Positions 1 through 56,219 of a stretch of DNA of 56,219 nucleotides are shown one piece after another. This stretch comes from Alphaproteobacteria bacterium. Lineage in GTDB: Bacteria > Pseudomonadota > Alphaproteobacteria > Rhodobacterales > Rhodobacteraceae. The position numbers and the translations under genes are program-made. The notes under the pieces are model-generated. The model saw only the letters and a list, made by a program, of their open reading frames with translations, made no database searches and was not told where the DNA came from. Position 1 is the stretch's first letter. Each line of letters opens with the position of its first letter. Location: positions 1 to 56,219 of the forward strand of contig JAUHVK010000029.1 of assembly GCA_030425145.1 (NCBI GenBank), given 5' to 3'.

Positions 1-477
1 ATCAAATCCTATCCCGACCATGATGGTGTGACCGAACAGATCGCCAAGATGCAGATGACCGATCAGGTCGAGATCAGCGATCCTTGGGGCGCTATCGAAG
101 ACAAAGGCCCCGGTGTGTTCATCGCCGGTGGGGCAGGGGTGACGCCGTTCATCGCGGTACTGAAACGCCGTCTGCAAACCCATGGCACGCTTGAGGATTG
201 CCACCTCGTCTTTTCGAACAAGACGGAAAAGGACATCATCCTGCGCGATACCTTCGTTTCGATGCGCGGTCTGAACTGTCACTTCGTCGTCACCGACGAC
301 CCCGACAGCGAGTTTTCCCGCGACCGGATCGACAAGGATTATCTCGCGCCGATCGTCGCGCAAACCGACGGACCGATCTACATCTGCGGTCCTGAGCCGA
401 TGATCGATGACATGACCAAAGCGGTCAAAGCGCTGGATGTGTCCGAAGACCGCATCGTGACTGAAGACCTCGACTGA
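1..477 (+). CDS. FNR-type flavodoxin/ferredoxin reductase, C-terminal part (5' truncated by window edge)
   Basis: The reading frame is open from base 1, so the gene begins upstream of the window. The visible 158 residues form the NAD(P)-binding half of a ferredoxin-NADP reductase fold. A glycine-rich nucleotide loop (GPGVFIAGGAGVTPF, residues about 36-50) is followed near the C-terminus by the CGPEPMIDDM motif, typical of oxygenase or flavohaemoprotein-like reductases. No C-terminal plant-type 2Fe-2S cluster follows, so this is the two-domain (FAD plus NAD) form rather than a phenol-hydroxylase type reductase. It would pass electrons between NAD(P)H and a flavodoxin, ferredoxin or oxygenase partner that cannot be identified here. 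The family is clear; the substrate is not. Confidence 0.8.
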   Translation: MKSYPDHDGVTEQIAKMQMTDQVEISDPWGAIEDKGPGVFIAGGAGVTPFIAVLKRRLQTHGTLEDCHLVFSNKTEKDIILRDTFVSMRGLNCHFVVTDDPDSEFSRDRIDKDYLAPIVAQTDGPIYICGPEPMIDDMTKAVKALDVSEDRIVTEDLD

Positions 478-478
478 C

Positions 479-500
479 AAGGCGCCCTGCGGGACGCCTT
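479..500 (+). terminator. possible terminator or mRNA-end hairpin after the reductase gene
   Basis: AAGGCG at 479-484 pairs with CGCCTT at 495-500, with an inner CCC/GGG extension and one bulged base. It lies directly after the stop codon. There is no good T-run, so it may be a processing or stability hairpin rather than an intrinsic terminator. Confidence 0.3.
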
Positions 501-551
501 TGGCCAGTCGGTATCACCCGTGAAAACGCGCCCGCCTCTAACTGACGCGGC

Positions 552-1418
552 CTAGAACCACTGGCCCGATTCCATCAACCCGAGATCCAGCAATTGCCGG
601 GAGTGCCATTCAAACGGCACTGAATTGTGCCAGCGGAAGGTTTCGATCTCGTAAGCGGAGCCGGGATTGCGTTTCAACGCTTTAGCGGTGCGAAACGTCG
701 CCACGGCTGCCGTCAGATTGTGGTGCCATGGGCAGGCATAGGTGTTGTATTCTTCGTCGTTGAATGTGTGATCCGGGCGCAGTTCCAAACCCGGTTTGGT
801 GCGGAACAGCGCGATCCGGTCAATCTTGCGCCGCTCCTGCGGAACATGCTCCTCGTACCGCCAGCGCAGCCCGCCATAGAAATCGAGCTGACGTTCCTTG
901 GGATAATCCGACCCAGGGGCGTTGCGCCCCAAAGCGTAATAGCCCGACCTGTCTATATAGGCGTTGTCGATATCCACCGCGTTTGGATGCGCATCCAGAT
1001 CGCCTGCATAAAGGTCGATCGCATAGCACAGCATGGCATCGCGGCGTTCTTCGGTGTGGAAGGCCAGCATCTCTCCGACGGTGCGGGTCTCGCAGAAGGG
1101 AAAGAACAGGTATTCCGCGTTGTAGCAGACATACATCCAGATTTCCGGTGCCCTCGCGATGACAGCATTGATGATCTCTTCGCGATTGCCCTTGCGGACA
1201 ATTTCGGCATCCACACGGATTACCTTGTCGGCAATATCCTGCGCCAGATCGAATTCCGACGGCATGAACAGAATGTTCGATTTGAATCCAAGGTGCAGAT
1301 TGTGCCGAACCGTGGTGTCGATTTCGACATCATCTTCGACAAAAACCAATGCAACCGGTCCCTTGGCCAGGGATTCGGGGGATTGTGTTAGAAACTCTGT
1401 GACGCCTGCGAAACGCAT
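552..1418 (-). CDS. conserved hypothetical protein, possibly glycosyltransferase family 2-like
   Basis: A 288-residue soluble protein without signal peptide or membrane segment. I chose the start at 1418 (MRFAGV) because AGAGG lies 7 bases upstream; an in-frame ATG at 1469 has no ribosome site and would abut the divergent miaB region. The N-terminal half has the feel of a GT2-like Rossmann fold (a VALVFVEDDVEIDTTVRHN segment followed by helix and strand alternation), a pattern of roseobacter proteins annotated as glycosyltransferase family 2. The C-terminal half is rich in Trp, Tyr and His. I see no unambiguous catalytic motif, so the function stays open. It points away from miaB and towards the reductase gene, so it is probably a single transcription unit. 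Confidence 0.6.
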   Translation of the reverse strand: MRFAGVTEFLTQSPESLAKGPVALVFVEDDVEIDTTVRHNLHLGFKSNILFMPSEFDLAQDIADKVIRVDAEIVRKGNREEIINAVIARAPEIWMYVCYNAEYLFFPFCETRTVGEMLAFHTEERRDAMLCYAIDLYAGDLDAHPNAVDIDNAYIDRSGYYALGRNAPGSDYPKERQLDFYGGLRWRYEEHVPQERRKIDRIALFRTKPGLELRPDHTFNDEEYNTYACPWHHNLTAAVATFRTAKALKRNPGSAYEIETFRWHNSVPFEWHSRQLLDLGLMESGQWF

Positions 1419-1531
1419 GAGGGGACCTCTGCGGAAGTTTTGCACAGAGTCGATGAAAATTCCGTGCATTGCAAGACAGGGGTGACATGCGGTATCGGCA
1501 CGCCCTGAACCTTGCCCCGGAGGATTGGCCC

Positions 1532-2854
1532 ATGTCCGAACCGAAGAAGCTATTTATCAAGACCTATGGCTGTCAGATGAACGTCTATGACAGCGAACGC
1601 ATGGCCGAAGCGCTGGGCGGGCAGGGCTATGTTGAAACGCAGACGCCCGAAGATGCGGACATGATCCTGCTCAACACCTGCCACATCCGGGAAAAGGCAG
1701 CGGAGAAGGTCTATTCCGAACTCGGCCGCTACAAGGGGCTGAAAGCCGAAAAGCCTGACCTCAAGATCGGCGTGGCAGGCTGTGTCGCGCAGGCCGAGGG
1801 CGAAGAGATCATGCGCCGTCAGCCGATGGTCGATCTGGTCGTCGGCCCACAAAGCTATCACCGCTTGCCCGAGTTGGAAGCCAAGGCGCGCAGTGGGGAA
1901 AAGGCGCTCGACACCGATTTCCCCGAAGAGGACAAGTTCGAGGTCCTCAAGAACCGCCCCAAGGCGAAACGTGGTCCGACCGCGTTCCTGACGGTGCAGG
2001 AAGGCTGCGACAAGTTCTGCGCCTTCTGCGTTGTGCCCTACACACGTGGCGCCGAAGTCAGCCGCCCCGCCGCCCGCATCCTGACCGAGGCGCGTGATCT
2101 GGTGGAGCGCGGCGTGCGCGAGATCACGCTCTTGGGCCAGAACGTGAACGCCTATCACGGCGCGGGTGAGGGTGGTGACTGGTCGCTCGCCCGCCTGATC
2201 TGGGCGCTGAATGACATCGACGGGCTTGAGCGTATCCGCTTCACCACCAGCCATCCCAACGACATGACGGACGACTTGATCGAGGCGCATGGCAGCTGCC
2301 CGAAGCTGATGCCCTATCTTCACCTGCCCGTGCAGTCCGGCTCGGACCGCATTCTCAAGCGGATGAACCGCCAGCACACGGCGGAAAGCTACCTCGCGAT
2401 CATCGAAAAACTGCGCGCCGCGCGTCCTGACTTGCTGCTGTCGGGCGATTTCATCGTCGGCTTCCCGGAAGAAAGCGAAGAGGATTTCCAAGCCACGCTC
2501 GATATCATCCGCGCGTCGAACTACGGCTACGCCTACAGCTTCAAATACTCGACCCGCCCGGGCACCCCTGCGGCGGAACGCGACCAACTGCCCGAAGACG
2601 TCAAGGACGACCGCCTGCAACGGCTGCAAGCCCTGATCACCGAGCAGCAGAAAGCGGCTCAGGACGCGATGGTTGGCAAGGAAGTCGGCGTGCTCTTCGA
2701 AAAGCCGGGTCGCCTGCCGGGGCAGATGGTGGGCAAGTCCGATCACCTTCATGCTGTGCATGTCGAAGCGGATGGGCTCGCCCCCGGTGACCTGCGACGC
2801 GTGAAAATCATCGACTCCGGGCGCAACTCGCTTAAGGGCACGTTGGTGAAATGA
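1532..2854 (+). CDS. miaB: tRNA-2-methylthio-N6-dimethylallyladenosine synthase MiaB
   Basis: A 440-residue methylthiotransferase that adds the 2-methylthio group to i6A37 of tRNAs reading UNN codons. The N-terminal UPF0004 domain has its three cluster cysteines at about C14 (YGCQMN), C50 (NTCHIRE) and C84 (AGCVAQ). The radical-SAM cluster motif CxxxCxxC is at C159, C163 and C166 ([10 protein letters not shown]), and a C-terminal TRAM domain ends the protein. Length is normal for MiaB. I placed the start at 1532, nine bases after a GGAGG, rather than at the upstream in-frame ATG at 1469, which would add 21 untypical residues. In Rhodobacterales miaB typically heads the phoH-ybeY-corC-lnt cluster, as seen here. 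Confidence 0.95.
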
Positions 2855-2983
2855 CACATCATCTGCCGCCGATCCCCGAGATATAGAGTTCCCTCTTTCC
2901 AGCCCCGCAATCTTTGGTAGTATCAGCTTGAATAGGGCGGTCTGTTTGCAGATGGGGCGTCAACACTGCCGAAGGATGCGTGA

Positions 2984-3514
2984 ATGTTGGGACGTTTGTC
3001 CGCGATTGTGCTGAGTGCCGCGCTTGCCGCGCCACAGCTTGCGTCGGCCCAACAAAGCGAGACATTCATCCCCGGCATCTGGATCGACCCTGACGGCTGT
3101 GAACACTGGGTGATGGACGATGGCGTCGAAGGCTTCATGAGTCCACATCTGCGCCGAAACGGCACACCCGTCTGCCACAAGGTCAGCCGCTGCGCGATTG
3201 TACCCACCGACACGATGTTTGCCACCGGAAGCGCTGCGATTGCTACGGGTGGAGTGGACAGCCTGCGTACATTCTTCGCCTCCAACACTGCCAACGGCTT
3301 TGTCATCGAAGGCCATACCGACAGCCGCGCGTCCGAAGCGTCGAACATCGCGCTCAGCGAACGGCGCGCCCAAGCGGTAGCGCAGGTTGCCCAGCAAGCC
3401 GGGGCACGCATCTACTCGGTGCGCGGTTTTGGCGAAAGCCGCCCAGTGGCGACCAACACAACCGCCGCCGGAATGGCCCAGAACCGCCGGGTGGAAATCC
3501 TGTGCCTGCGCTGA
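2984..3514 (+). CDS. OmpA-family periplasmic protein with an N-terminal Cys/Trp domain
   Basis: A 176-residue exported protein. Residues 1-22 form a Sec signal peptide (cut after ASA-Q). Residues 31-64 form a compact domain starting GIWIDPDGCEHW and ending PVC, with two conserved cysteines. From about residue 75 an OmpA C-terminal peptidoglycan-binding domain follows, with the diagnostic EGHTDSRA motif and the terminal NRRVEI signature. It should anchor in the periplasm to peptidoglycan. The GAAGGA ribosome site lies 7 bases before ATG. The next gene, 12 bases downstream, encodes a lipoprotein carrying the same Cys/Trp domain, so the two are probably co-transcribed partners. What the Cys/Trp domain binds is unknown to me. 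Confidence 0.85.
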   Translation: MLGRLSAIVLSAALAAPQLASAQQSETFIPGIWIDPDGCEHWVMDDGVEGFMSPHLRRNGTPVCHKVSRCAIVPTDTMFATGSAAIATGGVDSLRTFFASNTANGFVIEGHTDSRASEASNIALSERRAQAVAQVAQQAGARIYSVRGFGESRPVATNTTAAGMAQNRRVEILCLR

Positions 3515-3525
3515 GGAGACCCGCC

Positions 3526-3822
3526 ATGATCCGAGCTCTTCCCCTTGTTGGACTGGTCGCCCTGCTGGCCGGTTGCGAAAACGTCGGCGACAACAAGAGT
3601 ATCGACCGTGGCCTCGACACCAAACCGCTCAGCCAATTGCAGGCGGGTATCTGGATTGATCCCAATGGCTGCGATCACTGGATCATCGACGACGGGGTGG
3701 AAGGCTACCTGTCCCCCCGGCTCGATCCAAACGGCCGCCCGGTCTGTTCCGGCACCGGAAATGAACGGAACACCGCCATCGGGAACTTCAAGGGCGGTTC
3801 GTCGTTCGGAGATGCATTGTGA
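3526..3822 (+). CDS. small lipoprotein sharing the Cys/Trp domain of its upstream neighbour
   Basis: A 98-residue lipoprotein with signal peptide MIRALPLVGLVALLAGC and lipobox LAGC, lipidated at Cys17. Residues 41-74 repeat the GIWIDPNGCDHW ... PVC domain of the OmpA-like neighbour with 24 of 34 positions identical by eye. GGAGA stands seven bases before ATG, so I did not use an upstream in-frame start at 3502, which overlaps the preceding stop. The protein lacks an OmpA domain, so the pair looks like one peptidoglycan-bound and one membrane-bound version of the same module. Asp at +2 is absent (Glu follows the Cys), which would favour outer-membrane sorting by the enterobacterial rule. Function unknown. 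Confidence 0.75.
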   Translation: MIRALPLVGLVALLAGCENVGDNKSIDRGLDTKPLSQLQAGIWIDPNGCDHWIIDDGVEGYLSPRLDPNGRPVCSGTGNERNTAIGNFKGGSSFGDAL

Positions 3823-3897
3823 GAGAAAGGGTGACCGCTTGCACTGCGTGAAGGAACTTGACACCCTGTTCTCGACACCCCTGCACCGGAGACCCGC

Positions 3898-4875
3898 GTG
3901 ACCACAGACACCTTGTCAGAAGCGCTTGTAGAATTCCCCGATAACCGTTTGCTCATCGACCTTTGCGGCGAATACGACCGCAACCTCACTGAAATCGAAA
4001 CCCGGCTTGGCGTGCAGATCCTGCGCCGGGGGAATCAGTTGGCCATTCATGGCGAACCCGATGCTCAGTCCGAGGCGCGCGATGTGCTGATGGCGCTTTA
4101 CCAGAGGCTCGAACAGGGGCGCAGCGTGTCACCCGGTGACATTGACCGCGAATTCCGCATGGCGCCTGACGATATCGGCCCGGATGCTCAGATCGAGATG
4201 TTCGAGGGTGGCCCGGTCGAAATCAAGACCCGCAAGAAGCTGGTCGAACCGCGCACCGATGCGCAGAAAGCCTATGTTCGGTCACTGTTCGAAAACGAAC
4301 TGGCCTTCGGCATCGGTCCCGCAGGCACCGGCAAAACCTATCTGGCCGTTGCTGTTGGCGTGAACATGTTCATCACGGGGCAAGTCGACAAGATCATCCT
4401 CAGCCGCCCCGCGGTCGAAGCGGGCGAAAAGCTTGGCTACCTGCCCGGCGACATGAAGGACAAGGTCGATCCCTACATGCAGCCGCTCTACGACGCGCTG
4501 AATGACTTTCTGCCAGGCAAACAACTGGCCCGCATGATTGAGGAAAAGACTGTCGAGATCGCACCGCTGGCCTTCATGCGCGGGCGTACGCTCTCCAATG
4601 CCTTTGTTGTGCTCGACGAGGCGCAGAACGCTACGTCGATGCAGATGAAGATGTTCCTGACGCGCCTTGGCGAAGGCTCGCGCATGGTCATCACTGGTGA
4701 CCGCACCCAGATCGACCTGCCGCGCGGTGTGGCTTCGGGTTTGGCGGATGCAGAGCGGCTTCTGAAAACCATCCCCAAGATCAGCTTCAACTATTTCACA
4801 TCGAAAGACGTTGTGCGCCACCCGCTTGTGGCCGCGATCATCGAGGCGTACGAGAAGGACGCGGAAACGCCCTGA
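3898..4875 (+). CDS. PhoH family protein (ATPase, probable RNA-associated)
   Basis: A 325-residue PhoH-like P-loop ATPase. Walker A is GPAGTGKT at residues 140-147 and Walker B VVLDEAQ at 237-243. The short N-terminal region (residues 20-75) looks like the KH-like leader seen in many PhoH proteins. The start is GTG at 3898, preceded by CGGAGA at good spacing. PhoH next to ybeY is a classic pairing in bacteria, and the protein is thought to act with YbeY in RNA metabolism, although its exact activity is unsettled. Downstream genes run in the same direction (ybeY, corC, lnt), giving a conserved operon. Confidence 0.92.
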   Translation: MTTDTLSEALVEFPDNRLLIDLCGEYDRNLTEIETRLGVQILRRGNQLAIHGEPDAQSEARDVLMALYQRLEQGRSVSPGDIDREFRMAPDDIGPDAQIEMFEGGPVEIKTRKKLVEPRTDAQKAYVRSLFENELAFGIGPAGTGKTYLAVAVGVNMFITGQVDKIILSRPAVEAGEKLGYLPGDMKDKVDPYMQPLYDALNDFLPGKQLARMIEEKTVEIAPLAFMRGRTLSNAFVVLDEAQNATSMQMKMFLTRLGEGSRMVITGDRTQIDLPRGVASGLADAERLLKTIPKISFNYFTSKDVVRHPLVAAIIEAYEKDAETP

Positions 4876-4968
4876 TCTTCATTTTTCCGGATAAACTCCG
4901 GGGGTCGTCCATGTCGGGCCATTGGCGCAGGCACAATGGACGGTGGGCATGCCCCCAATCGGATTGCC

Positions 4969-5478
4969 ATGACCACATTGACTGACATCGTGTTCGAAGA
5001 CCCCCGCTGGGAAGAGGTGGGGCTTGAGGCGCTGGCTGAAAACGTCGCCGTCAATGCGATGGAGTATCTTGGTTTTCCAGTCGACGGATACGAGATTGCC
5101 GTCCTTGCTTGCGATGACGCACGGATCGCCGACCTGAACGCCGAGTTCCGCGACAAGCCGACGCCCACCAATGTGCTGAGCTGGCCAAGCTATGATCTTG
5201 CGCCCGACGAGGACGGCACAACACCCGATGCGCCACCGCCGCCGGACCCGATGATGGGTGAAAGCCTGGGTGACATCGCCATCGCCTACGACACCTGCCT
5301 CAAAGAGGCCGAAGCCGCCGGCAAAACTTTGCGCGATCACACGACGCATCTGATTGTTCATGGCGTGTTACATCTTCTGGGGTATGATCATGTTCGTGAC
5401 CGCGATGCCACGCTGATGGAAGGGTTGGAATCCCGGATACTTGGCAAAATGGGTATCGCGGACCCATATAAGTGGTAA
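4969..5478 (+). CDS. ybeY: endoribonuclease YbeY (16S rRNA maturation)
   Basis: A 169-residue single-strand-specific metalloendoribonuclease needed for 16S rRNA 3' maturation and ribosome quality control. The zinc-binding signature HGVLHLLGYDH is at residues 131-141, with ligands H131, H135 and H141. Upstream lies the family RxxxxPTNVLSWP segment around residues 61-73. An acidic, proline-rich insertion (residues about 77-96) lies between strands, as is common in alphaproteobacterial YbeY. The start is uncertain: ATG 4969 gives a normal N-terminus (TTLTDIVFEDPRW); an in-frame ATG at 4936 would add 11 residues. Neither has a strong ribosome site. Confidence 0.93.
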   Translation: MTTLTDIVFEDPRWEEVGLEALAENVAVNAMEYLGFPVDGYEIAVLACDDARIADLNAEFRDKPTPTNVLSWPSYDLAPDEDGTTPDAPPPPDPMMGESLGDIAIAYDTCLKEAEAAGKTLRDHTTHLIVHGVLHLLGYDHVRDRDATLMEGLESRILGKMGIADPYKW

Positions 5479-5512
5479 TCGGGCCGTTTGGCCTTCACTG
5501 GAACAGGAAAAA

Positions 5513-6457
5513 ATGGGCGATAACGACGACTCGTCTAACGCAGCGCAGAGCGCGCGTGAGATGACTGAAATACAGACTGAACGTGGCATTCTTCCACGTT
5601 TGCGCGACTGGATGCGCGGCTCAACTCAAGATGCCGACTCAGAACCGTCGCCCGAGGGCACCCGGTCCATGTCTCCGATTGATGGAATGATGAACCTGCG
5701 CCGGATGCGCGTCGAGGACGTGGCTGTGCCGCGCGCCGACATCGTGTCGGTTCAGGATACGATCACCAAAGCCGAACTGGTTGATGTGTTCCGCGAAAGC
5801 GGACTGACCCGTTTGCCGGTCTACAACGGCACGCTCGACACCCCTGTCGGCATGGCGCACCTCAAGGACCTCGCACTCAAATACGGGTTCAACGGCAAGA
5901 CCAGCGATTTCGATCTCAAGCAGATGCTGCGGCCACTGCTCTTTGTGCCGCCGTCGATGCCGATTGGCGTTCTTCTGGCCAAGATGCAAACCGAACGCCG
6001 CCATATGGCGCTGGTGATAGACGAATATGGCGGGGTCGACGGACTTGTGACCATCGAAGACCTGATCGAACAGGTGATTGGTGAGATCGAGGACGAGCAC
6101 GATCTTGACGAAGGCACCAACTTCTCGCGGGAAAAGCCGGGGGTCTACATGGCCTTTGCCCGTACCCCGCTGGAAGAGTTCGAAGCCGAGATTGGTCTCA
6201 ACCTGACCGATCACGACGACATTGACGGCGAAGAGATCGACACTCTGGGCGGGCTTGTATTCATGCTGGCCGGGCATGTGCCTGCGCGCGGCGAGGTGGT
6301 GCCTCACCCCGAAGGACCGGAGTTCGAGGTGATCGACGCGGACCCGCGCCGTATCAAACGGATGCGCGTGCGCCTTAAGGCGTCGGCCGCAGGGGATGCG
6401 GCCCGCGCCCGAGAAGCGGCAGCAGAAGCCGCCAAAGCCTCCGCGCATTCCGCCTGA
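5513..6457 (+). CDS. CorC/TlyC-type CBS-domain protein (hemolysin C family)
   Basis: A 314-residue cytosolic CBS-pair protein. Two CBS domains occupy about residues 60-190 (MRVEDVAVPRADIV starts the first; MALVIDEYGGVDGLVTIEDLIEQVIGEIEDE closes the second). A C-terminal CorC_HlyC domain spans about 215-295. There is no DUF21 membrane domain, so it is the short CorC/YbeX form implicated in magnesium/cobalt handling and, by its ybeY neighbourhood, in ribosome-related stress. The start at 5513 follows CAGGAAAA; an in-frame start at 5441 would overlap ybeY. The stop is four bases before lnt, which suggests translational coupling. Confidence 0.9.
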   Translation: MGDNDDSSNAAQSAREMTEIQTERGILPRLRDWMRGSTQDADSEPSPEGTRSMSPIDGMMNLRRMRVEDVAVPRADIVSVQDTITKAELVDVFRESGLTRLPVYNGTLDTPVGMAHLKDLALKYGFNGKTSDFDLKQMLRPLLFVPPSMPIGVLLAKMQTERRHMALVIDEYGGVDGLVTIEDLIEQVIGEIEDEHDLDEGTNFSREKPGVYMAFARTPLEEFEAEIGLNLTDHDDIDGEEIDTLGGLVFMLAGHVPARGEVVPHPEGPEFEVIDADPRRIKRMRVRLKASAAGDAARAREAAAEAAKASAHSA

Positions 6458-6461
6458 CGTG

Positions 6462-7934
6462 ATGCCCGTTTCCCGTCGCCTCGGCGCGCTCGCTCTCGGG
6501 GCCGCTTTTGCATTGGGGCAGGCGCCTTTCGATTTTTGGTGGATCGCGGTGCCGGCCTTGGTCGGCATCCTGTTCCTGACAGGGTTCGATAAATCCGCGC
6601 GGTCGGCAGGCTGGTCGGGATGGCTCTTTGGCACCGGCTACTTTGCCGTGTCGATGCATTGGATTGTCGAACCCTTTGCCATCGATCCGACCGTGACATG
6701 GATGGCCCCGTTCGCTTTGGTCGGTTTGGCCGCAGGGCTTGCCTTGCTCTGGGGCGCGGCATTTTGGGCGGGGCGCCGTCTGCACACGGGGCCATTCGCC
6801 ATCGCGGTCTGTTGGGCCGCTATTGAACTGGCGCGGGCCTATATCCTGACCGGGTTTCCCTGGGGTCTTGCCGGCTATGTCTGGGCAACCACGCCTGTTG
6901 CGCAATGGCATTCCGTCATTGGCCCGCATGGGGTGACACTGATCACTCTGCTCCTTGCTGCAACTTTGTCTACGGCGCGACGGATGAATGCCATTGTCGG
7001 TATCGCCGGACTCGTCGCGCTTTGGGGTGGTGGGGTCGTGCTTACCCCGACCGTACACGCGGTTACGGATGCGCCGATCGTCCGCCTGATCCAGCCCAAC
7101 GCACCGCAGCACCAGAAATGGGACCGCGATTTCATTCCCTTGTTCTTCAACCGCCAGGTGGACTTCACCGCTCAGCTTCCGAAGCCCGACCTGATCGTCT
7201 GGTCGGAAACGGCGGTACCGAGCCTGCTCGACAATGCCGGACCCGCCCTTGAGGTCATCGCGGATGCTGCTGCCGGGACGCCGTTGGTTCTGGGGATTCA
7301 GCGCGAAGAGGACGGGCGCTATTACAATTCGCTCATCACGCTGGACAGCGCCGGTCAGGTGGCTGACCTTTATGACAAGCACCACCTCGTGCCCTTTGGC
7401 GAATACATGCCCGTCGCGTCGTTCTTTGCGCGGTTCAATATCCTCGGCCTCGCCACTCGCGCCGAAGCCGGGTATTCCTCCGGCCCCGGGCCTACGCTGA
7501 TTGACCTCGGTCCCTTGGGCACCGCTCTGCCGCTCATTTGTTACGAAGCCGTATTCCCGCAGGATGTGAACGGCGCACCGACACGCCCCGCGATGCTCCT
7601 GCAGATCACCAACGATGCGTGGTTCGGCATCAATGCCGGTCCGCAGCAACATCTCGCCCAAGCCCGCCTGCGTGCCATCGAACAGCGGCTGCCGATGATC
7701 CGCGTCGCCAATACCGGGATTTCCGCCATGATCGACCCGGCGGGCGCCATCGTGGATTCAATTCCACTGGGCCGCGCTGGTTTCCTCGACGTGCCGTTGC
7801 CCCCGGCATTAAACCCGAGCCTTTACAGCCGCACTGGGGATTGGCTCGCGTTGTGCGCACTGATCGTGCTATTTGCGGCGCTGTTGGCCTGGAAACGGCG
7901 CAATCCCATTGACCCGGAGCAACGGCAGGCGTAA
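6462..7934 (+). CDS. lnt: apolipoprotein N-acyltransferase Lnt
   Basis: A 490-residue inner-membrane enzyme that adds the third acyl chain to the N-terminal Cys of lipoproteins. The N-terminal half (about 1-195) contains several hydrophobic membrane segments. The C-terminal half is a carbon-nitrogen hydrolase domain with the catalytic triad visible: Glu249 in WSETAVP, Lys306 in YDKHHLVPFGEYMP and Cys360 in PLICYEAVFP. A final membrane helix lies around 470-482. The start at ATG 6462 lies four bases after the corC stop; an upstream in-frame ATG at 6396 would overlap corC by 62 bases. Its substrates may include the several lipoproteins encoded in this window. Confidence 0.94.
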   Translation: MPVSRRLGALALGAAFALGQAPFDFWWIAVPALVGILFLTGFDKSARSAGWSGWLFGTGYFAVSMHWIVEPFAIDPTVTWMAPFALVGLAAGLALLWGAAFWAGRRLHTGPFAIAVCWAAIELARAYILTGFPWGLAGYVWATTPVAQWHSVIGPHGVTLITLLLAATLSTARRMNAIVGIAGLVALWGGGVVLTPTVHAVTDAPIVRLIQPNAPQHQKWDRDFIPLFFNRQVDFTAQLPKPDLIVWSETAVPSLLDNAGPALEVIADAAAGTPLVLGIQREEDGRYYNSLITLDSAGQVADLYDKHHLVPFGEYMPVASFFARFNILGLATRAEAGYSSGPGPTLIDLGPLGTALPLICYEAVFPQDVNGAPTRPAMLLQITNDAWFGINAGPQQHLAQARLRAIEQRLPMIRVANTGISAMIDPAGAIVDSIPLGRAGFLDVPLPPALNPSLYSRTGDWLALCALIVLFAALLAWKRRNPIDPEQRQA

Positions 7935-7937
7935 CGC
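7909..7937 (+). promoter_or_regulatory. candidate sigma-70-type promoter of metK inside the lnt 3' end
   Basis: TTGACC (7909-7914) and TAACGC (7932-7937) are separated by 17 bases. The -35 box is good and the -10 box poor, as is common in this group. Transcription would start near 7944, just before the riboswitch stem at 7951, which supports the assignment. Confidence 0.4.
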
Positions 7938-7950
7938 AAATTAATCATTC

Positions 7951-7997
7951 CCGTCACAACGGCTTCCTGACGTGACGGCAGACCCTAATGGAGCACC
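7951..7997 (+). promoter_or_regulatory. SAM/SAH riboswitch controlling metK translation
   Basis: A seven-base-pair stem is perfect: CCGTCAC (7951-7957) with GTGACGG (7972-7978). The loop between them carries the conserved AACGGCTTCCTGA. GCTTC (7962-7966) can pair with GGAGC (7990-7994) to make an H-type pseudoknot that buries the GGAG Shine-Dalgarno five bases before the metK ATG at 7999. This layout and the conserved loop match the small SAM/SAH riboswitch class known upstream of metK in Rhodobacterales. Ligand binding should hide the ribosome site and lower MetK when SAM is abundant. Identification is by motif and position from memory, not by covariance search. Confidence 0.88.
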
Positions 7998-7998
7998 T

Positions 7999-9180
7999 AT
8001 GTCCCGACAGAACTACATCTTCACCTCGGAATCCGTTTCCGAGGGCCACCCGGATAAGGTCTGTGACCGTATCTCGGACGCGATCCTAGACGCCTTTCTT
8101 TCCGAAGAACCCGAAGCGCGGGTCGCCTGCGAAACCTTTGCCACGACCAACCGCGTCGTGATCGGTGGCGAGGTGGGGCTGTCGGACCAGAACCGACTGG
8201 CCACTTACATGGAGCGTATCCCGGATATCGCCCGCGCCTGTATCAAGGATATCGGCTACGAGCAGGACGAATTCCACCACGCCACCTGCGAGATCACCAA
8301 TCTGCTGCACCAGCAATCCGCCCATATCGCGCAGGGCGTGAATGCCAGCGGCAACAAGGATGAAGGTGCAGGCGATCAGGGGATCATGTTTGGCTACGCC
8401 ACGAATGAAACAGATGCGCTGATGCCCGCGCCGATCCAGTTCAGTCATGCGATCCTGCGTCGACTGGCCGAGGTGCGCAAATCCGGTGCGGAGCCTTTGC
8501 TGCGTCCCGATGCGAAGTCGCAGATTTCCGTGCGCTATGAAAACGGCAAGCCGGTGGGCGTGACCTCCATCGTGCTCTCCACACAGCACGCGGACGAAAG
8601 CCAAAGCTCTGCCGACATCCGCGCGATTGTCGAACCCTATATCCGCGAAACGCTGCCCGAAGGCTGGATCACCGATGCCACCGAATGGTGGGTCAACCCG
8701 ACCGGCACTTTCGTGATCGGCGGCCCTGACGGCGACGCGGGCCTCACGGGCCGCAAGATCATCGTCGACACCTATGGCGGTGCGGCCCCACATGGTGGCG
8801 GCGCCTTCTCGGGCAAAGACCCGACCAAAGTGGACCGCTCCGCCGCCTATGCTGCACGCTATCTGGCGAAGAACGTCGTTGCGGCTGGCATGGCCGAACG
8901 CTGCACGATCCAGCTTTCCTACGCGATTGGCGTGTCCAAGCCGCTGTCGATCTATGCCGACACGCATGGCACCGGCGATCTTGACGCGGTTGCCATCGAA
9001 GCGGCCATCCCCAAGGTAATGGACCTCACTCCGCGCGGCATCCGCACGCATCTGCAACTGAACAAACCGATCTACGAACGCACGGCAGCGTACGGCCACT
9101 TCGGCCGCGCACCTGACGCGGACGGTGGGTTCAGCTGGGAACGCACCGATCTGGTGGACGCGCTAAAGGCGTCTGTCTAA
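7999..9180 (+). CDS. metK: S-adenosylmethionine synthase MetK
   Basis: A 393-residue methionine adenosyltransferase making SAM from methionine and ATP. Family signatures are present: [16 protein letters not shown] near residue 13, [12 protein letters not shown] in the middle and the glycine-rich [19 protein letters not shown] loop. The start is ATG 7999, directly downstream of the riboswitch Shine-Dalgarno; an in-frame GTG at 7972 lies inside the riboswitch stem and would be wrong. Length is typical of the alphaproteobacterial enzyme. The gene is followed at once by a strong intrinsic terminator, so metK forms its own transcription unit under SAM feedback. Confidence 0.97.
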
Positions 9181-9190
9181 GGCAACACAT

Positions 9191-9227
9191 CGGGCCGGGC
9201 ACAAAAGCCCGGCCCGATTTTCCTTTT
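9191..9227 (+). terminator. intrinsic terminator of metK
   Basis: A perfect ten-base-pair GC-rich stem (CGGGCCGGGC at 9191-9200 with its complement at 9207-9216) has a six-base loop ACAAAA and is followed by ATTTTCCTTTT. It lies 11 bases after the metK stop. Confidence 0.92.
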
Positions 9228-9275
9228 GCAGCACAACCCTATGTCCCGTGTTGAGATCACGAAACGGGGCAGGGT

Positions 9276-9815
9276 ATGCTGAAACATCTACTCTTACTGA
9301 TCCTTATGCTGCCGGGTGTCGCGCTGGCCAATGACTGGGACGCGCTCGACACGCCCGGTGCCTTTGCCATCATGCGTCATGCACTTGCCCCCGGCACCGG
9401 CGATCCGGCGAACCTGACCATCGGCGACTGCAGCACACAGCGCAATCTCAGCCAGCAGGGCAGGGATCAGGCCACCCGCATCGGTCAGGCGTTCCGGGAT
9501 CGCGGCCATGCCTTTGACATCATGCTGACAAGCCAATGGTGCCGCTGCCGCGATACCGCCGAATTGCTGACCCTTGGCACGGTCGAAGAGGTGCCCGCCT
9601 TCAATTCCTTCTTTCAGGATTTCTCGAACCGCGACAGCCAGACGGTCGAGGCGCTGACGCTTCTGGCGGATCGCAATGACCGACCCTTCATCGTCACCCA
9701 TCAGGTCAACATCCGCGCTCTTACGGGCCAGACCACCCGATCCGGCGAGGTTCTCGTGGTGCGTCATGCGGGCGACAAGCTTGAGGTTCTGGGGTCGATC
9801 CTGATCGACCCGTGA
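9276..9815 (+). CDS. exported histidine phosphatase family protein
   Basis: A 179-residue protein with a Sec signal peptide (hydrophobic residues 3-18, cut after ALA-N). The mature part is a small histidine-phosphatase domain. The phosphohistidine motif appears as MRHALAPG rather than RHG, and the second catalytic His is in IVTHQVNI. SQWCRCRDTA corresponds to the conserved phosphate-binding Arg segment. It should act on phosphomonoesters in the periplasm; the substrate is unknown. The gene sits between the metK terminator and trmB, in the same direction, with about 60 bases to trmB. Confidence 0.8.
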   Translation: MLKHLLLLILMLPGVALANDWDALDTPGAFAIMRHALAPGTGDPANLTIGDCSTQRNLSQQGRDQATRIGQAFRDRGHAFDIMLTSQWCRCRDTAELLTLGTVEEVPAFNSFFQDFSNRDSQTVEALTLLADRNDRPFIVTHQVNIRALTGQTTRSGEVLVVRHAGDKLEVLGSILIDP

Positions 9816-9875
9816 CGGGGACAAAAACAAAGACCTCCGTTGCGAGAGCTTGCCGCAATCGCTAAACCGCGCGCC

Positions 9876-10592
9876 ATGACAGACACCAAACACCCCTCGG
9901 GCGCGCCGTGGCGCAACTTTTATGGCCGGTTCAAGGGCAAGACCCTGCGCCCGAACCAGAAAGACTACCTTGAGCACGATCTTGACGCGCTCAGCCCCGG
10001 CGCGGTCTCGTGGGAGGAAAACCCCGACCGCACGCAACTCGACGTGGATGCGATCTTCGACGGCAAACCGCTGTGGCTCGAAATCGGGTTCGGCGGCGGC
10101 GAACATCTTGTGCATCAGGCGCAGACCTACCCCGACGTGGGAATTATCGGGTGCGAACCCTTCATCAACGGGGTTGCGATGCTGCTGGGCAAGATCCGCG
10201 ATTCCGGTGTGACCAACCTGCGTGTGCATCCCGGTGATGCGCGCGATCTCTTCGACGTGCTGCCTGCAGGATCGGTCGAGAAGGCGTTTCTACTCTATCC
10301 CGACCCGTGGCCGAAAAAGCGCCACCACCGTCGCCGTTTTGTGACGCAGGAACATCTTGAGCCGCTGTTTAATGTACTCAAGTCCGGCGCAGAATTCCGC
10401 GTGGCCACCGACATTCCCGACTACGTCCGCCAGACCCTGATCGAAGTGCCCAAAGCCGGGTTCGAATGGCTGGCCGAAGGCCCGGACGACTGGCGGCAGT
10501 CATGGGACGACTGGCACTCGACCCGCTACGAACAGAAAGCCCTGCGCGAAGGGCGGAGGCCGCACTACATGACCTTCCGGAAACCGGATTGA
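9876..10592 (+). CDS. trmB: tRNA (guanine-N7-)-methyltransferase TrmB
   Basis: A 238-residue SAM-dependent enzyme making m7G46 in the tRNA variable loop. The SAM-binding motif [10 protein letters not shown] is near residue 68, and the family signature [13 protein letters not shown] lies around residues 144-156. The C-terminal [12 protein letters not shown] stretch matches the conserved T-[NR]-[FY]-E end block. I chose ATG 9876; an in-frame TTG at 9840 would add residues with no family match. The stop TGA overlaps the cmk ATG by one base (TGATG), so the two are translationally coupled. Confidence 0.94.
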
Positions 10593-11206
10593 TGTCTCCG
10601 TTCACAGTTGCCATCGACGGCCCCGCCGCAGCCGGCAAAGGCACGATCAGCAAAGCTGTCGCCGCGCATTTCGAACTTGCGCATCTGGACACCGGACTGC
10701 TGTACCGCGCCGTCGGCGCGCGGATGCTGACAGGGGAAGACCCGATCGCGGCCGCACAAAGCCTTGTGGCCGAAGACCTCGAAAACCCCGATCTGCGCAC
10801 GGCCGACGTAGCTCAGGCAGCGTCCAAAGTGGCCGTGATCCCCGAGGTGCGCGCGGCCCTACTGGATTTCCAACGCGCTTTTGCCCGGCGCTCGGGCGGT
10901 GCGGTTCTTGATGGCAGGGACATTGGCACAGTGATCTGCCCGCAGGCCGAGGTGAAGCTCTTTGTCACCGCCAGCGCAGAGGTCCGCGCGCAGCGGCGTC
11001 TGGCAGAACTCACCGAACGCGGGTTCGAGACCGATTTCGACACCGTTCTGACCGATGTCAAAGCCCGCGATGACCGCGACATGAACCGTGCCGATGCACC
11101 TTTGCGCCCGGCCGAGGATGCGGTGCTGATCGACACGTCCGACCTGAGCATCGACGCCGCTGTGGCCCGCGCAGTCTCCGCCGTGGAGGTCGTCCGCGAA
11201 AGGTAA
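10592..11206 (+). CDS. cmk: cytidylate kinase Cmk
   Basis: A 204-residue (d)CMP kinase. The P-loop is GPAAAGKGT at residues 10-18, [11 protein letters not shown] is the nucleotide-binding segment and [14 protein letters not shown] is the diagnostic LDGRDIGT motif. The [13 protein letters not shown] lid/arginine block is conserved near 168-180. It phosphorylates CMP and dCMP for RNA, DNA and phospholipid synthesis. The start at 10592 overlaps trmB by one base. In many proteobacteria cmk precedes rpsA, as here, but a terminator-like hairpin and 268 bases separate them in this genome. Confidence 0.95.
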
Positions 11207-11338
11207 GCCGATCTGCAAACGGCGGCACCCGGCCAAAAGTGGCTCTGCGCACCATCAGCACTTGCCAGAACGAACGTGCTCTGATAGGTCGCGCGCGTCG
11301 CTAAAAGGCAAATAACGCCGCGGACGAAGATCGAGCAG

Positions 11339-11368
11339 GGGTCGGCAATCACCGGCCCTCTTTGTTTT
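11339..11368 (+). terminator. intrinsic terminator between cmk and rpsA
   Basis: GGGTCGG (11339-11345) pairs with CCGGCCC (11352-11358) across a six-base loop, with one G-U pair, followed by TCTTTGTTTT. The rest of the 268-base gap holds no convincing ORF; a TTGACC at 11378 has no usable -10 box. Confidence 0.65.
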
Positions 11369-11474
11369 GCGGATGCCTTGACCAATCGCCTCACCGCAAG
11401 CGTGGGCACCAACCCCAGACCGGCGGAGACAACCGCTCGGCCAGAAAATGATACGTAAAGGAAACAGACGCCAC

Positions 11475-13157
11475 ATGGCTCAGAACGCATCTATGGAAGA
11501 ATTCGAGGCACTGCTTAACGAAAGCCTCGAAATGGACACACCGGACGAAGGGTCCGTTGTCAAAGGCAAGGTCATCGCAATCGAAGCGGGCCAGGCCATC
11601 ATCGACGTAGGCTACAAGATGGAAGGCCGCGTTGATCTTAAGGAATTTGCAAACCCCGGCGAAGCGCCCGACCTGAGCGTCGGTGACGAAGTCGAGGTTT
11701 TCCTGCGCTCCGCAGAAAACGCCCGCGGCGAAGCCGTCATCTCCCGCGAGATGGCGCGTCGTGAAGAAGCATGGGATCGCTTGGAAAAGGCATACGCAGA
11801 CGACGCGCGCGTCGAAGGCGCGATCTTCGGCCGCGTCAAGGGTGGCTTCACTGTCGATCTCGGCGGTGCCGTGGCCTTCCTGCCAGGCTCCCAGGTTGAC
11901 GTGCGCCCGGTACGTGACGCTGGCCCGCTCATGGGTCTCAAGCAGCCGTTCCAGATCCTCAAGATGGACCGTCGCCGTGGCAACATCGTTGTTTCCCGTC
12001 GTGCGATCCTCGAAGAGTCCCGCGCCGAACAGCGCGCCGAAGTCATCGGCAACCTCACCGAAGGTCAGGCAGTCGACGGCGTGGTCAAGAACATCACCGA
12101 ATACGGTGCGTTCGTTGACCTTGGTGGCGTAGACGGCCTGCTGCACGTGACCGACATGGCATGGCGCCGCGTCAACCACCCGTCCGAGATCCTGTCGATC
12201 GGCGAAACCGTCAAGGTTCAGGTCATCAAGATCAACAAAGACACCCACCGCATCAGCCTCGGCATGAAGCAGCTGCAGGAAGATCCGTGGGATCTGGTTG
12301 CCGCCAAGTACCCGCTCGAGTCCGTGCACATGGGCCGCGTGACCAACATCACCGATTACGGTGCGTTTGTTGAGCTGGAGCCGGGTGTCGAGGGCCTTGT
12401 CCACGTCTCCGAAATGTCCTGGACCAAGAAGAACGTGCACCCGGGCAAGATCGTCTCCACCTCGCAGGAAGTGGAAGTCATGGTTCTGGAAATCGACGGT
12501 GCCAAGCGCCGCGTGTCCCTGGGCCTCAAGCAGACCATGCGCAACCCGTGGGAAGTGTTTGCAGAAACGCACCCCGAGGGCACCGAGGTCGAAGGCGAAG
12601 TCAAGAACATCACCGAATTCGGTCTGTTCGTTGGCCTCGACGGCGACATCGACGGCATGGTTCACCTCAGCGACCTCAGCTGGGACGAGCGTGGCGAAGA
12701 CGCCATCCAGAACTACCGCAAGGGCGACATGGTCCAGGCCGTTGTCACCGAAGTCGATGTCGAGAAAGAGCGTATCTCGCTCTCCATCAAGGCACTCGGC
12801 GGCGACAAGTTCGCGGATGCCGTGGGCGGCGTGAAGCGCGGCTCGATCATCACCGTTCAGGTCACAGCCATCGAAGATGGCGGAATCGAAGTGGAATACG
12901 AAGGCATGAAATCCTTCATCCGCCGCTCCGATCTGTCGCGTGACCGCGCAGAGCAGCGCCCCGAGCGTTTCTCGGTCGGTGACAAGGTCGATGTGCGCGT
13001 GACCAACGTGGATAGCAAGACCCGTCGTCTGGGTCTGTCGATCAAAGCGCGCGAAATCGCCGAAGAGAAAGAAGCGGTTGAGCAGTACGGTTCCTCGGAT
13101 TCCGGCGCATCGCTGGGCGACATCCTCGGCGCCGCGCTCAAGTCGGGCGACAACTGA
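11475..13157 (+). CDS. rpsA: 30S ribosomal protein S1
   Basis: A 560-residue protein made of six S1 (OB-fold) RNA-binding repeats. Recurrent VKNITEYGAFVDLGGVDGLLHVTDM-like blocks mark repeats 3-5. S1 helps the 30S subunit bind and unfold mRNA. The start is ATG 11475 with AAAGGAAAC upstream; an in-frame ATG at 11448 lies before this ribosome site. Length and C-terminus are normal for Rhodobacterales, where S1 ends after the sixth repeat with a short tail (GASLGDILGAALKSGDN). Confidence 0.97.
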   Translation: MAQNASMEEFEALLNESLEMDTPDEGSVVKGKVIAIEAGQAIIDVGYKMEGRVDLKEFANPGEAPDLSVGDEVEVFLRSAENARGEAVISREMARREEAWDRLEKAYADDARVEGAIFGRVKGGFTVDLGGAVAFLPGSQVDVRPVRDAGPLMGLKQPFQILKMDRRRGNIVVSRRAILEESRAEQRAEVIGNLTEGQAVDGVVKNITEYGAFVDLGGVDGLLHVTDMAWRRVNHPSEILSIGETVKVQVIKINKDTHRISLGMKQLQEDPWDLVAAKYPLESVHMGRVTNITDYGAFVELEPGVEGLVHVSEMSWTKKNVHPGKIVSTSQEVEVMVLEIDGAKRRVSLGLKQTMRNPWEVFAETHPEGTEVEGEVKNITEFGLFVGLDGDIDGMVHLSDLSWDERGEDAIQNYRKGDMVQAVVTEVDVEKERISLSIKALGGDKFADAVGGVKRGSIITVQVTAIEDGGIEVEYEGMKSFIRRSDLSRDRAEQRPERFSVGDKVDVRVTNVDSKTRRLGLSIKAREIAEEKEAVEQYGSSDSGASLGDILGAALKSGDN

Positions 13158-13181
13158 TCCGATTGATCGGTTAAGACATGA

Positions 13182-13216
13182 GACCCCCCGCATCCCGGAT
13201 GCGGGGGTTTTCTTTT
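13182..13216 (+). terminator. intrinsic terminator of rpsA
   Basis: A near-perfect GC-rich palindrome centred at about 13196 (arm CCCCCGCATCC and its complement) is followed by TTTTCTTTT. It lies about 25 bases after the rpsA stop. Confidence 0.92.
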
Positions 13217-13237
13217 GTCCGGCGGTTTGGCTGGACG

Positions 13238-13410
13238 GAAGATGCGTCGACGCATCTTCGGCGTTCCGTTGACGGAACGCATGTTTGCCGATCGGTGGTC
13301 AGAGTTGCCATGCGCCGACGCATCGCCTGTTTCCGCTGACGGAAAAAGGGGGCTCTGCCCCCGTCCGCCAAAGGCGGCCTCCCCCGAGGTATTTTCGAAA
13401 CAGAGAAGGC
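13238..13410. repeat. cluster of intergenic palindromes between rpsA and the minus-strand operon
   Basis: Several short hairpins stand in series: a perfect 22-base palindrome at 13238-13259 (core GCGTCGACGC); a 9-bp stem at 13261-13280; ATGCG/CGCAT around 13310-13323; TTCCG/CGGAA at 13331-13344; GGGGG/CCCCC at 13348-13362; and CCGCC/GGCGG just after. The last part ends in GGTATTTTCGAAACAGAGAAG (13388-13408), close to the BKACE stop. No ORF is plausible here. It reads like a mosaic of REP-type intergenic repeats between convergent genes. Confidence 0.65.
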
Positions 13411-13417
13411 CTGGCCG

Positions 13418-14257
13418 TTATACGGCCACCTTGCGCAGCCCGAGGATCTCGCGCGCTTGTTGCCAGGTGGCGACGGGGCGGTCGTATTTCTCGCAGATCT
13501 CGACAGCGCGTTTGACCAAGGCGGCGTTTGACGGGGCGAGCGTTGTGCGATCCAGGCGGACGTTGTCTTCGAGCCCGGTGCGCGCATGGCCGCCGGACGA
13601 AATTGCCCATTCGTTCAGAACGATCTGGTTCGGTCCGATCCCGGCGGCGCACCACGGTGCGTCTTCCCCGAACAGGCGTTTGACAGTGTGGATGTAGAAA
13701 TCGAACACCTCGCGGTCGACCGGCATTGCGTTCTTCACACCCATGACGAACTGCACGTAGGGCGTGGCCGCGATCTCGCCCGCTTGATGCATCGCGGCGG
13801 CGCGGAAGATGTGTGACAGGTCGAAGGCCTCGATCTCGGGCTTGATGTCGTAGGTCTTCATCTCCGAGGCAAGCCAGGCCACCAGATCTGGTGGGTTCTC
13901 ATAGACGCGGGTGGGAAAGTTGTTCGAGCCCACGGACAGTGAGGCCATGTCCGGGCGCAGCGGCAGCATGCCGCCGCGCGTCTTGCCCGCGCCGGACCGT
14001 CCGCCGGTCGACATTTGGATGATCATGCCGGGACAGTGCTTTTCCACCCCTTCTTTCAGTCGCGCGAATTTCTCGGGGTCCGAGCTGGGCGTTTCATCCT
14101 CATTGCGCACATGGGCGTGCATGATCGTGGCGCCTGCTTCGAACGCTTCATGGGTGCTTTCGATCTGTTCCGCGATGCTGGTCGGAACGGCGGGGTTGTC
14201 GGCCTTGGTCGGCAGGGAGCCTGTGATGGCGACGCAGATGATGCAGGGGGGTGTCAT
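13418..14257 (-). CDS. beta-keto acid cleavage enzyme (BKACE, DUF849; 3-keto-5-aminohexanoate cleavage protein family)
   Basis: A 279-residue TIM-barrel enzyme of the BKACE family, which condenses a beta-keto acid with acetyl-CoA to give acetoacetate and a new CoA ester. The zinc-binding HAHVRNEDETPSSD motif is near residues 48-61, and QMSTGGRSGAG carries the substrate loop. I chose the start ATG at 14257 (MTPPCIICVAITGS); an in-frame ATG at 14293 adds 12 non-family residues. It is the last gene of a minus-strand operon behind a TIM-barrel isomerase and a fatty-acid-desaturase-family protein. BKACE substrates vary widely (keto-aminohexanoate, dehydrocarnitine and others), so the true substrate cannot be read from sequence alone. 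Confidence 0.88.
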   Translation of the reverse strand: MTPPCIICVAITGSLPTKADNPAVPTSIAEQIESTHEAFEAGATIMHAHVRNEDETPSSDPEKFARLKEGVEKHCPGMIIQMSTGGRSGAGKTRGGMLPLRPDMASLSVGSNNFPTRVYENPPDLVAWLASEMKTYDIKPEIEAFDLSHIFRAAAMHQAGEIAATPYVQFVMGVKNAMPVDREVFDFYIHTVKRLFGEDAPWCAAGIGPNQIVLNEWAISSGGHARTGLEDNVRLDRTTLAPSNAALVKRAVEICEKYDRPVATWQQAREILGLRKVAV

Positions 14258-14315
14258 GGGATCATGCGGTCCTTGGAAGCGTTTGGCGTGCACTTTGGCA
14301 GGAAACGCGGGCGTG

Positions 14316-15167
14316 TCAAACCGCTTGGTCGTCGCCGCCCAGATCGTCCCAGATCTCCTGCACCCATCCCTTGATCACCTGCGCCTCGTGCCAGCGGTTC
14401 GACATTTCGCGGCCGTCTGGGCCGGTCATGGCGTATTCCGGCGGGCCGAGTTCACACACGAAAATGCAATCGCCCGAGGCATTGCGGTTGCGCCAGTCGG
14501 CCATGCCCTCGCGCCACCAGCCTTTGAAAAGGTCCACCCATTTCTGGTGCTGCGGGAAATCCAGTTGCAGCTGGATTTGCTGTCTGCTGGCCACGCGTCC
14601 CTGAAAACTGTCCGACCGTTTCAGCACGCGAGAGATCAGGCCAAGATCATGCTCCGACAGCGGAAACCAGAATTCCCGGTCCACCACGTAATGCGAAAGA
14701 TCCGCGCAAATCCGCATCTCTGGGATGCGGTCGAGAAGTTGAAGCGTCGTGTAGAGGTCATTGGTGATGCAGTTGCGGTGGGTTTCGAACTGGATCGGCA
14801 TGCCGATGCGGTCAGACATTTCCATCCATGTCTCGATCACCGGGATCATGTCGTCGAGCGCGATTGGCATCACCTGACCGATCACATCGACAAACGGCGC
14901 GCCGAAATCGGCGGCCATGTGCAGCGTGTCTTCGAGGCTTTCGATCGTCTTGGGGAAGGCCACGATCAGCGGCGTCAGCTCATTTGCTTCCATATGTGGA
15001 CGCACTGCGTGGGCGACCGCCACGTCTGACGCGCCAAGGTCAATCGCCATACCGTCGAACCCGGCTCCGGCGACCATTTTGCAGACCTGATCAAAGGGCA
15101 GTTTCACCCCCGTCTGGTCATGCGGCTGCATCGCCCAGAGCGAGGTGTAGACCTGAAGCCGCCTCAC
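14316..15167 (-). CDS. sugar phosphate isomerase/epimerase-like TIM-barrel protein
   Basis: A 283-residue protein of the xylose-isomerase-like TIM-barrel (AP endonuclease 2) superfamily. Metal-ligand type residues are seen in FETHRN (Glu, about 129) and CADLSHY (Asp and His, about 155-158), with a late acidic ligand in CELGPPEY. It starts with GTG at 15167, overlapping the upstream desaturase stop as GTGA, so translation is coupled. An isomerase or epimerase acting on a hydroxy-keto compound feeding the downstream BKACE is plausible, but no specific substrate is visible. Confidence 0.8.
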   Translation of the reverse strand: MRRLQVYTSLWAMQPHDQTGVKLPFDQVCKMVAGAGFDGMAIDLGASDVAVAHAVRPHMEANELTPLIVAFPKTIESLEDTLHMAADFGAPFVDVIGQVMPIALDDMIPVIETWMEMSDRIGMPIQFETHRNCITNDLYTTLQLLDRIPEMRICADLSHYVVDREFWFPLSEHDLGLISRVLKRSDSFQGRVASRQQIQLQLDFPQHQKWVDLFKGWWREGMADWRNRNASGDCIFVCELGPPEYAMTGPDGREMSNRWHEAQVIKGWVQEIWDDLGGDDQAV

Positions 15168-16147
15168 TCGGCGGGCACCCGGCGGGTGCGTCCGCCCGAC
15201 ACCGGCACAATCCAGACCTCGTTCATCGGGTACTGGCTTTCATCCTTGGCCATCAGCTTCTTGATGACTTCGATCTGGAACTCGATCCAGCCCATGCGGT
15301 GCACTTCACCTGCCTTGTCTTCGATCTTGTCGTTCAATTCACGCAGCTTCCAGAAGGGCACGGCGGGAAAGGTGTGATGCGCGGTGTGGTAGGGCATCTG
15401 CCAGCAGAGCCAGCGGAAAAACGCATTGGTGCGGGTCGAGCGGGTGTTTTCGAGAATGTCACTCTCGTGGCTCAATCCCAGATGTTCGATGGTGTTCTGC
15501 AACTGGTGCACCGGTTTCGTCAGCACCATCGGCAAAATCCAGAAGCTCAGCGCGGCCCAGCTTCCTGTCACCAGCGACACAATCCCGATCGCCGCATAAA
15601 GCGCCAGATGAATGCGGCTCTCGCGGATCACCTTTGCCTCCTCCTCGGGGCGGATGAACGGCTCCACGATCACCCCACGCGCGCGGCGGACCACACCGAA
15701 CACCCGGTTGCGCCAATAGGTGATGCCAAAGAGCCAGAGCAGGTAGGTGGTCAGCGTATAGGGTTCGCGCACCAGTTCGCCGTCGCGCTCCCAGTCCTGC
15801 GTGTACTGGTGATGCGCGAAATGCATGATCTGGTCATAGTCGCGCGGGAAGATCTGGATGAAGCCGATGATCCGGCCGAAGACCTCGTTCAGGCTGCGGG
15901 TCTTGAACACGGTGGCGTGGCTGAGTTCGTGCTGCGCGGCATAGAGGAAGTTGAGCAGCACGCCGAGTGCAAAGCCCGTGACCCAGACCCAGCCGGTGCC
16001 CATCGCCTGCGCGTGCAGCACGCCGACGATCAGGATCGCCCCCAAATGGCTCGCCATCTGAATCGCGCCCTTGAGGTCCGATCTTTCCGTCAGACTGCGC
16101 AACTCGGTTGGCGTCAGCAGCTTGCGGCGCGAGAAACTGGCTTCCAT
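15164..16147 (-). CDS. membrane fatty acid desaturase family protein
   Basis: A 327-residue membrane di-iron protein. The three histidine boxes are present: HELSH (about 80), HFAHHQ (about 112) and HTAHH near 260. Hydrophobic pairs around 35-70 and 180-215 would span the membrane. I chose ATG 16147, which follows GGAGAGAG closely; upstream in-frame ATGs at 16225 and 16264 lack a ribosome site. Such enzymes desaturate or hydroxylate aliphatic chains using O2. It is the first gene of a three-gene operon with a TIM-barrel isomerase and a BKACE enzyme, so a hydroxylation step on a small or amphipathic substrate is as likely as lipid desaturation. Confidence 0.85.
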   Translation of the reverse strand: MEASFSRRKLLTPTELRSLTERSDLKGAIQMASHLGAILIVGVLHAQAMGTGWVWVTGFALGVLLNFLYAAQHELSHATVFKTRSLNEVFGRIIGFIQIFPRDYDQIMHFAHHQYTQDWERDGELVREPYTLTTYLLWLFGITYWRNRVFGVVRRARGVIVEPFIRPEEEAKVIRESRIHLALYAAIGIVSLVTGSWAALSFWILPMVLTKPVHQLQNTIEHLGLSHESDILENTRSTRTNAFFRWLCWQMPYHTAHHTFPAVPFWKLRELNDKIEDKAGEVHRMGWIEFQIEVIKKLMAKDESQYPMNEVWIVPVSGGRTRRVPAE

Positions 16148-16349
16148 CACTCTCTCCGGGTCTGTTTGCGCCAGACTGGCCGGGATTGGTGCAAAAAGAA
16201 AGTCCCGAGCGATGTTCACCTTCATCGCGCGGAGGCGCTGCTGAATCTGCGGGCATCCGCGCAAAACCGACCGTTGTGCGGAGACTCATTGTGTGACGCC
16301 TGTGTTGGCCTCACTATATTGAAAACGCATCACAGAGGTGAGCAGACCG

Positions 16350-17480
16350 ATGCAATTCAATCGACGCCTTTTCGGGCTGGGGCTATTGGGCCTTGGCCTT
16401 TCTGCCTGTTCGCGGGCCGTGCCGGGTAGTGTGAGCACCAGCACGCCGAACGGGCTTCCCGCAGACCTGCGGCCCCAGCCAAACGCGGCCTATGACGCTT
16501 GGGTTGCGGCGTTCCGGGGCCGGGCGGCGGCGCAGGGAATTTCGCAATCAACGTTGACTGCCGCCTTTCGCGGCACGGGGTATCTGCCCGGCGTTGTGAC
16601 GCGCGACCGCAACCAGACCGAGTTCAGTCGGACACTTGAGGATTATCTGTCCATCGCCACATCGGATGAACGTGTGCAGAAAGGGCGTGCGGCCTATGCG
16701 CGGCATCGCGGTACGCTGAACGCCCTCGAAGGCCGGTATGGTGTCGATGCAAAGATCATCTGTGCGATCTGGGGACTCGAAAGCTTTTACGGCGAACGGC
16801 GAGGCGAAGTCCCGGTGATCTCGGCCACCTCGACTTTGGCCTTTGACGGACGGCGCGGTCGGTTCTTTGAACAGCAGCTTATCGCGGCGCTGCGGATCAT
16901 CCAGAACGGCGATATTCCGGCGTCCCGCATGACCGGGAGCTGGGCTGGTGCCATGGGGCACACGCAGTTCATCCCGACATCGTTCCTGCAATTTGCGGTG
17001 GACTACACCGGCGACGGCCGGCGTGACATCTGGTCAGACGATCCCAGCGATGCGCTGGCGTCTGCTGCCGCCTACCTTCAACGCAATGACTGGCAACGGG
17101 GCGTCGGTTGGGGGGCGGAATCCCCCGACGGTTCGCTTCAGCCGCAACCGGGCGGGCCGCGCTTTGCCACCACGGCGAATTTCCGAGTGATCAAGCGCTA
17201 CAACAACTCTGACGCCTACGCGATTGGGGTCGGCCACCTGTCCGACCGGATCGGCGGTGCAGGCCCGCTGCGCATGGAATTCCCGCCGGATGCCAATGGG
17301 TTTACCAAATCGGACCGGATCGCGCTGCAGCAACGCCTCACTGCGCGGGGGTTTGATACGCAGGGCGCGGACGGGGTGATCGGGGCCAACACTGAAACCG
17401 CGATCCGCGCCTATCAGGCAAGTCGGGGATTGCCGGTCACGGGCACGCCCTCGCAAGCCTTGCTGCAAAGCCTGCGCTAG
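16350..17480 (+). CDS. lytic murein transglycosylase (MltB family) lipoprotein with peptidoglycan-binding domain
   Basis: A 376-residue envelope enzyme. The N-terminus MQFNRRLFGLGLLGLGLSAC is a lipoprotein signal with lipobox LSAC and a twin-Arg start, so Tat export is possible. The catalytic domain spans about 40-300: AIWGLESFYGERRGEVPVI contains the catalytic Glu, and MGHTQFIPTSF is the classic MltB substrate block. A C-terminal PG_binding_1 domain (about 315-375; LTARGFDTQGADGVIGANTE) follows. It cleaves the glycan backbone to 1,6-anhydromuropeptides. ATG 16350 is preferred over an in-frame GTG at 16338, because the AGAGGTGAG ribosome site then has proper spacing. Confidence 0.92.
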   Translation: MQFNRRLFGLGLLGLGLSACSRAVPGSVSTSTPNGLPADLRPQPNAAYDAWVAAFRGRAAAQGISQSTLTAAFRGTGYLPGVVTRDRNQTEFSRTLEDYLSIATSDERVQKGRAAYARHRGTLNALEGRYGVDAKIICAIWGLESFYGERRGEVPVISATSTLAFDGRRGRFFEQQLIAALRIIQNGDIPASRMTGSWAGAMGHTQFIPTSFLQFAVDYTGDGRRDIWSDDPSDALASAAAYLQRNDWQRGVGWGAESPDGSLQPQPGGPRFATTANFRVIKRYNNSDAYAIGVGHLSDRIGGAGPLRMEFPPDANGFTKSDRIALQQRLTARGFDTQGADGVIGANTETAIRAYQASRGLPVTGTPSQALLQSLR

Positions 17481-17484
17481 TTCG

Positions 17485-17934
17485 GTGCGTCGCGTGCTCG
17501 GGTGGCTGCGCAACACGGTTGTGCTGATATGGCTCTGCGCGGCCCTTTTGGTCAGCACGGTGGCCCTCGCGGTGCAGGCGGTGACGCTGACGGCCCAAGT
17601 GGCCACCGTCACCGCCAGCGCCTCTGCCGCCGCACTCAGCCATCGCAAGGAGCTGGCCAAGGCCATCGCGCGCACCAAAGCCAAGGCGCGTCTGCGTCGG
17701 ATGCTGGTTGCGGTTCCCGTGATCGGCGCGGGGGCCGCCGTTGCGTTCGAGGCGCAGGATTTCCGCGACTGGCAGATCGACAACCCCGACGGCACATTTG
17801 CCGACTATTCCTGCGAAGTGGCCACGCTGAGTGCCGAAGTGGTGGACGAGGTGTTGCAAGACCTGCCGGACGGGTTGCGCCCCTCCCGCGACATGGTGCT
17901 GAACCAACTGCCCGAATGTGCGCCAGAGTCTTGA
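17485..17934 (+). CDS. hypothetical membrane-anchored protein
   Basis: A 149-residue protein starting with GTG five bases after the transglycosylase stop. One hydrophobic anchor lies at about 10-32, an Ala/Lys-rich helix (about 45-72, with many Ala and basic residues, likely coiled coil) follows, and a second hydrophobic stretch is at about 73-88. The C-terminal third is acidic with two Cys. I recognise no family. Its tight spacing after the transglycosylase suggests co-transcription and an envelope location. Confidence 0.6.
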   Translation: MRRVLGWLRNTVVLIWLCAALLVSTVALAVQAVTLTAQVATVTASASAAALSHRKELAKAIARTKAKARLRRMLVAVPVIGAGAAVAFEAQDFRDWQIDNPDGTFADYSCEVATLSAEVVDEVLQDLPDGLRPSRDMVLNQLPECAPES

Positions 17935-17942
17935 TTTCAGCG

Positions 17943-17963
17943 ATTCATTTTTGATGAATTTTT
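17943..17963 (+). terminator. weak terminator-like hairpin
   Basis: ATTCAT (17943-17948) pairs with ATGAAT (17954-17959), followed by TTTTT. The stem is AT-rich and short. The rest of 17964-18106 shows no gene; it must contain the urease operon promoter, which I could not pinpoint. Confidence 0.3.
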
Positions 17964-18106
17964 GGGCATTTATGGCATGATTGCCCATTTGTCGGGCGCA
18001 GCGTTTTGATGCTGGCCGCTTTCTGCGGTGCTTTCGCTCGGTTGTGGTGCGTGGCCAAGAAATGCGTTGGAACTCGGGTCACACCGATTGCTAGCGTTCC
18101 GCCAAG

Positions 18107-18931
18107 ATGACTCACCTGACCGCCCTCACCACCTTGCCGCCGCGTTCTCATGGCAAGCTGACCATCGCCGCCAAGGCGCGGGCCGATGGCGTGTCGGCAC
18201 TGGCTGACCTGCACCAGACCGGGTCTGCCAAGATCCTGATGACCCCGGCGCGGGATGCCGTCGAAGGCGTAATCCTGAACACCTCCGGCGGGCTGACAGG
18301 GGGCGACACCCTGTCCATCGCAGCAACCGCACAGGCGGGTGCGCGGCTGCGCCTGACCACTCAGGCCGCCGAACGGGTGTATCGCACCGCCGACGACACC
18401 ACCGCGCGGGTGCGCAACATCGTGACGGTCGAAGCCGGTGGACGCGTTGATTGGTTGCCGCAGGAAACCATCCTGTTTCAGAACGGCGCGCTGCGTCGGT
18501 CCCTGACCATCAAGATGGCGTCCGATGCCCGTGTTCTGGTCGTCGAACCCGTCCTCTTTGGCCGCCTCGCGATGGGCGAAGTGGTCACGCAGGCCCGCTT
18601 TGCCGACAGCCTGACGCTTGAACGTGACGGCGAACTGGTCTTCCGTGACGCCAGCACCCTGCACGGCGACATCACGGCGATCCTCGACAAACCCGCGCTG
18701 GGCGGCGGTGCCCGCGCGATGGCGCTGGTCGTTTTCGCCGCCCCCGAGGCCGAGGCGCATCTCGACCCCATCCGCGCCATGCTGCCACCGGCCGCTGGCG
18801 TGTCGCTGGTTCAGGACGGTGTACTGGTCCTCCGCGCCTTGGCCAAAGACGGCTATGACCTGCGCCGCACCCTCATTCCTGTTCTTGATCGGCTGAGCGG
18901 TGACGCCCTGCCGCGATCCTGGAGACTTTGA
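18107..18931 (+). CDS. ureD: urease accessory protein UreD
   Basis: A 274-residue urease chaperone that forms the UreDFG complex on apo-urease for nickel delivery. Family blocks are visible: NTSGGLTGGD near 65-74, TQAAERVYRT near 86-95 and WLPQETILFQNGALRRS around 113-128. It is the first gene of ureD-A-x-B-y-C-E-F-G, running in one direction with very short gaps (four bases to ureA). The order ureDABC then EFG is normal for alphaproteobacteria. Confidence 0.95.
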   Translation: MTHLTALTTLPPRSHGKLTIAAKARADGVSALADLHQTGSAKILMTPARDAVEGVILNTSGGLTGGDTLSIAATAQAGARLRLTTQAAERVYRTADDTTARVRNIVTVEAGGRVDWLPQETILFQNGALRRSLTIKMASDARVLVVEPVLFGRLAMGEVVTQARFADSLTLERDGELVFRDASTLHGDITAILDKPALGGGARAMALVVFAAPEAEAHLDPIRAMLPPAAGVSLVQDGVLVLRALAKDGYDLRRTLIPVLDRLSGDALPRSWRL

Positions 18932-18934
18932 CGT

Positions 18935-19237
18935 ATGAACCTGACCCCCCGCGAAAAAGACAAGCTGCTGGTTGCCATGGCGGCCATCGTGGCCCGCAAA
19001 CGCCTCGAACGGGGTGTGAAGCTCAATCACCCCGAAGCGATTGCGCTCATCACCGATGCGGTGGTCGAAGGCGCGCGCGACGGGCGCAGCGTGGCCGACA
19101 TGATGCAGGCCGGTGCGCAGGTGATCACGCGGGATCAGTGCATGGAAGGCGTGCCCGAGATGATCCACGAGGTGCAGGTCGAAGCGACGTTTCCGGACGG
19201 CACCAAACTGGTGACCGTGCACAATCCGATCCGGTGA
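18935..19237 (+). CDS. ureA: urease subunit gamma
   Basis: A 100-residue structural subunit of urease, normal length. It begins [20 protein letters not shown] and ends with [23 protein letters not shown], both diagnostic. It assembles with UreB and UreC into the cytoplasmic trimeric (alpha-beta-gamma) enzyme, which splits urea into ammonia and carbamate. Confidence 0.97.
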
Positions 19238-19240
19238 GTT

Positions 19241-19264
19241 TGCATATTTTTGAAAAGAAGAAGC
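19241..19264 (+). repeat. dispersed intergenic motif, copy A
   Basis: TGCATATTTTTGAAAAGAAG plus AAGC. Near-identical to the copy at 49977-50000 (22 of 24 bases) and related to the reverse-strand copy at 26916-26942. It stands just before the small gene at 19279, where its purine-rich end overlaps the ribosome-binding zone. Confidence 0.7.
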
Positions 19265-19278
19265 GAAAGGGTTTTGAA

Positions 19279-19458
19279 ATGAAAAACGGTCTGGCTTTGG
19301 CAACAGTTTCTTTGGTTTGGGCAAGCTCTGCGATGGCGCATCCCGGTGTCCATGTACACCCGCATGACGGCGCACATTGGCTGGCGATTGTCAGCGCTCT
19401 GGGTCTGATCGCCGTGGCAGGCGGGTTGGCCCTTGCCCGAACCCGGTCACGCACATGA
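19279..19458 (+). CDS. small exported/membrane protein of the urease operon
   Basis: A 59-residue protein: a signal-like hydrophobic start (residues 4-20, cut near AMA-H), a short His-rich stretch [14 protein letters not shown] (21-34) and one membrane helix (about 35-52) with a basic tail. Its stop overlaps the ureB start (ATGA). I know of similar short proteins in Rhodobacterales urease clusters, but not their function. The His cluster on the periplasmic side suggests metal, perhaps nickel, binding; this is inference only. Confidence 0.75.
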
Positions 19459-19760
19459 TCCCCGGAGAGCTGTTCCCGGCCGAAGGGTCGCTGACCCTGA
19501 ACCCTGACCGCCCGGCGATCACGCTGATGGTGGCCAACACTGGCGACCGCCCGGTGCAGGTGGGCAGCCACTACCATTTCGCCGAAACCAACCCGGCGCT
19601 CGATTTTGATCGTGACGCCGCGCGGGGCCACAGGCTCGACATTGCGCCGGGCACTGCCGTGCGGTTCGAGCCGGGCCAGAGGCGCGAGGTGCAGCTGATC
19701 CCGCTGTCCGGCGCGCGCCGGGTGATCGGGTTCAACCAGCAGGTCATGGGAGACCTCTGA
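19455..19760 (+). CDS. ureB: urease subunit beta
   Basis: A 101-residue structural subunit, normal length. It starts [16 protein letters not shown] and contains [18 protein letters not shown], both diagnostic of UreB. ATG 19455 overlaps the preceding small gene by four bases (ATGA), and its own TGA overlaps the next ATG, giving an uninterrupted chain of translational coupling. Confidence 0.97.
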
Positions 19761-20074
19761 TGGCACGGCTGTTCACCCCAATGGACTACTGGGCCAACGC
19801 CATGCAGGTGGGCTGGGTCATGGTCGAAGCGCAGGGCGTGATCGCCATGCGCATGATGGGGGCGATAGGGATCTGGTCGGTGCCCAAAACCGAAAACAAG
19901 CGGATGCTGAACGAAAAGGTCTTTGCCTTTCTCAAAGGTGGCACTGACGCGTCGCTCGCCATGCTGGCAGGGAAAAGACCCGATGTGGTGGCAGCTTTGG
20001 CGATCAAGCCGATCCGGCAGACCACCCGCGCCAATCACCGGCGTCTGACGAAACGTGGAATGAAGAGAGGCTGA
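19760..20074 (+). CDS. small conserved protein inserted between ureB and ureC (phasin-like?)
   Basis: A 104-residue basic protein starting on the ureB stop (TGATG). The sequence is helical, with a Met-rich amphipathic N-terminal stretch (residues 8-38, [23 protein letters not shown]-type) and a basic C-terminus ([17 protein letters not shown]). The helical part recalls small phasin-like proteins of Rhodobacterales, but I find no certain family. Position inside the urease structural genes implies co-expression with UreB and UreC. Confidence 0.7.
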
Positions 20075-20075
20075 C

Positions 20076-21836
20076 ATGCCAGCACAGATCAAACGCACCG
20101 ATTACGCCGCCATGTTCGGCCCCACCGTGGGCGACAAGCTGCGGCTGGCGGACACCGACCTGATCATCGAGGTCGAGCGTGACCTGACCGCCGAAGCCGT
20201 TGGCGCGGCGACAGCCGGGGGAAGCGGCGCGAATGCATTGGTCTACGGCGAAGAGGTCAAGTTCGGCGGCGGCAAAGTGATCCGCGACGGGATGGGGCAG
20301 TCTCAGGCCACCCGCGCCGACGGGGCGGTCGATACCGTCATCACCAATGCGCTGATCGTGGACTATACCGGCATCTACAAAGCGGATGTTGGTCTGCGCG
20401 ACGGCCGCATCTACCGGATCGGCAAGGCGGGCAACCCCGACACCCAGCCGGGGGTGAACATCATCGTCGGACCGGGCACCGAGGCCATCGCCGGTGAAGG
20501 CCGTATCCTGACCGCGGGAGGGTTCGACAGCCACATCCACTACATCTGCCCGCAGCAGATCGAGGACGCGCTGCATTCGGGTCTCACCACCATGCTGGGC
20601 GGCGGCACCGGCCCTGCGCATGGCACGCTTGCCACCACCTGCACACCCGGCCCTTGGCACATTGGCCGCATGCTGCAGGCCGCCGATGCCTTCCCGATGA
20701 ACCTAGCCTTCGCGGGCAAGGGCAACGCCTCGCTGCCCGCTGCGCTGGAAGAACAGGTCAAGGCAGGGGCCTGCGCGCTCAAACTGCACGAGGATTGGGG
20801 CACCACTCCCGGTGCCATCGACTGTTGCCTGTCGGTCGCGGACGGGATGGACGTGCAGGTGATGATCCACACTGACACGCTCAACGAGAGCGGCTTTGTC
20901 GAACATACCGTCAAAGCCATGAAGGGCCGCACGATCCACGCCTTCCACACCGAAGGGGCAGGGGGCGGTCACGCGCCGGACATCATCAAGATCTGCGGCG
21001 AGGAGCATGTGCTCCCATCCTCGACCAACCCGACGCGCCCTTTCACCGTGAACACGCTGGAAGAGCATCTCGACATGCTCATGGTCTGTCACCACCTCGA
21101 CAAGTCGATCCCAGAGGACATCGCCTTTGCCGAAAGCCGCATCCGGCGCGAAACCATCGCGGCCGAGGATATCCTGCACGACATGGGCGCGTTTTCGATC
21201 ATCGCGTCGGACAGTCAGGCGATGGGTCGTGTGGGCGAGGTGATCATCCGCACCTGGCAGACCGCCGACAAGATGAAGAAGCAACGCGGCAAGCTGCCTG
21301 AGGAAACCGGCGACAACGACAACATGCGCGTGCGCCGCTACGTTGCGAAATACACGATCAACCCCGCCATCGCCCACGGCATCAGCCGCGAGATCGGCAG
21401 CATCGAGGAAGGCAAACGCGCCGATCTGGTGCTTTGGCATCCGGCCTTCTTTGGCGTGAAACCCGAGATGGTCCTGATCGGAGGCACGATTGCCTGTGCG
21501 CAGATGGGCGACCCCAACGCATCCATCCCGACGCCGCAGCCGGTCTACACGCGGCCCATGTGGGGTGCCTATGGGCGCAGCGTCGAGAACTCGGCAGTGG
21601 TGTTTGTGTCAGAGGCGGCACAGGCCGATGGGATCGGCGAAAAGCTTGGGATCGCCAAGAAAACGCTCGCGGTGCAGAACACGCGCGGGATCGGCAAGTC
21701 GGACCTCAAGCTGAATACCGCGACACCCAAGGTCGAGGTGAACCCCGAAACCTACGAAGTGCGGGCGGATGGGGAGTTGCTGGTCTGCGAACCGGCAGCG
21801 GTTCTGCCAATGGCGCAGCGATATTTCCTGTTTTGA
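20076..21836 (+). CDS. ureC: urease subunit alpha (catalytic)
   Basis: The 586-residue nickel enzyme. Nickel-binding His are in [12 protein letters not shown] (residues 151-161). The lysine that becomes carbamylated is Lys236 in [29 protein letters not shown] carries later ligands, and the catalytic flap His is in [13 protein letters not shown]. All key residues are intact. The protein is about 16 residues longer than the usual ~570, owing to an Ala/Gly-rich insertion at about 39-56 before the [19 protein letters not shown] block. It starts two bases after the preceding stop. Confidence 0.97.
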
Positions 21837-21881
21837 TGAGTGCTTCCGATACATTCACGTCGCTAAACTGAGAAGTTCGAC

Positions 21882-22322
21882 ATGCTCACAGTCTCAACCT
21901 ACCACAACCACACCCACTGCGCGCCAGCCGACACCATTTCTCTTAGCTACGAGGCGCGGTTCCTGCGGCGGCGCGTGCTGACCACCGATGGCGGTTTGGA
22001 GTTCCTGCTCGACCTTGAACAGACCACCTCGCTCGACCACGGCGGTGCGCTTAAGCTCGAAGACGGGCGGGAGATCGAAGTGGTCGCGGCCCCCGAACCG
22101 CTGCTCGAGATCACCGGCGAAAACCTTGTCCGGCTCGCCTGGCATATCGGCAACCGCCACACGCCCTGTCAGGTCGAGGCCACGCGCCTGCTGATCCAGC
22201 CGGATCACGTGATCCGCGACATGCTGGGCAAGCTGGGCGCGACGGTGACAGAGCGTGTCGAACCCTTCACCCCGGAAGGAGGAGCCTACGGTCATGGACG
22301 GACCCATTCGCACGCCCACTGA
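21882..22322 (+). CDS. ureE: urease accessory nickel chaperone UreE
   Basis: A 146-residue metallochaperone. The UreE N-terminal domain (about 10-70) precedes the metal-binding core [19 protein letters not shown] (about 87-105), where the central His is the dimer nickel site. The C-terminus [10 protein letters not shown] is a short His tail for extra Ni. The N-terminus also has a His cluster (YHNHTHC), less usual. It overlaps ureF by 29 bases. Confidence 0.94.
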
Positions 22323-22944
22323 CCCGATCCTGACGCTGGCGCAATGGCTGTCGCCGGGCTTTCCCATCGGAGCCTTCGCCTATTCCAGTGGATTGGAGCA
22401 GGCGATTGCCGACAAGGTGGTCACGCCCACAACGGTGGAGGATTGGCTGTCGGACATGCTGCGCGACGGCAACGGTGTGAGTGACGCGATCCTGATCCGG
22501 GCAGCCGCCAGCGGGATGGACCCGTGGGACGTGGACCAGACCGCGCGCGCCTTCTGCCCCAGCCGCGAACGGCTTTTGGAGGTCGACGCGCAGGGTACAG
22601 CGTTCTGTGACCAGTTGCGCGCAAACTGGGGCATCGACGCGACGGGCCTGACCTATCCGGCGGCGCTGGGCGTGGGGATCAGACACCTGGACCTGCCGCT
22701 GACCATGGCGGTGCAGATGTACCTGCACGCCTGGGTCGCTGCCGTGGTCGCCGCCTGCCAACGCCTGATGGCGCTGGGCCAGACCGAGGCGCAGCGCATT
22801 GTTGCGGCCCTGTCGCCGCTCTGTTCCGAGATCGCCGCGCAGACCGAAGACCAGACGCTTGACGATCTGACCAGCCAGAGCTTTGCTGCCGATATCGCCG
22901 CGATGCGTCACGAAACCCTCAGCCCAAGGATTTTCCGCACATGA
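22294..22944 (+). CDS. ureF: urease accessory protein UreF
   Basis: A 216-residue all-helical UreF that bridges UreD and UreG during nickel loading. The diagnostic [20 protein letters not shown] block is at about residues 18-37. The start ATG 22294 lies within ureE, preceded by GGAAGGAGGAG; an in-frame start at 22255 would lack this. The stop overlaps ureG as ATGA. Confidence 0.93.
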
Positions 22945-23552
22945 GCACCCGCAACGGACCCCTTCGTGTCGGCATCGGTGGCCCGGTCGGTGCGGGGAAA
23001 ACCTCGCTCACCGCGGCGCTGGCGAAACGGCTCAAGGACACCCATTCGGTGGGTGTAATCACAAATGATATCTACACGCAGGAAGATGCCGAGGCGCTGA
23101 TGCGGATGCAGATCCTGCCGCAGGATCGGGTGATCGGCGTGGAAACCGGCGGCTGCCCGCACACCGCGATCCGCGAGGACGCGTCAATCAATCTGGCCGC
23201 CGTCGCCGAGATGGTCAAACGCCACCCGGATGTCGAAGTGGTGCTGATTGAAAGCGGCGGTGACAACCTCTCGGCCACGTTCAGCCCGGAGCTCGCCGAC
23301 GTGACGCTCTACGTGATCGACGTGGCGGCGGGTGAGGAAATTCCCCGCAAAGGTGGGCCTGCATTGACCCGGTCGGACATTCTGGTGATCAACAAGACCG
23401 ACCTCGCGCCGCACGTCGGTGCGTCCCTCGAAGTGATGAACCGCGACGCCACAAAGATGCGCGAAGGCCGTCCTTTTGTCTTTGCCGCGATCCGTCACGA
23501 TCAAGGCGTGGACGAGGTTCTGGATCACCTTAAACGGGTCTCAGGGCTCTGA
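22941..23552 (+). CDS. ureG: urease accessory GTPase UreG
   Basis: A 203-residue SIMIBI GTPase that drives nickel insertion. P-loop GPVGAGKTS at residues 14-22, [14 protein letters not shown] switch region, the nickel-binding Cys-Pro-His in [15 protein letters not shown] and the NKTD guanine motif near 147-150. It is the last gene of the operon. After it, 23553-23649 contains only a weak GTAAC/GTTAC hairpin. Confidence 0.96.
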
Positions 23553-23649
23553 CCTGTAACCATCCTGTTACCGCGATTTGCAGAATATGACATTCTGACG
23601 TATCTTTACCGAGCAGCAGTAATAAGAACGATAATAATTGGGGGCACTT

Positions 23650-24108
23650 ATGCCCGAAATCGGAAAGCAAATCGCAGCCTTACCCATGCGGTGGAAGAAA
23701 GACGGAACCTTTCAGGTTCTGATGGTCACGTCGCGTGAAACCAAGCGTTGGATCATGCCGAAAGGCTGGACCATGGATGGCAAGAAACCCTGGACCGCCG
23801 CCGAGATCGAAGCATTGGAAGAGGCCGGAGCCATCGGCTATATCGGCACTGAGGTGCTTGGCACCTACAGCTACAGAAAGAAACTCGCTGACGGGTCATT
23901 TCTGAAATGCGAAGTCGACGTCTACCCGATGGTTGTCGAAAAGCTCAAAAGCAACTGGAAAGAGCGCCATCAGCGCAAGCGGCGCTGGTTCAGTCCAAAG
24001 GGCGCGGCCAAGCGGGTGAATGAAGCGAAACTGTCCAAGCTGCTCAAGAGCCTGTCCGACAAGCCGAAACAACAACCGGTAATCCGCGAATTCCTCAAAG
24101 CCTCCTGA
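23650..24108 (+). CDS. Nudix hydrolase (DIPP/MutT-like)
   Basis: A 152-residue Nudix-family protein. The Nudix box is recognisable as PKGWTMDGKKPWTAAEIEAL followed by EEAGAIG (about 40-66), of the diphosphoinositol-polyphosphate-phosphohydrolase-like group. The usual RE pair of REUxEE is replaced by EI, but the metal-binding EE pair is kept. It likely hydrolyses a nucleoside or inositol pyrophosphate-type substrate. Start ATG 23650 is preferred to an in-frame TTG at 23638. It is convergent with the peroxidase gene, ten bases away. Confidence 0.85.
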   Translation: MPEIGKQIAALPMRWKKDGTFQVLMVTSRETKRWIMPKGWTMDGKKPWTAAEIEALEEAGAIGYIGTEVLGTYSYRKKLADGSFLKCEVDVYPMVVEKLKSNWKERHQRKRRWFSPKGAAKRVNEAKLSKLLKSLSDKPKQQPVIREFLKAS

Positions 24109-24118
24109 ACGGAGTGCG

Positions 24119-25420
24119 TCAATCGACGGGCAGCCCGCTCGGCACCCGCTCCGGTCGGCCCAAAGGACGTGTGAGCGCCGTTTCCCCGGTCAGGCTCTCC
24201 AGAAACGCCATCAGATCGTCAACCTGTGCATCGGTCAGGGAAACCGGCCGCACGTCCAGCGTTGCGGCCTGGCGCGCCATTTCAAGCTGGTCAGACTGGA
24301 TCACGTAGTCGATCACGGCCAACCACGGCACCTCTGGCATAGCCGCCCGCGCCGGGTTCCAGTCATCGCGCATCGACACTGGGTCCGCCATGTGGCGCAC
24401 CATATCCCGCAGGCTCGCATAGGCCCCGTTATGGCCATAAGGTGCGGTCAGCGTCACGTTGCGCAGCGGCGGGGTGCGAAAGCGGTAGGCGTCCTCAAGA
24501 TCATCCGTCGCGCCCATCCGCCCCACATCGCGCGGGATCGGATCCCAGCGGCGGGTGCGCCCGGGTCCAAAAGCGGGCAGGGCCATTGCGTGAAAGTCCT
24601 GATCGCTCAGCAGCGGCCCGTTGTGGCATTGCGCACAGCGCGCCTCGCCAAAGAACAACTGCCGCCCGCGTTCGGCATCGTCGGGCAGGGGTGTGCCATC
24701 CGTCAGGAACGCATCATAGGGGCTGTCATAATTCGCCCATTCGGTACCGATGAAGGCGGCCAGAGCGTTGCCGATCTCGACAATGGTCACGTCCTCCGGG
24801 CGGTCGATATGGTCGAAGGCCGCGACAAACATCTGGCCGTATTCCGGGATTGTCCGCACCCGCTTGGCAAGGATCGGCCATCCGAGGTCGATCCGGTCGG
24901 TCACGGCGCCGATGATCTCGTTCTCGCCGGTATTCCCGGCCATCTCGAATTGCGCGGTCATCGGGAACAGCGCCTGCGCGGCGAGGATCGTCTCAAGCCC
25001 CTGTGGCAGCCATTCCTCGGCCGGGCTGTCATAGCCATTGCCGTAGATGTTCGAAATCTCGAGCCGTCCGTCATGGAACAGCACGCGCACGTCCTTGTGC
25101 CCGAGGTTCCACAGCGCCGGCGCGTTGCGCGGGATGCGCTTGCGGATACGGTCCGCCCCGTCGCCGGGCAGGCGCTTTGGCCCTAGGCCAACGCCGCCTT
25201 CTCCGATGCCCAAGGAAAGACCATCGCCGCCACCCAGATCGTGATGGTGACAGGTCCCGCAGGAGATATTCTTGTTTCCGCTCAGAATCTTGTCGTAAAA
25301 CAGAAGTTGACCCAAGCGCGCCTGATCGGCATCGAAGGAGATGAAATCTTCCGCCGTAATGGGCTGCGCCAACGCAGGGGACGCAACAAGAGACAGAAAG
25401 ACGGGCAGACCAAGATGAAT
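24119..25420 (-). CDS. di-heme cytochrome c peroxidase / MauG-family protein
   Basis: A protein of about 430 residues with an apparent Sec signal (LGLPVFLSLVASPALAQ) and two c-type haem motifs: CGTCHHH near residue 55 and CAQCHNG near residue 270. The family reduces peroxide or carries out MauG-like oxidations in the periplasm. The start is a problem: no ATG, GTG or TTG stands in frame before the signal peptide within a sensible distance. The only candidate is ATT at 25420, and that region is antisense to the start of the divergent Sel1 gene. An AUU start, a misplaced start or a local sequence change are all possible. The coding assignment itself is firm. Confidence 0.8.
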   Translation of the reverse strand: MHLGLPVFLSLVASPALAQPITAEDFISFDADQARLGQLLFYDKILSGNKNISCGTCHHHDLGGGDGLSLGIGEGGVGLGPKRLPGDGADRIRKRIPRNAPALWNLGHKDVRVLFHDGRLEISNIYGNGYDSPAEEWLPQGLETILAAQALFPMTAQFEMAGNTGENEIIGAVTDRIDLGWPILAKRVRTIPEYGQMFVAAFDHIDRPEDVTIVEIGNALAAFIGTEWANYDSPYDAFLTDGTPLPDDAERGRQLFFGEARCAQCHNGPLLSDQDFHAMALPAFGPGRTRRWDPIPRDVGRMGATDDLEDAYRFRTPPLRNVTLTAPYGHNGAYASLRDMVRHMADPVSMRDDWNPARAAMPEVPWLAVIDYVIQSDQLEMARQAATLDVRPVSLTDAQVDDLMAFLESLTGETALTRPLGRPERVPSGLPVD

Positions 25421-25891
25421 TGGACCGGTTTGAGTGTCGCTCTTTGCCTCACGGCCTTGCCAGCGCTGGCCGATATCGAGGATGCGCGCGACCTGATGGA
25501 AGAGGGCCGTTTTGACGAGGCTTATGACGCGCTCTGGCCCGCGGCGCGATCGGGCAATGCCGAGGCCGAAGAACTGATCGGTGTCATGTACGCGCTGGGG
25601 TTGGGGGTCGAGCAGGACTATGTCCGCGCCTTCGACTGGTACCTGCGCGCGTCGCTCAAGGGACATCCCGGCGCGCAGTCGGGCATCGGCTGGTACTACG
25701 AAACCGGTCTTGGCCTGCCCGCCCCGGATCTCGTCCGCGCGTTCCTCTGGTACCAGCTCAGCACCATCGGCGGTGACCCCGACGCGGCCATGTCGGTCGA
25801 GGAGGTGGTCAAAAAGATGACGCCGGAACAGATCGAACATGCGCAACAGCTCGTGGATGACTACCGGGTCTGGCTCTACCCGTTTCGATAA
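25415..25891 (+). CDS. exported Sel1-repeat protein
   Basis: A 158-residue protein with a signal peptide (residues 1-19, cut after ALA-D). Sel1-like (SLR) TPR-type repeats follow (about 45-125): AEELIGVMYALGLGVEQDYVRAFDWYLRASLKG and AQSGIGWYYETGLGL-type units. SLR proteins mediate protein interactions, often in the periplasm. Start ATG 25415 follows a purine-rich stretch (GAAAGACGGGC). It runs divergent to, and overlaps the 5' end of, the di-heme peroxidase gene. Confidence 0.82.
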   Translation: MNWTGLSVALCLTALPALADIEDARDLMEEGRFDEAYDALWPAARSGNAEAEELIGVMYALGLGVEQDYVRAFDWYLRASLKGHPGAQSGIGWYYETGLGLPAPDLVRAFLWYQLSTIGGDPDAAMSVEEVVKKMTPEQIEHAQQLVDDYRVWLYPFR

Positions 25892-25951
25892 GTGTTGCGG
25901 ATTGCTCTAACAGGGGCAAGTGGCAGGAGTGTGGCGGGTGCGGTGCTTGGT

Positions 25952-26023
25952 GTAGGGTGCGTGCTTGCACGCACCGAACGCCGAATGCCCGTTCAAAGTG
26001 GTGCGTGCAATCACGCACCCTAC
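25952..26023. repeat. inverted repeat pair (MITE/REP-like) in a gene-free stretch
   Basis: Arm 1 at 25952-25975 (GTAGGGTGCGTGCTTGCACG then CACC) and arm 2 at 26000-26023 are inverted copies with one difference in 24. Each arm is itself partly palindromic (GGTGCGTGC/GCACGCACC). The 24 bases between are unique. The surrounding region 25892-26191 contains no convincing gene. Confidence 0.8.
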
Positions 26024-26191
26024 GTCCGTTGGGGGTGGCCACAGGAAATGACAAAGCCGAACTTGGGAAGCGCGAAACAGCGGGCCATAGCGACGTGTCG
26101 ACCTTCTTCGGATGTGGCGTGGATAAATCAAGAGGATCGACGGCAGGATCGCCACCAAGCGCGCCGGAGATGCACGGCGATCGACCGACGC

Positions 26192-26599
26192 TCAGACGAT
26201 TCTCGGTCCTGCAAGGCACAGGGAAACAGCGCTGTCGACGTTGTGGAACCCCTGGCTGATCGAACGATCATCAATGCCTGTCAAACGTACGTCGAAGGTC
26301 TTTTCGCGCCCGTCCTTGCAACGCACGGTGACGGTGCCGTTCTGCACCGGCCCCTTGAACGTCAGGGTCACGTCGAAATCCGGCGGGTTGGCGAGGTTCT
26401 CTGCCGTGCGCCGCGCGGCCGCCTGTCCGGCCGGGTCGAGCAGCCCGCGCCGCCCGAGTTCGACCTCGGCCTCGCGGAACGCGGTCACGGCTGCGCTTTG
26501 GTCATAGAAGGTCGCCATCGGGAAGCGTTTCATTCCGTGTGTGATCCACATGGAGAACAGTTGCCCGTCCCCGGTGATTGCGATGGAAGGTTTCGACAT
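26192..26599 (-). CDS. hypothetical protein
   Basis: A 135-residue soluble protein, start supported by AGGAG ten bases upstream of ATG. The N-terminal part (SIAITGDGQLFSMWITHGMKRFPMATFYDQSAAVTAFREAE in outline) suggests a small beta-alpha domain; the C-terminal half has beta-rich DVTLTFKGPVQNGTVTV and ends in GPRIV. No signal peptide, no membrane segment, no family I can name. Codon use matches its neighbours, which supports it being real. Confidence 0.55.
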   Translation of the reverse strand: MSKPSIAITGDGQLFSMWITHGMKRFPMATFYDQSAAVTAFREAEVELGRRGLLDPAGQAAARRTAENLANPPDFDVTLTFKGPVQNGTVTVRCKDGREKTFDVRLTGIDDRSISQGFHNVDSAVSLCLAGPRIV

Positions 26600-26823
26600 G
26601 GCAGGGCTCCTGTTCCGGATCGCTGGTCGCTGTGCTGATCATGCATCAAGTTGAGCCATTCGCCAAACCCCGACGCATCGGACCACCGTACGCTCTGTTT
26701 CCCATCCCTTAACCATCCTCCCGGCATACCCACGCCCACAAAAGCTTTTGAGCGGGAAGGGTCACTCCCATGCCGCGCACCTTGAACTGACGCTCTCTTG
26801 ATCCCCATCAGGGGCGACCATGA

Positions 26824-26943
26824 GAAACCGGTTTCAGAAGACCCCGACAGGGGTACAGGTCACGGGGGGAAACCCCCGGCAGATGAGAGAAATGTCAGGC
26901 CCAAAGGGCGGCGCCGCTTCTTCTCTTTTTTATAAATATGCCA
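26824..26943. repeat. intergenic palindromes and copy C of the dispersed motif
   Basis: In the 458-base gap 26600-27057 I see no gene. It holds a 12-base perfect palindrome GAAACCGGTTTC (26824-26835), CCCC/GGGG hairpin (26842-26853), GGGGG/CCCCC with AAA loop (26865-26877), and at 26916-26942 on the minus strand a relative of the TGCATATTT...AAGAAGC motif. Together these look like a REP-type mosaic element. Confidence 0.55.
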
Positions 26944-27004
26944 AGACGACGCTTGGTGTGAAACGAACCGGCGGGGCAGGTCCCGACCGGATCAATAACG
27001 CGCA

Positions 27005-27036
27005 CAAAAAAGGCCCCGGAGTTTCCTCCGAGGCCC
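27005..27036 (-). terminator. intrinsic terminator of the TRAP/monooxygenase operon
   Basis: Read on the minus strand, GGCCTCGGAG, a GAAA tetraloop and CTCCGGGGCC form a ten-pair stem with one G-U, followed by TTTTTT. It lies about 22 bases after the dctP-like stop. Confidence 0.92.
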
Positions 27037-27057
27037 AATTGCGTGTTTAGAACCGGA

Positions 27058-28116
27058 TCAGTTCAGGTCGGCTTCGTACTCGGCTGCCAGATCGGCTTCG
27101 GCTTCGGCCACAGCCTTGGTCAGGGCTTCGAAAATTTCCGGACCGCCATCGACGTTTTCCTGGAACCAGTCGAACACCGGGGCTGCCGCATTGCGGAAGA
27201 CTTCCTTTTCTTCCGGGGTCGGCACGTAGAGGTCACCGCCACCCGCGACAAAGTCCTGATACGCCTGGATCGACTTGCGCTTGGGCGAGGCGAATGTCGC
27301 CTGCTGAAGCGCGGCAAAGCCATCGACCACGACGCGGCGCATGTCTTCGGGCATGTCCATGAACTTTGCGTTGTTCATCACCCAGATCGCGCCCATGTAG
27401 GCGTGACCATCAAGCGTGACGTAATTCAGGCCCGCATCGGGGAACTTCATGCCCATAATGTCGGTGATGCCGTTCTTGGAGCCATCGACCACACCGGTCT
27501 GGAACGAGGTGAAGAGTTCCGGCCAGCTGATCGGGGTCGGGGCCGCGCCCATCGCCTTCACAACTTCCTGCGGCAGGTCCGCGACCACGGTGCGGATTTT
27601 CAGACCCTCGAGGTCGGAGGGCTGCGTCACGCGGCGCTTGGTGTTGGCAAAGTTGCGCCAGCCACCGGTGTTGCCGATGGTCATGATGCGGATGGTGTCG
27701 CCTGAATCCTCAAGCGCCATGTTGCGCATGGTGCGGGTGAAATCGCCCGACAGAACATGCTCCGCCACGCGGTCATCCGACATCAGGTACGGCAGGTCGA
27801 GCACCTGCACATAGGGGAAGATGCCCGCGGCACCGCCCGAGGTGGTCACGAACACGTCGATGGAGCCGTCAGAGACACCCTGAAGGCACTCCGCACCGCC
27901 CGAGCAAAGCTGCGTACCGATGAAAAGCTCAACCCCGATGCGGCCGTTCGAGGCGTTCTCGACATAGTTCTTGAACACGACGAGGCCGTCATAATCCTCG
28001 TCGTTTTCGTTCGAGTTTGCCGTGGCACGGATGGTGAAATCCTGTGCCGCCGCTGTCATTGCGCTGCCGGCCAGCAAGGCCGCCGTCAGTGCCACTTTTG
28101 TAAGACCTTTGAGCAT
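27058..28116 (-). CDS. TRAP transporter substrate-binding protein (DctP family)
   Basis: A 352-residue periplasmic binding protein with a signal peptide (cut after AAA-Q, about residue 25). The DctP fold is supported by the LEGLKIRT motif, whose Arg usually pairs with a carboxylate or other anion of the ligand, and by GVVDGSKNGITDIMGMKF. A Cys pair in QLCSGGAECLQG near residue 75 is unusual and may form a disulfide near the ligand cleft. Start at 28116 follows GGGAG; an upstream in-frame ATG at 28185 is unlikely. It is the last gene of an operon with a sulfonate-type monooxygenase, so a sulfonated sugar is my leading guess for ligand. Confidence 0.9.
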   Translation of the reverse strand: MLKGLTKVALTAALLAGSAMTAAAQDFTIRATANSNENDEDYDGLVVFKNYVENASNGRIGVELFIGTQLCSGGAECLQGVSDGSIDVFVTTSGGAAGIFPYVQVLDLPYLMSDDRVAEHVLSGDFTRTMRNMALEDSGDTIRIMTIGNTGGWRNFANTKRRVTQPSDLEGLKIRTVVADLPQEVVKAMGAAPTPISWPELFTSFQTGVVDGSKNGITDIMGMKFPDAGLNYVTLDGHAYMGAIWVMNNAKFMDMPEDMRRVVVDGFAALQQATFASPKRKSIQAYQDFVAGGGDLYVPTPEEKEVFRNAAAPVFDWFQENVDGGPEIFEALTKAVAEAEADLAAEYEADLN

Positions 28117-28174
28117 AGTGTACTCCCTGTTGCTTTCTCGTGGTCGGTTACACGGGCCGTGTGACCCGCAGATG

Positions 28175-29464
28175 TCAGTCCGCAAATCCTGTGAGGCGCG
28201 GAATGGTCATGGAAATTTCGGGGATGAAGGTGATGAGGAAAATCACCACGATTTCGATGAAGAGGAAGGGCAGGATCGCCTTGGAAATGGTCTCGACCCG
28301 TTCGCCCGAAACCGAAGAGGCGACAAAGAGAACAAGCCCCATAGGCGGTGTGGCCAGACCCACGGTCAGGTTCACCGACATAATGATTGCGAAGTGGATC
28401 GGGTCGACACCCAGATCGACAAAGATTGGCCCGAGGATCGGCCCCAGAATGATGATTGCCGGTCCGGCGTCGAGGAACATGCCAACGACGAAAAGCAGCA
28501 GGTTGATCAGGAAAAGCAGGATCAACGGGTTCTGGCTCAGCCCCAGCACGAATTCCGCGAGGATCTCGGGTGTGTGCGACAATGACACAACCGTCTTGAA
28601 CGCCATCGCCGCGCCCACAAGCAGCAGAACAGTAGCCGAGGTCATGGCGGCGCGCATGAACACGTCGGGCAGGTCTTTGATCTTGAGCGTGTTGAGAACG
28701 AACATCCCGATGATGATCGCATAGGCCACCGCCACGGCGGCCGCTTCAGTGGGTGTGAAGACCCCAGCCAAGATACCGCCAAGGATGATAACCGGCGTCA
28801 TCAGTGGGAAGAACGCCTTGAGCGAGGCATCGCCCCTCTCACCCCAACTGGCCTTCTGGCGCGAGGCCGGGAAGTCGTACTTGTCGGCCATGAACTTGAC
28901 CATGATCATCAGGCCGACACCCACGAGGATGCCGGGGATGATACCCGCGAGGAACAACGCGGCGACGCTTTCTCCCATCACATAGGCGTAGATGATCATG
29001 ATGCCGGATGGCGGGATGATCGGGCCGATCACCGAACTTGCGGCGGTGATGGCGGCCGCAAACCTGCGGGTGTAGCCCTCTTTCTCCATTGCCGGGATCA
29101 GCATCGACCCCAGCGCCGACGTGTCCGCCACGGCAGAGCCTGACAGCCCGGCAAAGAGCATCGACGACAGCACGTTTACATGCGCCAGACCGCCCCGGAA
29201 ATGGCCCATCATCGCCTGGCTGAATTCCACCAGTCGCATGGTGATACCGCCCCGGTTCATCAGCTCGCCCGCCAGCATGAAGAACGGGATCGCCATCAGT
29301 GGAAAGGACGCCATGCCGTTATAGACGTTGCGATAGAGCAGGATCAGGTCGCGGTCCTGACCGTTGAGCCAGAGCAGAATGCCGGGCGCGGCTAGCATTC
29401 CAAAGAACACCGGCAGGCCGATCATCAGGAAGAAAAGGAAAAGCGGAAGGAACCAGACCAGCAT
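28175..29464 (-). CDS. TRAP transporter large permease (DctM family)
   Basis: A 429-residue membrane protein with about twelve to thirteen hydrophobic segments, the transport subunit of a sodium-driven TRAP system. Conserved family stretches include the N-terminal MIGLPVFFGM, the GLSGSAVADTSALGSMLIPAM helix-hairpin and GLATPPMGLVLFVASSVSGE near the C-terminus. It works with the small permease directly upstream (four-base gap) and the binding protein downstream. Confidence 0.93.
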   Translation of the reverse strand: MLVWFLPLFLFFLMIGLPVFFGMLAAPGILLWLNGQDRDLILLYRNVYNGMASFPLMAIPFFMLAGELMNRGGITMRLVEFSQAMMGHFRGGLAHVNVLSSMLFAGLSGSAVADTSALGSMLIPAMEKEGYTRRFAAAITAASSVIGPIIPPSGIMIIYAYVMGESVAALFLAGIIPGILVGVGLMIMVKFMADKYDFPASRQKASWGERGDASLKAFFPLMTPVIILGGILAGVFTPTEAAAVAVAYAIIIGMFVLNTLKIKDLPDVFMRAAMTSATVLLLVGAAMAFKTVVSLSHTPEILAEFVLGLSQNPLILLFLINLLLFVVGMFLDAGPAIIILGPILGPIFVDLGVDPIHFAIIMSVNLTVGLATPPMGLVLFVASSVSGERVETISKAILPFLFIEIVVIFLITFIPEISMTIPRLTGFAD

Positions 29465-29468
29465 GGGA

Positions 29469-30047
29469 TCACTCCGACGTCAGCTCGGCGTCGAGAGGCG
29501 AGCGCAGCTGATCGCCCCCTCCGGCCAGAGTGATGAGATTGCGCAGGATCAATTCGAAATTGACGATGAGGAGCAGCCACAGCCCGGTCACGAGCGATGC
29601 GATCTGCCAGGAGTTGGGCATCTTCTCCCAACCGCCGGGAGTGGGGTATTTCAGTGAGGCGCTTTTGAACTTGCCTGCAAGGCTGGTCATTTCGCCAAGC
29701 CCCATCTGCGCGCCGATATACAGCACCACGCCCGAGATCAGCAGCAGAGCAAGCGCCAAGAGGGCCGCGCCGCGTTGGGGCAGGGCAGAGGACAGGATCT
29801 CAAGCGCCACGAAACCACCCCGGCGATAGGCCGACGGCGCGATCACGGCGGTCATCCAAAGCATCAGGAAGATCGCCGCCTCTTCGGGCCAGGGCAGGGC
29901 ATTGCCCAGCACGTAGCGAAAGAACACCTGCAACAGGATGGCGCAGACCATCAGACCGATGGCGGTAATCGCAATCCAGCGACCGATGCGGAGCACGATA
30001 TCGAGCACGGCTTCCAATGGCTTCAGGAGCCACAGCAAAATGGCCAT
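29469..30047 (-). CDS. TRAP transporter small permease (DctQ family)
   Basis: A 192-residue protein with four hydrophobic segments, as usual for DctQ. WPEEAAIFLMLWMTAVIAPSAYRRGGFVALEIL is the typical core. Start at 30047 follows GGAGGAGG; the in-frame ATG at 30068 lies before that site. A 7-bp hairpin (30068-30087) stands between this gene and the flavin reductase gene and may modulate expression inside the operon. Confidence 0.9.
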   Translation of the reverse strand: MAILLWLLKPLEAVLDIVLRIGRWIAITAIGLMVCAILLQVFFRYVLGNALPWPEEAAIFLMLWMTAVIAPSAYRRGGFVALEILSSALPQRGAALLALALLLISGVVLYIGAQMGLGEMTSLAGKFKSASLKYPTPGGWEKMPNSWQIASLVTGLWLLLIVNFELILRNLITLAGGGDQLRSPLDAELTSE

Positions 30048-30117
30048 CAGGCCTCCTCCCAATCCCACACCGGCCTCCCTGCCGGTGGCCCCGCTTTTTA
30101 TGTTTTATCGGGGCAGT

Positions 30118-30624
30118 TTATGTCGCTTCCGTAAATCCTCCGTAGCGCCCGCTGAAAAACAGAAGCGGGTCTCCCTCGCGTGTGGTCACCCGGCGCACGC
30201 GGGCGACAACGATGGAATGATCGCCACCGTCATGCTCGGACACCTTGGTGCATTCGAACCGGCTCAGGCAGCCGTTCAGCAGCGGGACATTGTGGTCGCC
30301 GATTTCCCAGTCGAACTGGTCGAACGGGTTGCCGTTGCGCGCAAAGGCCGTGCAGAGGCCCGCCTGTTCCGCGCCGACCACATGGATCGCAAAATGATCT
30401 GCCGCCATGAAGAACGGATAGCGGCTTGATGATTTGGCCGGCGACCACAGCACCAGCGGCGGGTCGAGCGACACGCTGGCAAAGCTGTTGGCGGTGATGC
30501 CCAGCGGCCCATCGCCTGCATCGCAGGTGATGACGGTCACTCCGGTTCCGAAACGGCCTAGCGCATCGCGAAAATCGCGGCTGCTCTGCTGTGCGGGGTC
30601 AAAGCTGTGCGTCAAGGCGTTCAT
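30118..30624 (-). CDS. flavin reductase (HpaC-like, partner of the monooxygenase); smoA-like by context
   Basis: A 168-residue FMN-binding split-barrel flavin:NAD(P)H reductase. GRFGTGVTVITC and GITANSFASVSLDPPLVLWS are the flavin-binding blocks, and GGDHSIVVARV holds the GDH motif for NAD(P)H. It should supply reduced flavin to the LLM monooxygenase encoded two genes upstream. It follows the aldo/keto reductase gene by eight bases. The order monooxygenase, AKR, flavin reductase matches, as I recall, smoC-smoB-smoA of sulfoquinovose oxidative desulfonation. Confidence 0.88.
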   Translation of the reverse strand: MNALTHSFDPAQQSSRDFRDALGRFGTGVTVITCDAGDGPLGITANSFASVSLDPPLVLWSPAKSSSRYPFFMAADHFAIHVVGAEQAGLCTAFARNGNPFDQFDWEIGDHNVPLLNGCLSRFECTKVSEHDGGDHSIVVARVRRVTTREGDPLLFFSGRYGGFTEAT

Positions 30625-30632
30625 CGCTTGTC

Positions 30633-31520
30633 TCAGGCCACTTCATGTCCAAGGGCGTGCGTGTAAAGGTCAAACCATGTCTCCCGGTCGATCTGAATCT
30701 TGGCAGCATCGCCGATGCGGGCGATGCGGTCCAGATTGTTGGTGCCGAGGACAGGTAGGATGCGCGCCGGATGCGCCAAGAGCCAAGCGACAGCAACAGC
30801 CGCTTCGTCAACGCCGTAATCGTCGCCAATGGACTTGAGCGCGGCGCGCAGTGCCGCGTTTTTCGGTTCGAAGAGCGAGCCTCCACCCAAGGGCGACCAT
30901 GCCATCGGCGGCTGGCCGTTCTTCTGGTGGAACGCGATATCGCCATTGGTGAAAGGCGCGTGATGCAGAAGGCTGATCTCGATCTGGTTTGTGACAAGCG
31001 GGGTCTTCATCGACGCCTGCAACAGTTCCCAATCCCAGGGGCGGAAGTTCGACACGCCAACTGCGCGGACCTTGCCGGACGCCACAACCTCGTCAAGCGC
31101 AGCGCCGGTTTCGCAGGCATCCATCAGCGGGTCGGGGCGGTGGATCAGCAGAAGGTCGATATGGTCGATCTTCATCAGCCGCAGCGAATGGTCGACCGAG
31201 GACAGGATATGGTCGCGCGAGGTGTCGTAGTATTTGACCAGCGCGCCAGAATAGCGTCCCACCGGGGCCACTATATCGCACTTGGTGACGATCTCGATCT
31301 GATTGCGCAGCTCGGGGGTCAGAGCCTCGCCGAGGATCGCTTCGGCCTCATAGCCGCCATAGATGTCGGCCTGGTCCATCGTGGTGATGCCCTGATCAAG
31401 GCAGGCGCTGATCTTGTTGCGGACGTGATCCACGCTTGTGTCAGCATCGTCACCCAGCCGCCACATGCCATAGACAAGGCGGCTCATCTCGAGGGCGTCG
31501 TTGAACTTCACACGATCCAT
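30633..31520 (-). CDS. aldo/keto reductase (YdhF-like); smoB-like by context
   Basis: A 295-residue (alpha/beta)8 NAD(P)H oxidoreductase. The catalytic tetrad is visible: Asp49 and Tyr54 in MDQADIYGG, Lys80 in IVTKCD and His127 in LLIHRPDP. Its ATG overlaps the monooxygenase stop (TAATG). In the sulfoquinovose monooxygenase pathway an AKR reduces 6-oxo-glucose to glucose after sulfite release; the context makes the same role plausible here. A general sugar aldehyde reductase is the alternative. Confidence 0.88.
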   Translation of the reverse strand: MDRVKFNDALEMSRLVYGMWRLGDDADTSVDHVRNKISACLDQGITTMDQADIYGGYEAEAILGEALTPELRNQIEIVTKCDIVAPVGRYSGALVKYYDTSRDHILSSVDHSLRLMKIDHIDLLLIHRPDPLMDACETGAALDEVVASGKVRAVGVSNFRPWDWELLQASMKTPLVTNQIEISLLHHAPFTNGDIAFHQKNGQPPMAWSPLGGGSLFEPKNAALRAALKSIGDDYGVDEAAVAVAWLLAHPARILPVLGTNNLDRIARIGDAAKIQIDRETWFDLYTHALGHEVA

Positions 31521-32674
31521 TAGCGGCGGACTCCGTTTCCAAGTGGGGTTGCGGGGGTGCCGTTCGGCACACGCCCATACGCTTCGTTCAGTTGTACGGT
31601 TTTCAGTTGCGGCAGCACCCTGCTGCCAAAATGGCGGCATTCGTCCAGATGCGGATAGCCCGACAGGATAAAGGCGCGGATACCCATCTTCTGGTACTGC
31701 TCCAATTCGCTCAGCACCTGATCGGTGGACCCCACCAGCGCCGCTCCACAGCCCGAGCGCGCGCGGCCCACACCTGTCCACAGATGCGGCTCTACAAAGC
31801 CTTCCATATCCGCCAACTCGCGGTTCTTGGCTTGATGCGACACGCCGAGCGAGGTGGCGTCCAACGCGCGTTCGCGGATCGTCTTGCCCTGTTCTTCGTC
31901 CAGCTTGCTGACGATGTGCTGCGCGTATTCGCGGGCCTCGGCCTCGGTATCGCGAACAATGACATGTACGCGCAGGCCGTAGTCCAGCGTCCGCCCATAG
32001 CGCTCGGCTACCGCGTTCACATCTTTCATCCGTTGCGCCAACGCGTCTTTCGGTTCGGGCCACATCAGGTAGACGTCGCAATGCTGACCACACAGCTCCA
32101 GCGCGTCGGGGGAATAGCCGCCGAAATACAGAAGGGGGCCGTTTGTCTGGTAAGGAACCGCCGGATCGGTGGTCAGGCCTTCGAAATTGTAGACCTCACC
32201 TTTGTAATTGATCTCGCCTTGGGTCCACGCCTGCTTGAGGATCTCGACCACCTCGCGCGAGCGCTGGTAGCGCAGCTTGCTGTCTTCCTTCTCGCCCGGG
32301 AAATCCGAGGAGATGATGTTCACCGTCAACCGCCCTTCAAGCATATGGTCCAACGTGGCGATGGTGCGGGCCAGCATGATCGGTTGCATCTCGCCGCAGC
32401 GCACGGCGGCCAGCATGTTGATCTTTTCGGTAATCGGCGCGCAGCCGGCGACAAAGGACAGCGTGTCCTGACCCACCTGATACGATGACGGGCAAAGGAT
32501 GTTGCGGAAGCCCTGCGCTTCGGCCTCTTTCACGATGCCCGAGCAATGCGCAAAGCTCGACCGCAGTTTGCCGTCGGGCACGCCAAGGAATTCGTAATCG
32601 TCAGAACAAAGCGCCGCGAACCACGATACCTCTGCCGCGTCGAGGTCGGGGGAGGTGATCGGCACGATGGTCAT
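31520..32674 (-). CDS. LLM-class flavin-dependent monooxygenase, SsuD-like; candidate sulfoquinovose monooxygenase
   Basis: A 384-residue bacterial-luciferase-fold enzyme closest, by eye, to alkanesulfonate monooxygenase SsuD. Three SsuD active-site blocks are conserved: RVHVIVRDT at 235-243 (with His237), GVGRARSG at 301-308 (with Arg306) and LSGYPHLDE at 337-345 (with Tyr340). The SsuD Cys54 position is not conserved (SSYQVGQD here), which points to a different sulfonate. Such enzymes use FMNH2 and O2 to cleave a C-S bond, giving sulfite and an aldehyde. It is the first gene of the operon and divergent from a GntR regulator. With an AKR and flavin reductase downstream, a sulfosugar substrate is likely. 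Confidence 0.88.
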   Translation of the reverse strand: MTIVPITSPDLDAAEVSWFAALCSDDYEFLGVPDGKLRSSFAHCSGIVKEAEAQGFRNILCPSSYQVGQDTLSFVAGCAPITEKINMLAAVRCGEMQPIMLARTIATLDHMLEGRLTVNIISSDFPGEKEDSKLRYQRSREVVEILKQAWTQGEINYKGEVYNFEGLTTDPAVPYQTNGPLLYFGGYSPDALELCGQHCDVYLMWPEPKDALAQRMKDVNAVAERYGRTLDYGLRVHVIVRDTEAEAREYAQHIVSKLDEEQGKTIRERALDATSLGVSHQAKNRELADMEGFVEPHLWTGVGRARSGCGAALVGSTDQVLSELEQYQKMGIRAFILSGYPHLDECRHFGSRVLPQLKTVQLNEAYGRVPNGTPATPLGNGVRR

Positions 32675-32728
32675 AAGGTGTCTCCGAAGCGCATCATTTC
32701 CTCTTGCGTAGCACCGTCAAAAATGTAG

Positions 32729-32745
32729 ATCAATAGTGTATCAAT
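32729..32745. promoter_or_regulatory. candidate regulator site: ATCAAT direct repeat
   Basis: ATCAAT occurs at 32729-32734 and again at 32740-32745, one helical turn (11 bases) apart. It lies in the 86-base gap between the divergent monooxygenase and GntR genes, where an operator for both promoters is expected. The call rests on position and spacing only. Confidence 0.35.
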
Positions 32746-32760
32746 TTTTTGGTGCAAGAA

Positions 32761-33462
32761 ATGTCCGACACCCACGCCCTGCCAAAATATGTCCAGATCA
32801 GCGAATTGCTGATCCGCGATATTCAGGCTGGTCGCTTGGTTGATGGCGAACGTTTGCCGCCTGAACGCGAAATGGCGACGCGGCTTGGCATTTCGGTGGG
32901 CACCTTGCGCAAATCGCTTGATGAGCTGACCGCGCTGGGCTTGCTCGAACGGGTGCAGGGCTCGGGCAATTACGTCTGCGCGCAAGAGGATACGCAGTCC
33001 GTCTACGCGTTTTTCCGCGTGGAGTTGATCGAAGGCGGCGGGTTGCCGACAGCCGAGCTTCTTTCGGTGGACCGTTTGCCCAAGCCTGAAGGATTGCCGT
33101 CTTTTGGAGAGGAAGACGACGGTCATCGGATTCGCCGCTTGCGCCGGTTGAACGGTATTCCGGCGGTGCTCGAAGAGATCTGGCTCGATGGCAGCTATGT
33201 CGATCAGATCGACGCCGTGGCGCTCCGCGAGTCGCTTTATCTCTACTATCGGGAATCTCTGGGCCTCTGGATCACCAAGGCGGTGGACCGGCTCGATCTG
33301 GATACCGTGCCGGATTGGGCCCCGTCCGCCTTTGGTCGGGCTTCGGGCCTGCCCTGCATGCGCGCCACGCGTGTCAGCTATGGCCCGGATGGCGAGGCGG
33401 CGGAAGCCTCTTGGAACTGGATCAATACAGACGTCGCGCGTTACGTCGCGCGCATCACCTGA
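32761..33462 (+). CDS. GntR family transcriptional regulator (HutC/UTRA subfamily)
   Basis: A 233-residue regulator. The winged helix (residues 8-70) contains the GntR signature GERLPPEREMATRLGIS VGTLRKSLDELTALGLLERVQGSGNYV in outline. A UTRA ligand-binding domain (about 85-225) follows. HutC-type regulators respond to sugar, amino acid or organic acid ligands. ATG 32761 was chosen over an in-frame GTG at 32749. It is divergent from the monooxygenase operon and ten bases upstream of the Gfo/Idh gene, so it most likely controls both units in response to the pathway substrate. Confidence 0.9.
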   Translation: MSDTHALPKYVQISELLIRDIQAGRLVDGERLPPEREMATRLGISVGTLRKSLDELTALGLLERVQGSGNYVCAQEDTQSVYAFFRVELIEGGGLPTAELLSVDRLPKPEGLPSFGEEDDGHRIRRLRRLNGIPAVLEEIWLDGSYVDQIDAVALRESLYLYYRESLGLWITKAVDRLDLDTVPDWAPSAFGRASGLPCMRATRVSYGPDGEAAEASWNWINTDVARYVARIT

Positions 33463-33471
33463 AGGACCAAC

Positions 33472-34563
33472 ATGAAAGTCATCAATTACGGCATCATTGG
33501 ATGCGGCATGATGGGGCAGGAGCACCTGCGCAATATCGCACTGCTTGAAGGCGCGCGTGTGGCTGCGATATTCGAGCCGGATGAGATCATGGCGGCGGCG
33601 GCCAAGGCGATTGCGCCCAATGCCAAGCTTGAGGCGTCGATTGCCGATCTTCTGGCGCGTGATGATCTGGACTGCCTTCTGGTCGTCAGTCCGAACCATT
33701 GCCATATCGATGCGCTGGAGCAGATCGCGGAATTGAACCCGTTGCCGCTCTTGATGGAAAAGCCGCTCTATACTGATCCGGCAGACATCGCGCGGGTCGA
33801 GGCGATTGCCGCCAGCTACCCGTCGCCGATCTGGGTGGCGATGGAGTACCGCTATATGCCGCCCATCCAGACCTTCGCCGAAGAGGTGCAGCGCGCCACC
33901 GGTGGGGTGAAGATGCTGACGATCCGCGAACACCGCTTTCCCTTCCTGCACAAGGTGGGCGACTGGAACCGCTTTAACCGCAACACCGGCGGCACGCTGG
34001 TCGAGAAATGCTGTCACTTCTTCGACCTCATGCGCCTGATCCTGGGGTCCGATCCGGTGCGGGTGACTGCCAGCGCGGGGCAGGAGGTCAACCATCTGGA
34101 TGAGACCTATAACGGCGAAGTGCCCGACATCTGGGACACCGCCTATGTGATCGTCGATTTCGCCAATGGCGCGCGGGCGATGCTGGAGTTGTGCATGTAT
34201 GCCGAGGGCTCCAAGTATCAGGAAGAGATCAGCGCGGTGGGTCCGAACGGCAAGATCGAAGCCTTTGTGCCGGGGCCGGGGCGGTTCTGGCCAACCCATC
34301 TTGGGGTTCCGCCGGTGGCGCAGGTGATCATTTCTCCGCGTCATCCGAAAGGGCCTCAGGCGGTCGAAATTCCGGTCGATCCAGCAATCCTTGATGCGGG
34401 TGATCACAACGGATCCACCTTTTATCAGCACGCCAAATTTCTTGAGCTGGTGCGCAATGGCGGGGTGCCAGAGGTGTCCATCCATGATGGGGCCTGGGCT
34501 GTGCGCATGGGGATGGCCGCGCAGAAATCTGCGCAATCCCATAGCGTTGTCGAGGGTTTTTGA
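33472..34563 (+). CDS. Gfo/Idh/MocA family oxidoreductase; candidate NAD-dependent sulfoquinovosidase
   Basis: A 363-residue two-domain protein. The Rossmann domain carries GIIGCGMMG (7-15) and the family MEKPLYTD motif (95-102; Lys97). The C-terminal domain has GGTLVEKCCHFFD at 173-185, the position of the catalytic Asp/His block. The gene follows the GntR regulator by nine bases and belongs to the sulfonate monooxygenase locus. Gfo/Idh-fold proteins include both sugar dehydrogenases and NAD-dependent glycosidases; a family of NAD-dependent sulfoquinovosidases with this fold has been described (GH188, as I recall). No GH31 glycosidase is encoded nearby, so this protein is the candidate to release the sulfosugar. 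A plain sugar dehydrogenase remains possible. Confidence 0.85.
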   Translation: MKVINYGIIGCGMMGQEHLRNIALLEGARVAAIFEPDEIMAAAAKAIAPNAKLEASIADLLARDDLDCLLVVSPNHCHIDALEQIAELNPLPLLMEKPLYTDPADIARVEAIAASYPSPIWVAMEYRYMPPIQTFAEEVQRATGGVKMLTIREHRFPFLHKVGDWNRFNRNTGGTLVEKCCHFFDLMRLILGSDPVRVTASAGQEVNHLDETYNGEVPDIWDTAYVIVDFANGARAMLELCMYAEGSKYQEEISAVGPNGKIEAFVPGPGRFWPTHLGVPPVAQVIISPRHPKGPQAVEIPVDPAILDAGDHNGSTFYQHAKFLELVRNGGVPEVSIHDGAWAVRMGMAAQKSAQSHSVVEGF

Positions 34564-34655
34564 CGCGATTTCAGGCGGGCTTTTCACGCAACACTTTGGC
34601 GGAAACGGGTCAAAAAACAAATTTTCGCCATAAACACCGCTTTGCCCAATAGATT

Positions 34656-34676
34656 TTTTGATCTATCAAAAGATAG
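34656..34676. promoter_or_regulatory. inverted repeat in the adhesin leader region
   Basis: TTTTGAT (34656-34662) is mirrored by ATCAAAA (34665-34671), and CTATC/GATAG (34663-34676) forms an alternative hairpin. It lies in a notably AT-rich stretch (34600-34690) about 60 bases before the adhesin start and may be a protein-binding or leader element. Confidence 0.4.
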
Positions 34677-34732
34677 GCAAAAAAATAAGTCGAACCCGAA
34701 TACGGGCGGCGTTGAGGTAGAGCGGTGTTGTT

Positions 34733-37700
34733 ATGAATGCGATTAATTTCGTTGTCCGTACGCGTGCGGGTGCGGTCGAGCGTGGTGTAGTTGGTGCAGA
34801 AGATCGGGGATACCTGATCGACGCTGCTGGTGGCCGCGAAATTTCTCTCAATCTTCATAGATCCGATTTGCGCAGCTATGACCGCGTGGCGAACGATCTG
34901 CATATTCTTCTGGCAGATGGCCGGGTGATCGTGCTCGAGGATTATTTCGATTCCAGCGGCAGCCGCCTGTTTCTCAGTACAAACGGCGTCCTCAGCGAAG
35001 TGGCCTTTGCCGAAGGCGACGGCGGCGCGCTGTTCGCGCAATACGGCGATGTCGCTGCCTGGGGCAAATGGAGCCCGGATGACGCGCTGATCTTCTTTGA
35101 CCGCGCCGAAGTCGTCGCGGCCGATTACGTCGCTGCCGAGAATGAAAGCGATGTCTCGATGCTGGCCGCAGGATTGCTGGCAGGCGGCGGGATGCTGCCG
35201 TGGCTTGCCGGTGGCGCAGCGGTGGCAACCGGCGCAGCCGTGATTGGCGGCACCGGCGATGGCGGTGGCGGCGGTGGCAGCCTGACCGGCAACAATGGCG
35301 AAAGCGGCGGCCCCAAGACGCCAACCGTCAATGACGGCGAATACGTGATCGGCGGTGACGGCCTGACCGAAGAGGACCGCACCGTTCTGGTCAGCGGCAC
35401 GGCAGAATCCGGCGATACCGTCGTCGTCGTGATCGGTGACAAGACGCAGACGACCACAACCGGCACTGACGGCAAGTGGGAAGTGATCTTCACCGGCCCG
35501 AATTTCCCGGCCGACGGCAGCTACACCACCACGGTCACGGTGACCGGGGGCGGCGGCACGACCACCACCCTGACCGGTCCGACCGTTATCATCGACACCA
35601 CACCGCCGCCGCTTGTGATCACCAGCGGCACCACGGCGAGCGGCGACATCATCACCGAGATCGAGTTTGATGGCGGTGCGACGATCACCGGCACCACCGA
35701 GATCGGCGCAACGGTTGTCGTCATTGCGGGTGGTGTCAGCCATGTGGCGGATGTGGATGCGCAGGGCAACTGGAGCATTACGCTCACCAGCTCCACCTTC
35801 GAGCGCGGTGAATATGTCGAAGCAATCCGCGTGATTGCGACCGACAGCTTCAACAACTCGACCACGATCAATGACGGAATCGAGATTGACACCGTGTCGG
35901 GTGTGACCATCAACACCACCACCATCGAAACCGATGGCATCATCAACGCAGATGAGCGCAGCGACGGCGTTCAGATCACCGGCACCACTGACATTGGCTC
36001 GACGGTTGTCGTCGAAATGAACGGCTATACCCGCACCGCATTTGTCGATGCGCAGGGCAACTGGACAGTGACCTTCATTGCCACCGAGATCCCGGTCGGC
36101 GAACAGAACCTGACGATCAACGCCACCTCCACCGACGCGGTGGGCAACACCAGCAGCGCCACGGGGCAGGTCGTGCTTGATACATGGGTGCGCAATTTCG
36201 ACATCACCAGCCAGGCGGGTGGTGCCGATGGCATCGTCAACGCCGAAGAAGCGGCTCAGGGCATGGTTGTCACAGGCACAACCGAGCCGGGCGCTACAGT
36301 GACTGTGACCCTTGGCGGTGTGTCGCGCAGCGCGAGCGTTGATGTGAACGGCAACTGGACCGTCACCTATTCTGCCAACGAACTGCCGAGTGGTGAGCAG
36401 ACTTCCACACTTACTGCAAGCTCGACTGACCGCGCGGGCAATACTGCGACCGAGACCCGCAGCGTGGTGTTCGACACTGACGCCGGTCTCTTGACGATCA
36501 GCCCAGCACCGATCGAAACAGACGACATCGTCAACCAGGCCGAAGCCTCGGACGGCGTTGTGATCACAGGCACATCCACCCCGTTCGCGATGGTTGACGT
36601 GACGCTGGATGGGGTCGCCAAGACCGTCCAGACCGACAGCTTCGGCATCTGGCGCGCGAACTATGCGGCAGGCGAGGTTCGTCCCGGTGAGTATGAGGCA
36701 CAGATCACCGCCTACACCGTTGATGCGGCGGGCAATGAACTGACCCGCTCTGACACCGTGATGGTGGACACTTTCGTGCGCAACTTTGCAGTCAGCGCCA
36801 ACCCGGTCACATCCGACAATATCGTCAACAATGCCGAACAAGGGCAGGGCGTGACGCTGAGCGGCGCAACCGAGCCGGGCGGAACCGTAACCGTAGTTGT
36901 AGAAGGCGTCACCCGCGTGGCGAGCGTCGATTCGGGGGGCAACTGGACGGCGATGTTCTCGGGCTTCGATCTGCCGGATGGCACCTACACCACCACCGCA
37001 CAGATCAGCACGCAGGACCGTGCGGGCAACACCGCGACAACCACCAAGACCTTCCAGGTCGATACCGAAGTGGTGCCGCTCACCTCGACCAGCCAGCCGG
37101 GCGGGTCTGACGGCATCGTTGGCGAGGCAGAAGCAGCTCAGGGCTTTACCCTGACCGGTCAGGTCGAGCAGGGGTCTTCGGTGATGGTGACCATCGCAGG
37201 TCAGCAGATGCAGGCGCAGGTCAGCGCCGCTGGCGCGTGGTCCGTAGCCGTGCCGCCAAGCGTGATCCCGACAGTGAACGGCGAAAGCGTGTCGATCCAG
37301 ATCGCCGCGACCGATGCGGCGGGCAACACCAAGTCGATCACCGAAACCATGGTGGTGGACAATGTTGCGCCCGATGCCCCGGACATGACTGCGATCACCC
37401 GCGATCAAAGCCAGGCTGTGCGCGGCATCATTCTTGAAAACACCGGCGATGACGTGGTCATCGAACGGGTCAGCAATTCCGGCTCGCAGAACGTCAGCTT
37501 CAACGACCAGGACAACACGTTTACCGGGGAAACGACCTACTCGTTTACCCAGGTCGTGCCGGACGGCTCTCACCTCGTGATCACGGCCACCGATGCCGCG
37601 GGCAACAGCTCGGGGACATATGTGGTGGTCGATGATCCGAACACCTCGCAAAGCAACGTCACTCTGGCGGGCAACCTTGGCGGTCGGGAGATCGACGCGA

Positions 37701-37933
37701 TCGACCTCGAGTTCACCGAAGAGGCAACGCTGACCATCACCGAAGCGCAGATCGTTGCGATGACGGGCGAAGACAACACGGTTCGCGTCCTTGGCAACAC
37801 AGACGACTCGGTTCGGATCACCGGTGCAACCCGCACCGGTACCCGGTTCGAGGATGGCCAGAGTTACGACGTTTACGATCTGGGCGACGCAACCGTTCTG
37901 ATCGACGACGACATCAACAGCGTCACAATCTAA
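34733..37933 (+). CDS. type I-secreted adhesin with BapA-like N-terminus and Ig-like repeats
   Basis: A 1066-residue protein without Sec signal. Residues 1-95 resemble the BapA prefix domain. A hydrophobic Gly/Ala stretch (142-173) and a Gly/Ser linker (174-195) follow, and may act as a retention element in the outer-membrane pore. Then come about eight Ig-like modules of 95-100 residues (about 195-965), recognised by repeats of [IV]TGTTE.GATV and NW[ST]V/T...DxAGNT. The C-terminal block (about 975-1066) with TITEAQIVAMTGEDNTVRVLG-type sequence and TVLIDDD matches the ending of many type I secreted adhesins. No RTX nonapeptides are seen. The three genes downstream encode a complete type I exporter. 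Role: cell-surface adhesion or biofilm. Confidence 0.85.
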   Translation: MNAINFVVRTRAGAVERGVVGAEDRGYLIDAAGGREISLNLHRSDLRSYDRVANDLHILLADGRVIVLEDYFDSSGSRLFLSTNGVLSEVAFAEGDGGALFAQYGDVAAWGKWSPDDALIFFDRAEVVAADYVAAENESDVSMLAAGLLAGGGMLPWLAGGAAVATGAAVIGGTGDGGGGGGSLTGNNGESGGPKTPTVNDGEYVIGGDGLTEEDRTVLVSGTAESGDTVVVVIGDKTQTTTTGTDGKWEVIFTGPNFPADGSYTTTVTVTGGGGTTTTLTGPTVIIDTTPPPLVITSGTTASGDIITEIEFDGGATITGTTEIGATVVVIAGGVSHVADVDAQGNWSITLTSSTFERGEYVEAIRVIATDSFNNSTTINDGIEIDTVSGVTINTTTIETDGIINADERSDGVQITGTTDIGSTVVVEMNGYTRTAFVDAQGNWTVTFIATEIPVGEQNLTINATSTDAVGNTSSATGQVVLDTWVRNFDITSQAGGADGIVNAEEAAQGMVVTGTTEPGATVTVTLGGVSRSASVDVNGNWTVTYSANELPSGEQTSTLTASSTDRAGNTATETRSVVFDTDAGLLTISPAPIETDDIVNQAEASDGVVITGTSTPFAMVDVTLDGVAKTVQTDSFGIWRANYAAGEVRPGEYEAQITAYTVDAAGNELTRSDTVMVDTFVRNFAVSANPVTSDNIVNNAEQGQGVTLSGATEPGGTVTVVVEGVTRVASVDSGGNWTAMFSGFDLPDGTYTTTAQISTQDRAGNTATTTKTFQVDTEVVPLTSTSQPGGSDGIVGEAEAAQGFTLTGQVEQGSSVMVTIAGQQMQAQVSAAGAWSVAVPPSVIPTVNGESVSIQIAATDAAGNTKSITETMVVDNVAPDAPDMTAITRDQSQAVRGIILENTGDDVVIERVSNSGSQNVSFNDQDNTFTGETTYSFTQVVPDGSHLVITATDAAGNSSGTYVVVDDPNTSQSNVTLAGNLGGREIDAIDLEFTEEATLTITEAQIVAMTGEDNTVRVLGNTDDSVRITGATRTGTRFEDGQSYDVYDLGDATVLIDDDINSVTI

Positions 37934-37951
37934 GCAAAAGGACAGACTGTT

Positions 37952-37974
37952 CGGGCCGTTACAGCGGCGGCCCG
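37952..37974 (+). other. intra-operon hairpin between adhesin and exporter genes
   Basis: CGGGCCG (37952-37958) pairs with CGGCCCG (37968-37974) around a nine-base loop, just after the adhesin stop. No T-run follows, so it could stabilise the adhesin mRNA end or partly attenuate exporter expression. Confidence 0.35.
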
Positions 37975-38016
37975 GGCCCCGACACAACAAAAAGCCAAAG
38001 GCGGGGTTCGATCGAG

Positions 38017-39348
38017 ATGAGGCAGAAAACAAGAGCCATCGCAGGAGCAGTCCTCGCAGCAACGGCTCTTTCGGGATGTATGCAGGATTTGGGCGACGGG
38101 GCGGTGTCCCGGCTCCTGACCGCGCAGCCGGGTGCGCCCGCTGAGCTCGCTGGCGAGACCAAGACAGCTGCGCCCAACCCAGCCTCGGTTCAGGAAGTCT
38201 CTCCGGTTATTGCAGAGCTTGCCGCACGCCAGAGCGTATTGGTGCCCGGCTCTCCTTATGCCGAAGTGGCAGCGGGTGTACTGGCCGCGGACGCCCGTGT
38301 CGCAGAGGCAGAGCTGCATGTGGCGCAACTGCGCGCCGAGGCGGCTTCAAAGAACTGGTGGCCAACGATTTCTCCCCGCATCACGCTGACATCACTGGGA
38401 GATCTGGTGGCCGATCTGGTGATCAATCAGGTGCTGTTCGACAATGGCCGCAAGAAAGCCGAACGCGAGCTTGCAAAGGCGGATGTAGAACTGGCGGCGG
38501 TCAATCTGTCGGAAAGCAGCAATGATCGCGTCTATGATGGGTTGGTTCTGTACCTTCAGGCCGAAGAGGGGCGCGCTGCGGCAGACCTCTATGGTCAGGC
38601 GCTCAAGGACATGGGCCGGTTTGAATGGGTGATGAACGAACGCGTCACAGGTGGCGTGTCCGATTTCTCTGACCTCAACGTGCTGAAACAGAAACTGGCC
38701 GATCTGCGCGCCCGGGATACGGCAGCGCGCGAAAAGACCACCCGCGCTGTCGCCGAGCTGAACGCGATGTCCGCCATGCCTTTGGCCGACCTGCGCGGTT
38801 TGCACGGGATGGGAGAGACATCGTCGCATCAGTCGCTGAACGTGCTGCGCGCGCAGGTCGAACGCGATCGGCAACTGGCGCAGGCCAAGATTGCCAGAGC
38901 GGCGCATCTGCCGGGGCTGTCGGCGGGCGGCAGCATCCGCAATGGCGGCGAGGGCATCAGTCTCAGTGCCAGCACCGAACAGATGCTGGGCATCGGGACC
39001 GGTGCGTCGCTCAAAGCCATAGAGGCAACAAAGATCACCGCGGATCGCAAGGTCACCGAGGCCGAGAACATCTCGCGCCGCGCCATCGAGGCGGACCAGC
39101 GCAGCATTGCCGCGCTGAAACGGCAAGCGGCTGAGGCCAAGGCGCTGACCACGCAGGCCAAGACCAATCTCGACCTGTTTCAACGCCAATATGATGCCGG
39201 CACCCGGCAGGTGATGGATGTGGTCAGCGTTTATGAAACCTTCCTGCGGGCACTGGAAAAGGAACTGACTCTCACGTTCCAGGCCGCCCGCGCCGAACTG
39301 GACGCCGCCAACCGGTTGGGCGTTCTTGCTGATGGAGCAAAGATTTGA
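38017..39348 (+). CDS. TolC-family outer membrane factor (lipoprotein) of the type I exporter
   Basis: A 443-residue TolC-like protein. A lipoprotein signal ends in LSGC (Cys21). Two long coiled-coil repeats typical of outer membrane efflux proteins run through about 85-220 and 270-435. A proline-poor helical ending ANRLGVLADGAKI closes it. It forms the outer membrane channel for the adhesin with the ABC and HlyD proteins encoded next. Its TGA overlaps the next gene's TTG. Confidence 0.85.
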   Translation: MRQKTRAIAGAVLAATALSGCMQDLGDGAVSRLLTAQPGAPAELAGETKTAAPNPASVQEVSPVIAELAARQSVLVPGSPYAEVAAGVLAADARVAEAELHVAQLRAEAASKNWWPTISPRITLTSLGDLVADLVINQVLFDNGRKKAERELAKADVELAAVNLSESSNDRVYDGLVLYLQAEEGRAAADLYGQALKDMGRFEWVMNERVTGGVSDFSDLNVLKQKLADLRARDTAAREKTTRAVAELNAMSAMPLADLRGLHGMGETSSHQSLNVLRAQVERDRQLAQAKIARAAHLPGLSAGGSIRNGGEGISLSASTEQMLGIGTGASLKAIEATKITADRKVTEAENISRRAIEADQRSIAALKRQAAEAKALTTQAKTNLDLFQRQYDAGTRQVMDVVSVYETFLRALEKELTLTFQAARAELDAANRLGVLADGAKI

Positions 39349-41564
39349 GCGGCGCGAGCAACATAACTCTCCTGTCGGGCCGCGCCAAGAACGCGGTTCT
39401 GCGCATGGTCCCGCAAGGTGCAAAACCGGCCAATGAGCCGAAACGCGCGCCGCGCTATTCCGACCGGGTCCATGCCCGCACCGACTTGATCCGCACCTAT
39501 GCAGGGCGTCTCGGGCTGACCACCGTGGCCAGCGACATCACCGAAGCCATCAGCCTGCATCAGGATGCCAATGGCGCTGTCGGTAAAGACGCATTGATCG
39601 CAGGGATGAAAGCAGCCGGTCTGCTGGCGCAAGGTCTGCACGTGCCACGTCCGGCCCCCGAGCATTGGCCCGCGATTGCTTTGATGAGCAACGGACAGGC
39701 GGTTCTGGTACTCGGTCAGGACCGCATGACCCTGTCGATCTGGGATGACACTGCAAAGGACAAGATCGAGCGTGTCGATGTTGCCGAATTTGCGCCCTAT
39801 TACAGTGGCGTCCTTGTGCGTGGCGAGGCCCCGGTGGAAACTCTGGCCGAGACGCACACGGACAGCGGGCTGAAAAGCCATTGGTTCTGGGGAAGCTTCA
39901 ACAATTACACCCGCCAGTTCGGCGAAGTCGCGCTTGGATCGTTTGTCGCCAACATTCTGGCCGTGTCGGTCGCGCTGTTTTCCCTGCAGGTCTATGACCG
40001 TGTGATCCCGCACCAATCCTCGGCCACGCTCTGGGTGCTGGCCATCGGCGCCGCGATGGCGCTGATGCTGGAGGCGTTTCTCAAGGTCGCCCGGTCGACC
40101 CTTCTGGATGGCGCGGGGCGGCAGATCGAAACCGGAGTGCAGCAGACGTTGCTGAACAGGCTCTTGGGTATGCGCTCTGACGCGGCGGGCCGGTCACCTT
40201 CGCAGCTTTTTGCGTCGATGCGCGAGTTCTCCTCGGTGCGTGAGTTCTTTACCGCTGGCACCGTTGGAGCGCTGGCGGATATCCCGTTCATCGTGCTTTT
40301 CCTGCTGATGGTCTGGTCCATCGCAGGCAGCGTGGTCTGGGTGCTGGTCGCCGGTGCTGTGCTTATGGTGATCCCCGGATTCCTGATGCAGAAAAAGATG
40401 ATCCGCATCACCCGAGAAATGCAGGGCGCCTCAACCAAGCAATCGCGTCTCTTGAACGAGACCGTGACCGAGCTTGACACGATCAAGACCCAACGCGCCG
40501 AAGACCGCTTTGCCCGCCAGTGGGAAGAATTGACCTCGGTGCAATCGCTTAAGTCGTCCGAACAACGCCGCCTTGCCGCCGCGTTGACGTTCTGGAGCCA
40601 GGGCGTCCAGCAGGCCACCTATGTGGGCGCGGTGATCGCGGGCACATATCTTGTCTTCGCCGGCGAGTTCACCGTGGGGTCGATCATCGCCGTGGGCATC
40701 CTGACCTCGCGCACGCTGGCACCGCTGACACAGCTTGCCGGCATCATGGCACGCTGGGGCAACGTCAAAGCCGCGCTGGATGCGCTGGACGGGATCGCGG
40801 AACTGCCGCAGGACCGTCAGGAAAACCGAAAATACCTGCGCCGCGAAAAGCTGGAAGGCCGGTTCGAACTGCGCGAAGTCACCTTCCGCTACGACGAAGA
40901 AAGCCCGTCCGTCCTCGATATCCCGAGCCTTGTGATTCAGCCGGGTCAGACACTGGCCATCCTCGGCACCAACGGGTCGGGCAAGTCCACGATGCTCAAG
41001 ATGCTGGCGGGGCTATACGCGCCCACCTCCGGATCGATCCTCGTTGATGGCACCGACATGAACCAGATCGACATGCGCGATATCCGCCGGTCGCTGGGCT
41101 ATTTGGGGCAGGATGTGCGCCTCTTCCACGGCACGCTGCGGGACAACCTGAACCTCAACATGATGGAGCGCGACGACGACCGCCTTTACGAAGCGCTGGA
41201 CTTCGCCGGGCTGGGCCAGTTTGTGAAAGGCCACCCGCAGGGGCTCGACCTGCCCATCCGCGATGGTGGCGAAGGGCTTTCCGTCGGACAGCGCCAATCC
41301 ATCGGCTGGGCGCGGCTGTGGTTGCAAGACCCCGATGTGTGCCTGCTGGATGAACCCACAGCGGCGCTGGACCAGACGCTGGAAAAGACACTGATCTCGC
41401 GGCTTGAAAGCTGGCTGGCGGACCGCACCGCAATTGTTGCCACGCACCGCGTGCCGATCCTTGCTCTTGCCGATCGCACCTCCGTTCTGGCCTCTGGCCG
41501 GTTGGTGGTCGATGGCCCGCGCGATCAGGTGCTGAACCACCTGCGCACCGGACAGGGGGCGTAA
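39345..41564 (+). CDS. type I secretion ABC transporter/permease (LapB/HlyB-like, with degenerate C39-like domain)
   Basis: A 739-residue inner-membrane ABC half-transporter. An N-terminal region (about 35-160) looks like a C39-peptidase-like domain without the catalytic Cys, as in RTX/adhesin exporters. Six membrane helices (about 185-480) and the ATPase domain follow: Walker A GTNGSGKST (about 545), signature LSVGQRQ, Walker B VCLLDEPTAALD and the H-loop ATHR. It probably starts with TTG at 39345, overlapping the upstream stop (TTGA); the next in-frame ATG is 21 codons later. It powers secretion of the adhesin encoded upstream. Confidence 0.9.
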   Translation: MSGASNITLLSGRAKNAVLRMVPQGAKPANEPKRAPRYSDRVHARTDLIRTYAGRLGLTTVASDITEAISLHQDANGAVGKDALIAGMKAAGLLAQGLHVPRPAPEHWPAIALMSNGQAVLVLGQDRMTLSIWDDTAKDKIERVDVAEFAPYYSGVLVRGEAPVETLAETHTDSGLKSHWFWGSFNNYTRQFGEVALGSFVANILAVSVALFSLQVYDRVIPHQSSATLWVLAIGAAMALMLEAFLKVARSTLLDGAGRQIETGVQQTLLNRLLGMRSDAAGRSPSQLFASMREFSSVREFFTAGTVGALADIPFIVLFLLMVWSIAGSVVWVLVAGAVLMVIPGFLMQKKMIRITREMQGASTKQSRLLNETVTELDTIKTQRAEDRFARQWEELTSVQSLKSSEQRRLAAALTFWSQGVQQATYVGAVIAGTYLVFAGEFTVGSIIAVGILTSRTLAPLTQLAGIMARWGNVKAALDALDGIAELPQDRQENRKYLRREKLEGRFELREVTFRYDEESPSVLDIPSLVIQPGQTLAILGTNGSGKSTMLKMLAGLYAPTSGSILVDGTDMNQIDMRDIRRSLGYLGQDVRLFHGTLRDNLNLNMMERDDDRLYEALDFAGLGQFVKGHPQGLDLPIRDGGEGLSVGQRQSIGWARLWLQDPDVCLLDEPTAALDQTLEKTLISRLESWLADRTAIVATHRVPILALADRTSVLASGRLVVDGPRDQVLNHLRTGQGA

Positions 41565-41567
41565 GCG

Positions 41568-42749
41568 ATGGCAGTCAGCACAACCGATCTCAACGCTCAG
41601 CTGGGCCGCCGGATGCGCGGCCCGTCGATGGTGATCTGGCTGTCGGGGGCTGCGGTGTGGCTCTTCATCATCTGGGCCGCCTATGCGTGGATCGACGAGA
41701 TCGTTCGCGCCGATGGCGAATTCATCTCGACGTCGCGCCCGCAGATCATCCAGAACCTCGAAGGCGGCATTCTGGCCGAGCTGCTGGTCAAGGAAGGCGA
41801 CGAGGTGATGCGCGGCGACGTTCTCGCCCGCCTGTACGGCACGCAGTTCCGTTCCTCGGTGGATGATCTGGAAGACCAGATCACCGCGCTCGACATCCGC
41901 CGTTTGCGGATCGAGGCGGAAATGGCCGGTCTCGTGCAGTTCGAAATCCCGTGGGAACTGCGCGAACGCAGCCCGGAAATGGCGGCATCGGAGCTGGCGC
42001 TGTTGGCCGCGCGGCAGCTCGACTTCAACTCACGGTATGACGGCGCGCGCCGAGTTCTGGATCAGGCGACGCAGGAAAAGACCCTGATGGAGAACCTTCT
42101 GGACAAGAAGGTCGTCGCCCTGATCGAAGTGACCCGCGCCCGCAAGGCGCATGCGGATGCACAGATCAAAATGGACGAGATCATCACCCAGACCGAACTG
42201 ACCCGCGCGCAGGAATATTCCGAGACGCTCAAGGAACTGGCCACGCTGAGGCAGAACCTGCGGTCGTCGCAGGACCAGCTGAACAGAACGGTCTTGGTCA
42301 GCCCCATGCATGGTGTGGTGAACAAACTGGGTGTGACCACCATCGGCGGCGTGGTCCGCCCGGGCGAGGAAATCCTTCAGATCATCCCGCTGGGCGAAGA
42401 GCTTTATGTCGAAACCAAGGTCGCACCTGAAAACATCGCCGGGATCCGGCCAGGGCAGGAAGCGACAATCAAGCTCTCGGCCTATGATTTCACCATCTAC
42501 GGTTCGCTCAAAGGCCGTGTCGATGTGATTTCCGCCGACACGTTCAAAGACGAACGCCGCCCCGAAGCGCCTGCGCACTACAAAGTCACCGTGCGGGTCG
42601 ACAAAACTTCGCTCACCGACCGTCAGCGCCAATTGGAAATCCGTCCCGGCATGCAGGCCACGGTCGAGCTGCACACCGGCGAAAAGACGGTGCTGCAATA
42701 CCTGTTGAAGCCGCTCTACAAATCCCGCGAAGCGTTGCGCGAACCATAA
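41568..42749 (+). CDS. HlyD-family type I secretion periplasmic adaptor
   Basis: A 393-residue membrane fusion protein. One N-terminal membrane helix (about 23-42) is followed by a lipoyl-like half motif (IIQNLEGGILAELLVKEGDEV, about 56-76), a long coiled coil (about 90-235), the second lipoyl half and a beta-barrel. LVSPMHGVVNKLGVTTIGGVVRPGEEILQIIP is diagnostic. It begins three bases after the ABC gene. It bridges the ABC pump and TolC-like channel in adhesin export. No LapD/LapG-type retention genes lie in the window. Confidence 0.92.
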   Translation: MAVSTTDLNAQLGRRMRGPSMVIWLSGAAVWLFIIWAAYAWIDEIVRADGEFISTSRPQIIQNLEGGILAELLVKEGDEVMRGDVLARLYGTQFRSSVDDLEDQITALDIRRLRIEAEMAGLVQFEIPWELRERSPEMAASELALLAARQLDFNSRYDGARRVLDQATQEKTLMENLLDKKVVALIEVTRARKAHADAQIKMDEIITQTELTRAQEYSETLKELATLRQNLRSSQDQLNRTVLVSPMHGVVNKLGVTTIGGVVRPGEEILQIIPLGEELYVETKVAPENIAGIRPGQEATIKLSAYDFTIYGSLKGRVDVISADTFKDERRPEAPAHYKVTVRVDKTSLTDRQRQLEIRPGMQATVELHTGEKTVLQYLLKPLYKSREALREP

Positions 42750-42865
42750 GGCCATGCCGGGCTGCGCCCGTCATGACACGGTGTCTCGCCTTCGGCTCGG
42801 GCCTGCGGTGGCGTGATGCCAATGACCGCGCCGTGCCTGTGGCAGATCGGGTGCACCTGTCGAGG

Positions 42866-43309
42866 TCAATCCTCGGTATCCATCCAGATCGTGACCGGAC
42901 CGTCGTTCAGCAGCCGCACTTTCATATCCGCGCCAAAGCGCCCTTTGGCGACGGGAATACCCTGCGCGGCCATCTGATCCGCGAAGTAGTCATAAAGGCG
43001 GTTTCCGTCGTCCGGGGCGGCAGCGGTGGAAAAGCCGGGACGGTTGCCGCGGGAGGTGTCGGCGGCGAGGGTGAACTGGCTGATCACAAGGGCGCTGCCG
43101 CCGATATCGGCGACCGAGCGGTTCATGCGGCCTTCGTCATCCTTGAAAACGCGCAGCTTGGCGATCTTGGCGGCGAGCCTGTCGGCCTGTGCCTCGCTGT
43201 CGCCCTGCATGGCGCAGATCAGGATCAGAAGGCCCGCGCCGATCTCGCCGAGCACCTCGCCATCGACGGTGACGGAGGCCTCGGAAACCCGTTGGATCAG
43301 CGCGCGCAT
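42866..43309 (-). CDS. dtd: D-aminoacyl-tRNA deacylase Dtd
   Basis: A 147-residue proofreading enzyme that hydrolyses D-amino acids (and Gly from tRNA-Ala) from mischarged tRNA. Both signature motifs are intact: SQFTLAA near residue 80 and [10 protein letters not shown] near the C-terminus. ATG lies one base after the accA stop (TGACATG), so the two are coupled. The gap to the HlyD gene (42750-42865) holds only a short GGGC/GCCC hairpin. Its presence close to a D-amino-acid metabolic island is noted but it is a housekeeping gene. Confidence 0.95.
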
Positions 43310-43310
43310 G

Positions 43311-44273
43311 TCAGGCGGCCAAGCCCTTGGTGCCGATGTCGAGGAACTTGCGGCGGCGGTCCGCGATCAGCTTTTTCGGCTTGGCGTCGGACAGGTCCTT
43401 CAGCATGCTGCGCAGCGCGTTGCCCACAGAGCGGATGGCTTCCTCGCGCCCGCGATGGGCCCCGCCCAGCGGTTCCGGGATCACGCGGTCGGTGACGCCG
43501 AGGTTCAGCAGGTCCTGAGCAGTGAGGCGCAACGCTTCGGCCGCTTCGCGCATCTTTTCGGCATCTTTCCAGAGGATCGACGCGCAGCCTTCGGGCGAGA
43601 TCACCGAGTAGACGGAATGTTCCAGCATCGCGACGCGGTTGGCGGTGGCAAAGGCCACGGCGCCGCCCGATCCGCCTTCACCGATCACCACGGAGATCAC
43701 GGGCACCCCGATCTGCAGGCATTTCTCGGTCGAGCGGGCGATGGCCTCGGACTGGCCACGCTCCTCGGCGCCTTTGCCGGGATAGGCACCCGGCGTGTCG
43801 ACCAGTGTAATAACGGGCAGGCGGAAGCGGTCGGCCATATCCATCAGGCGCACCGCTTTGCGGTATCCTTCGGGACGGGCCATTCCGAAATTGCGCTTCA
43901 GGCGGCTTTCGGTGTCGTGGCCCTTTTCGTGGCCAATAATGACCACGGGTTGATCGTCAAACCGTGCAAGGCCGCCCATGACCGCATCGTCATCGGCAAA
44001 GTTACGGTCACCGGCCAGCGGCGTGTATTCGGAAAACAGCGTGTCGATATAGTCTTTGCAATGCGGGCGCTCGGGGTGGCGCGCGATCTGACATTTCCGC
44101 CATGGGGTCAGTTTCTTGTAGAGGTCTTTCAGCATCGCTTGCGCCTTGGCGTCGAGCGCGCGGGCTTCGTCTTCGATGTCCATCTCTTCGTTCTTGCGGG
44201 CCATCGCGCGAAGCTCTTCGGCTTTGCCTTCGATCTCGGCAAGCGGTTTTTCAAAATCGAGATAGTTGGTCAT
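43311..44273 (-). CDS. accA: acetyl-CoA carboxylase carboxyltransferase subunit alpha
   Basis: A 320-residue subunit of the carboxyltransferase that makes malonyl-CoA with AccD. Diagnostic segments are [46 protein letters not shown] and [16 protein letters not shown]. Length and ends are normal. It is the first gene of a minus-strand pair with dtd. Confidence 0.96.
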
Positions 44274-44349
44274 GGTCTGGGGTCGCCCTGTTGCCTGTGG
44301 CTGGCGGTTTATATGACCGTCCGGGCAGGGATTTGCAATCGCAACCGGG

Positions 44350-44946
44350 TCAGGTCCAGATCACGGGGATCAGGGACGCCACCAGCAGCGCGGCCATCGC
44401 CCCGTTGAAGATTCGCAACCGGGTCGGTCGGTTGAGCAGGCGGCGCAGCTGCTGTCCGATCACCGTCCAGGTGGTGGTGGAGATGCAGCCCATCCCGACA
44501 TACGTACCCGCGACCCAGAGTACGGCGGCGATGTCGCGCCCGGTGGCATAGAGGGTGATTGCACCCAGAGCCATCGACCATGCTTTGGGGTTCACCCATT
44601 GGAACGCTGCGGCTTGCACGAAAGAGAGCGGTTTGCTGCCAGTCTTCGGCGCGCCATCGGGGGGCGCGGCGTTGGCGATGCGCCAAGCCAGATAGAGCAT
44701 GTAGAGCACCGACAGCACCTTGAGGATGGTGTAAGAGACCGGCCACAGGTCGAAGACCTGCATCACGCCAAGCCCCACGGGCACGATCATCATCGGAAAG
44801 CCAAGGCCCACACCCAGCATGTGCGGGATCGATCGGCGGAAGCCGAAATTCGCACCGGATGTCATCAGCATCAGGTTGTTCGGTCCGGGAGTGATTACGG
44901 TGACGAGGGCAAAGCCGGCGAGGGCGAAGAATATTTCAGGTGTCAT
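44350..44946 (-). CDS. LysE family amino acid exporter/translocator
   Basis: A 198-residue inner-membrane protein with about six hydrophobic segments. The N-terminal TPGPNNLM motif marks the LysE/RhtB superfamily, which exports amino acids. It is divergent from an Lrp/AsnC regulator 73 bases away, a common regulator-exporter pair, so the regulator probably senses the exported amino acid. The specific substrate is not visible. Confidence 0.9.
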
Positions 44947-45019
44947 TTGGGCAATATGTGTCGAGCGCTCTGCGCAGTGATTGCTTTTTTGTGTCGCTGG
45001 TGGGTAAGATTTGCAATTA

Positions 45020-45472
45020 ATGAGCGAGATTGATCATATTGACCACCAGATATTGCGCGTACTGTCGCGGGACGGGCGGATCAGCAATCTTGCCCTGGCC
45101 GAACAGGTGGGCCTGTCGCCCTCGGCCTGCCTGCGGCGGGTCAGTGCGCTGGAGCGGGCGGGGGTGATTTCGGGCTACCGGGCCGTGCTGAACCCGGAGA
45201 AAAACGGGATCGGGTTTGTTGCCTATGTCACCGTCGGGCTGAGCCAGCACACCAAGTCGGCGCAAGAGGCGTTCGAACGCGCGATCTCGCGCAGTCCCGA
45301 GGTGCGGGAGTGCCACAACATCACCGGCGCGGTGGAATACCTTCTGCGGGTCGAGGCGCGGGATTTGGCGGCCTACAAACATTTCCATACCGAGGTGCTG
45401 GGTGTGTTGCCGCAGGTGAATGCGATCACCTCTTACGTGGTCATGGGGTCGCCGAAGGATGAGCGCGCCTGA
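45020..45472 (+). CDS. Lrp/AsnC family transcriptional regulator
   Basis: A 150-residue regulator: AsnC-type helix-turn-helix (about residues 4-60; ILRVLSRDGRISNLALAEQVGLSPSACLRRV) plus a RAM/AsnC ligand-binding domain (about 65-145; the GAVEYLLRVEARDLAAYKHF strand-helix). ATG 45020 is chosen over an in-frame TTG at 45011. It is divergent from the LysE exporter, so it is likely its amino-acid-responsive activator or repressor. Confidence 0.92.
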   Translation: MSEIDHIDHQILRVLSRDGRISNLALAEQVGLSPSACLRRVSALERAGVISGYRAVLNPEKNGIGFVAYVTVGLSQHTKSAQEAFERAISRSPEVRECHNITGAVEYLLRVEARDLAAYKHFHTEVLGVLPQVNAITSYVVMGSPKDERA

Positions 45473-45580
45473 GTCATGCATTCAGCGCATGGCGCGGCTG
45501 TTGACTTGGCTGTGGCGCCCAAGAATTGAGGGTTTAGGTTCCGGCGCAGGGAGGGACACCAACAAGACTGGAGTGGTCCC

Positions 45581-45751
45581 ATGGCATATCGAGCCAATAC
45601 AAAATCCGAGCCGACACCGCGCGCCACCTCGTCCGACGAGGCGTTGCATCTGCTGAACGAGGCTTTGGCGTATTACACACCGCAGCCGCGTCTGGTGACA
45701 GATCGCAGCAGCCAGCCGTCCCCGGTCATTGAGGAGTATTACGCGGCCTGA
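45581..45751 (+). CDS. small conserved-looking protein, 56 residues
   Basis: A short frame, MAYRANTKSEPTPRATSSDE at the start, ending in PVIEEYYAA, with GGAG eight bases before ATG. Codon use fits the genome and the composition is natural (an amphipathic helix in the middle, ALHLLNEALAYY). No homologue is known to me. It is followed 81 bases later by a transglycosylase lipoprotein gene, with two palindromes in between. Confidence 0.5.
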   Translation: MAYRANTKSEPTPRATSSDEALHLLNEALAYYTPQPRLVTDRSSQPSPVIEEYYAA

Positions 45752-45764
45752 CCGGGCGCCCCTT

Positions 45765-45824
45765 GGCAAAGCTTTGCCGATGGAAAACAGGCGCGATTGC
45801 CTTGCGACGCACTTCGTCGCAAGG
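45765..45824. repeat. two palindromes upstream of the transglycosylase gene
   Basis: GGCAAAGCTTTGCC is a perfect 14-base palindrome (45765-45778). CCTTGCGACG (45800-45809) pairs with CGTCGCAAGG (45815-45824) in a ten-bp stem with a five-base loop, ending seven bases before the ATG at 45832, where it could mask the ribosome-binding zone. Confidence 0.7.
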
Positions 45825-45831
45825 CTTGCGC

Positions 45832-46317
45832 ATGAAACACACGCGTTTATTGAGTCTGTCCTTTGTCGTGGCTGTGGTGCTTGCAGGCTGTGCCGCAACG
45901 CCGCCCGAGCAGACGGTCTCGACCAGAAACCTTTATCCCAATGAAACACCTGAGCTGCGGGAGATGATCGTCGCCGCGGCACGGGAAAACGATGTGCCCG
46001 TGTCTCTGGTGCAGCGGGTCGTGATCCGCGAAAGCACCCATCGTCCTGAAGCGCGCAACGGACCCTATTATGGGCTGATGCAGATCCTGCCTGCCACGGC
46101 GCAGTCGATGGGGTTCCGGGGTGAACCGTCCGATCTTCTCGATGCGGAAACCAATCTGCGCTACGCGGTGCGCTACCTGCGCGGCGCGTGGCTCGTGTCG
46201 GATGGGGACGAGGCCGAAGCTGTCATGTGGTATGCGCGCGGATATTATTACGAAGCCAAACGCCTGGGTTTGCTGGATGAGACCGGAGTGCATGGCCGCA
46301 AGGATTGGGCCAACTAG
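45832..46317 (+). CDS. lytic transglycosylase lipoprotein (SLT family, short form)
   Basis: A 161-residue protein. The signal peptide ends in LAGC, so it is lipidated at about Cys19. An SLT domain follows with catalytic Glu in VIRESTHRPEA and the GLMQILPATAQSMGF block. The domain is short (about 120 residues), like EmtA/Slt-type small enzymes. It cleaves peptidoglycan glycan chains. ATG 45832 is preferred to an in-frame start at 45763, which would remove the lipobox context. No clear Shine-Dalgarno is seen; a hairpin occupies that place. Confidence 0.88.
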   Translation: MKHTRLLSLSFVVAVVLAGCAATPPEQTVSTRNLYPNETPELREMIVAAARENDVPVSLVQRVVIRESTHRPEARNGPYYGLMQILPATAQSMGFRGEPSDLLDAETNLRYAVRYLRGAWLVSDGDEAEAVMWYARGYYYEAKRLGLLDETGVHGRKDWAN

Positions 46318-46319
46318 TC

Positions 46320-47273
46320 CTATCGGTCGGGAGGCGACTCAGCCCCAAGTGCATCCAGGATAGCGCGGGCGGCCGCGCGGTCCTGTTCTGCGCTATTGTA
46401 CGCCCATGATTTGAACGCCTCGACTTTCGGTGTGGTCCATTTCTCTCGCCCTCCGAGGATGCAGATACCGCCCAGAGGCGACCGGCAAACCAGATCCGGG
46501 AACGGCGTCACAAGTGCACCGCTGTCCAATTCTTCGCGGCACAGCACCAGATCGGCCATAACCACGCCGAGTCCCATGACCGCGGCTTTTGTGGCGATGT
46601 CGATATTCGGAAAGACCTGTCCGGACTTCGGGTCGAGCCCGTTGGGTGCAAAGGCGTTTGCCCATGCTGCCCAGTCCTCGTGCGCTCGGGATTCGTGCAG
46701 CACGTCGCAGCGGGACAGATCGCTTGGCAATGTCAGCGCTTTGTCGTGAGCGTAGCTGGGGGCGCATGCCGGAGTCAGAAGGCTCGGAAACAGGGTGAGC
46801 ACCTCGAGATCGGACGCGCGATTTGGCCAGTTCGAGACGGAAAACCCGATATCCGCGTCGTAGGGATCGAAGCCGCTATCGGTGTAGAAATCCGTGGTGA
46901 GTTTGAGGCGATACTCGGGATGCGCCGTCTGGAAGGTGTCCAATCTTGGCAGCAGCCACCTGATCGAGGTGCCTGGCGGGCAGATCACGCGCAACTCCGC
47001 CGCGTTGTGCGACAGCCGTTCTGTCTCGCGCGCGATCTGGGCAAAGGCGTTGGTCAATACCGGCAGGAGCTGACGGCCCGCAGCAGTCAGGCGCACGCCC
47101 TGAGGCTGGCGCACAAACAGCGCCACGCCCAGATGGTCTTCGAGCAGTTTGACATGACGGCTGACCGCGCCCCGCGTGACGTGCAGTTCATCGCTGGCCC
47201 CGATGAACCCGCCATGCCGGGCGGCTGCTTCGAAGGCTTTCAGCGCATTCAAGGGAGGCAGTCTGGACAACAT
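46320..47273 (-). CDS. LysR family transcriptional regulator (GcvA-like)
   Basis: A 317-residue LTTR. The N-terminal helix-turn-helix (MLSRLPPLNALKAFEAAARHGG start, then GASDELHVTRGAVSRHVKLLEDHLG) is GcvA-like. A periplasmic-binding-protein-like effector domain (about 90-295) follows. ATG 47273 gives the typical N-terminus; further in-frame starts upstream would run into the divergent leader. It is convergent with the transglycosylase gene (two bases between stops). Its target is probably the divergent small gene at 47382 or itself. Confidence 0.9.
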   Translation of the reverse strand: MLSRLPPLNALKAFEAAARHGGFIGASDELHVTRGAVSRHVKLLEDHLGVALFVRQPQGVRLTAAGRQLLPVLTNAFAQIARETERLSHNAAELRVICPPGTSIRWLLPRLDTFQTAHPEYRLKLTTDFYTDSGFDPYDADIGFSVSNWPNRASDLEVLTLFPSLLTPACAPSYAHDKALTLPSDLSRCDVLHESRAHEDWAAWANAFAPNGLDPKSGQVFPNIDIATKAAVMGLGVVMADLVLCREELDSGALVTPFPDLVCRSPLGGICILGGREKWTTPKVEAFKSWAYNSAEQDRAAARAILDALGAESPPDR

Positions 47274-47292
47274 CAGGATTAGTTTTTCTGAT
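47272..47292. promoter_or_regulatory. candidate LysR box (ATCAG-N11-CTGAT)
   Basis: ATCAG (47272-47276) and CTGAT (47288-47292) are inverted with an 11-base spacer, the T-N11-A pattern of LysR-type sites. It overlaps the regulator's own start codon, which would fit autoregulation. Confidence 0.35.
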
Positions 47293-47381
47293 CCATTGGG
47301 ATGATTAACTTGGTTTGCGGAAACACCCTTCCTTGGCGCATCTTTGCAATGAAAAGTCATTCATTCAAAGGAAATCAGGCA

Positions 47382-47663
47382 ATGACGTATTTCAGCGATC
47401 ACGACGTCCGCACAGGATATCCGATGAACTGGATCAGAATTGCGGCTGAAAAACTCACGCTCTTTCGGGAAAGGGACACGGCTGACACCCATCTTGCGCA
47501 GCACATCGAAAGGCTGGCGCTTTCAGCACCGCATGTTCTTGAGGATATCGGATTCGAGCGTGATGAACGCGCGTCCTCAGCAGTGCAGACCGTGTGGCGC
47601 AGAGGTCGGGTGCAGGTCACAGTCACGCACGGTGCGGCGACTGTGACTTTGCATGTGGGGTAA
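47382..47663 (+). CDS. hypothetical protein
   Basis: A 93-residue soluble protein. ATG 47382 was taken; another in-frame ATG at 47349 would add 11 residues, and neither has a strong ribosome site. The sequence has an amphipathic helix (AAEKLTLFRERDTADTHLAQH, about 18-38) and a C-terminal beta-like VQVTVTHGAATVTLHVG. No family recognised. It is divergent from a LysR regulator and may be its target. Confidence 0.5.
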   Translation: MTYFSDHDVRTGYPMNWIRIAAEKLTLFRERDTADTHLAQHIERLALSAPHVLEDIGFERDERASSAVQTVWRRGRVQVTVTHGAATVTLHVG

Positions 47664-47666
47664 GGG

Positions 47667-47720
47667 ATCAGAGTCTTCGTACGAAGACTCTGATTTTGAG
47701 AATTTTCGTACGAAAATTCT
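47667..47720. terminator. two perfect palindromes with a common TTCGTACGAA core (bidirectional terminator candidate)
   Basis: A 28-base perfect palindrome at 47667-47694 and a 22-base perfect palindrome at 47699-47720 are both centred on CGTACG. They lie between the convergent small gene and mcl1, and the second touches the mcl1 stop codon. The T- and A-rich flanks could support termination in both directions. Confidence 0.7.
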
Positions 47721-48679
47721 TACTGTGCCGTGATCATTTCCGACTGGCGCACGATCACTTCGGCCTGTTTGATCGACGCGATGTCGACAAGGCGGCCTTT
47801 GTAGACCGTTGCGCCTTCACCTTTTGCCTTGGCCTCTTCCATAGCAGCGAGGATCTCGCGCGCTTCGGTCACGGCTTCCTCAGAGGGGGTGAAGACCTCG
47901 TTGGCCAGAGCCACCTGTTTCGGGTGGATCGCCCATTTGCCAACCATGCCCAGCGTGGCCGAGCGGAGCGCCTGCGCGCGGAAGCCTTCGTCGTCGGAGA
48001 AGTCACCGAACGGGCCGTCGACCGGCAGCACACCATGGGTGCGGCAGGCGGCGACGATGGCGGTCTGTGCCCAATGCCACGGGTCGGACCAGTATTTCGC
48101 GCCCTCGTGCAACATGTAGTAATTCGCCTGCGTGCCGCCGATTCCGGTGGTCTGCATCCCCATGGAAGCTGCGAAGTCGGCCGCGCCGAGGCTCATGGCT
48201 TGCAGGCGCGGTGAGGCTGCGGCGATTTCTTCGACATGGGCGATGCCGGCGGCGGATTCGATGATGACTTCGAAGGCGATCCGCTTGGTCCGGCCCTTGG
48301 CGGCCTCAATGGCGCTGACCAGCGCATCGACGGCATAGAGATCTCCGGCGCAGCCCACTTTGGGGATCATGATCTGGTCAAGCCGCTCGGGCGCGCGTTC
48401 CAGAAGATCGACCACATCGCGGTACCAATAGGGCGTGTCGAGCCCGTTGATCCGCACGCTGAGGGTCTTGTTGCCCCAGTCGATATCGCCGATCGCCTGA
48501 ATGATGTTCTCGCGCGCGCTGTCCTTGTCGGACGGTGCTACGCTGTCTTCGAGATCGAGGTTGATCACGTCCGCGTCCGATTTGGCCATCTTTTCAAAGA
48601 TCGCCGGGCGCGAGCCCGGGCCGAAGAGTTGGCAGCGGTTCGGGCGGGCAGGCGGGGTGGGCTGGATGCGGAAGGACAT
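47720..48679 (-). CDS. mcl1: L-malyl-CoA/beta-methylmalyl-CoA lyase
   Basis: A 319-residue member of the HpcH/HpaI (CitE-like) family. The start MSFRIQPTPPARPNRCQLFG, FEVIIESAAGIAHVEEI and SLGAADFAASMGMQTTGIGG are nearly those of Rhodobacter Mcl1. The enzyme reversibly splits L-malyl-CoA to acetyl-CoA plus glyoxylate and beta-methylmalyl-CoA to propionyl-CoA plus glyoxylate, the last steps of the ethylmalonyl-CoA pathway. ATG 48679 follows AGAGG. It is divergent from dgcN with a 259-base gap. Confidence 0.93.
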   Translation of the reverse strand: MSFRIQPTPPARPNRCQLFGPGSRPAIFEKMAKSDADVINLDLEDSVAPSDKDSARENIIQAIGDIDWGNKTLSVRINGLDTPYWYRDVVDLLERAPERLDQIMIPKVGCAGDLYAVDALVSAIEAAKGRTKRIAFEVIIESAAGIAHVEEIAAASPRLQAMSLGAADFAASMGMQTTGIGGTQANYYMLHEGAKYWSDPWHWAQTAIVAACRTHGVLPVDGPFGDFSDDEGFRAQALRSATLGMVGKWAIHPKQVALANEVFTPSEEAVTEAREILAAMEEAKAKGEGATVYKGRLVDIASIKQAEVIVRQSEMITAQ

Positions 48680-48745
48680 GGGCGCCTCTTGGTAAGGATA
48701 TTTCGTTTCGTGCTGCTCTGGGGTTATGAAATTGCGCGACTTTCT

Positions 48746-48766
48746 GCAAGTGCATTTTGCACCTGC
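48746..48766. promoter_or_regulatory. inverted repeat in the mcl1-dgcN divergent region
   Basis: GCAAGTGCA (48746-48754) faces TGCACCTGC (48758-48766) around TTT, eight of nine pairs. It lies about 70 bases upstream of the mcl1 start in the shared promoter region 48680-48938, which otherwise shows no gene. It is a possible binding site for a regulator of either gene. Confidence 0.35.
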
Positions 48767-48938
48767 GGAATCATTGCTGCTTTGCGGCGTGTTCTGGTTG
48801 CGCAAGATTCTTCGAATAGAGCGTCCATTTGCGACGATTTTTTGTGCAATCGGGGGTGTTGGCGGCGGTGGAGACAATGCAATTGATATGGCGGGCTGTC
48901 ATTCTTTCTTGAGAAACGCTGCTTCACAGGGGACCGCA

Positions 48939-49940
48939 ATGATCAAGACACCGTATCTTTTGTTTCTGGGCGACGCGCCGGATGGGCTTGCCGCCAAGGT
49001 GGCGCAGGGGATCAAGGACTGGCGGCCCGAGAACTGTGTGGGCCAGTTCCGCATGGAGGGTTGCAAAGCCGATCTTGGTCTGACCGACATGAGCCTTGCC
49101 GAAGCGAAAGAGGCCGGCGCGAAGACGCTTGTGGTCGGTGTGGCCAACCGGGGCGGCAAGATCAGTCAGGCGTGGAAGAAGGTCCTGGTGATGGCGCTGG
49201 AGGAAGGGTTCGACCTGGCCTCTGGCCTGCACAACCTTCTGCGCGACGAACCGGATCTGGTTGCGGTGGCCGAAGCCACGGGCCGCGCGCTGCATGATGT
49301 GCGGGTGCCGGAAGTCGAATATCCGATTGCCGATGGTGTGAAACGCACGGGCAAGCGGGTGCTGGGTGTCGGCACCGATTGTTCGGTGGGAAAGATGTAT
49401 ACCGGCCTCGCGCTGGACAAATCCATGCGCGAGAAGGGCATGAAAAGCACCTTCCGCGCCACGGGCCAGACAGGCATCCTGATCACCGGCGACGGTGTGC
49501 CGCTTGACGCAGTGGTGGCGGATTTCATGGCGGGTTCCATCGAGTGGCTGACGCCGGATAACGATGCCGACCACTGGGATGTGATCGAAGGGCAGGGGAG
49601 CCTGTTCCACGTGTCCTTTTCGGGCGTGACCCTCGCGCTGATCCATGGCGGTCAACCCGACGCGCTGATCCTTTGCCATGAGCCGACCCGCACCCATATG
49701 CGCGGGCTGCCAGGCTATGACCTGCCCTCGCTCGAAGCGCTGCGCGACATGGCGCTGCCTTTGGCGCGTGTTGCCAACCCCGATTGCGTGGTGGCTGGCA
49801 TCTCGATCAACACCCAGCATATGGGTGAGGCCGAAGCGGTTGCCTATCTCAAGGAGTTGGAGGACCGTATGGGCCTGCCAGCGGTCGATCCTTACCGTCA
49901 CGGGGCGGATCGTTTGGCCGAGGCGCTGGCAGCGCTTTGA
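48939..49940 (+). CDS. dgcN: D-glutamate N-acetyltransferase DgcN (DUF1611 family)
   Basis: A 333-residue DUF1611 protein. It has a P-loop-like GTDCSVGKMYTG near residues 145-156 and the ATGQTGILITGDGVPLDAVV block. In proteobacteria DgcN acetylates D-glutamate, and DgcA, encoded next, then epimerises it. I chose ATG 48939 (MIKTPYLLFLGDAP), preceded by GGGGA; an upstream in-frame start at 48726 would add 71 residues through the promoter zone. The pairing with a dgcA-like gene 74 bases downstream supports the assignment. Confidence 0.85.
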   Translation: MIKTPYLLFLGDAPDGLAAKVAQGIKDWRPENCVGQFRMEGCKADLGLTDMSLAEAKEAGAKTLVVGVANRGGKISQAWKKVLVMALEEGFDLASGLHNLLRDEPDLVAVAEATGRALHDVRVPEVEYPIADGVKRTGKRVLGVGTDCSVGKMYTGLALDKSMREKGMKSTFRATGQTGILITGDGVPLDAVVADFMAGSIEWLTPDNDADHWDVIEGQGSLFHVSFSGVTLALIHGGQPDALILCHEPTRTHMRGLPGYDLPSLEALRDMALPLARVANPDCVVAGISINTQHMGEAEAVAYLKELEDRMGLPAVDPYRHGADRLAEALAAL

Positions 49941-49976
49941 CGACCATTGGTGCGGCGCTTTTGGAGGCGTCGCGTC

Positions 49977-50000
49977 TGCATATTTGAGAAAAGAAGAAGC
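49977..50000 (+). repeat. dispersed intergenic motif, copy B
   Basis: TGCATATTTGAGAAAAGAAG plus AAGC, 22 of 24 identical to the copy at 19241. It is followed by AGGGGGAGCAGCCC and the dgcA ATG, so the repeat sits directly in the dgcA leader. Confidence 0.7.
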
Positions 50001-50014
50001 AGGGGGAGCAGCCC

Positions 50015-50977
50015 ATGATCGAGGTCACGCGCGATGTGTTCCGGCTGGCGCAGGTGTTCACCATCTCGCGCGGCAGCCGGACCGAGGCCAAGGTGTTGAC
50101 GGTGCGGGTGACGCGGGACGGGGTGACCGGCTGGGGCGAATGTGTGCCCTATGCGCGCTATGATGAGACTTTGGAAAGTGTTGAAGCGCAGATCCGGTCT
50201 TTGCCGGAGGGGATCGACCGGGCCGCGTTGCAGGAGGCTCTGCCTGCCGGGGCCGCGCGCAATGCTGTCGATTGTGCGTTGTGGGATCTGGAGGCCAAGC
50301 AAGCCGGGCGTCGGGTGTGGGAGCTTGCCGGTCTAGCTGCGCCGGCGCCTGAGGTGACGGCGTACACGCTGTCGCTGGATACACCCGAGGCAATGCAGGC
50401 TCAGGCAGCCAAGAATGCGTATCGGCCGCTTCTGAAGATCAAGCTGGGCACACCCGATGACATGCCACGCCTTGAAGCGGTGCGGGCAGGCGCACCCGAT
50501 GCGCGGATCATCGTGGATGCGAATGAGGGCTGGTCAGCCGAGGTCTATGCCGATCTGGCGCCGCATCTTTTGCGCTTGGGCGTGGCGCTGGTCGAACAGC
50601 CTTTGCCAGCGGGCGAGGATGAGGCGCTGTTGGGGATCGACCGCCCGGTGCCGCTCTGTGCCGATGAGAGCTGCCATGATCGTACCTCTTTGCCCAAGCT
50701 GAAGGGCAAATATGACATGGTGAACATCAAGCTCGACAAGTCTGGCGGGCTGACTGAGGCCTTGGCGCTGCGCGACGCGGCGCGGGCCGAGGGGTATGAG
50801 GTCATGGTCGGCTGCATGGTTGGCTCATCCCTGGCGATGGCGCCTGCGGTTCTGGTGGCGCAGGGGGCGGCAATCACGGATCTGGACGGGCCGCTTTTGC
50901 TGGCCGAAGATCGCGATGCGCCTCTGACCTTTGATGCTGCCGGGGTGCATCCCTCCGCGCCGGAGCTTTGGGGCTAG
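50015..50977 (+). CDS. dgcA: N-acetyl-D-glutamate racemase DgcA (muconate-lactonizing/dipeptide epimerase family)
   Basis: A 320-residue enolase-superfamily enzyme. The acid/base lysines are in LKIKLG (Lys141, Lys143) and VNIKLDKSGG (Lys239 or Lys242); metal ligands are Asp168 (IIVDANEGW), Glu194 (VEQPLP) and Asp217 (CADESCHD). This is the dipeptide-epimerase type active site. Next to dgcN it should convert N-acetyl-D-Glu to N-acetyl-L-Glu. GGGGGAGC precedes ATG. An L-Ala-D/L-Glu epimerase is the alternative call for a lone gene; the context favours DgcA. Confidence 0.85.
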   Translation: MIEVTRDVFRLAQVFTISRGSRTEAKVLTVRVTRDGVTGWGECVPYARYDETLESVEAQIRSLPEGIDRAALQEALPAGAARNAVDCALWDLEAKQAGRRVWELAGLAAPAPEVTAYTLSLDTPEAMQAQAAKNAYRPLLKIKLGTPDDMPRLEAVRAGAPDARIIVDANEGWSAEVYADLAPHLLRLGVALVEQPLPAGEDEALLGIDRPVPLCADESCHDRTSLPKLKGKYDMVNIKLDKSGGLTEALALRDAARAEGYEVMVGCMVGSSLAMAPAVLVAQGAAITDLDGPLLLAEDRDAPLTFDAAGVHPSAPELWG

Positions 50978-50983
50978 GCGCGG

Positions 50984-52021
50984 TCAGTCTGTCCGGTTCT
51001 GAATGCAGACCGTCGAACCCGTCACGCGCAGGCCAAAGTCGGAGATCATGTCGGGGTCTTCGACCTCGGTACAGAGTTGAAACTCGGTTGGTGTCAGGCG
51101 CTCATATTTAATCGCGCTGGCAAATCCGGTGAGCCGCGCCGGGTTGCGCGCGCAGGTCATCGGGTCCAGCGTTTCGGGCAGATTCGTGCGGTCGATGGTC
51201 GGGCAGGCGGCGACATCATTCGCCAGTTGGCGAAGGTCGGACAGGCGAGAGCTGTCGCGCTGTTCCAACTGACCCTGCGCCGGCCCGCCGACGATCCAGA
51301 AGGACAGCACCAGTGCGAGCAGCGCCGAGCCGATCAGCACCCAGGCTGCCGGGATCGGCAGTGCGGGCAGAGGAAGGTCGCGGGCGTCGCGGAAATAGGC
51401 GAGCACCACCAGCGCCATTGCGGCGACAGTGACGGATTTCACCAGAAACCGCGGCGTGATCTGGCCATCGAGCCAGCTGTAAATCAGGTAGAGCGCGTCG
51501 CCGAGCAATGTGATCACCGCAAACAGCATGGCAATGGCAGATAGCCAGCGGCGCATCGTGCCGTGTTGACGGGCCGGGTCAGCGGCGGTGGCACGGCGAT
51601 CTTTGCGATCGAGAAGCCCAAAGACCGGGACAAAGACGATGAGGGCAGCCATTGACCAGCGCAGGCCGGTGGGGCGGGAGGCGCGTGCCAGGTCTTCTGC
51701 GGTAGGCAGCCAAAAGTTGATCTGGGCAAAGAGCAGGGTCAGCGTATTGCCCGCCACCATGCCGAAAACGACAAAGAGCAGGGCGTAAAACAGCGCATCG
51801 CGTGCGGCGGTGGACCTGATCGGGCGCGGGACGGCCCCGGCTCCGTCCTGATACTGCCAACCTGCGAGCGCCGCATTGATTTCGGTATCGGTCCAGTCGG
51901 CCGAGGTCAGGCTTCTGCGGATATCGTCGGCACTGCGCCCGGCGTTCAGCGCGTCACGGACAAAGTCGGACAGGTCTGGTGGAACGTGCATCTTGCGCCT
52001 GCGTCGCTGTGGTTGATCCAT
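50984..52021 (-). CDS. hypothetical multi-pass membrane protein with DUF5671-like part
   Basis: A protein of about 345 residues. The N-terminus (about 10-50: LSDFVRDALNAGRSADDIRRSLTSADWTDTEINAALAGW in outline) is a small helical domain with a UBA-like look, followed by five to six hydrophobic segments in paired form (about 70-250, LFYALLFVVFGMVAGNTLTLLF being the first), the pattern of DUF5671 proteins. The periplasmic-looking C-terminus (about 260-345) contains four Cys. The start is uncertain: ATG 52021 or 51991, neither with a clear ribosome site. Function unknown. It is convergent with dgcA. Confidence 0.65.
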   Translation of the reverse strand: MDQPQRRRRKMHVPPDLSDFVRDALNAGRSADDIRRSLTSADWTDTEINAALAGWQYQDGAGAVPRPIRSTAARDALFYALLFVVFGMVAGNTLTLLFAQINFWLPTAEDLARASRPTGLRWSMAALIVFVPVFGLLDRKDRRATAADPARQHGTMRRWLSAIAMLFAVITLLGDALYLIYSWLDGQITPRFLVKSVTVAAMALVVLAYFRDARDLPLPALPIPAAWVLIGSALLALVLSFWIVGGPAQGQLEQRDSSRLSDLRQLANDVAACPTIDRTNLPETLDPMTCARNPARLTGFASAIKYERLTPTEFQLCTEVEDPDMISDFGLRVTGSTVCIQNRTD

Positions 52022-52182
52022 CGGACAGCGCGTGGCTGCGCAGGTCAACAGTATTCGTCGCGTCACACATGGGCGAGGGGTCGGTGATGATCAATGGCAT
52101 CGGGCGACCATGCTTTTTGACTGATTTCACGGCTGGGCATGGTATGCTTGGTCACTCTCGTGGCCTTGGAAAGGACGATGTG

Positions 52183-53073
52183 ATGAACGGTCTTGGAAGT
52201 GACAGGCGGTGGCTGAGCTGGACCGGGATGGAAACCCACATGATCTTTACGCTTGGACTGGATCTGCCGGGTTTTGCATCGTTCCCGTTGTTGGAGACCG
52301 ACGCTGGGCGCGCTGTCCTGAGACAGCTTTACACCGACCAGATCGCGGTTGCGGAAGAGACCGGATGCGGGGCCTGTCTGGAAAGTGTGACCTGGATGGC
52401 CAATGCCGACCGCGCTGCGGCTCTGGGCTATGACGCAGACGCGCTTGAGCGGGTCAACCGCGAGGCGATCGCTTTTCTCAGGGAGTTTGAAGCAGAAGTT
52501 CCGGTGCTGCTGTCCGCGCAGATCGGGCCGCGCGGGGACGGCTATGAGGCAGGGAGACTGACCGCTGACGCAGCGGAAGCCTATCACGCGACCCAGATCG
52601 GTATTTTGGCAGAAGCCGGAAGCGACATAATCTCGGCCTTCACCATCGGAACCGTCGATGAAGCCATTGGCATGGTTCGTGCGGCGCAGGCGGTGGGTGT
52701 GCCGATCCATATGGCGTTCACGGTCGAGACCGATGGGACATTGCCTGATGGCACAGCTTTGGCAGATGCCATCAACCGGGTTGATCAGGCCACCGATGCG
52801 GGTGCAGCATGCTATCTGGTGAACTGTGCGCATCCAGATCATCTTGATCTGACCAAGGCTGGAGACCGATTGGGGGGCTTGGTCGTCAATGCCTCCCGCA
52901 AGAGCCATGCCGAACTGGATGAAGCGGAGGAGCTGGACGACGGCAACCCGTCCGAATTGGGGGCGCAGATCGGAACACTGGCCCGCGCCTATCCTCAGAT
53001 GCGCCTCTTTGGCGGCTGTTGCGGCACGGATCTGCGGCATCTGCGTGCGATTGGTCAGGCTGTGCACATCTGA
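52183..53073 (+). CDS. homocysteine S-methyltransferase family protein
   Basis: A 296-residue TIM-barrel protein of the Pfam S-methyl_trans family. The three zinc-binding Cys are intact: Cys215 in LVNCAHP and Cys279-Cys280 in GGCCGTD. The usual N-terminal DGGxET motif is altered to SWTGMET (11-17), so a homocysteine-site residue may be changed. ATG 52183 follows AAAGGA; an upstream in-frame extension to 51979 is unlikely. Family members move a methyl group from S-methylmethionine, betaine or another donor to homocysteine. The donor is unknown here. It lies between dgcA and dat in the same direction, though separated from dgcA by a minus-strand gene. Confidence 0.82.
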   Translation: MNGLGSDRRWLSWTGMETHMIFTLGLDLPGFASFPLLETDAGRAVLRQLYTDQIAVAEETGCGACLESVTWMANADRAAALGYDADALERVNREAIAFLREFEAEVPVLLSAQIGPRGDGYEAGRLTADAAEAYHATQIGILAEAGSDIISAFTIGTVDEAIGMVRAAQAVGVPIHMAFTVETDGTLPDGTALADAINRVDQATDAGAACYLVNCAHPDHLDLTKAGDRLGGLVVNASRKSHAELDEAEELDDGNPSELGAQIGTLARAYPQMRLFGGCCGTDLRHLRAIGQAVHI

Positions 53074-53130
53074 CGGCTTGACGATGGGCCCGTCGCACGC
53101 CATCCCACGTGCAGCAAAAGGAGACCGCCC

Positions 53131-53994
53131 ATGACCCGCACCGTATTTGTGAACGGAGAGTATCTGCCCGAGGACGAGGCAAAAGTGTCGATCTTCGATC
53201 GCGCCTTTCTGATGGCGGACGGGGTGTATGAGGTGACCTCCGTGCTGGGTGGCAAGCTCATCGACTTTGCCGGTCACGCCAAGCGGTTGGAGCGGTCTCT
53301 GAATGAGCTTGAGATAAAGAAACCGGCGGTGTTTGACGACCTGCTGGAGATCCACCGCGAATTGGTTCGGGTGAACGGGATTGAGGACGGTCTGGTGTAC
53401 CTCCAGATCACACGCGGCGCGCCGGGCGATCGGGATTTCGTCTTCCCGGACCCCGAAACAACCGAACCGACCGTGGTGCTTTTCACCCAGAACAAGCCGG
53501 GGCTGGCCGACAGCCCGGCAGCGAAGGTGGGGATGAAGATCATCTCTATCGAAGATGTGCGCTGGGGCCGTCGGGACATCAAGACCGTGCAGCTTCTCTA
53601 TCCGTCGATGGGCAAGATGATGGCGAAAAAGGCCGGTGCCGATGATGCGTGGATGGTGCAGGATGGCGCGGTGACCGAGGGCACCTCGAACAACGCCTAT
53701 ATCATCAAGGGCAATACGATCATCACGCGGGCGCTGTCGAACGACATCCTGCACGGGATCACCCGTGCCGCCGTGCTGCGGTTCGCCAAAGAAGCGCAGA
53801 TGCAGGTGGAGGAGCGCAACTTCACCATCGACGAAGCGAAAGAGGCGGATGAGGCGTTCATCACCTCGGCGTCTGCCTTTGTCATGCCGGTGATCGAGAT
53901 CGACGGTGTGACCTTGGGTGATGGTACTCCGGGTGCGCGGACTGCACGGCTGCGCGAGATTTACCTCGAAGAGAGCCGCAAGGCCGCGATCTGA
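53131..53994 (+). CDS. D-amino acid aminotransferase (class IV, Dat-like)
   Basis: A 287-residue PLP enzyme of fold class IV. The PLP lysine is Lys151 in RRDIKTVQLLYP, and VTEGTSNNAYII (about 183-194) is the conserved cofactor loop. The N-terminal VNGEYLPEDEAKVSIFDRAFLMADGVYEV matches D-alanine transaminases (Dat). Reaction: D-amino acid plus 2-oxoglutarate to 2-oxo acid plus D-glutamate. This fits the dgcN-dgcA pair nearby, which would consume D-Glu. GGAG precedes ATG, and the next gene starts three bases after its stop. Confidence 0.9.
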   Translation: MTRTVFVNGEYLPEDEAKVSIFDRAFLMADGVYEVTSVLGGKLIDFAGHAKRLERSLNELEIKKPAVFDDLLEIHRELVRVNGIEDGLVYLQITRGAPGDRDFVFPDPETTEPTVVLFTQNKPGLADSPAAKVGMKIISIEDVRWGRRDIKTVQLLYPSMGKMMAKKAGADDAWMVQDGAVTEGTSNNAYIIKGNTIITRALSNDILHGITRAAVLRFAKEAQMQVEERNFTIDEAKEADEAFITSASAFVMPVIEIDGVTLGDGTPGARTARLREIYLEESRKAAI

Positions 53995-53997
53995 TTT

Positions 53998-55194
53998 ATG
54001 GGAACGCCCTTGCGGGACAGCTATGATGTCGTGATCGTCGGCGGGGCGATCATGGGATCGGCTGTGGCATGGTTCCTGACTGATCTGGGGTTTGACGGGC
54101 GCATTCTGGTTGTCGACCGGGATATGAGCTTTGAGAAGACGGCGACCTCGACCTCGACCTCTTGCATCCGGCAGCAGTTCTCGACGGAATTGAACGTGCG
54201 GATCAGCCAGTTCGGGGCGGAGTTCGTCACCCATCTGCGCGAGTACATGGGCAATGACACCCGTGTGCCGCAGCTTGGCATTCGCAATTTCGGCTATCTC
54301 TATCTCGCGGACACTGACACCTTTGCCGACGACCTGCGCGCGCGGGCAGCGGTGCAGCAGGCGGCGGGCGCGGCGACGCGGCTTTTGTCGCCGGACCAGA
54401 TTGCGCGGCTTTATCCGTTCTATTCGTTGGACGACATCGTTCTCGGCTCGATCAACACGCGGGACGAAGGCTATTTCGACAGCATGGCGGTGTTTGAATG
54501 GCTGCGGCGGCAGGCGCAGGAGCGCGGTGTCGAGTATGTCGAGGCCGAGGTTATCGGGATGGCGGTCGCAGGTCCACGGGTGCAGTCGGTCACTTTGTCC
54601 GACGGGACGCGGATTGCCTGCGGGCGGGTGATCAACGCCGCCGGTCCCCGCGCGGGGCACGTGGCTCAGATGGCCGGGATCGACCTGCCGGTTGAGCCGC
54701 GCAAGCGCTATTCCTGGGTGTTCAAGGCCGAACAACCGCTAGACCGCGATCTGCCGCTGACGATTGATCCGTCGGGGCTGCATGTGCGTGAAAACGGCGG
54801 TGGGACCTATCAGGCCGGTGGGCATTTTGGTGATGACCCCGCCGTCGGGTTTGACGATTTCGCGATGGACCATGGGCTTTGGGAGACCGAGGTCTGGCCG
54901 CTCCTGGCGACACGGATTCCGCAGTTCGAGGCGATCAAGCTGACCCACAGTTGGGTGGGGCATTACGAGATGAACACGTTTGACCACAACGCGGTTTTGG
55001 GGCCGCATCCGGAGATCGACAACTATCTGTTTATCAACGGGTTTTCCGGTCACGGTTTGCAGCAGGCCCCGGCGATGGGGCGGGGGCTGGCCGAGTGTAT
55101 CTGCGAAGGTGCGTATCAGACGCTGGACCTGTCGGAGTTCCATTTCGACCGGGTGCTGCGCGGTGTGCCTCAGGTCGAAAAAGCGGTCATCTAA
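53998..55194 (+). CDS. FAD-dependent oxidoreductase (DAO/DadA-like)
   Basis: A 398-residue flavoprotein of the D-amino-acid-oxidase (DAO) superfamily. The dinucleotide motif is VIVGGAIMGSAVAWFL (13-28). The C-terminal FSGHGLQQAPAMGRGLAE block is typical of DadA/sarcosine/glycine-type dehydrogenases. It starts three bases after the dat gene, implying an operon. In this context oxidation of a D-amino acid or an N-methyl amino acid is likely. No membrane or export signal is seen. Confidence 0.86.
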   Translation: MGTPLRDSYDVVIVGGAIMGSAVAWFLTDLGFDGRILVVDRDMSFEKTATSTSTSCIRQQFSTELNVRISQFGAEFVTHLREYMGNDTRVPQLGIRNFGYLYLADTDTFADDLRARAAVQQAAGAATRLLSPDQIARLYPFYSLDDIVLGSINTRDEGYFDSMAVFEWLRRQAQERGVEYVEAEVIGMAVAGPRVQSVTLSDGTRIACGRVINAAGPRAGHVAQMAGIDLPVEPRKRYSWVFKAEQPLDRDLPLTIDPSGLHVRENGGGTYQAGGHFGDDPAVGFDDFAMDHGLWETEVWPLLATRIPQFEAIKLTHSWVGHYEMNTFDHNAVLGPHPEIDNYLFINGFSGHGLQQAPAMGRGLAECICEGAYQTLDLSEFHFDRVLRGVPQVEKAVI

Positions 55195-55335
55195 AGCGGT
55201 TCGGCTGAGATCGGGACACCGCGTCTCGCAGGTCACAGAGGTTTGCTGAGACAGCGCCGCCTGCCAGACCCTCTCGCGTTGCGCCGTGCGCGGTGCTGCG
55301 ATAGACAGGTCCGGATGTTATTCCGAGGGGACGCG

Positions 55336-55953
55336 ATGCGCCGCTTCTTTGTTGCTTTGCCGCTGATTTTCACGCTTGCCGCCTGTGGCAGTTCCACCCG
55401 CGATCTTGAAGGTCCGACCGAACCGCTGGGCGATTTCCGCATTGGCCATATCGGCGTCGTTGCGCCCAATCTGCAAAAGCTGCTGGTCTCGCGTGACGCC
55501 ACCCAGGACGAGTGGATTGCGGCCGTCACCAAGGCGCTGACCGAACGGTTCAGCCGCTTCGATGGCGACAAGTATTACCATCTCGGCATCAGCGTCGAAG
55601 CCTATTCCCTGCCACCGCCCATCATCCCCGGCAAATCCGCCGTGGCGATGCACGTGACGCTGTGGGACGATGCGGCACAGGCCAAGATGAATCCCGAGCC
55701 CAAGCAGATCCAGGTGATCAAGGTGTTCGAATCCCGGATCTCCAAGAACCGCGAAGAGCAGCTGACCGGCCTTGCCGAAGAAGCCGCGCGCCTGATCGAG
55801 GTCTGGCTGCGCGAAATGCAGGAAAGTGAGGGCTGGTTTACGGGCGGTGCCGACACAGGTCTGACCGACGCTCAGGCGGTGTCCGACGCACCGCTCCCCG
55901 CACCTGCGACAGGCTCCACCTCCGTGGGTGAGCCACTCTCCGCCATACGCTGA
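55336..55953 (+). CDS. hypothetical lipoprotein
   Basis: A 205-residue lipoprotein. MRRFFVALPLIFTLAAC is a lipobox signal (LAAC). A mature domain of about 150 residues follows (IGHIGVVAPNLQKLLVSRDATQ start, then VAMHVTLWDDAAQAKMNPEPKQIQVIKVFESR), of a kind seen in roseobacter genomes without assigned function, and a Pro/Ala/Thr-rich C-terminus. GAGGGGACG precedes ATG. It precedes tuf by about 140 bases. Confidence 0.72.
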   Translation: MRRFFVALPLIFTLAACGSSTRDLEGPTEPLGDFRIGHIGVVAPNLQKLLVSRDATQDEWIAAVTKALTERFSRFDGDKYYHLGISVEAYSLPPPIIPGKSAVAMHVTLWDDAAQAKMNPEPKQIQVIKVFESRISKNREEQLTGLAEEAARLIEVWLREMQESEGWFTGGADTGLTDAQAVSDAPLPAPATGSTSVGEPLSAIR

Positions 55954-56007
55954 TCCGAACAAACCCGATCTGCCTGATCGACGCTGGGGCGGTTGGCGCA
56001 ATGGGGC

Positions 56008-56036
56008 TTGATTTTCCGGTTTTCTCCGCATAGATG
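56008..56036 (+). promoter_or_regulatory. candidate tuf promoter
   Basis: TTGATT (56008-56013) and TAGATG (56031-56036) are separated by exactly 17 bases, about 55 bases before the tuf start. The pair is plausible for a strong housekeeping gene. Confidence 0.5.
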
Positions 56037-56092
56037 GCCCGCGATGAAAACCGGGTCGGGTGGACCCCCCAATTCACGAGGCGTCTGAAGAG

Positions 56093-56219
56093 ATGGCAAA
56101 GGAAAAGTTTGAGCGCGGTAAGCCGCACTGCAACATCGGCACGATTGGTCACGTTGACCACGGCAAGACGACGCTGACAGCGGCGATCACGAAGTACTTT
56201 GGCGACTTCAAAGCGTATG
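56093..56219 (+). CDS. tuf: elongation factor Tu, N-terminal fragment (3' truncated by window edge)
   Basis: The first 42 residues of EF-Tu are visible, starting [20 protein letters not shown]. The P-loop [11 protein letters not shown] is at 19-29. The gene continues beyond the window. EF-Tu delivers aminoacyl-tRNA to the ribosome. The start follows a purine-rich CTGAAGAG. Confidence 0.97.

Follow-up and report, generated by a model that had tools for sequence, protein, structure and literature searches.

A candidate sulfoquinovose desulfonation locus with a TRAP transporter and a neighbouring di-haem protein in a member of the Rhodobacteraceae

Genes and features of the locus

The window analysed here, a stretch of 56,219 nucleotides from an alphaproteobacterium of the Rhodobacteraceae, contains a group of eight genes between positions 27058 and 34563. 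Six of these lie on the minus strand, while a GntR/UTRA regulator and a protein with a Gfo/Idh fold are divergently oriented on the plus strand (Table 1). The gene families and their order had been given in a preliminary description of the sequence, and all of the genes were found where it had placed them, with Pfam matches consistent with the family calls for all eight. The assignment of the regulator to the GntR/UTRA class was confirmed by its two Pfam domains, and the motifs RVHVIVRDT, GVGRARSG and LSGYPHLDE are present in the monooxygenase translation as described. The monooxygenase and aldo/keto reductase frames meet at TAATG and share a single base. The wider picture includes two more genes, at 24119-25891, beyond the span first described. 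An open reading frame of 135 amino acids at 26192-26599 was left out because it has no Pfam match and no homologue in 146 loci.

Table 1. Features of the locus and its flank, with positions in the window
Feature	Position	Strand	Basis
MauG/cytochrome c peroxidase-like di-haem protein, two CxxCH motifs, start codon uncertain	24119..25408	-	PF03150
Sel1-repeat protein, signal-peptide-like N-terminus (by eye)	25415..25891	+	PF08238, two repeats
TRAP solute-binding protein DctP, probable binder of SQ and/or SQ-glycerol	27058..28116	-	PF03480
TRAP large membrane subunit DctM	28175..29464	-	PF06808, 400.9 bits
TRAP small membrane subunit DctQ	29469..30047	-	PF04290
SmoA-type flavin reductase, would supply reduced FMN	30118..30624	-	Flavin_Reduct; role from position
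SmoB-type aldo/keto reductase, predicted to convert 6-oxo-glucose to glucose	30633..31520	-	Aldo_ket_red; match to 7bby
SmoC-type FMNH2-dependent sulfoquinovose monooxygenase, 384 aa	31520..32674	-	Bac_luciferase; phmmer; identity; tree
Tandem ATTGAT-N5-ATTGAT operator, presumed GntR site	32729..32745	-	Conservation in SmoC-GntR intergenic regions
GntR/UTRA regulator	32761..33462	+	PF00392 and PF07702
SqgA, GH188 NAD+-dependent sulfoquinovosidase, Gfo/Idh fold	33472..34563	+	PDB matches; active-site residues

The arrangement of the eight genes is not due to chance, since, in a set of 80 related loci drawn from public genomes, 54 contain all of them with identical order and strands. The distribution of SmoC within the order is sharply bounded: it occurs in 141 of 292 genomes, in every case with at least 73% identity, and between E 6.6e-194 and the census cut-off of E 1e-120 there are no matches. 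Outside the window, 140 SmoC loci of the order were compared. In 93 of them TRAP genes lie directly downstream (94 with the window), and all 93 loci also carry SmoB, SmoA, GntR and the Gfo/Idh gene (SqgA); these counts, like the other associations reported here, are not corrected for shared ancestry.

Predicted enzymes for desulfonation and deglycosylation

Sulfoquinovose (SQ), the sulfur-containing sugar found in the sulfolipid of plant and algal membranes, had been proposed as the substrate of the monooxygenase, and the sequence comparisons support this through the grouping with SmoC, the accompanying aldo/keto reductase and the gene order. In phmmer searches the protein scores 680.9 bits to 7oh2 and 679.2 bits to 7olf, both of which we take to be SmoC enzymes under generic PDB names, and 293 of 383 residues (76%) are identical to the 7olf chain. 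In an unrooted tree it groups with these two chains and far from SsuD (1m41), the SsuD-type pair being set apart from the SmoC side by a branch of 1.68 with a support of 1.000. A simple alkanesulfonate of the SsuD or methanesulfonate type could be proposed as the substrate instead, with the operon serving sulfur scavenging, as among NCBIfam models TIGR03565, an alkanesulfonate monooxygenase, comes nearest, and 7oh2 and 7olf are entered in the PDB under alkane- or methanesulfonate names. However, the score to TIGR03565 is 240 against a cut-off of 518, the score to SsuD is 182 bits against 681 to 7oh2, and 93 positions that are invariant in 20 SmoC-side sequences differ in both SsuD-type chains. 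Enzymes of sugar chemistry, the aldo/keto reductase and a GH188 protein, are moreover co-conserved with SmoC. With TIGR03565 below its cut-off and SsuD distant in both score and tree, we reject simple alkanesulfonate use as highly improbable.

The aldo/keto reductase scores 418 bits to 7bby, with 196 of 295 residues identical (66%), compared with 214 bits for the next family, and a SmoB-type reductase adjoins SmoC in 138 of 140 SmoC loci. A flavin reductase is found close to SmoC in 120 of the 140. The closest NCBIfam model to the one in the window is FerA, at 210.6 bits and under its cut-off of 260. Its role as SmoA is suggested by position; a flavin reductase is not present in all sulfo-SMO clusters (PMC9594981).

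The Gfo/Idh protein scores 541 bits to 8zn9, 364.8 bits to ArSqgA (8qc3) and 364.1 bits to FlSqgA (8qc2). The next match, an inositol dehydrogenase, reaches only 65.9 bits, and a role as a sugar dehydrogenase was rejected. The protein shares its fold family and its sugar- and sulfonate-binding residues with ArSqgA and FlSqgA, being 49% identical to ArSqgA (173 of 351 residues) and nearer to 8zn9. All eight of the published active-site residues tested (K107, Y136, R166, L170, K172, E189, H193 and H321 in the published numbering) are present in the window protein, as K97, Y126, R155, L159, K161, E178, H182 and H312, and all eight are invariant in 141 aligned sequences. The published Glu163 falls on Val in ArSqgA and on Arg in the window protein by the numbering used, while a Glu beside this position (E153 in the window) is kept in 141 of 141 sequences, and an offset of one in the numbering is probable. 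The preliminary description had regarded the Gfo/Idh protein as standing in place of a sulfoquinovosidase; judged by its residues, it is itself the sulfoquinovosidase, of the NAD+-dependent GH188 class. The smo cluster of Agrobacterium contains a GH31 sulfoquinovosidase, whose place is taken here by the GH188 enzyme, and no GH31 domain was found among the eight Pfam-scanned genes of the window.

Proposed control, import and pathway

Of the 140 SmoC loci, 136 have a GntR gene close by. The tandem ATTGAT operator is conserved to within one mismatch in all 135 SmoC-GntR intergenic regions tested and is exact in 111 of them, where mononucleotide shuffling gives an expectation of 0.05. The exact form occurs as a single copy in the genome; with one mismatch there are ten further places, compared with one for a reversed control pattern. 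It overlaps a sigma70-like promoter, placed by eye, with TTGATC at 32733-32728 and TACGCA at 32710-32705 separated by 17 bp. The GntR/UTRA protein would bind this operator over the smoC promoter and most likely repress both divergent transcripts, and repression would be lifted when SQ or a derivative appears as the presumed inducer.

The TRAP transporter is complete, with DctP, DctQ and DctM together in the window. DctP contains the sequence GLKIR at position 171, and R175, C71 and C77 are invariant in 32 aligned sequences, that of the window included. The transporter was described from the outset as a difference from the Agrobacterium version, which holds, and TRAP is in fact the commoner form in this order; its presence downstream of SmoC in 94 genomes led us to discard the idea of a peculiarity of this strain. 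DctP is matched in 114 of the 292 genomes. Eighteen of these have no SmoC, and in 17 of the 18 a GH188 gene lies alongside, about 5.0-7.1 kb away; one genome (G241) has DctP with neither GH188 nor SmoC. Four of five inspected loci with DctP and without SmoC encode a hybrid sulfo-EMP pathway, consisting of a PfkB kinase, a LacD-type aldolase and a fucose-isomerase-type protein. The best PDB match of the aldolase is 8tnf (313.7 bits), which is named just as a DUF2090 protein, and its scores to sulfofructosephosphate aldolases are lower (66.0 and 63.8 bits). Because DctP without SmoC adjoins GH188 and the hybrid sulfo-EMP genes in these proportions, SQ or a glycoside of it is very likely what the transporter takes up.

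Organic acids are the best-known cargo of TRAP carriers, and it might be argued that the desulfonation genes serve SQ while the transporter takes up something else, such as glycerol-derived acids or C3 sulfonates, and that SQ uses a carrier encoded elsewhere. Of the 140 SmoC loci, 47 have no TRAP genes; in 18 of these an ABC-type match is close at hand, and the other 29 lack both types by the two ABC queries used. The nearest solved DctP chains are distant, at 121 bits at best. In two genomes (G077 and G084) TRAP and SmoC are on different contigs. Against another substrate stands the position of DctP beside GH188 in nearly all of the DctP genomes that lack SmoC, mostly with a different SQ pathway in the loci inspected, so that what the two contexts have in common is the uptake of SQ and its release from the glycoside. 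DctP also has the arginine, conserved in TRAP binding proteins, that would bind an anionic group. We therefore regard another substrate as unlikely and import of SQ and/or an SQ-glycoside such as SQ-glycerol as probable. No described link between sulfoquinovose and a TRAP transporter was found among literature listings, and an earlier description may exist, and in the excerpts of two reviews the only SQ importer named is the SQ-glycerol ABC importer of Agrobacterium (PMC9594981, PMC12890257), which the TRAP genes replace in the window.

On the sequence evidence the locus is most probably (roughly 0.93) a sulfo-SMO cluster with TRAP import, GH188 deglycosylation, desulfonation by SmoC, SmoB and SmoA, and GntR control. 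The TRAP transporter would import SQ, and probably also SQ-glycerol, and the cytoplasmic GH188 enzyme would use NAD+ to free SQ from its glycoside. SmoC, with reduced flavin from SmoA, would then cleave the carbon-sulfur bond to give sulfite and 6-oxo-glucose, which SmoB would reduce to glucose. This is the course described for the sulfo-SMO (sulfo-ASMO) pathway (PMC9594981, PMC12890257), and SmoC, SmoB and SmoA are common to the window and to the clusters of Agrobacterium and Novosphingobium. Two PF03404 and six PF00384 matches, of interest for sulfite disposal, occur in the genome and were not linked to the locus.

The pathway is prevalent in the Roseobacter clade (PMC13372026), and Kaur et al. 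2023 (PMC10755693) describe GH188 as near-universal in sulfo-SMO clusters of Roseobacter; as far as that account goes, the window locus does not differ from them in anything essential. The core of the locus is thus already known, and the novelty implied by the preliminary description was too high. The main text of PMC10755693, in the portions available, does not discuss an importer, an operator or a di-haem protein; what is added here are the TRAP association counts, the tandem ATTGAT operator and the link of the di-haem and Sel1 genes to TRAP.

A di-haem protein beside the importer

The di-haem protein is the single PF03150 match in its genome. It has this domain and two CxxCH motifs in common with the MauG, MbnH and bacterial cytochrome c peroxidase family, and scores 239.9 bits to TIGR03981, 128.1 bits to TIGR04039, 106.8 bits to MauG and 106.7 bits to the peroxidase 2c1u. 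The curated cut-offs are not reached for MauG (106.8 against 443.85 bits) or MbnH (128.1 against 362.85 bits), and the protein stays below every NCBIfam cut-off. It belongs to a distinct, tightly conserved group located beside the SQ TRAP genes. Most of 39 aligned members end in a PSGLPVD-like C-terminus. Among 94 close relatives, 86 sit shortly downstream of DctP, and in 70 of the 71 loci with a di-haem gene, from 146 examined, the Sel1 gene is head to head with it.

Whether the pair is a mere chromosomal neighbour of TRAP, with no part in SQ use, has to be weighed against a partnership with the TRAP module. In the window the pair is about 1.6 kb from DctP, with Sel1 in the opposite direction and no operator copy beside it. 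Twenty-four of the 114 DctP genomes have no di-haem gene, two genomes (G087 and G216) have one without any SmoC, DctP or GH188 match, and four more have one away from DctP. On the other side, the gene is present in 17 of the 18 DctP genomes that lack SmoC. In four loci of the sulfo-EMP type it is placed between DctP and the kinase, and its stop codon shares 1 or 4 bases with the earliest start codon of the kinase frame, which points to one operon in these four. The genome that holds the window has more than 20 further genes for TRAP large subunits, and just this one PF03150 match. On balance we find mere proximity the rather unlikely explanation and the di-haem protein a probable partner of the TRAP module.

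A further, more tentative possibility, to which we give slightly less than even weight, is that TRAP, the MauG-like di-haem protein and Sel1 form a portable SQ import unit that is plugged, with GH188, into either the sulfo-SMO or the hybrid sulfo-EMP pathway, and that the di-haem protein acts in the periplasm in a step of sulfolipid use that has so far gone unrecognised. Such a step could be, for example, the oxidative processing before uptake of a sulfolipid-derived glycoside, or of DctP with its invariant cysteine pair. No described link between sulfoquinovose and a cytochrome c peroxidase, or between MauG and a TRAP transporter, was found among literature listings.

Yearly production of SQ amounts to about 10 billion tons (PMC10755693), and the marine bacteria that degrade it include roseobacters. 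With a TRAP importer defined, there would be a marker and a test for the entry of the sulfosugar into roseobacter cells, and the conserved operator a direct handle on the regulation of SQ loci. The desulfonation pathway is known; less well explained are the importer and the unexpected haem protein that travels with it, and the way in which this protein tracks the importer across two routes of degradation is a hint that a step in the periplasm may be missing from the picture.

Sulfoquinovose monooxygenase cluster and its GH188 enzyme

The eight genes assigned by the preliminary description were confirmed in order and strand, every family being backed by Pfam (Table). Its proposed substrate, sulfoquinovose (SQ), is borne out by the SsuD-like protein, which scores 680.9 bits against 7oh2 and 679.2 against 7olf (293 of 383 positions identical) but only 182 against SsuD 1m41. 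The aldo/keto reductase scores 418 bits against 7bby (196/295 identical). The chains 7oh2, 7olf and 7bby are taken here as the sulfo-SMO study's depositions of SmoC and SmoB, the PDB names themselves being generic. A phylogeny of the monooxygenase against SmoC and SsuD agrees. It combines, unrooted, 18 SmoC sequences (the window's and 17 hand-picked from those fetched) with 7oh2, 7olf and two SsuD-type chains, the latter two by their aligned portions, and sets the SsuD-type pair apart with a branch length of 1.68 and support of 1.000. On the SmoC side, where support is low in places, 7oh2 and 7olf are interspersed with roseobacter sequences, and 93 positions of the alignment are invariant there and differ in both SsuD-type chains. 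The flavin reductase, for which no NCBIfam model reached its cut-off, is assigned as SmoA by position.

The only error of the preliminary description was to miss the sulfoquinovosidase, as the Gfo/Idh protein (SqgA) is itself of GH188 type. Its top three PDB matches are 8zn9 (541 bits), 8qc3 (364.8) and 8qc2 (364.1), with the next at 65.9 or below; 8qc3 (ArSqgA) and 8qc2 (FlSqgA) are sulfoquinovosidases of family GH188 that depend on NAD+ (PMC10755693). Eight residues named in that paper are found in the window SqgA and are invariant across an alignment of 141, made up of 137 homologues from SmoC loci, the window SqgA and three more. At the ninth, Glu163, our own count gives Val in ArSqgA and Arg in the window, while a Glu two residues N-terminal of R166 is kept in 141/141; the mismatch is taken as a numbering offset. 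The L170 position is Leu, so the window SqgA is not among the Tyr variants described in PMC11465081.

Features of the window and of related loci
Feature	Position	Strand	Remarks
ORFs resembling urease accessory genes	21882-23552		ahead of di-haem/TRAP region; from translations
MauG/cytochrome c peroxidase-like di-haem gene	24119-25408	-	PF03150; two CxxCH
Sel1-repeat gene	25415-25891	+	
DctP	27058-28116	-	
DctM	28175-29464	-	
DctQ	29469-30047	-	4 bases to dctM
SmoA	30118-30624	-	
SmoB	30633-31520	-	8 bases to smoA
SmoC	31520-32674	-	one base in common with smoB (TAATG)
Putative operator	32729-32745		ATTGAT-N5-ATTGAT
GntR/UTRA regulator	32761-33462	+	
SqgA	33472-34563	+	GH188
Long repetitive adhesin-like ORF, TolC-like and ABC exporter-like genes	34733-41564		adjoining SqgA; named from ORF list
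L006 (public-genome locus)	208-7914		similar adhesin-like/exporter-like run beside SqgA; named from ORF list
Hybrid cluster L228	4371-13784		fucose-isomerase-type, PfkB, LacD-type aldolase, GH188, same TRAP, di-haem gene; genome lacks SmoC
Hybrid cluster L230	5187-13891		as L228
Hybrid cluster L231	4934-13736		as L228
L232 (locus of G241)	6454-8825		SQ-type DctP/DctM, no SmoC/GH188 match in genome; adjoins apparent ABC transporter genes (ORF list reading)

Distribution and putative operator

SmoC was present in 141 of 292 genomes of the order, evenly drawn at a completeness of at least 90% (E <= 1e-120, identity at least 73% in all). Among the other 140 loci, fetched for neighbourhood counts, the TRAP genes lie directly 3' in 93, all of which also hold SmoB, SmoA, GntR and SqgA; of the 47 without TRAP, at least 18 have a nearby ABC-type match and 29 have neither, using two ABC queries. 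In public genomes (best 80 of 554 relatives) all eight genes share an identical layout in 54/80 loci, and TRAP is found in 55 of the 74 having at least 5 kb downstream. The window SmoC is 97% identical to that of Marivita cryptomonadis, which suggests that the source is a Marivita.

smoC and gntR stand head to head, at most 400 bases apart, in 135/141 loci (window counted). With up to one mismatch, ATTGAT-N5-ATTGAT occurs in all 135 intergenic regions and exactly in 111, against 0.05 on mononucleotide shuffling; the stretch TGCTACGCAAG is conserved. The repeat has a single match within the window (0.15 expected), and its exact form occurs once in the window's genome, at this locus. The second ATTGAT box overlaps a promoter-like TTGATC-17-TACGCA, placed by eye, and we infer that GntR would act here as a repressor. 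The same genome holds ten further one-mismatch matches against one for a reversed control, possibly extra sites or chance.

TRAP importer and hybrid clusters

DctP matches occur in 114/292 genomes (E <= 3.8e-154, identity at least 64%). SmoC is carried by 96 of these, adjoining in 94 (window counted) and on a separate contig in two. Of the 18 without SmoC, 17 have a GH188 gene (54-56% identity) on the DctP contig, some 5.0-7.1 kb away; the exception, G241, has no GH188 match. Cysteines C71 and C77 of DctP are invariant in 32 aligned sequences, a possible disulfide or modification site; to our knowledge such a pair is unusual for TRAP binding proteins.

Five of the 18 SmoC-less genomes (G001, G058, G059, G198 and G241) were inspected, together with G077. 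Four of the five have DctM, DctP, the di-haem gene, a PfkB kinase, a LacD-type aldolase and a fucose-isomerase-type protein, then SqgA, which in L229 lies just beyond the fetched stretch. Pfam was applied to the proteins of two of these four loci, in one of which the isomerase scores 29.2 bits, just below the family cut-off of 29.3; the isomerase-type protein has no PDB match. The aldolase ranks 8tnf, a DUF2090 protein (313.7 bits), above tagatose-bisphosphate aldolases and these above sulfofructosephosphate aldolases (66.0 and 63.8 bits). YihV is likewise a PfkB protein. Against the enzymes listed in PMC9594981, the predicted pathway is a hybrid, with an SqvD-type isomerase but a kinase and an aldolase that are not SqiK and SqiA.

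That TRAP, the di-haem pair and GH188 are common to smo and hybrid clusters points to a transporter for SQ or its glycoside. SQ-glycerol would have to enter intact, because GH188 needs NAD+ and SqgA has no signal peptide evident by eye.

Di-haem gene and its Sel1 partner

In many roseobacters, as in the hybrid sulfo-EMP clusters, the SQ TRAP is accompanied by the di-haem gene with its divergent Sel1 gene (24119-25891 in the window). The protein falls below NCBIfam cut-offs (TIGR03981, 239.9 of 340; MbnH, 128.1; MauG, 106.8), and its gene is the sole PF03150 match in the window's genome, which has 30 matches to PF06808, a few being pieces of one gene. Its close group comprises 94 genes in 93 genomes of the order (E <= 1.2e-151, identity at least 55%), separated by a gap from other paralogues at E >= 7.2e-123 and identity of at most 50% among the matches listed. 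Of the 94, 86 share the strand of DctP and follow it at a distance of 519-7519 bases (median 901). Both genes occur in 90 genomes, the di-haem gene only in 3, DctP only in 24 and neither in 175 (Fisher 2e-48, which ignores shared ancestry). In the 140 fetched SmoC stretches (20 kb at most) the di-haem gene was seen in 65/93 TRAP loci versus 1/47 others, and in the public loci (best 80 of 554) it follows DctP in 41 of the 55 with TRAP; of the 14 where it was missed, 3 offer less than 5 kb of room. Of 146 loci examined, 71 have the di-haem gene, and 70 of these pair it head to head with a Sel1-repeat gene. In the four sulfo-EMP type loci the di-haem gene is immediately 5' of the kinase. Its stop codon and the earliest start codon in the kinase frame overlap by 4 bases in L228 and L229 and by 1 base in L230 and L231, so the two genes look like one operon. 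Counting against a link to TRAP, G087 and G216 own the gene without a SmoC, DctP or GH188 match, and it is distant from DctP in G021, G025, G026 and G151. In L006, which is without TRAP, it comes after SmoA.

As the smo and sulfo-EMP routes diverge once SQ is free, a shared accessory would be expected to work on uptake, the glycoside or the binding protein, and the di-haem protein may do so. The plain alternative is that it serves in peroxide protection.

The core of the locus, a sulfo-SMO cluster with GH188, is already in print, because PMC10755693 finds GH188 to be near-universal in the sulfo-SMO clusters of marine Roseobacter, and PMC13372026 describes the pathway as prevalent in the clade. 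Less well known, and deserving of tests, are the identity of the importer, the operator and the di-haem pair.
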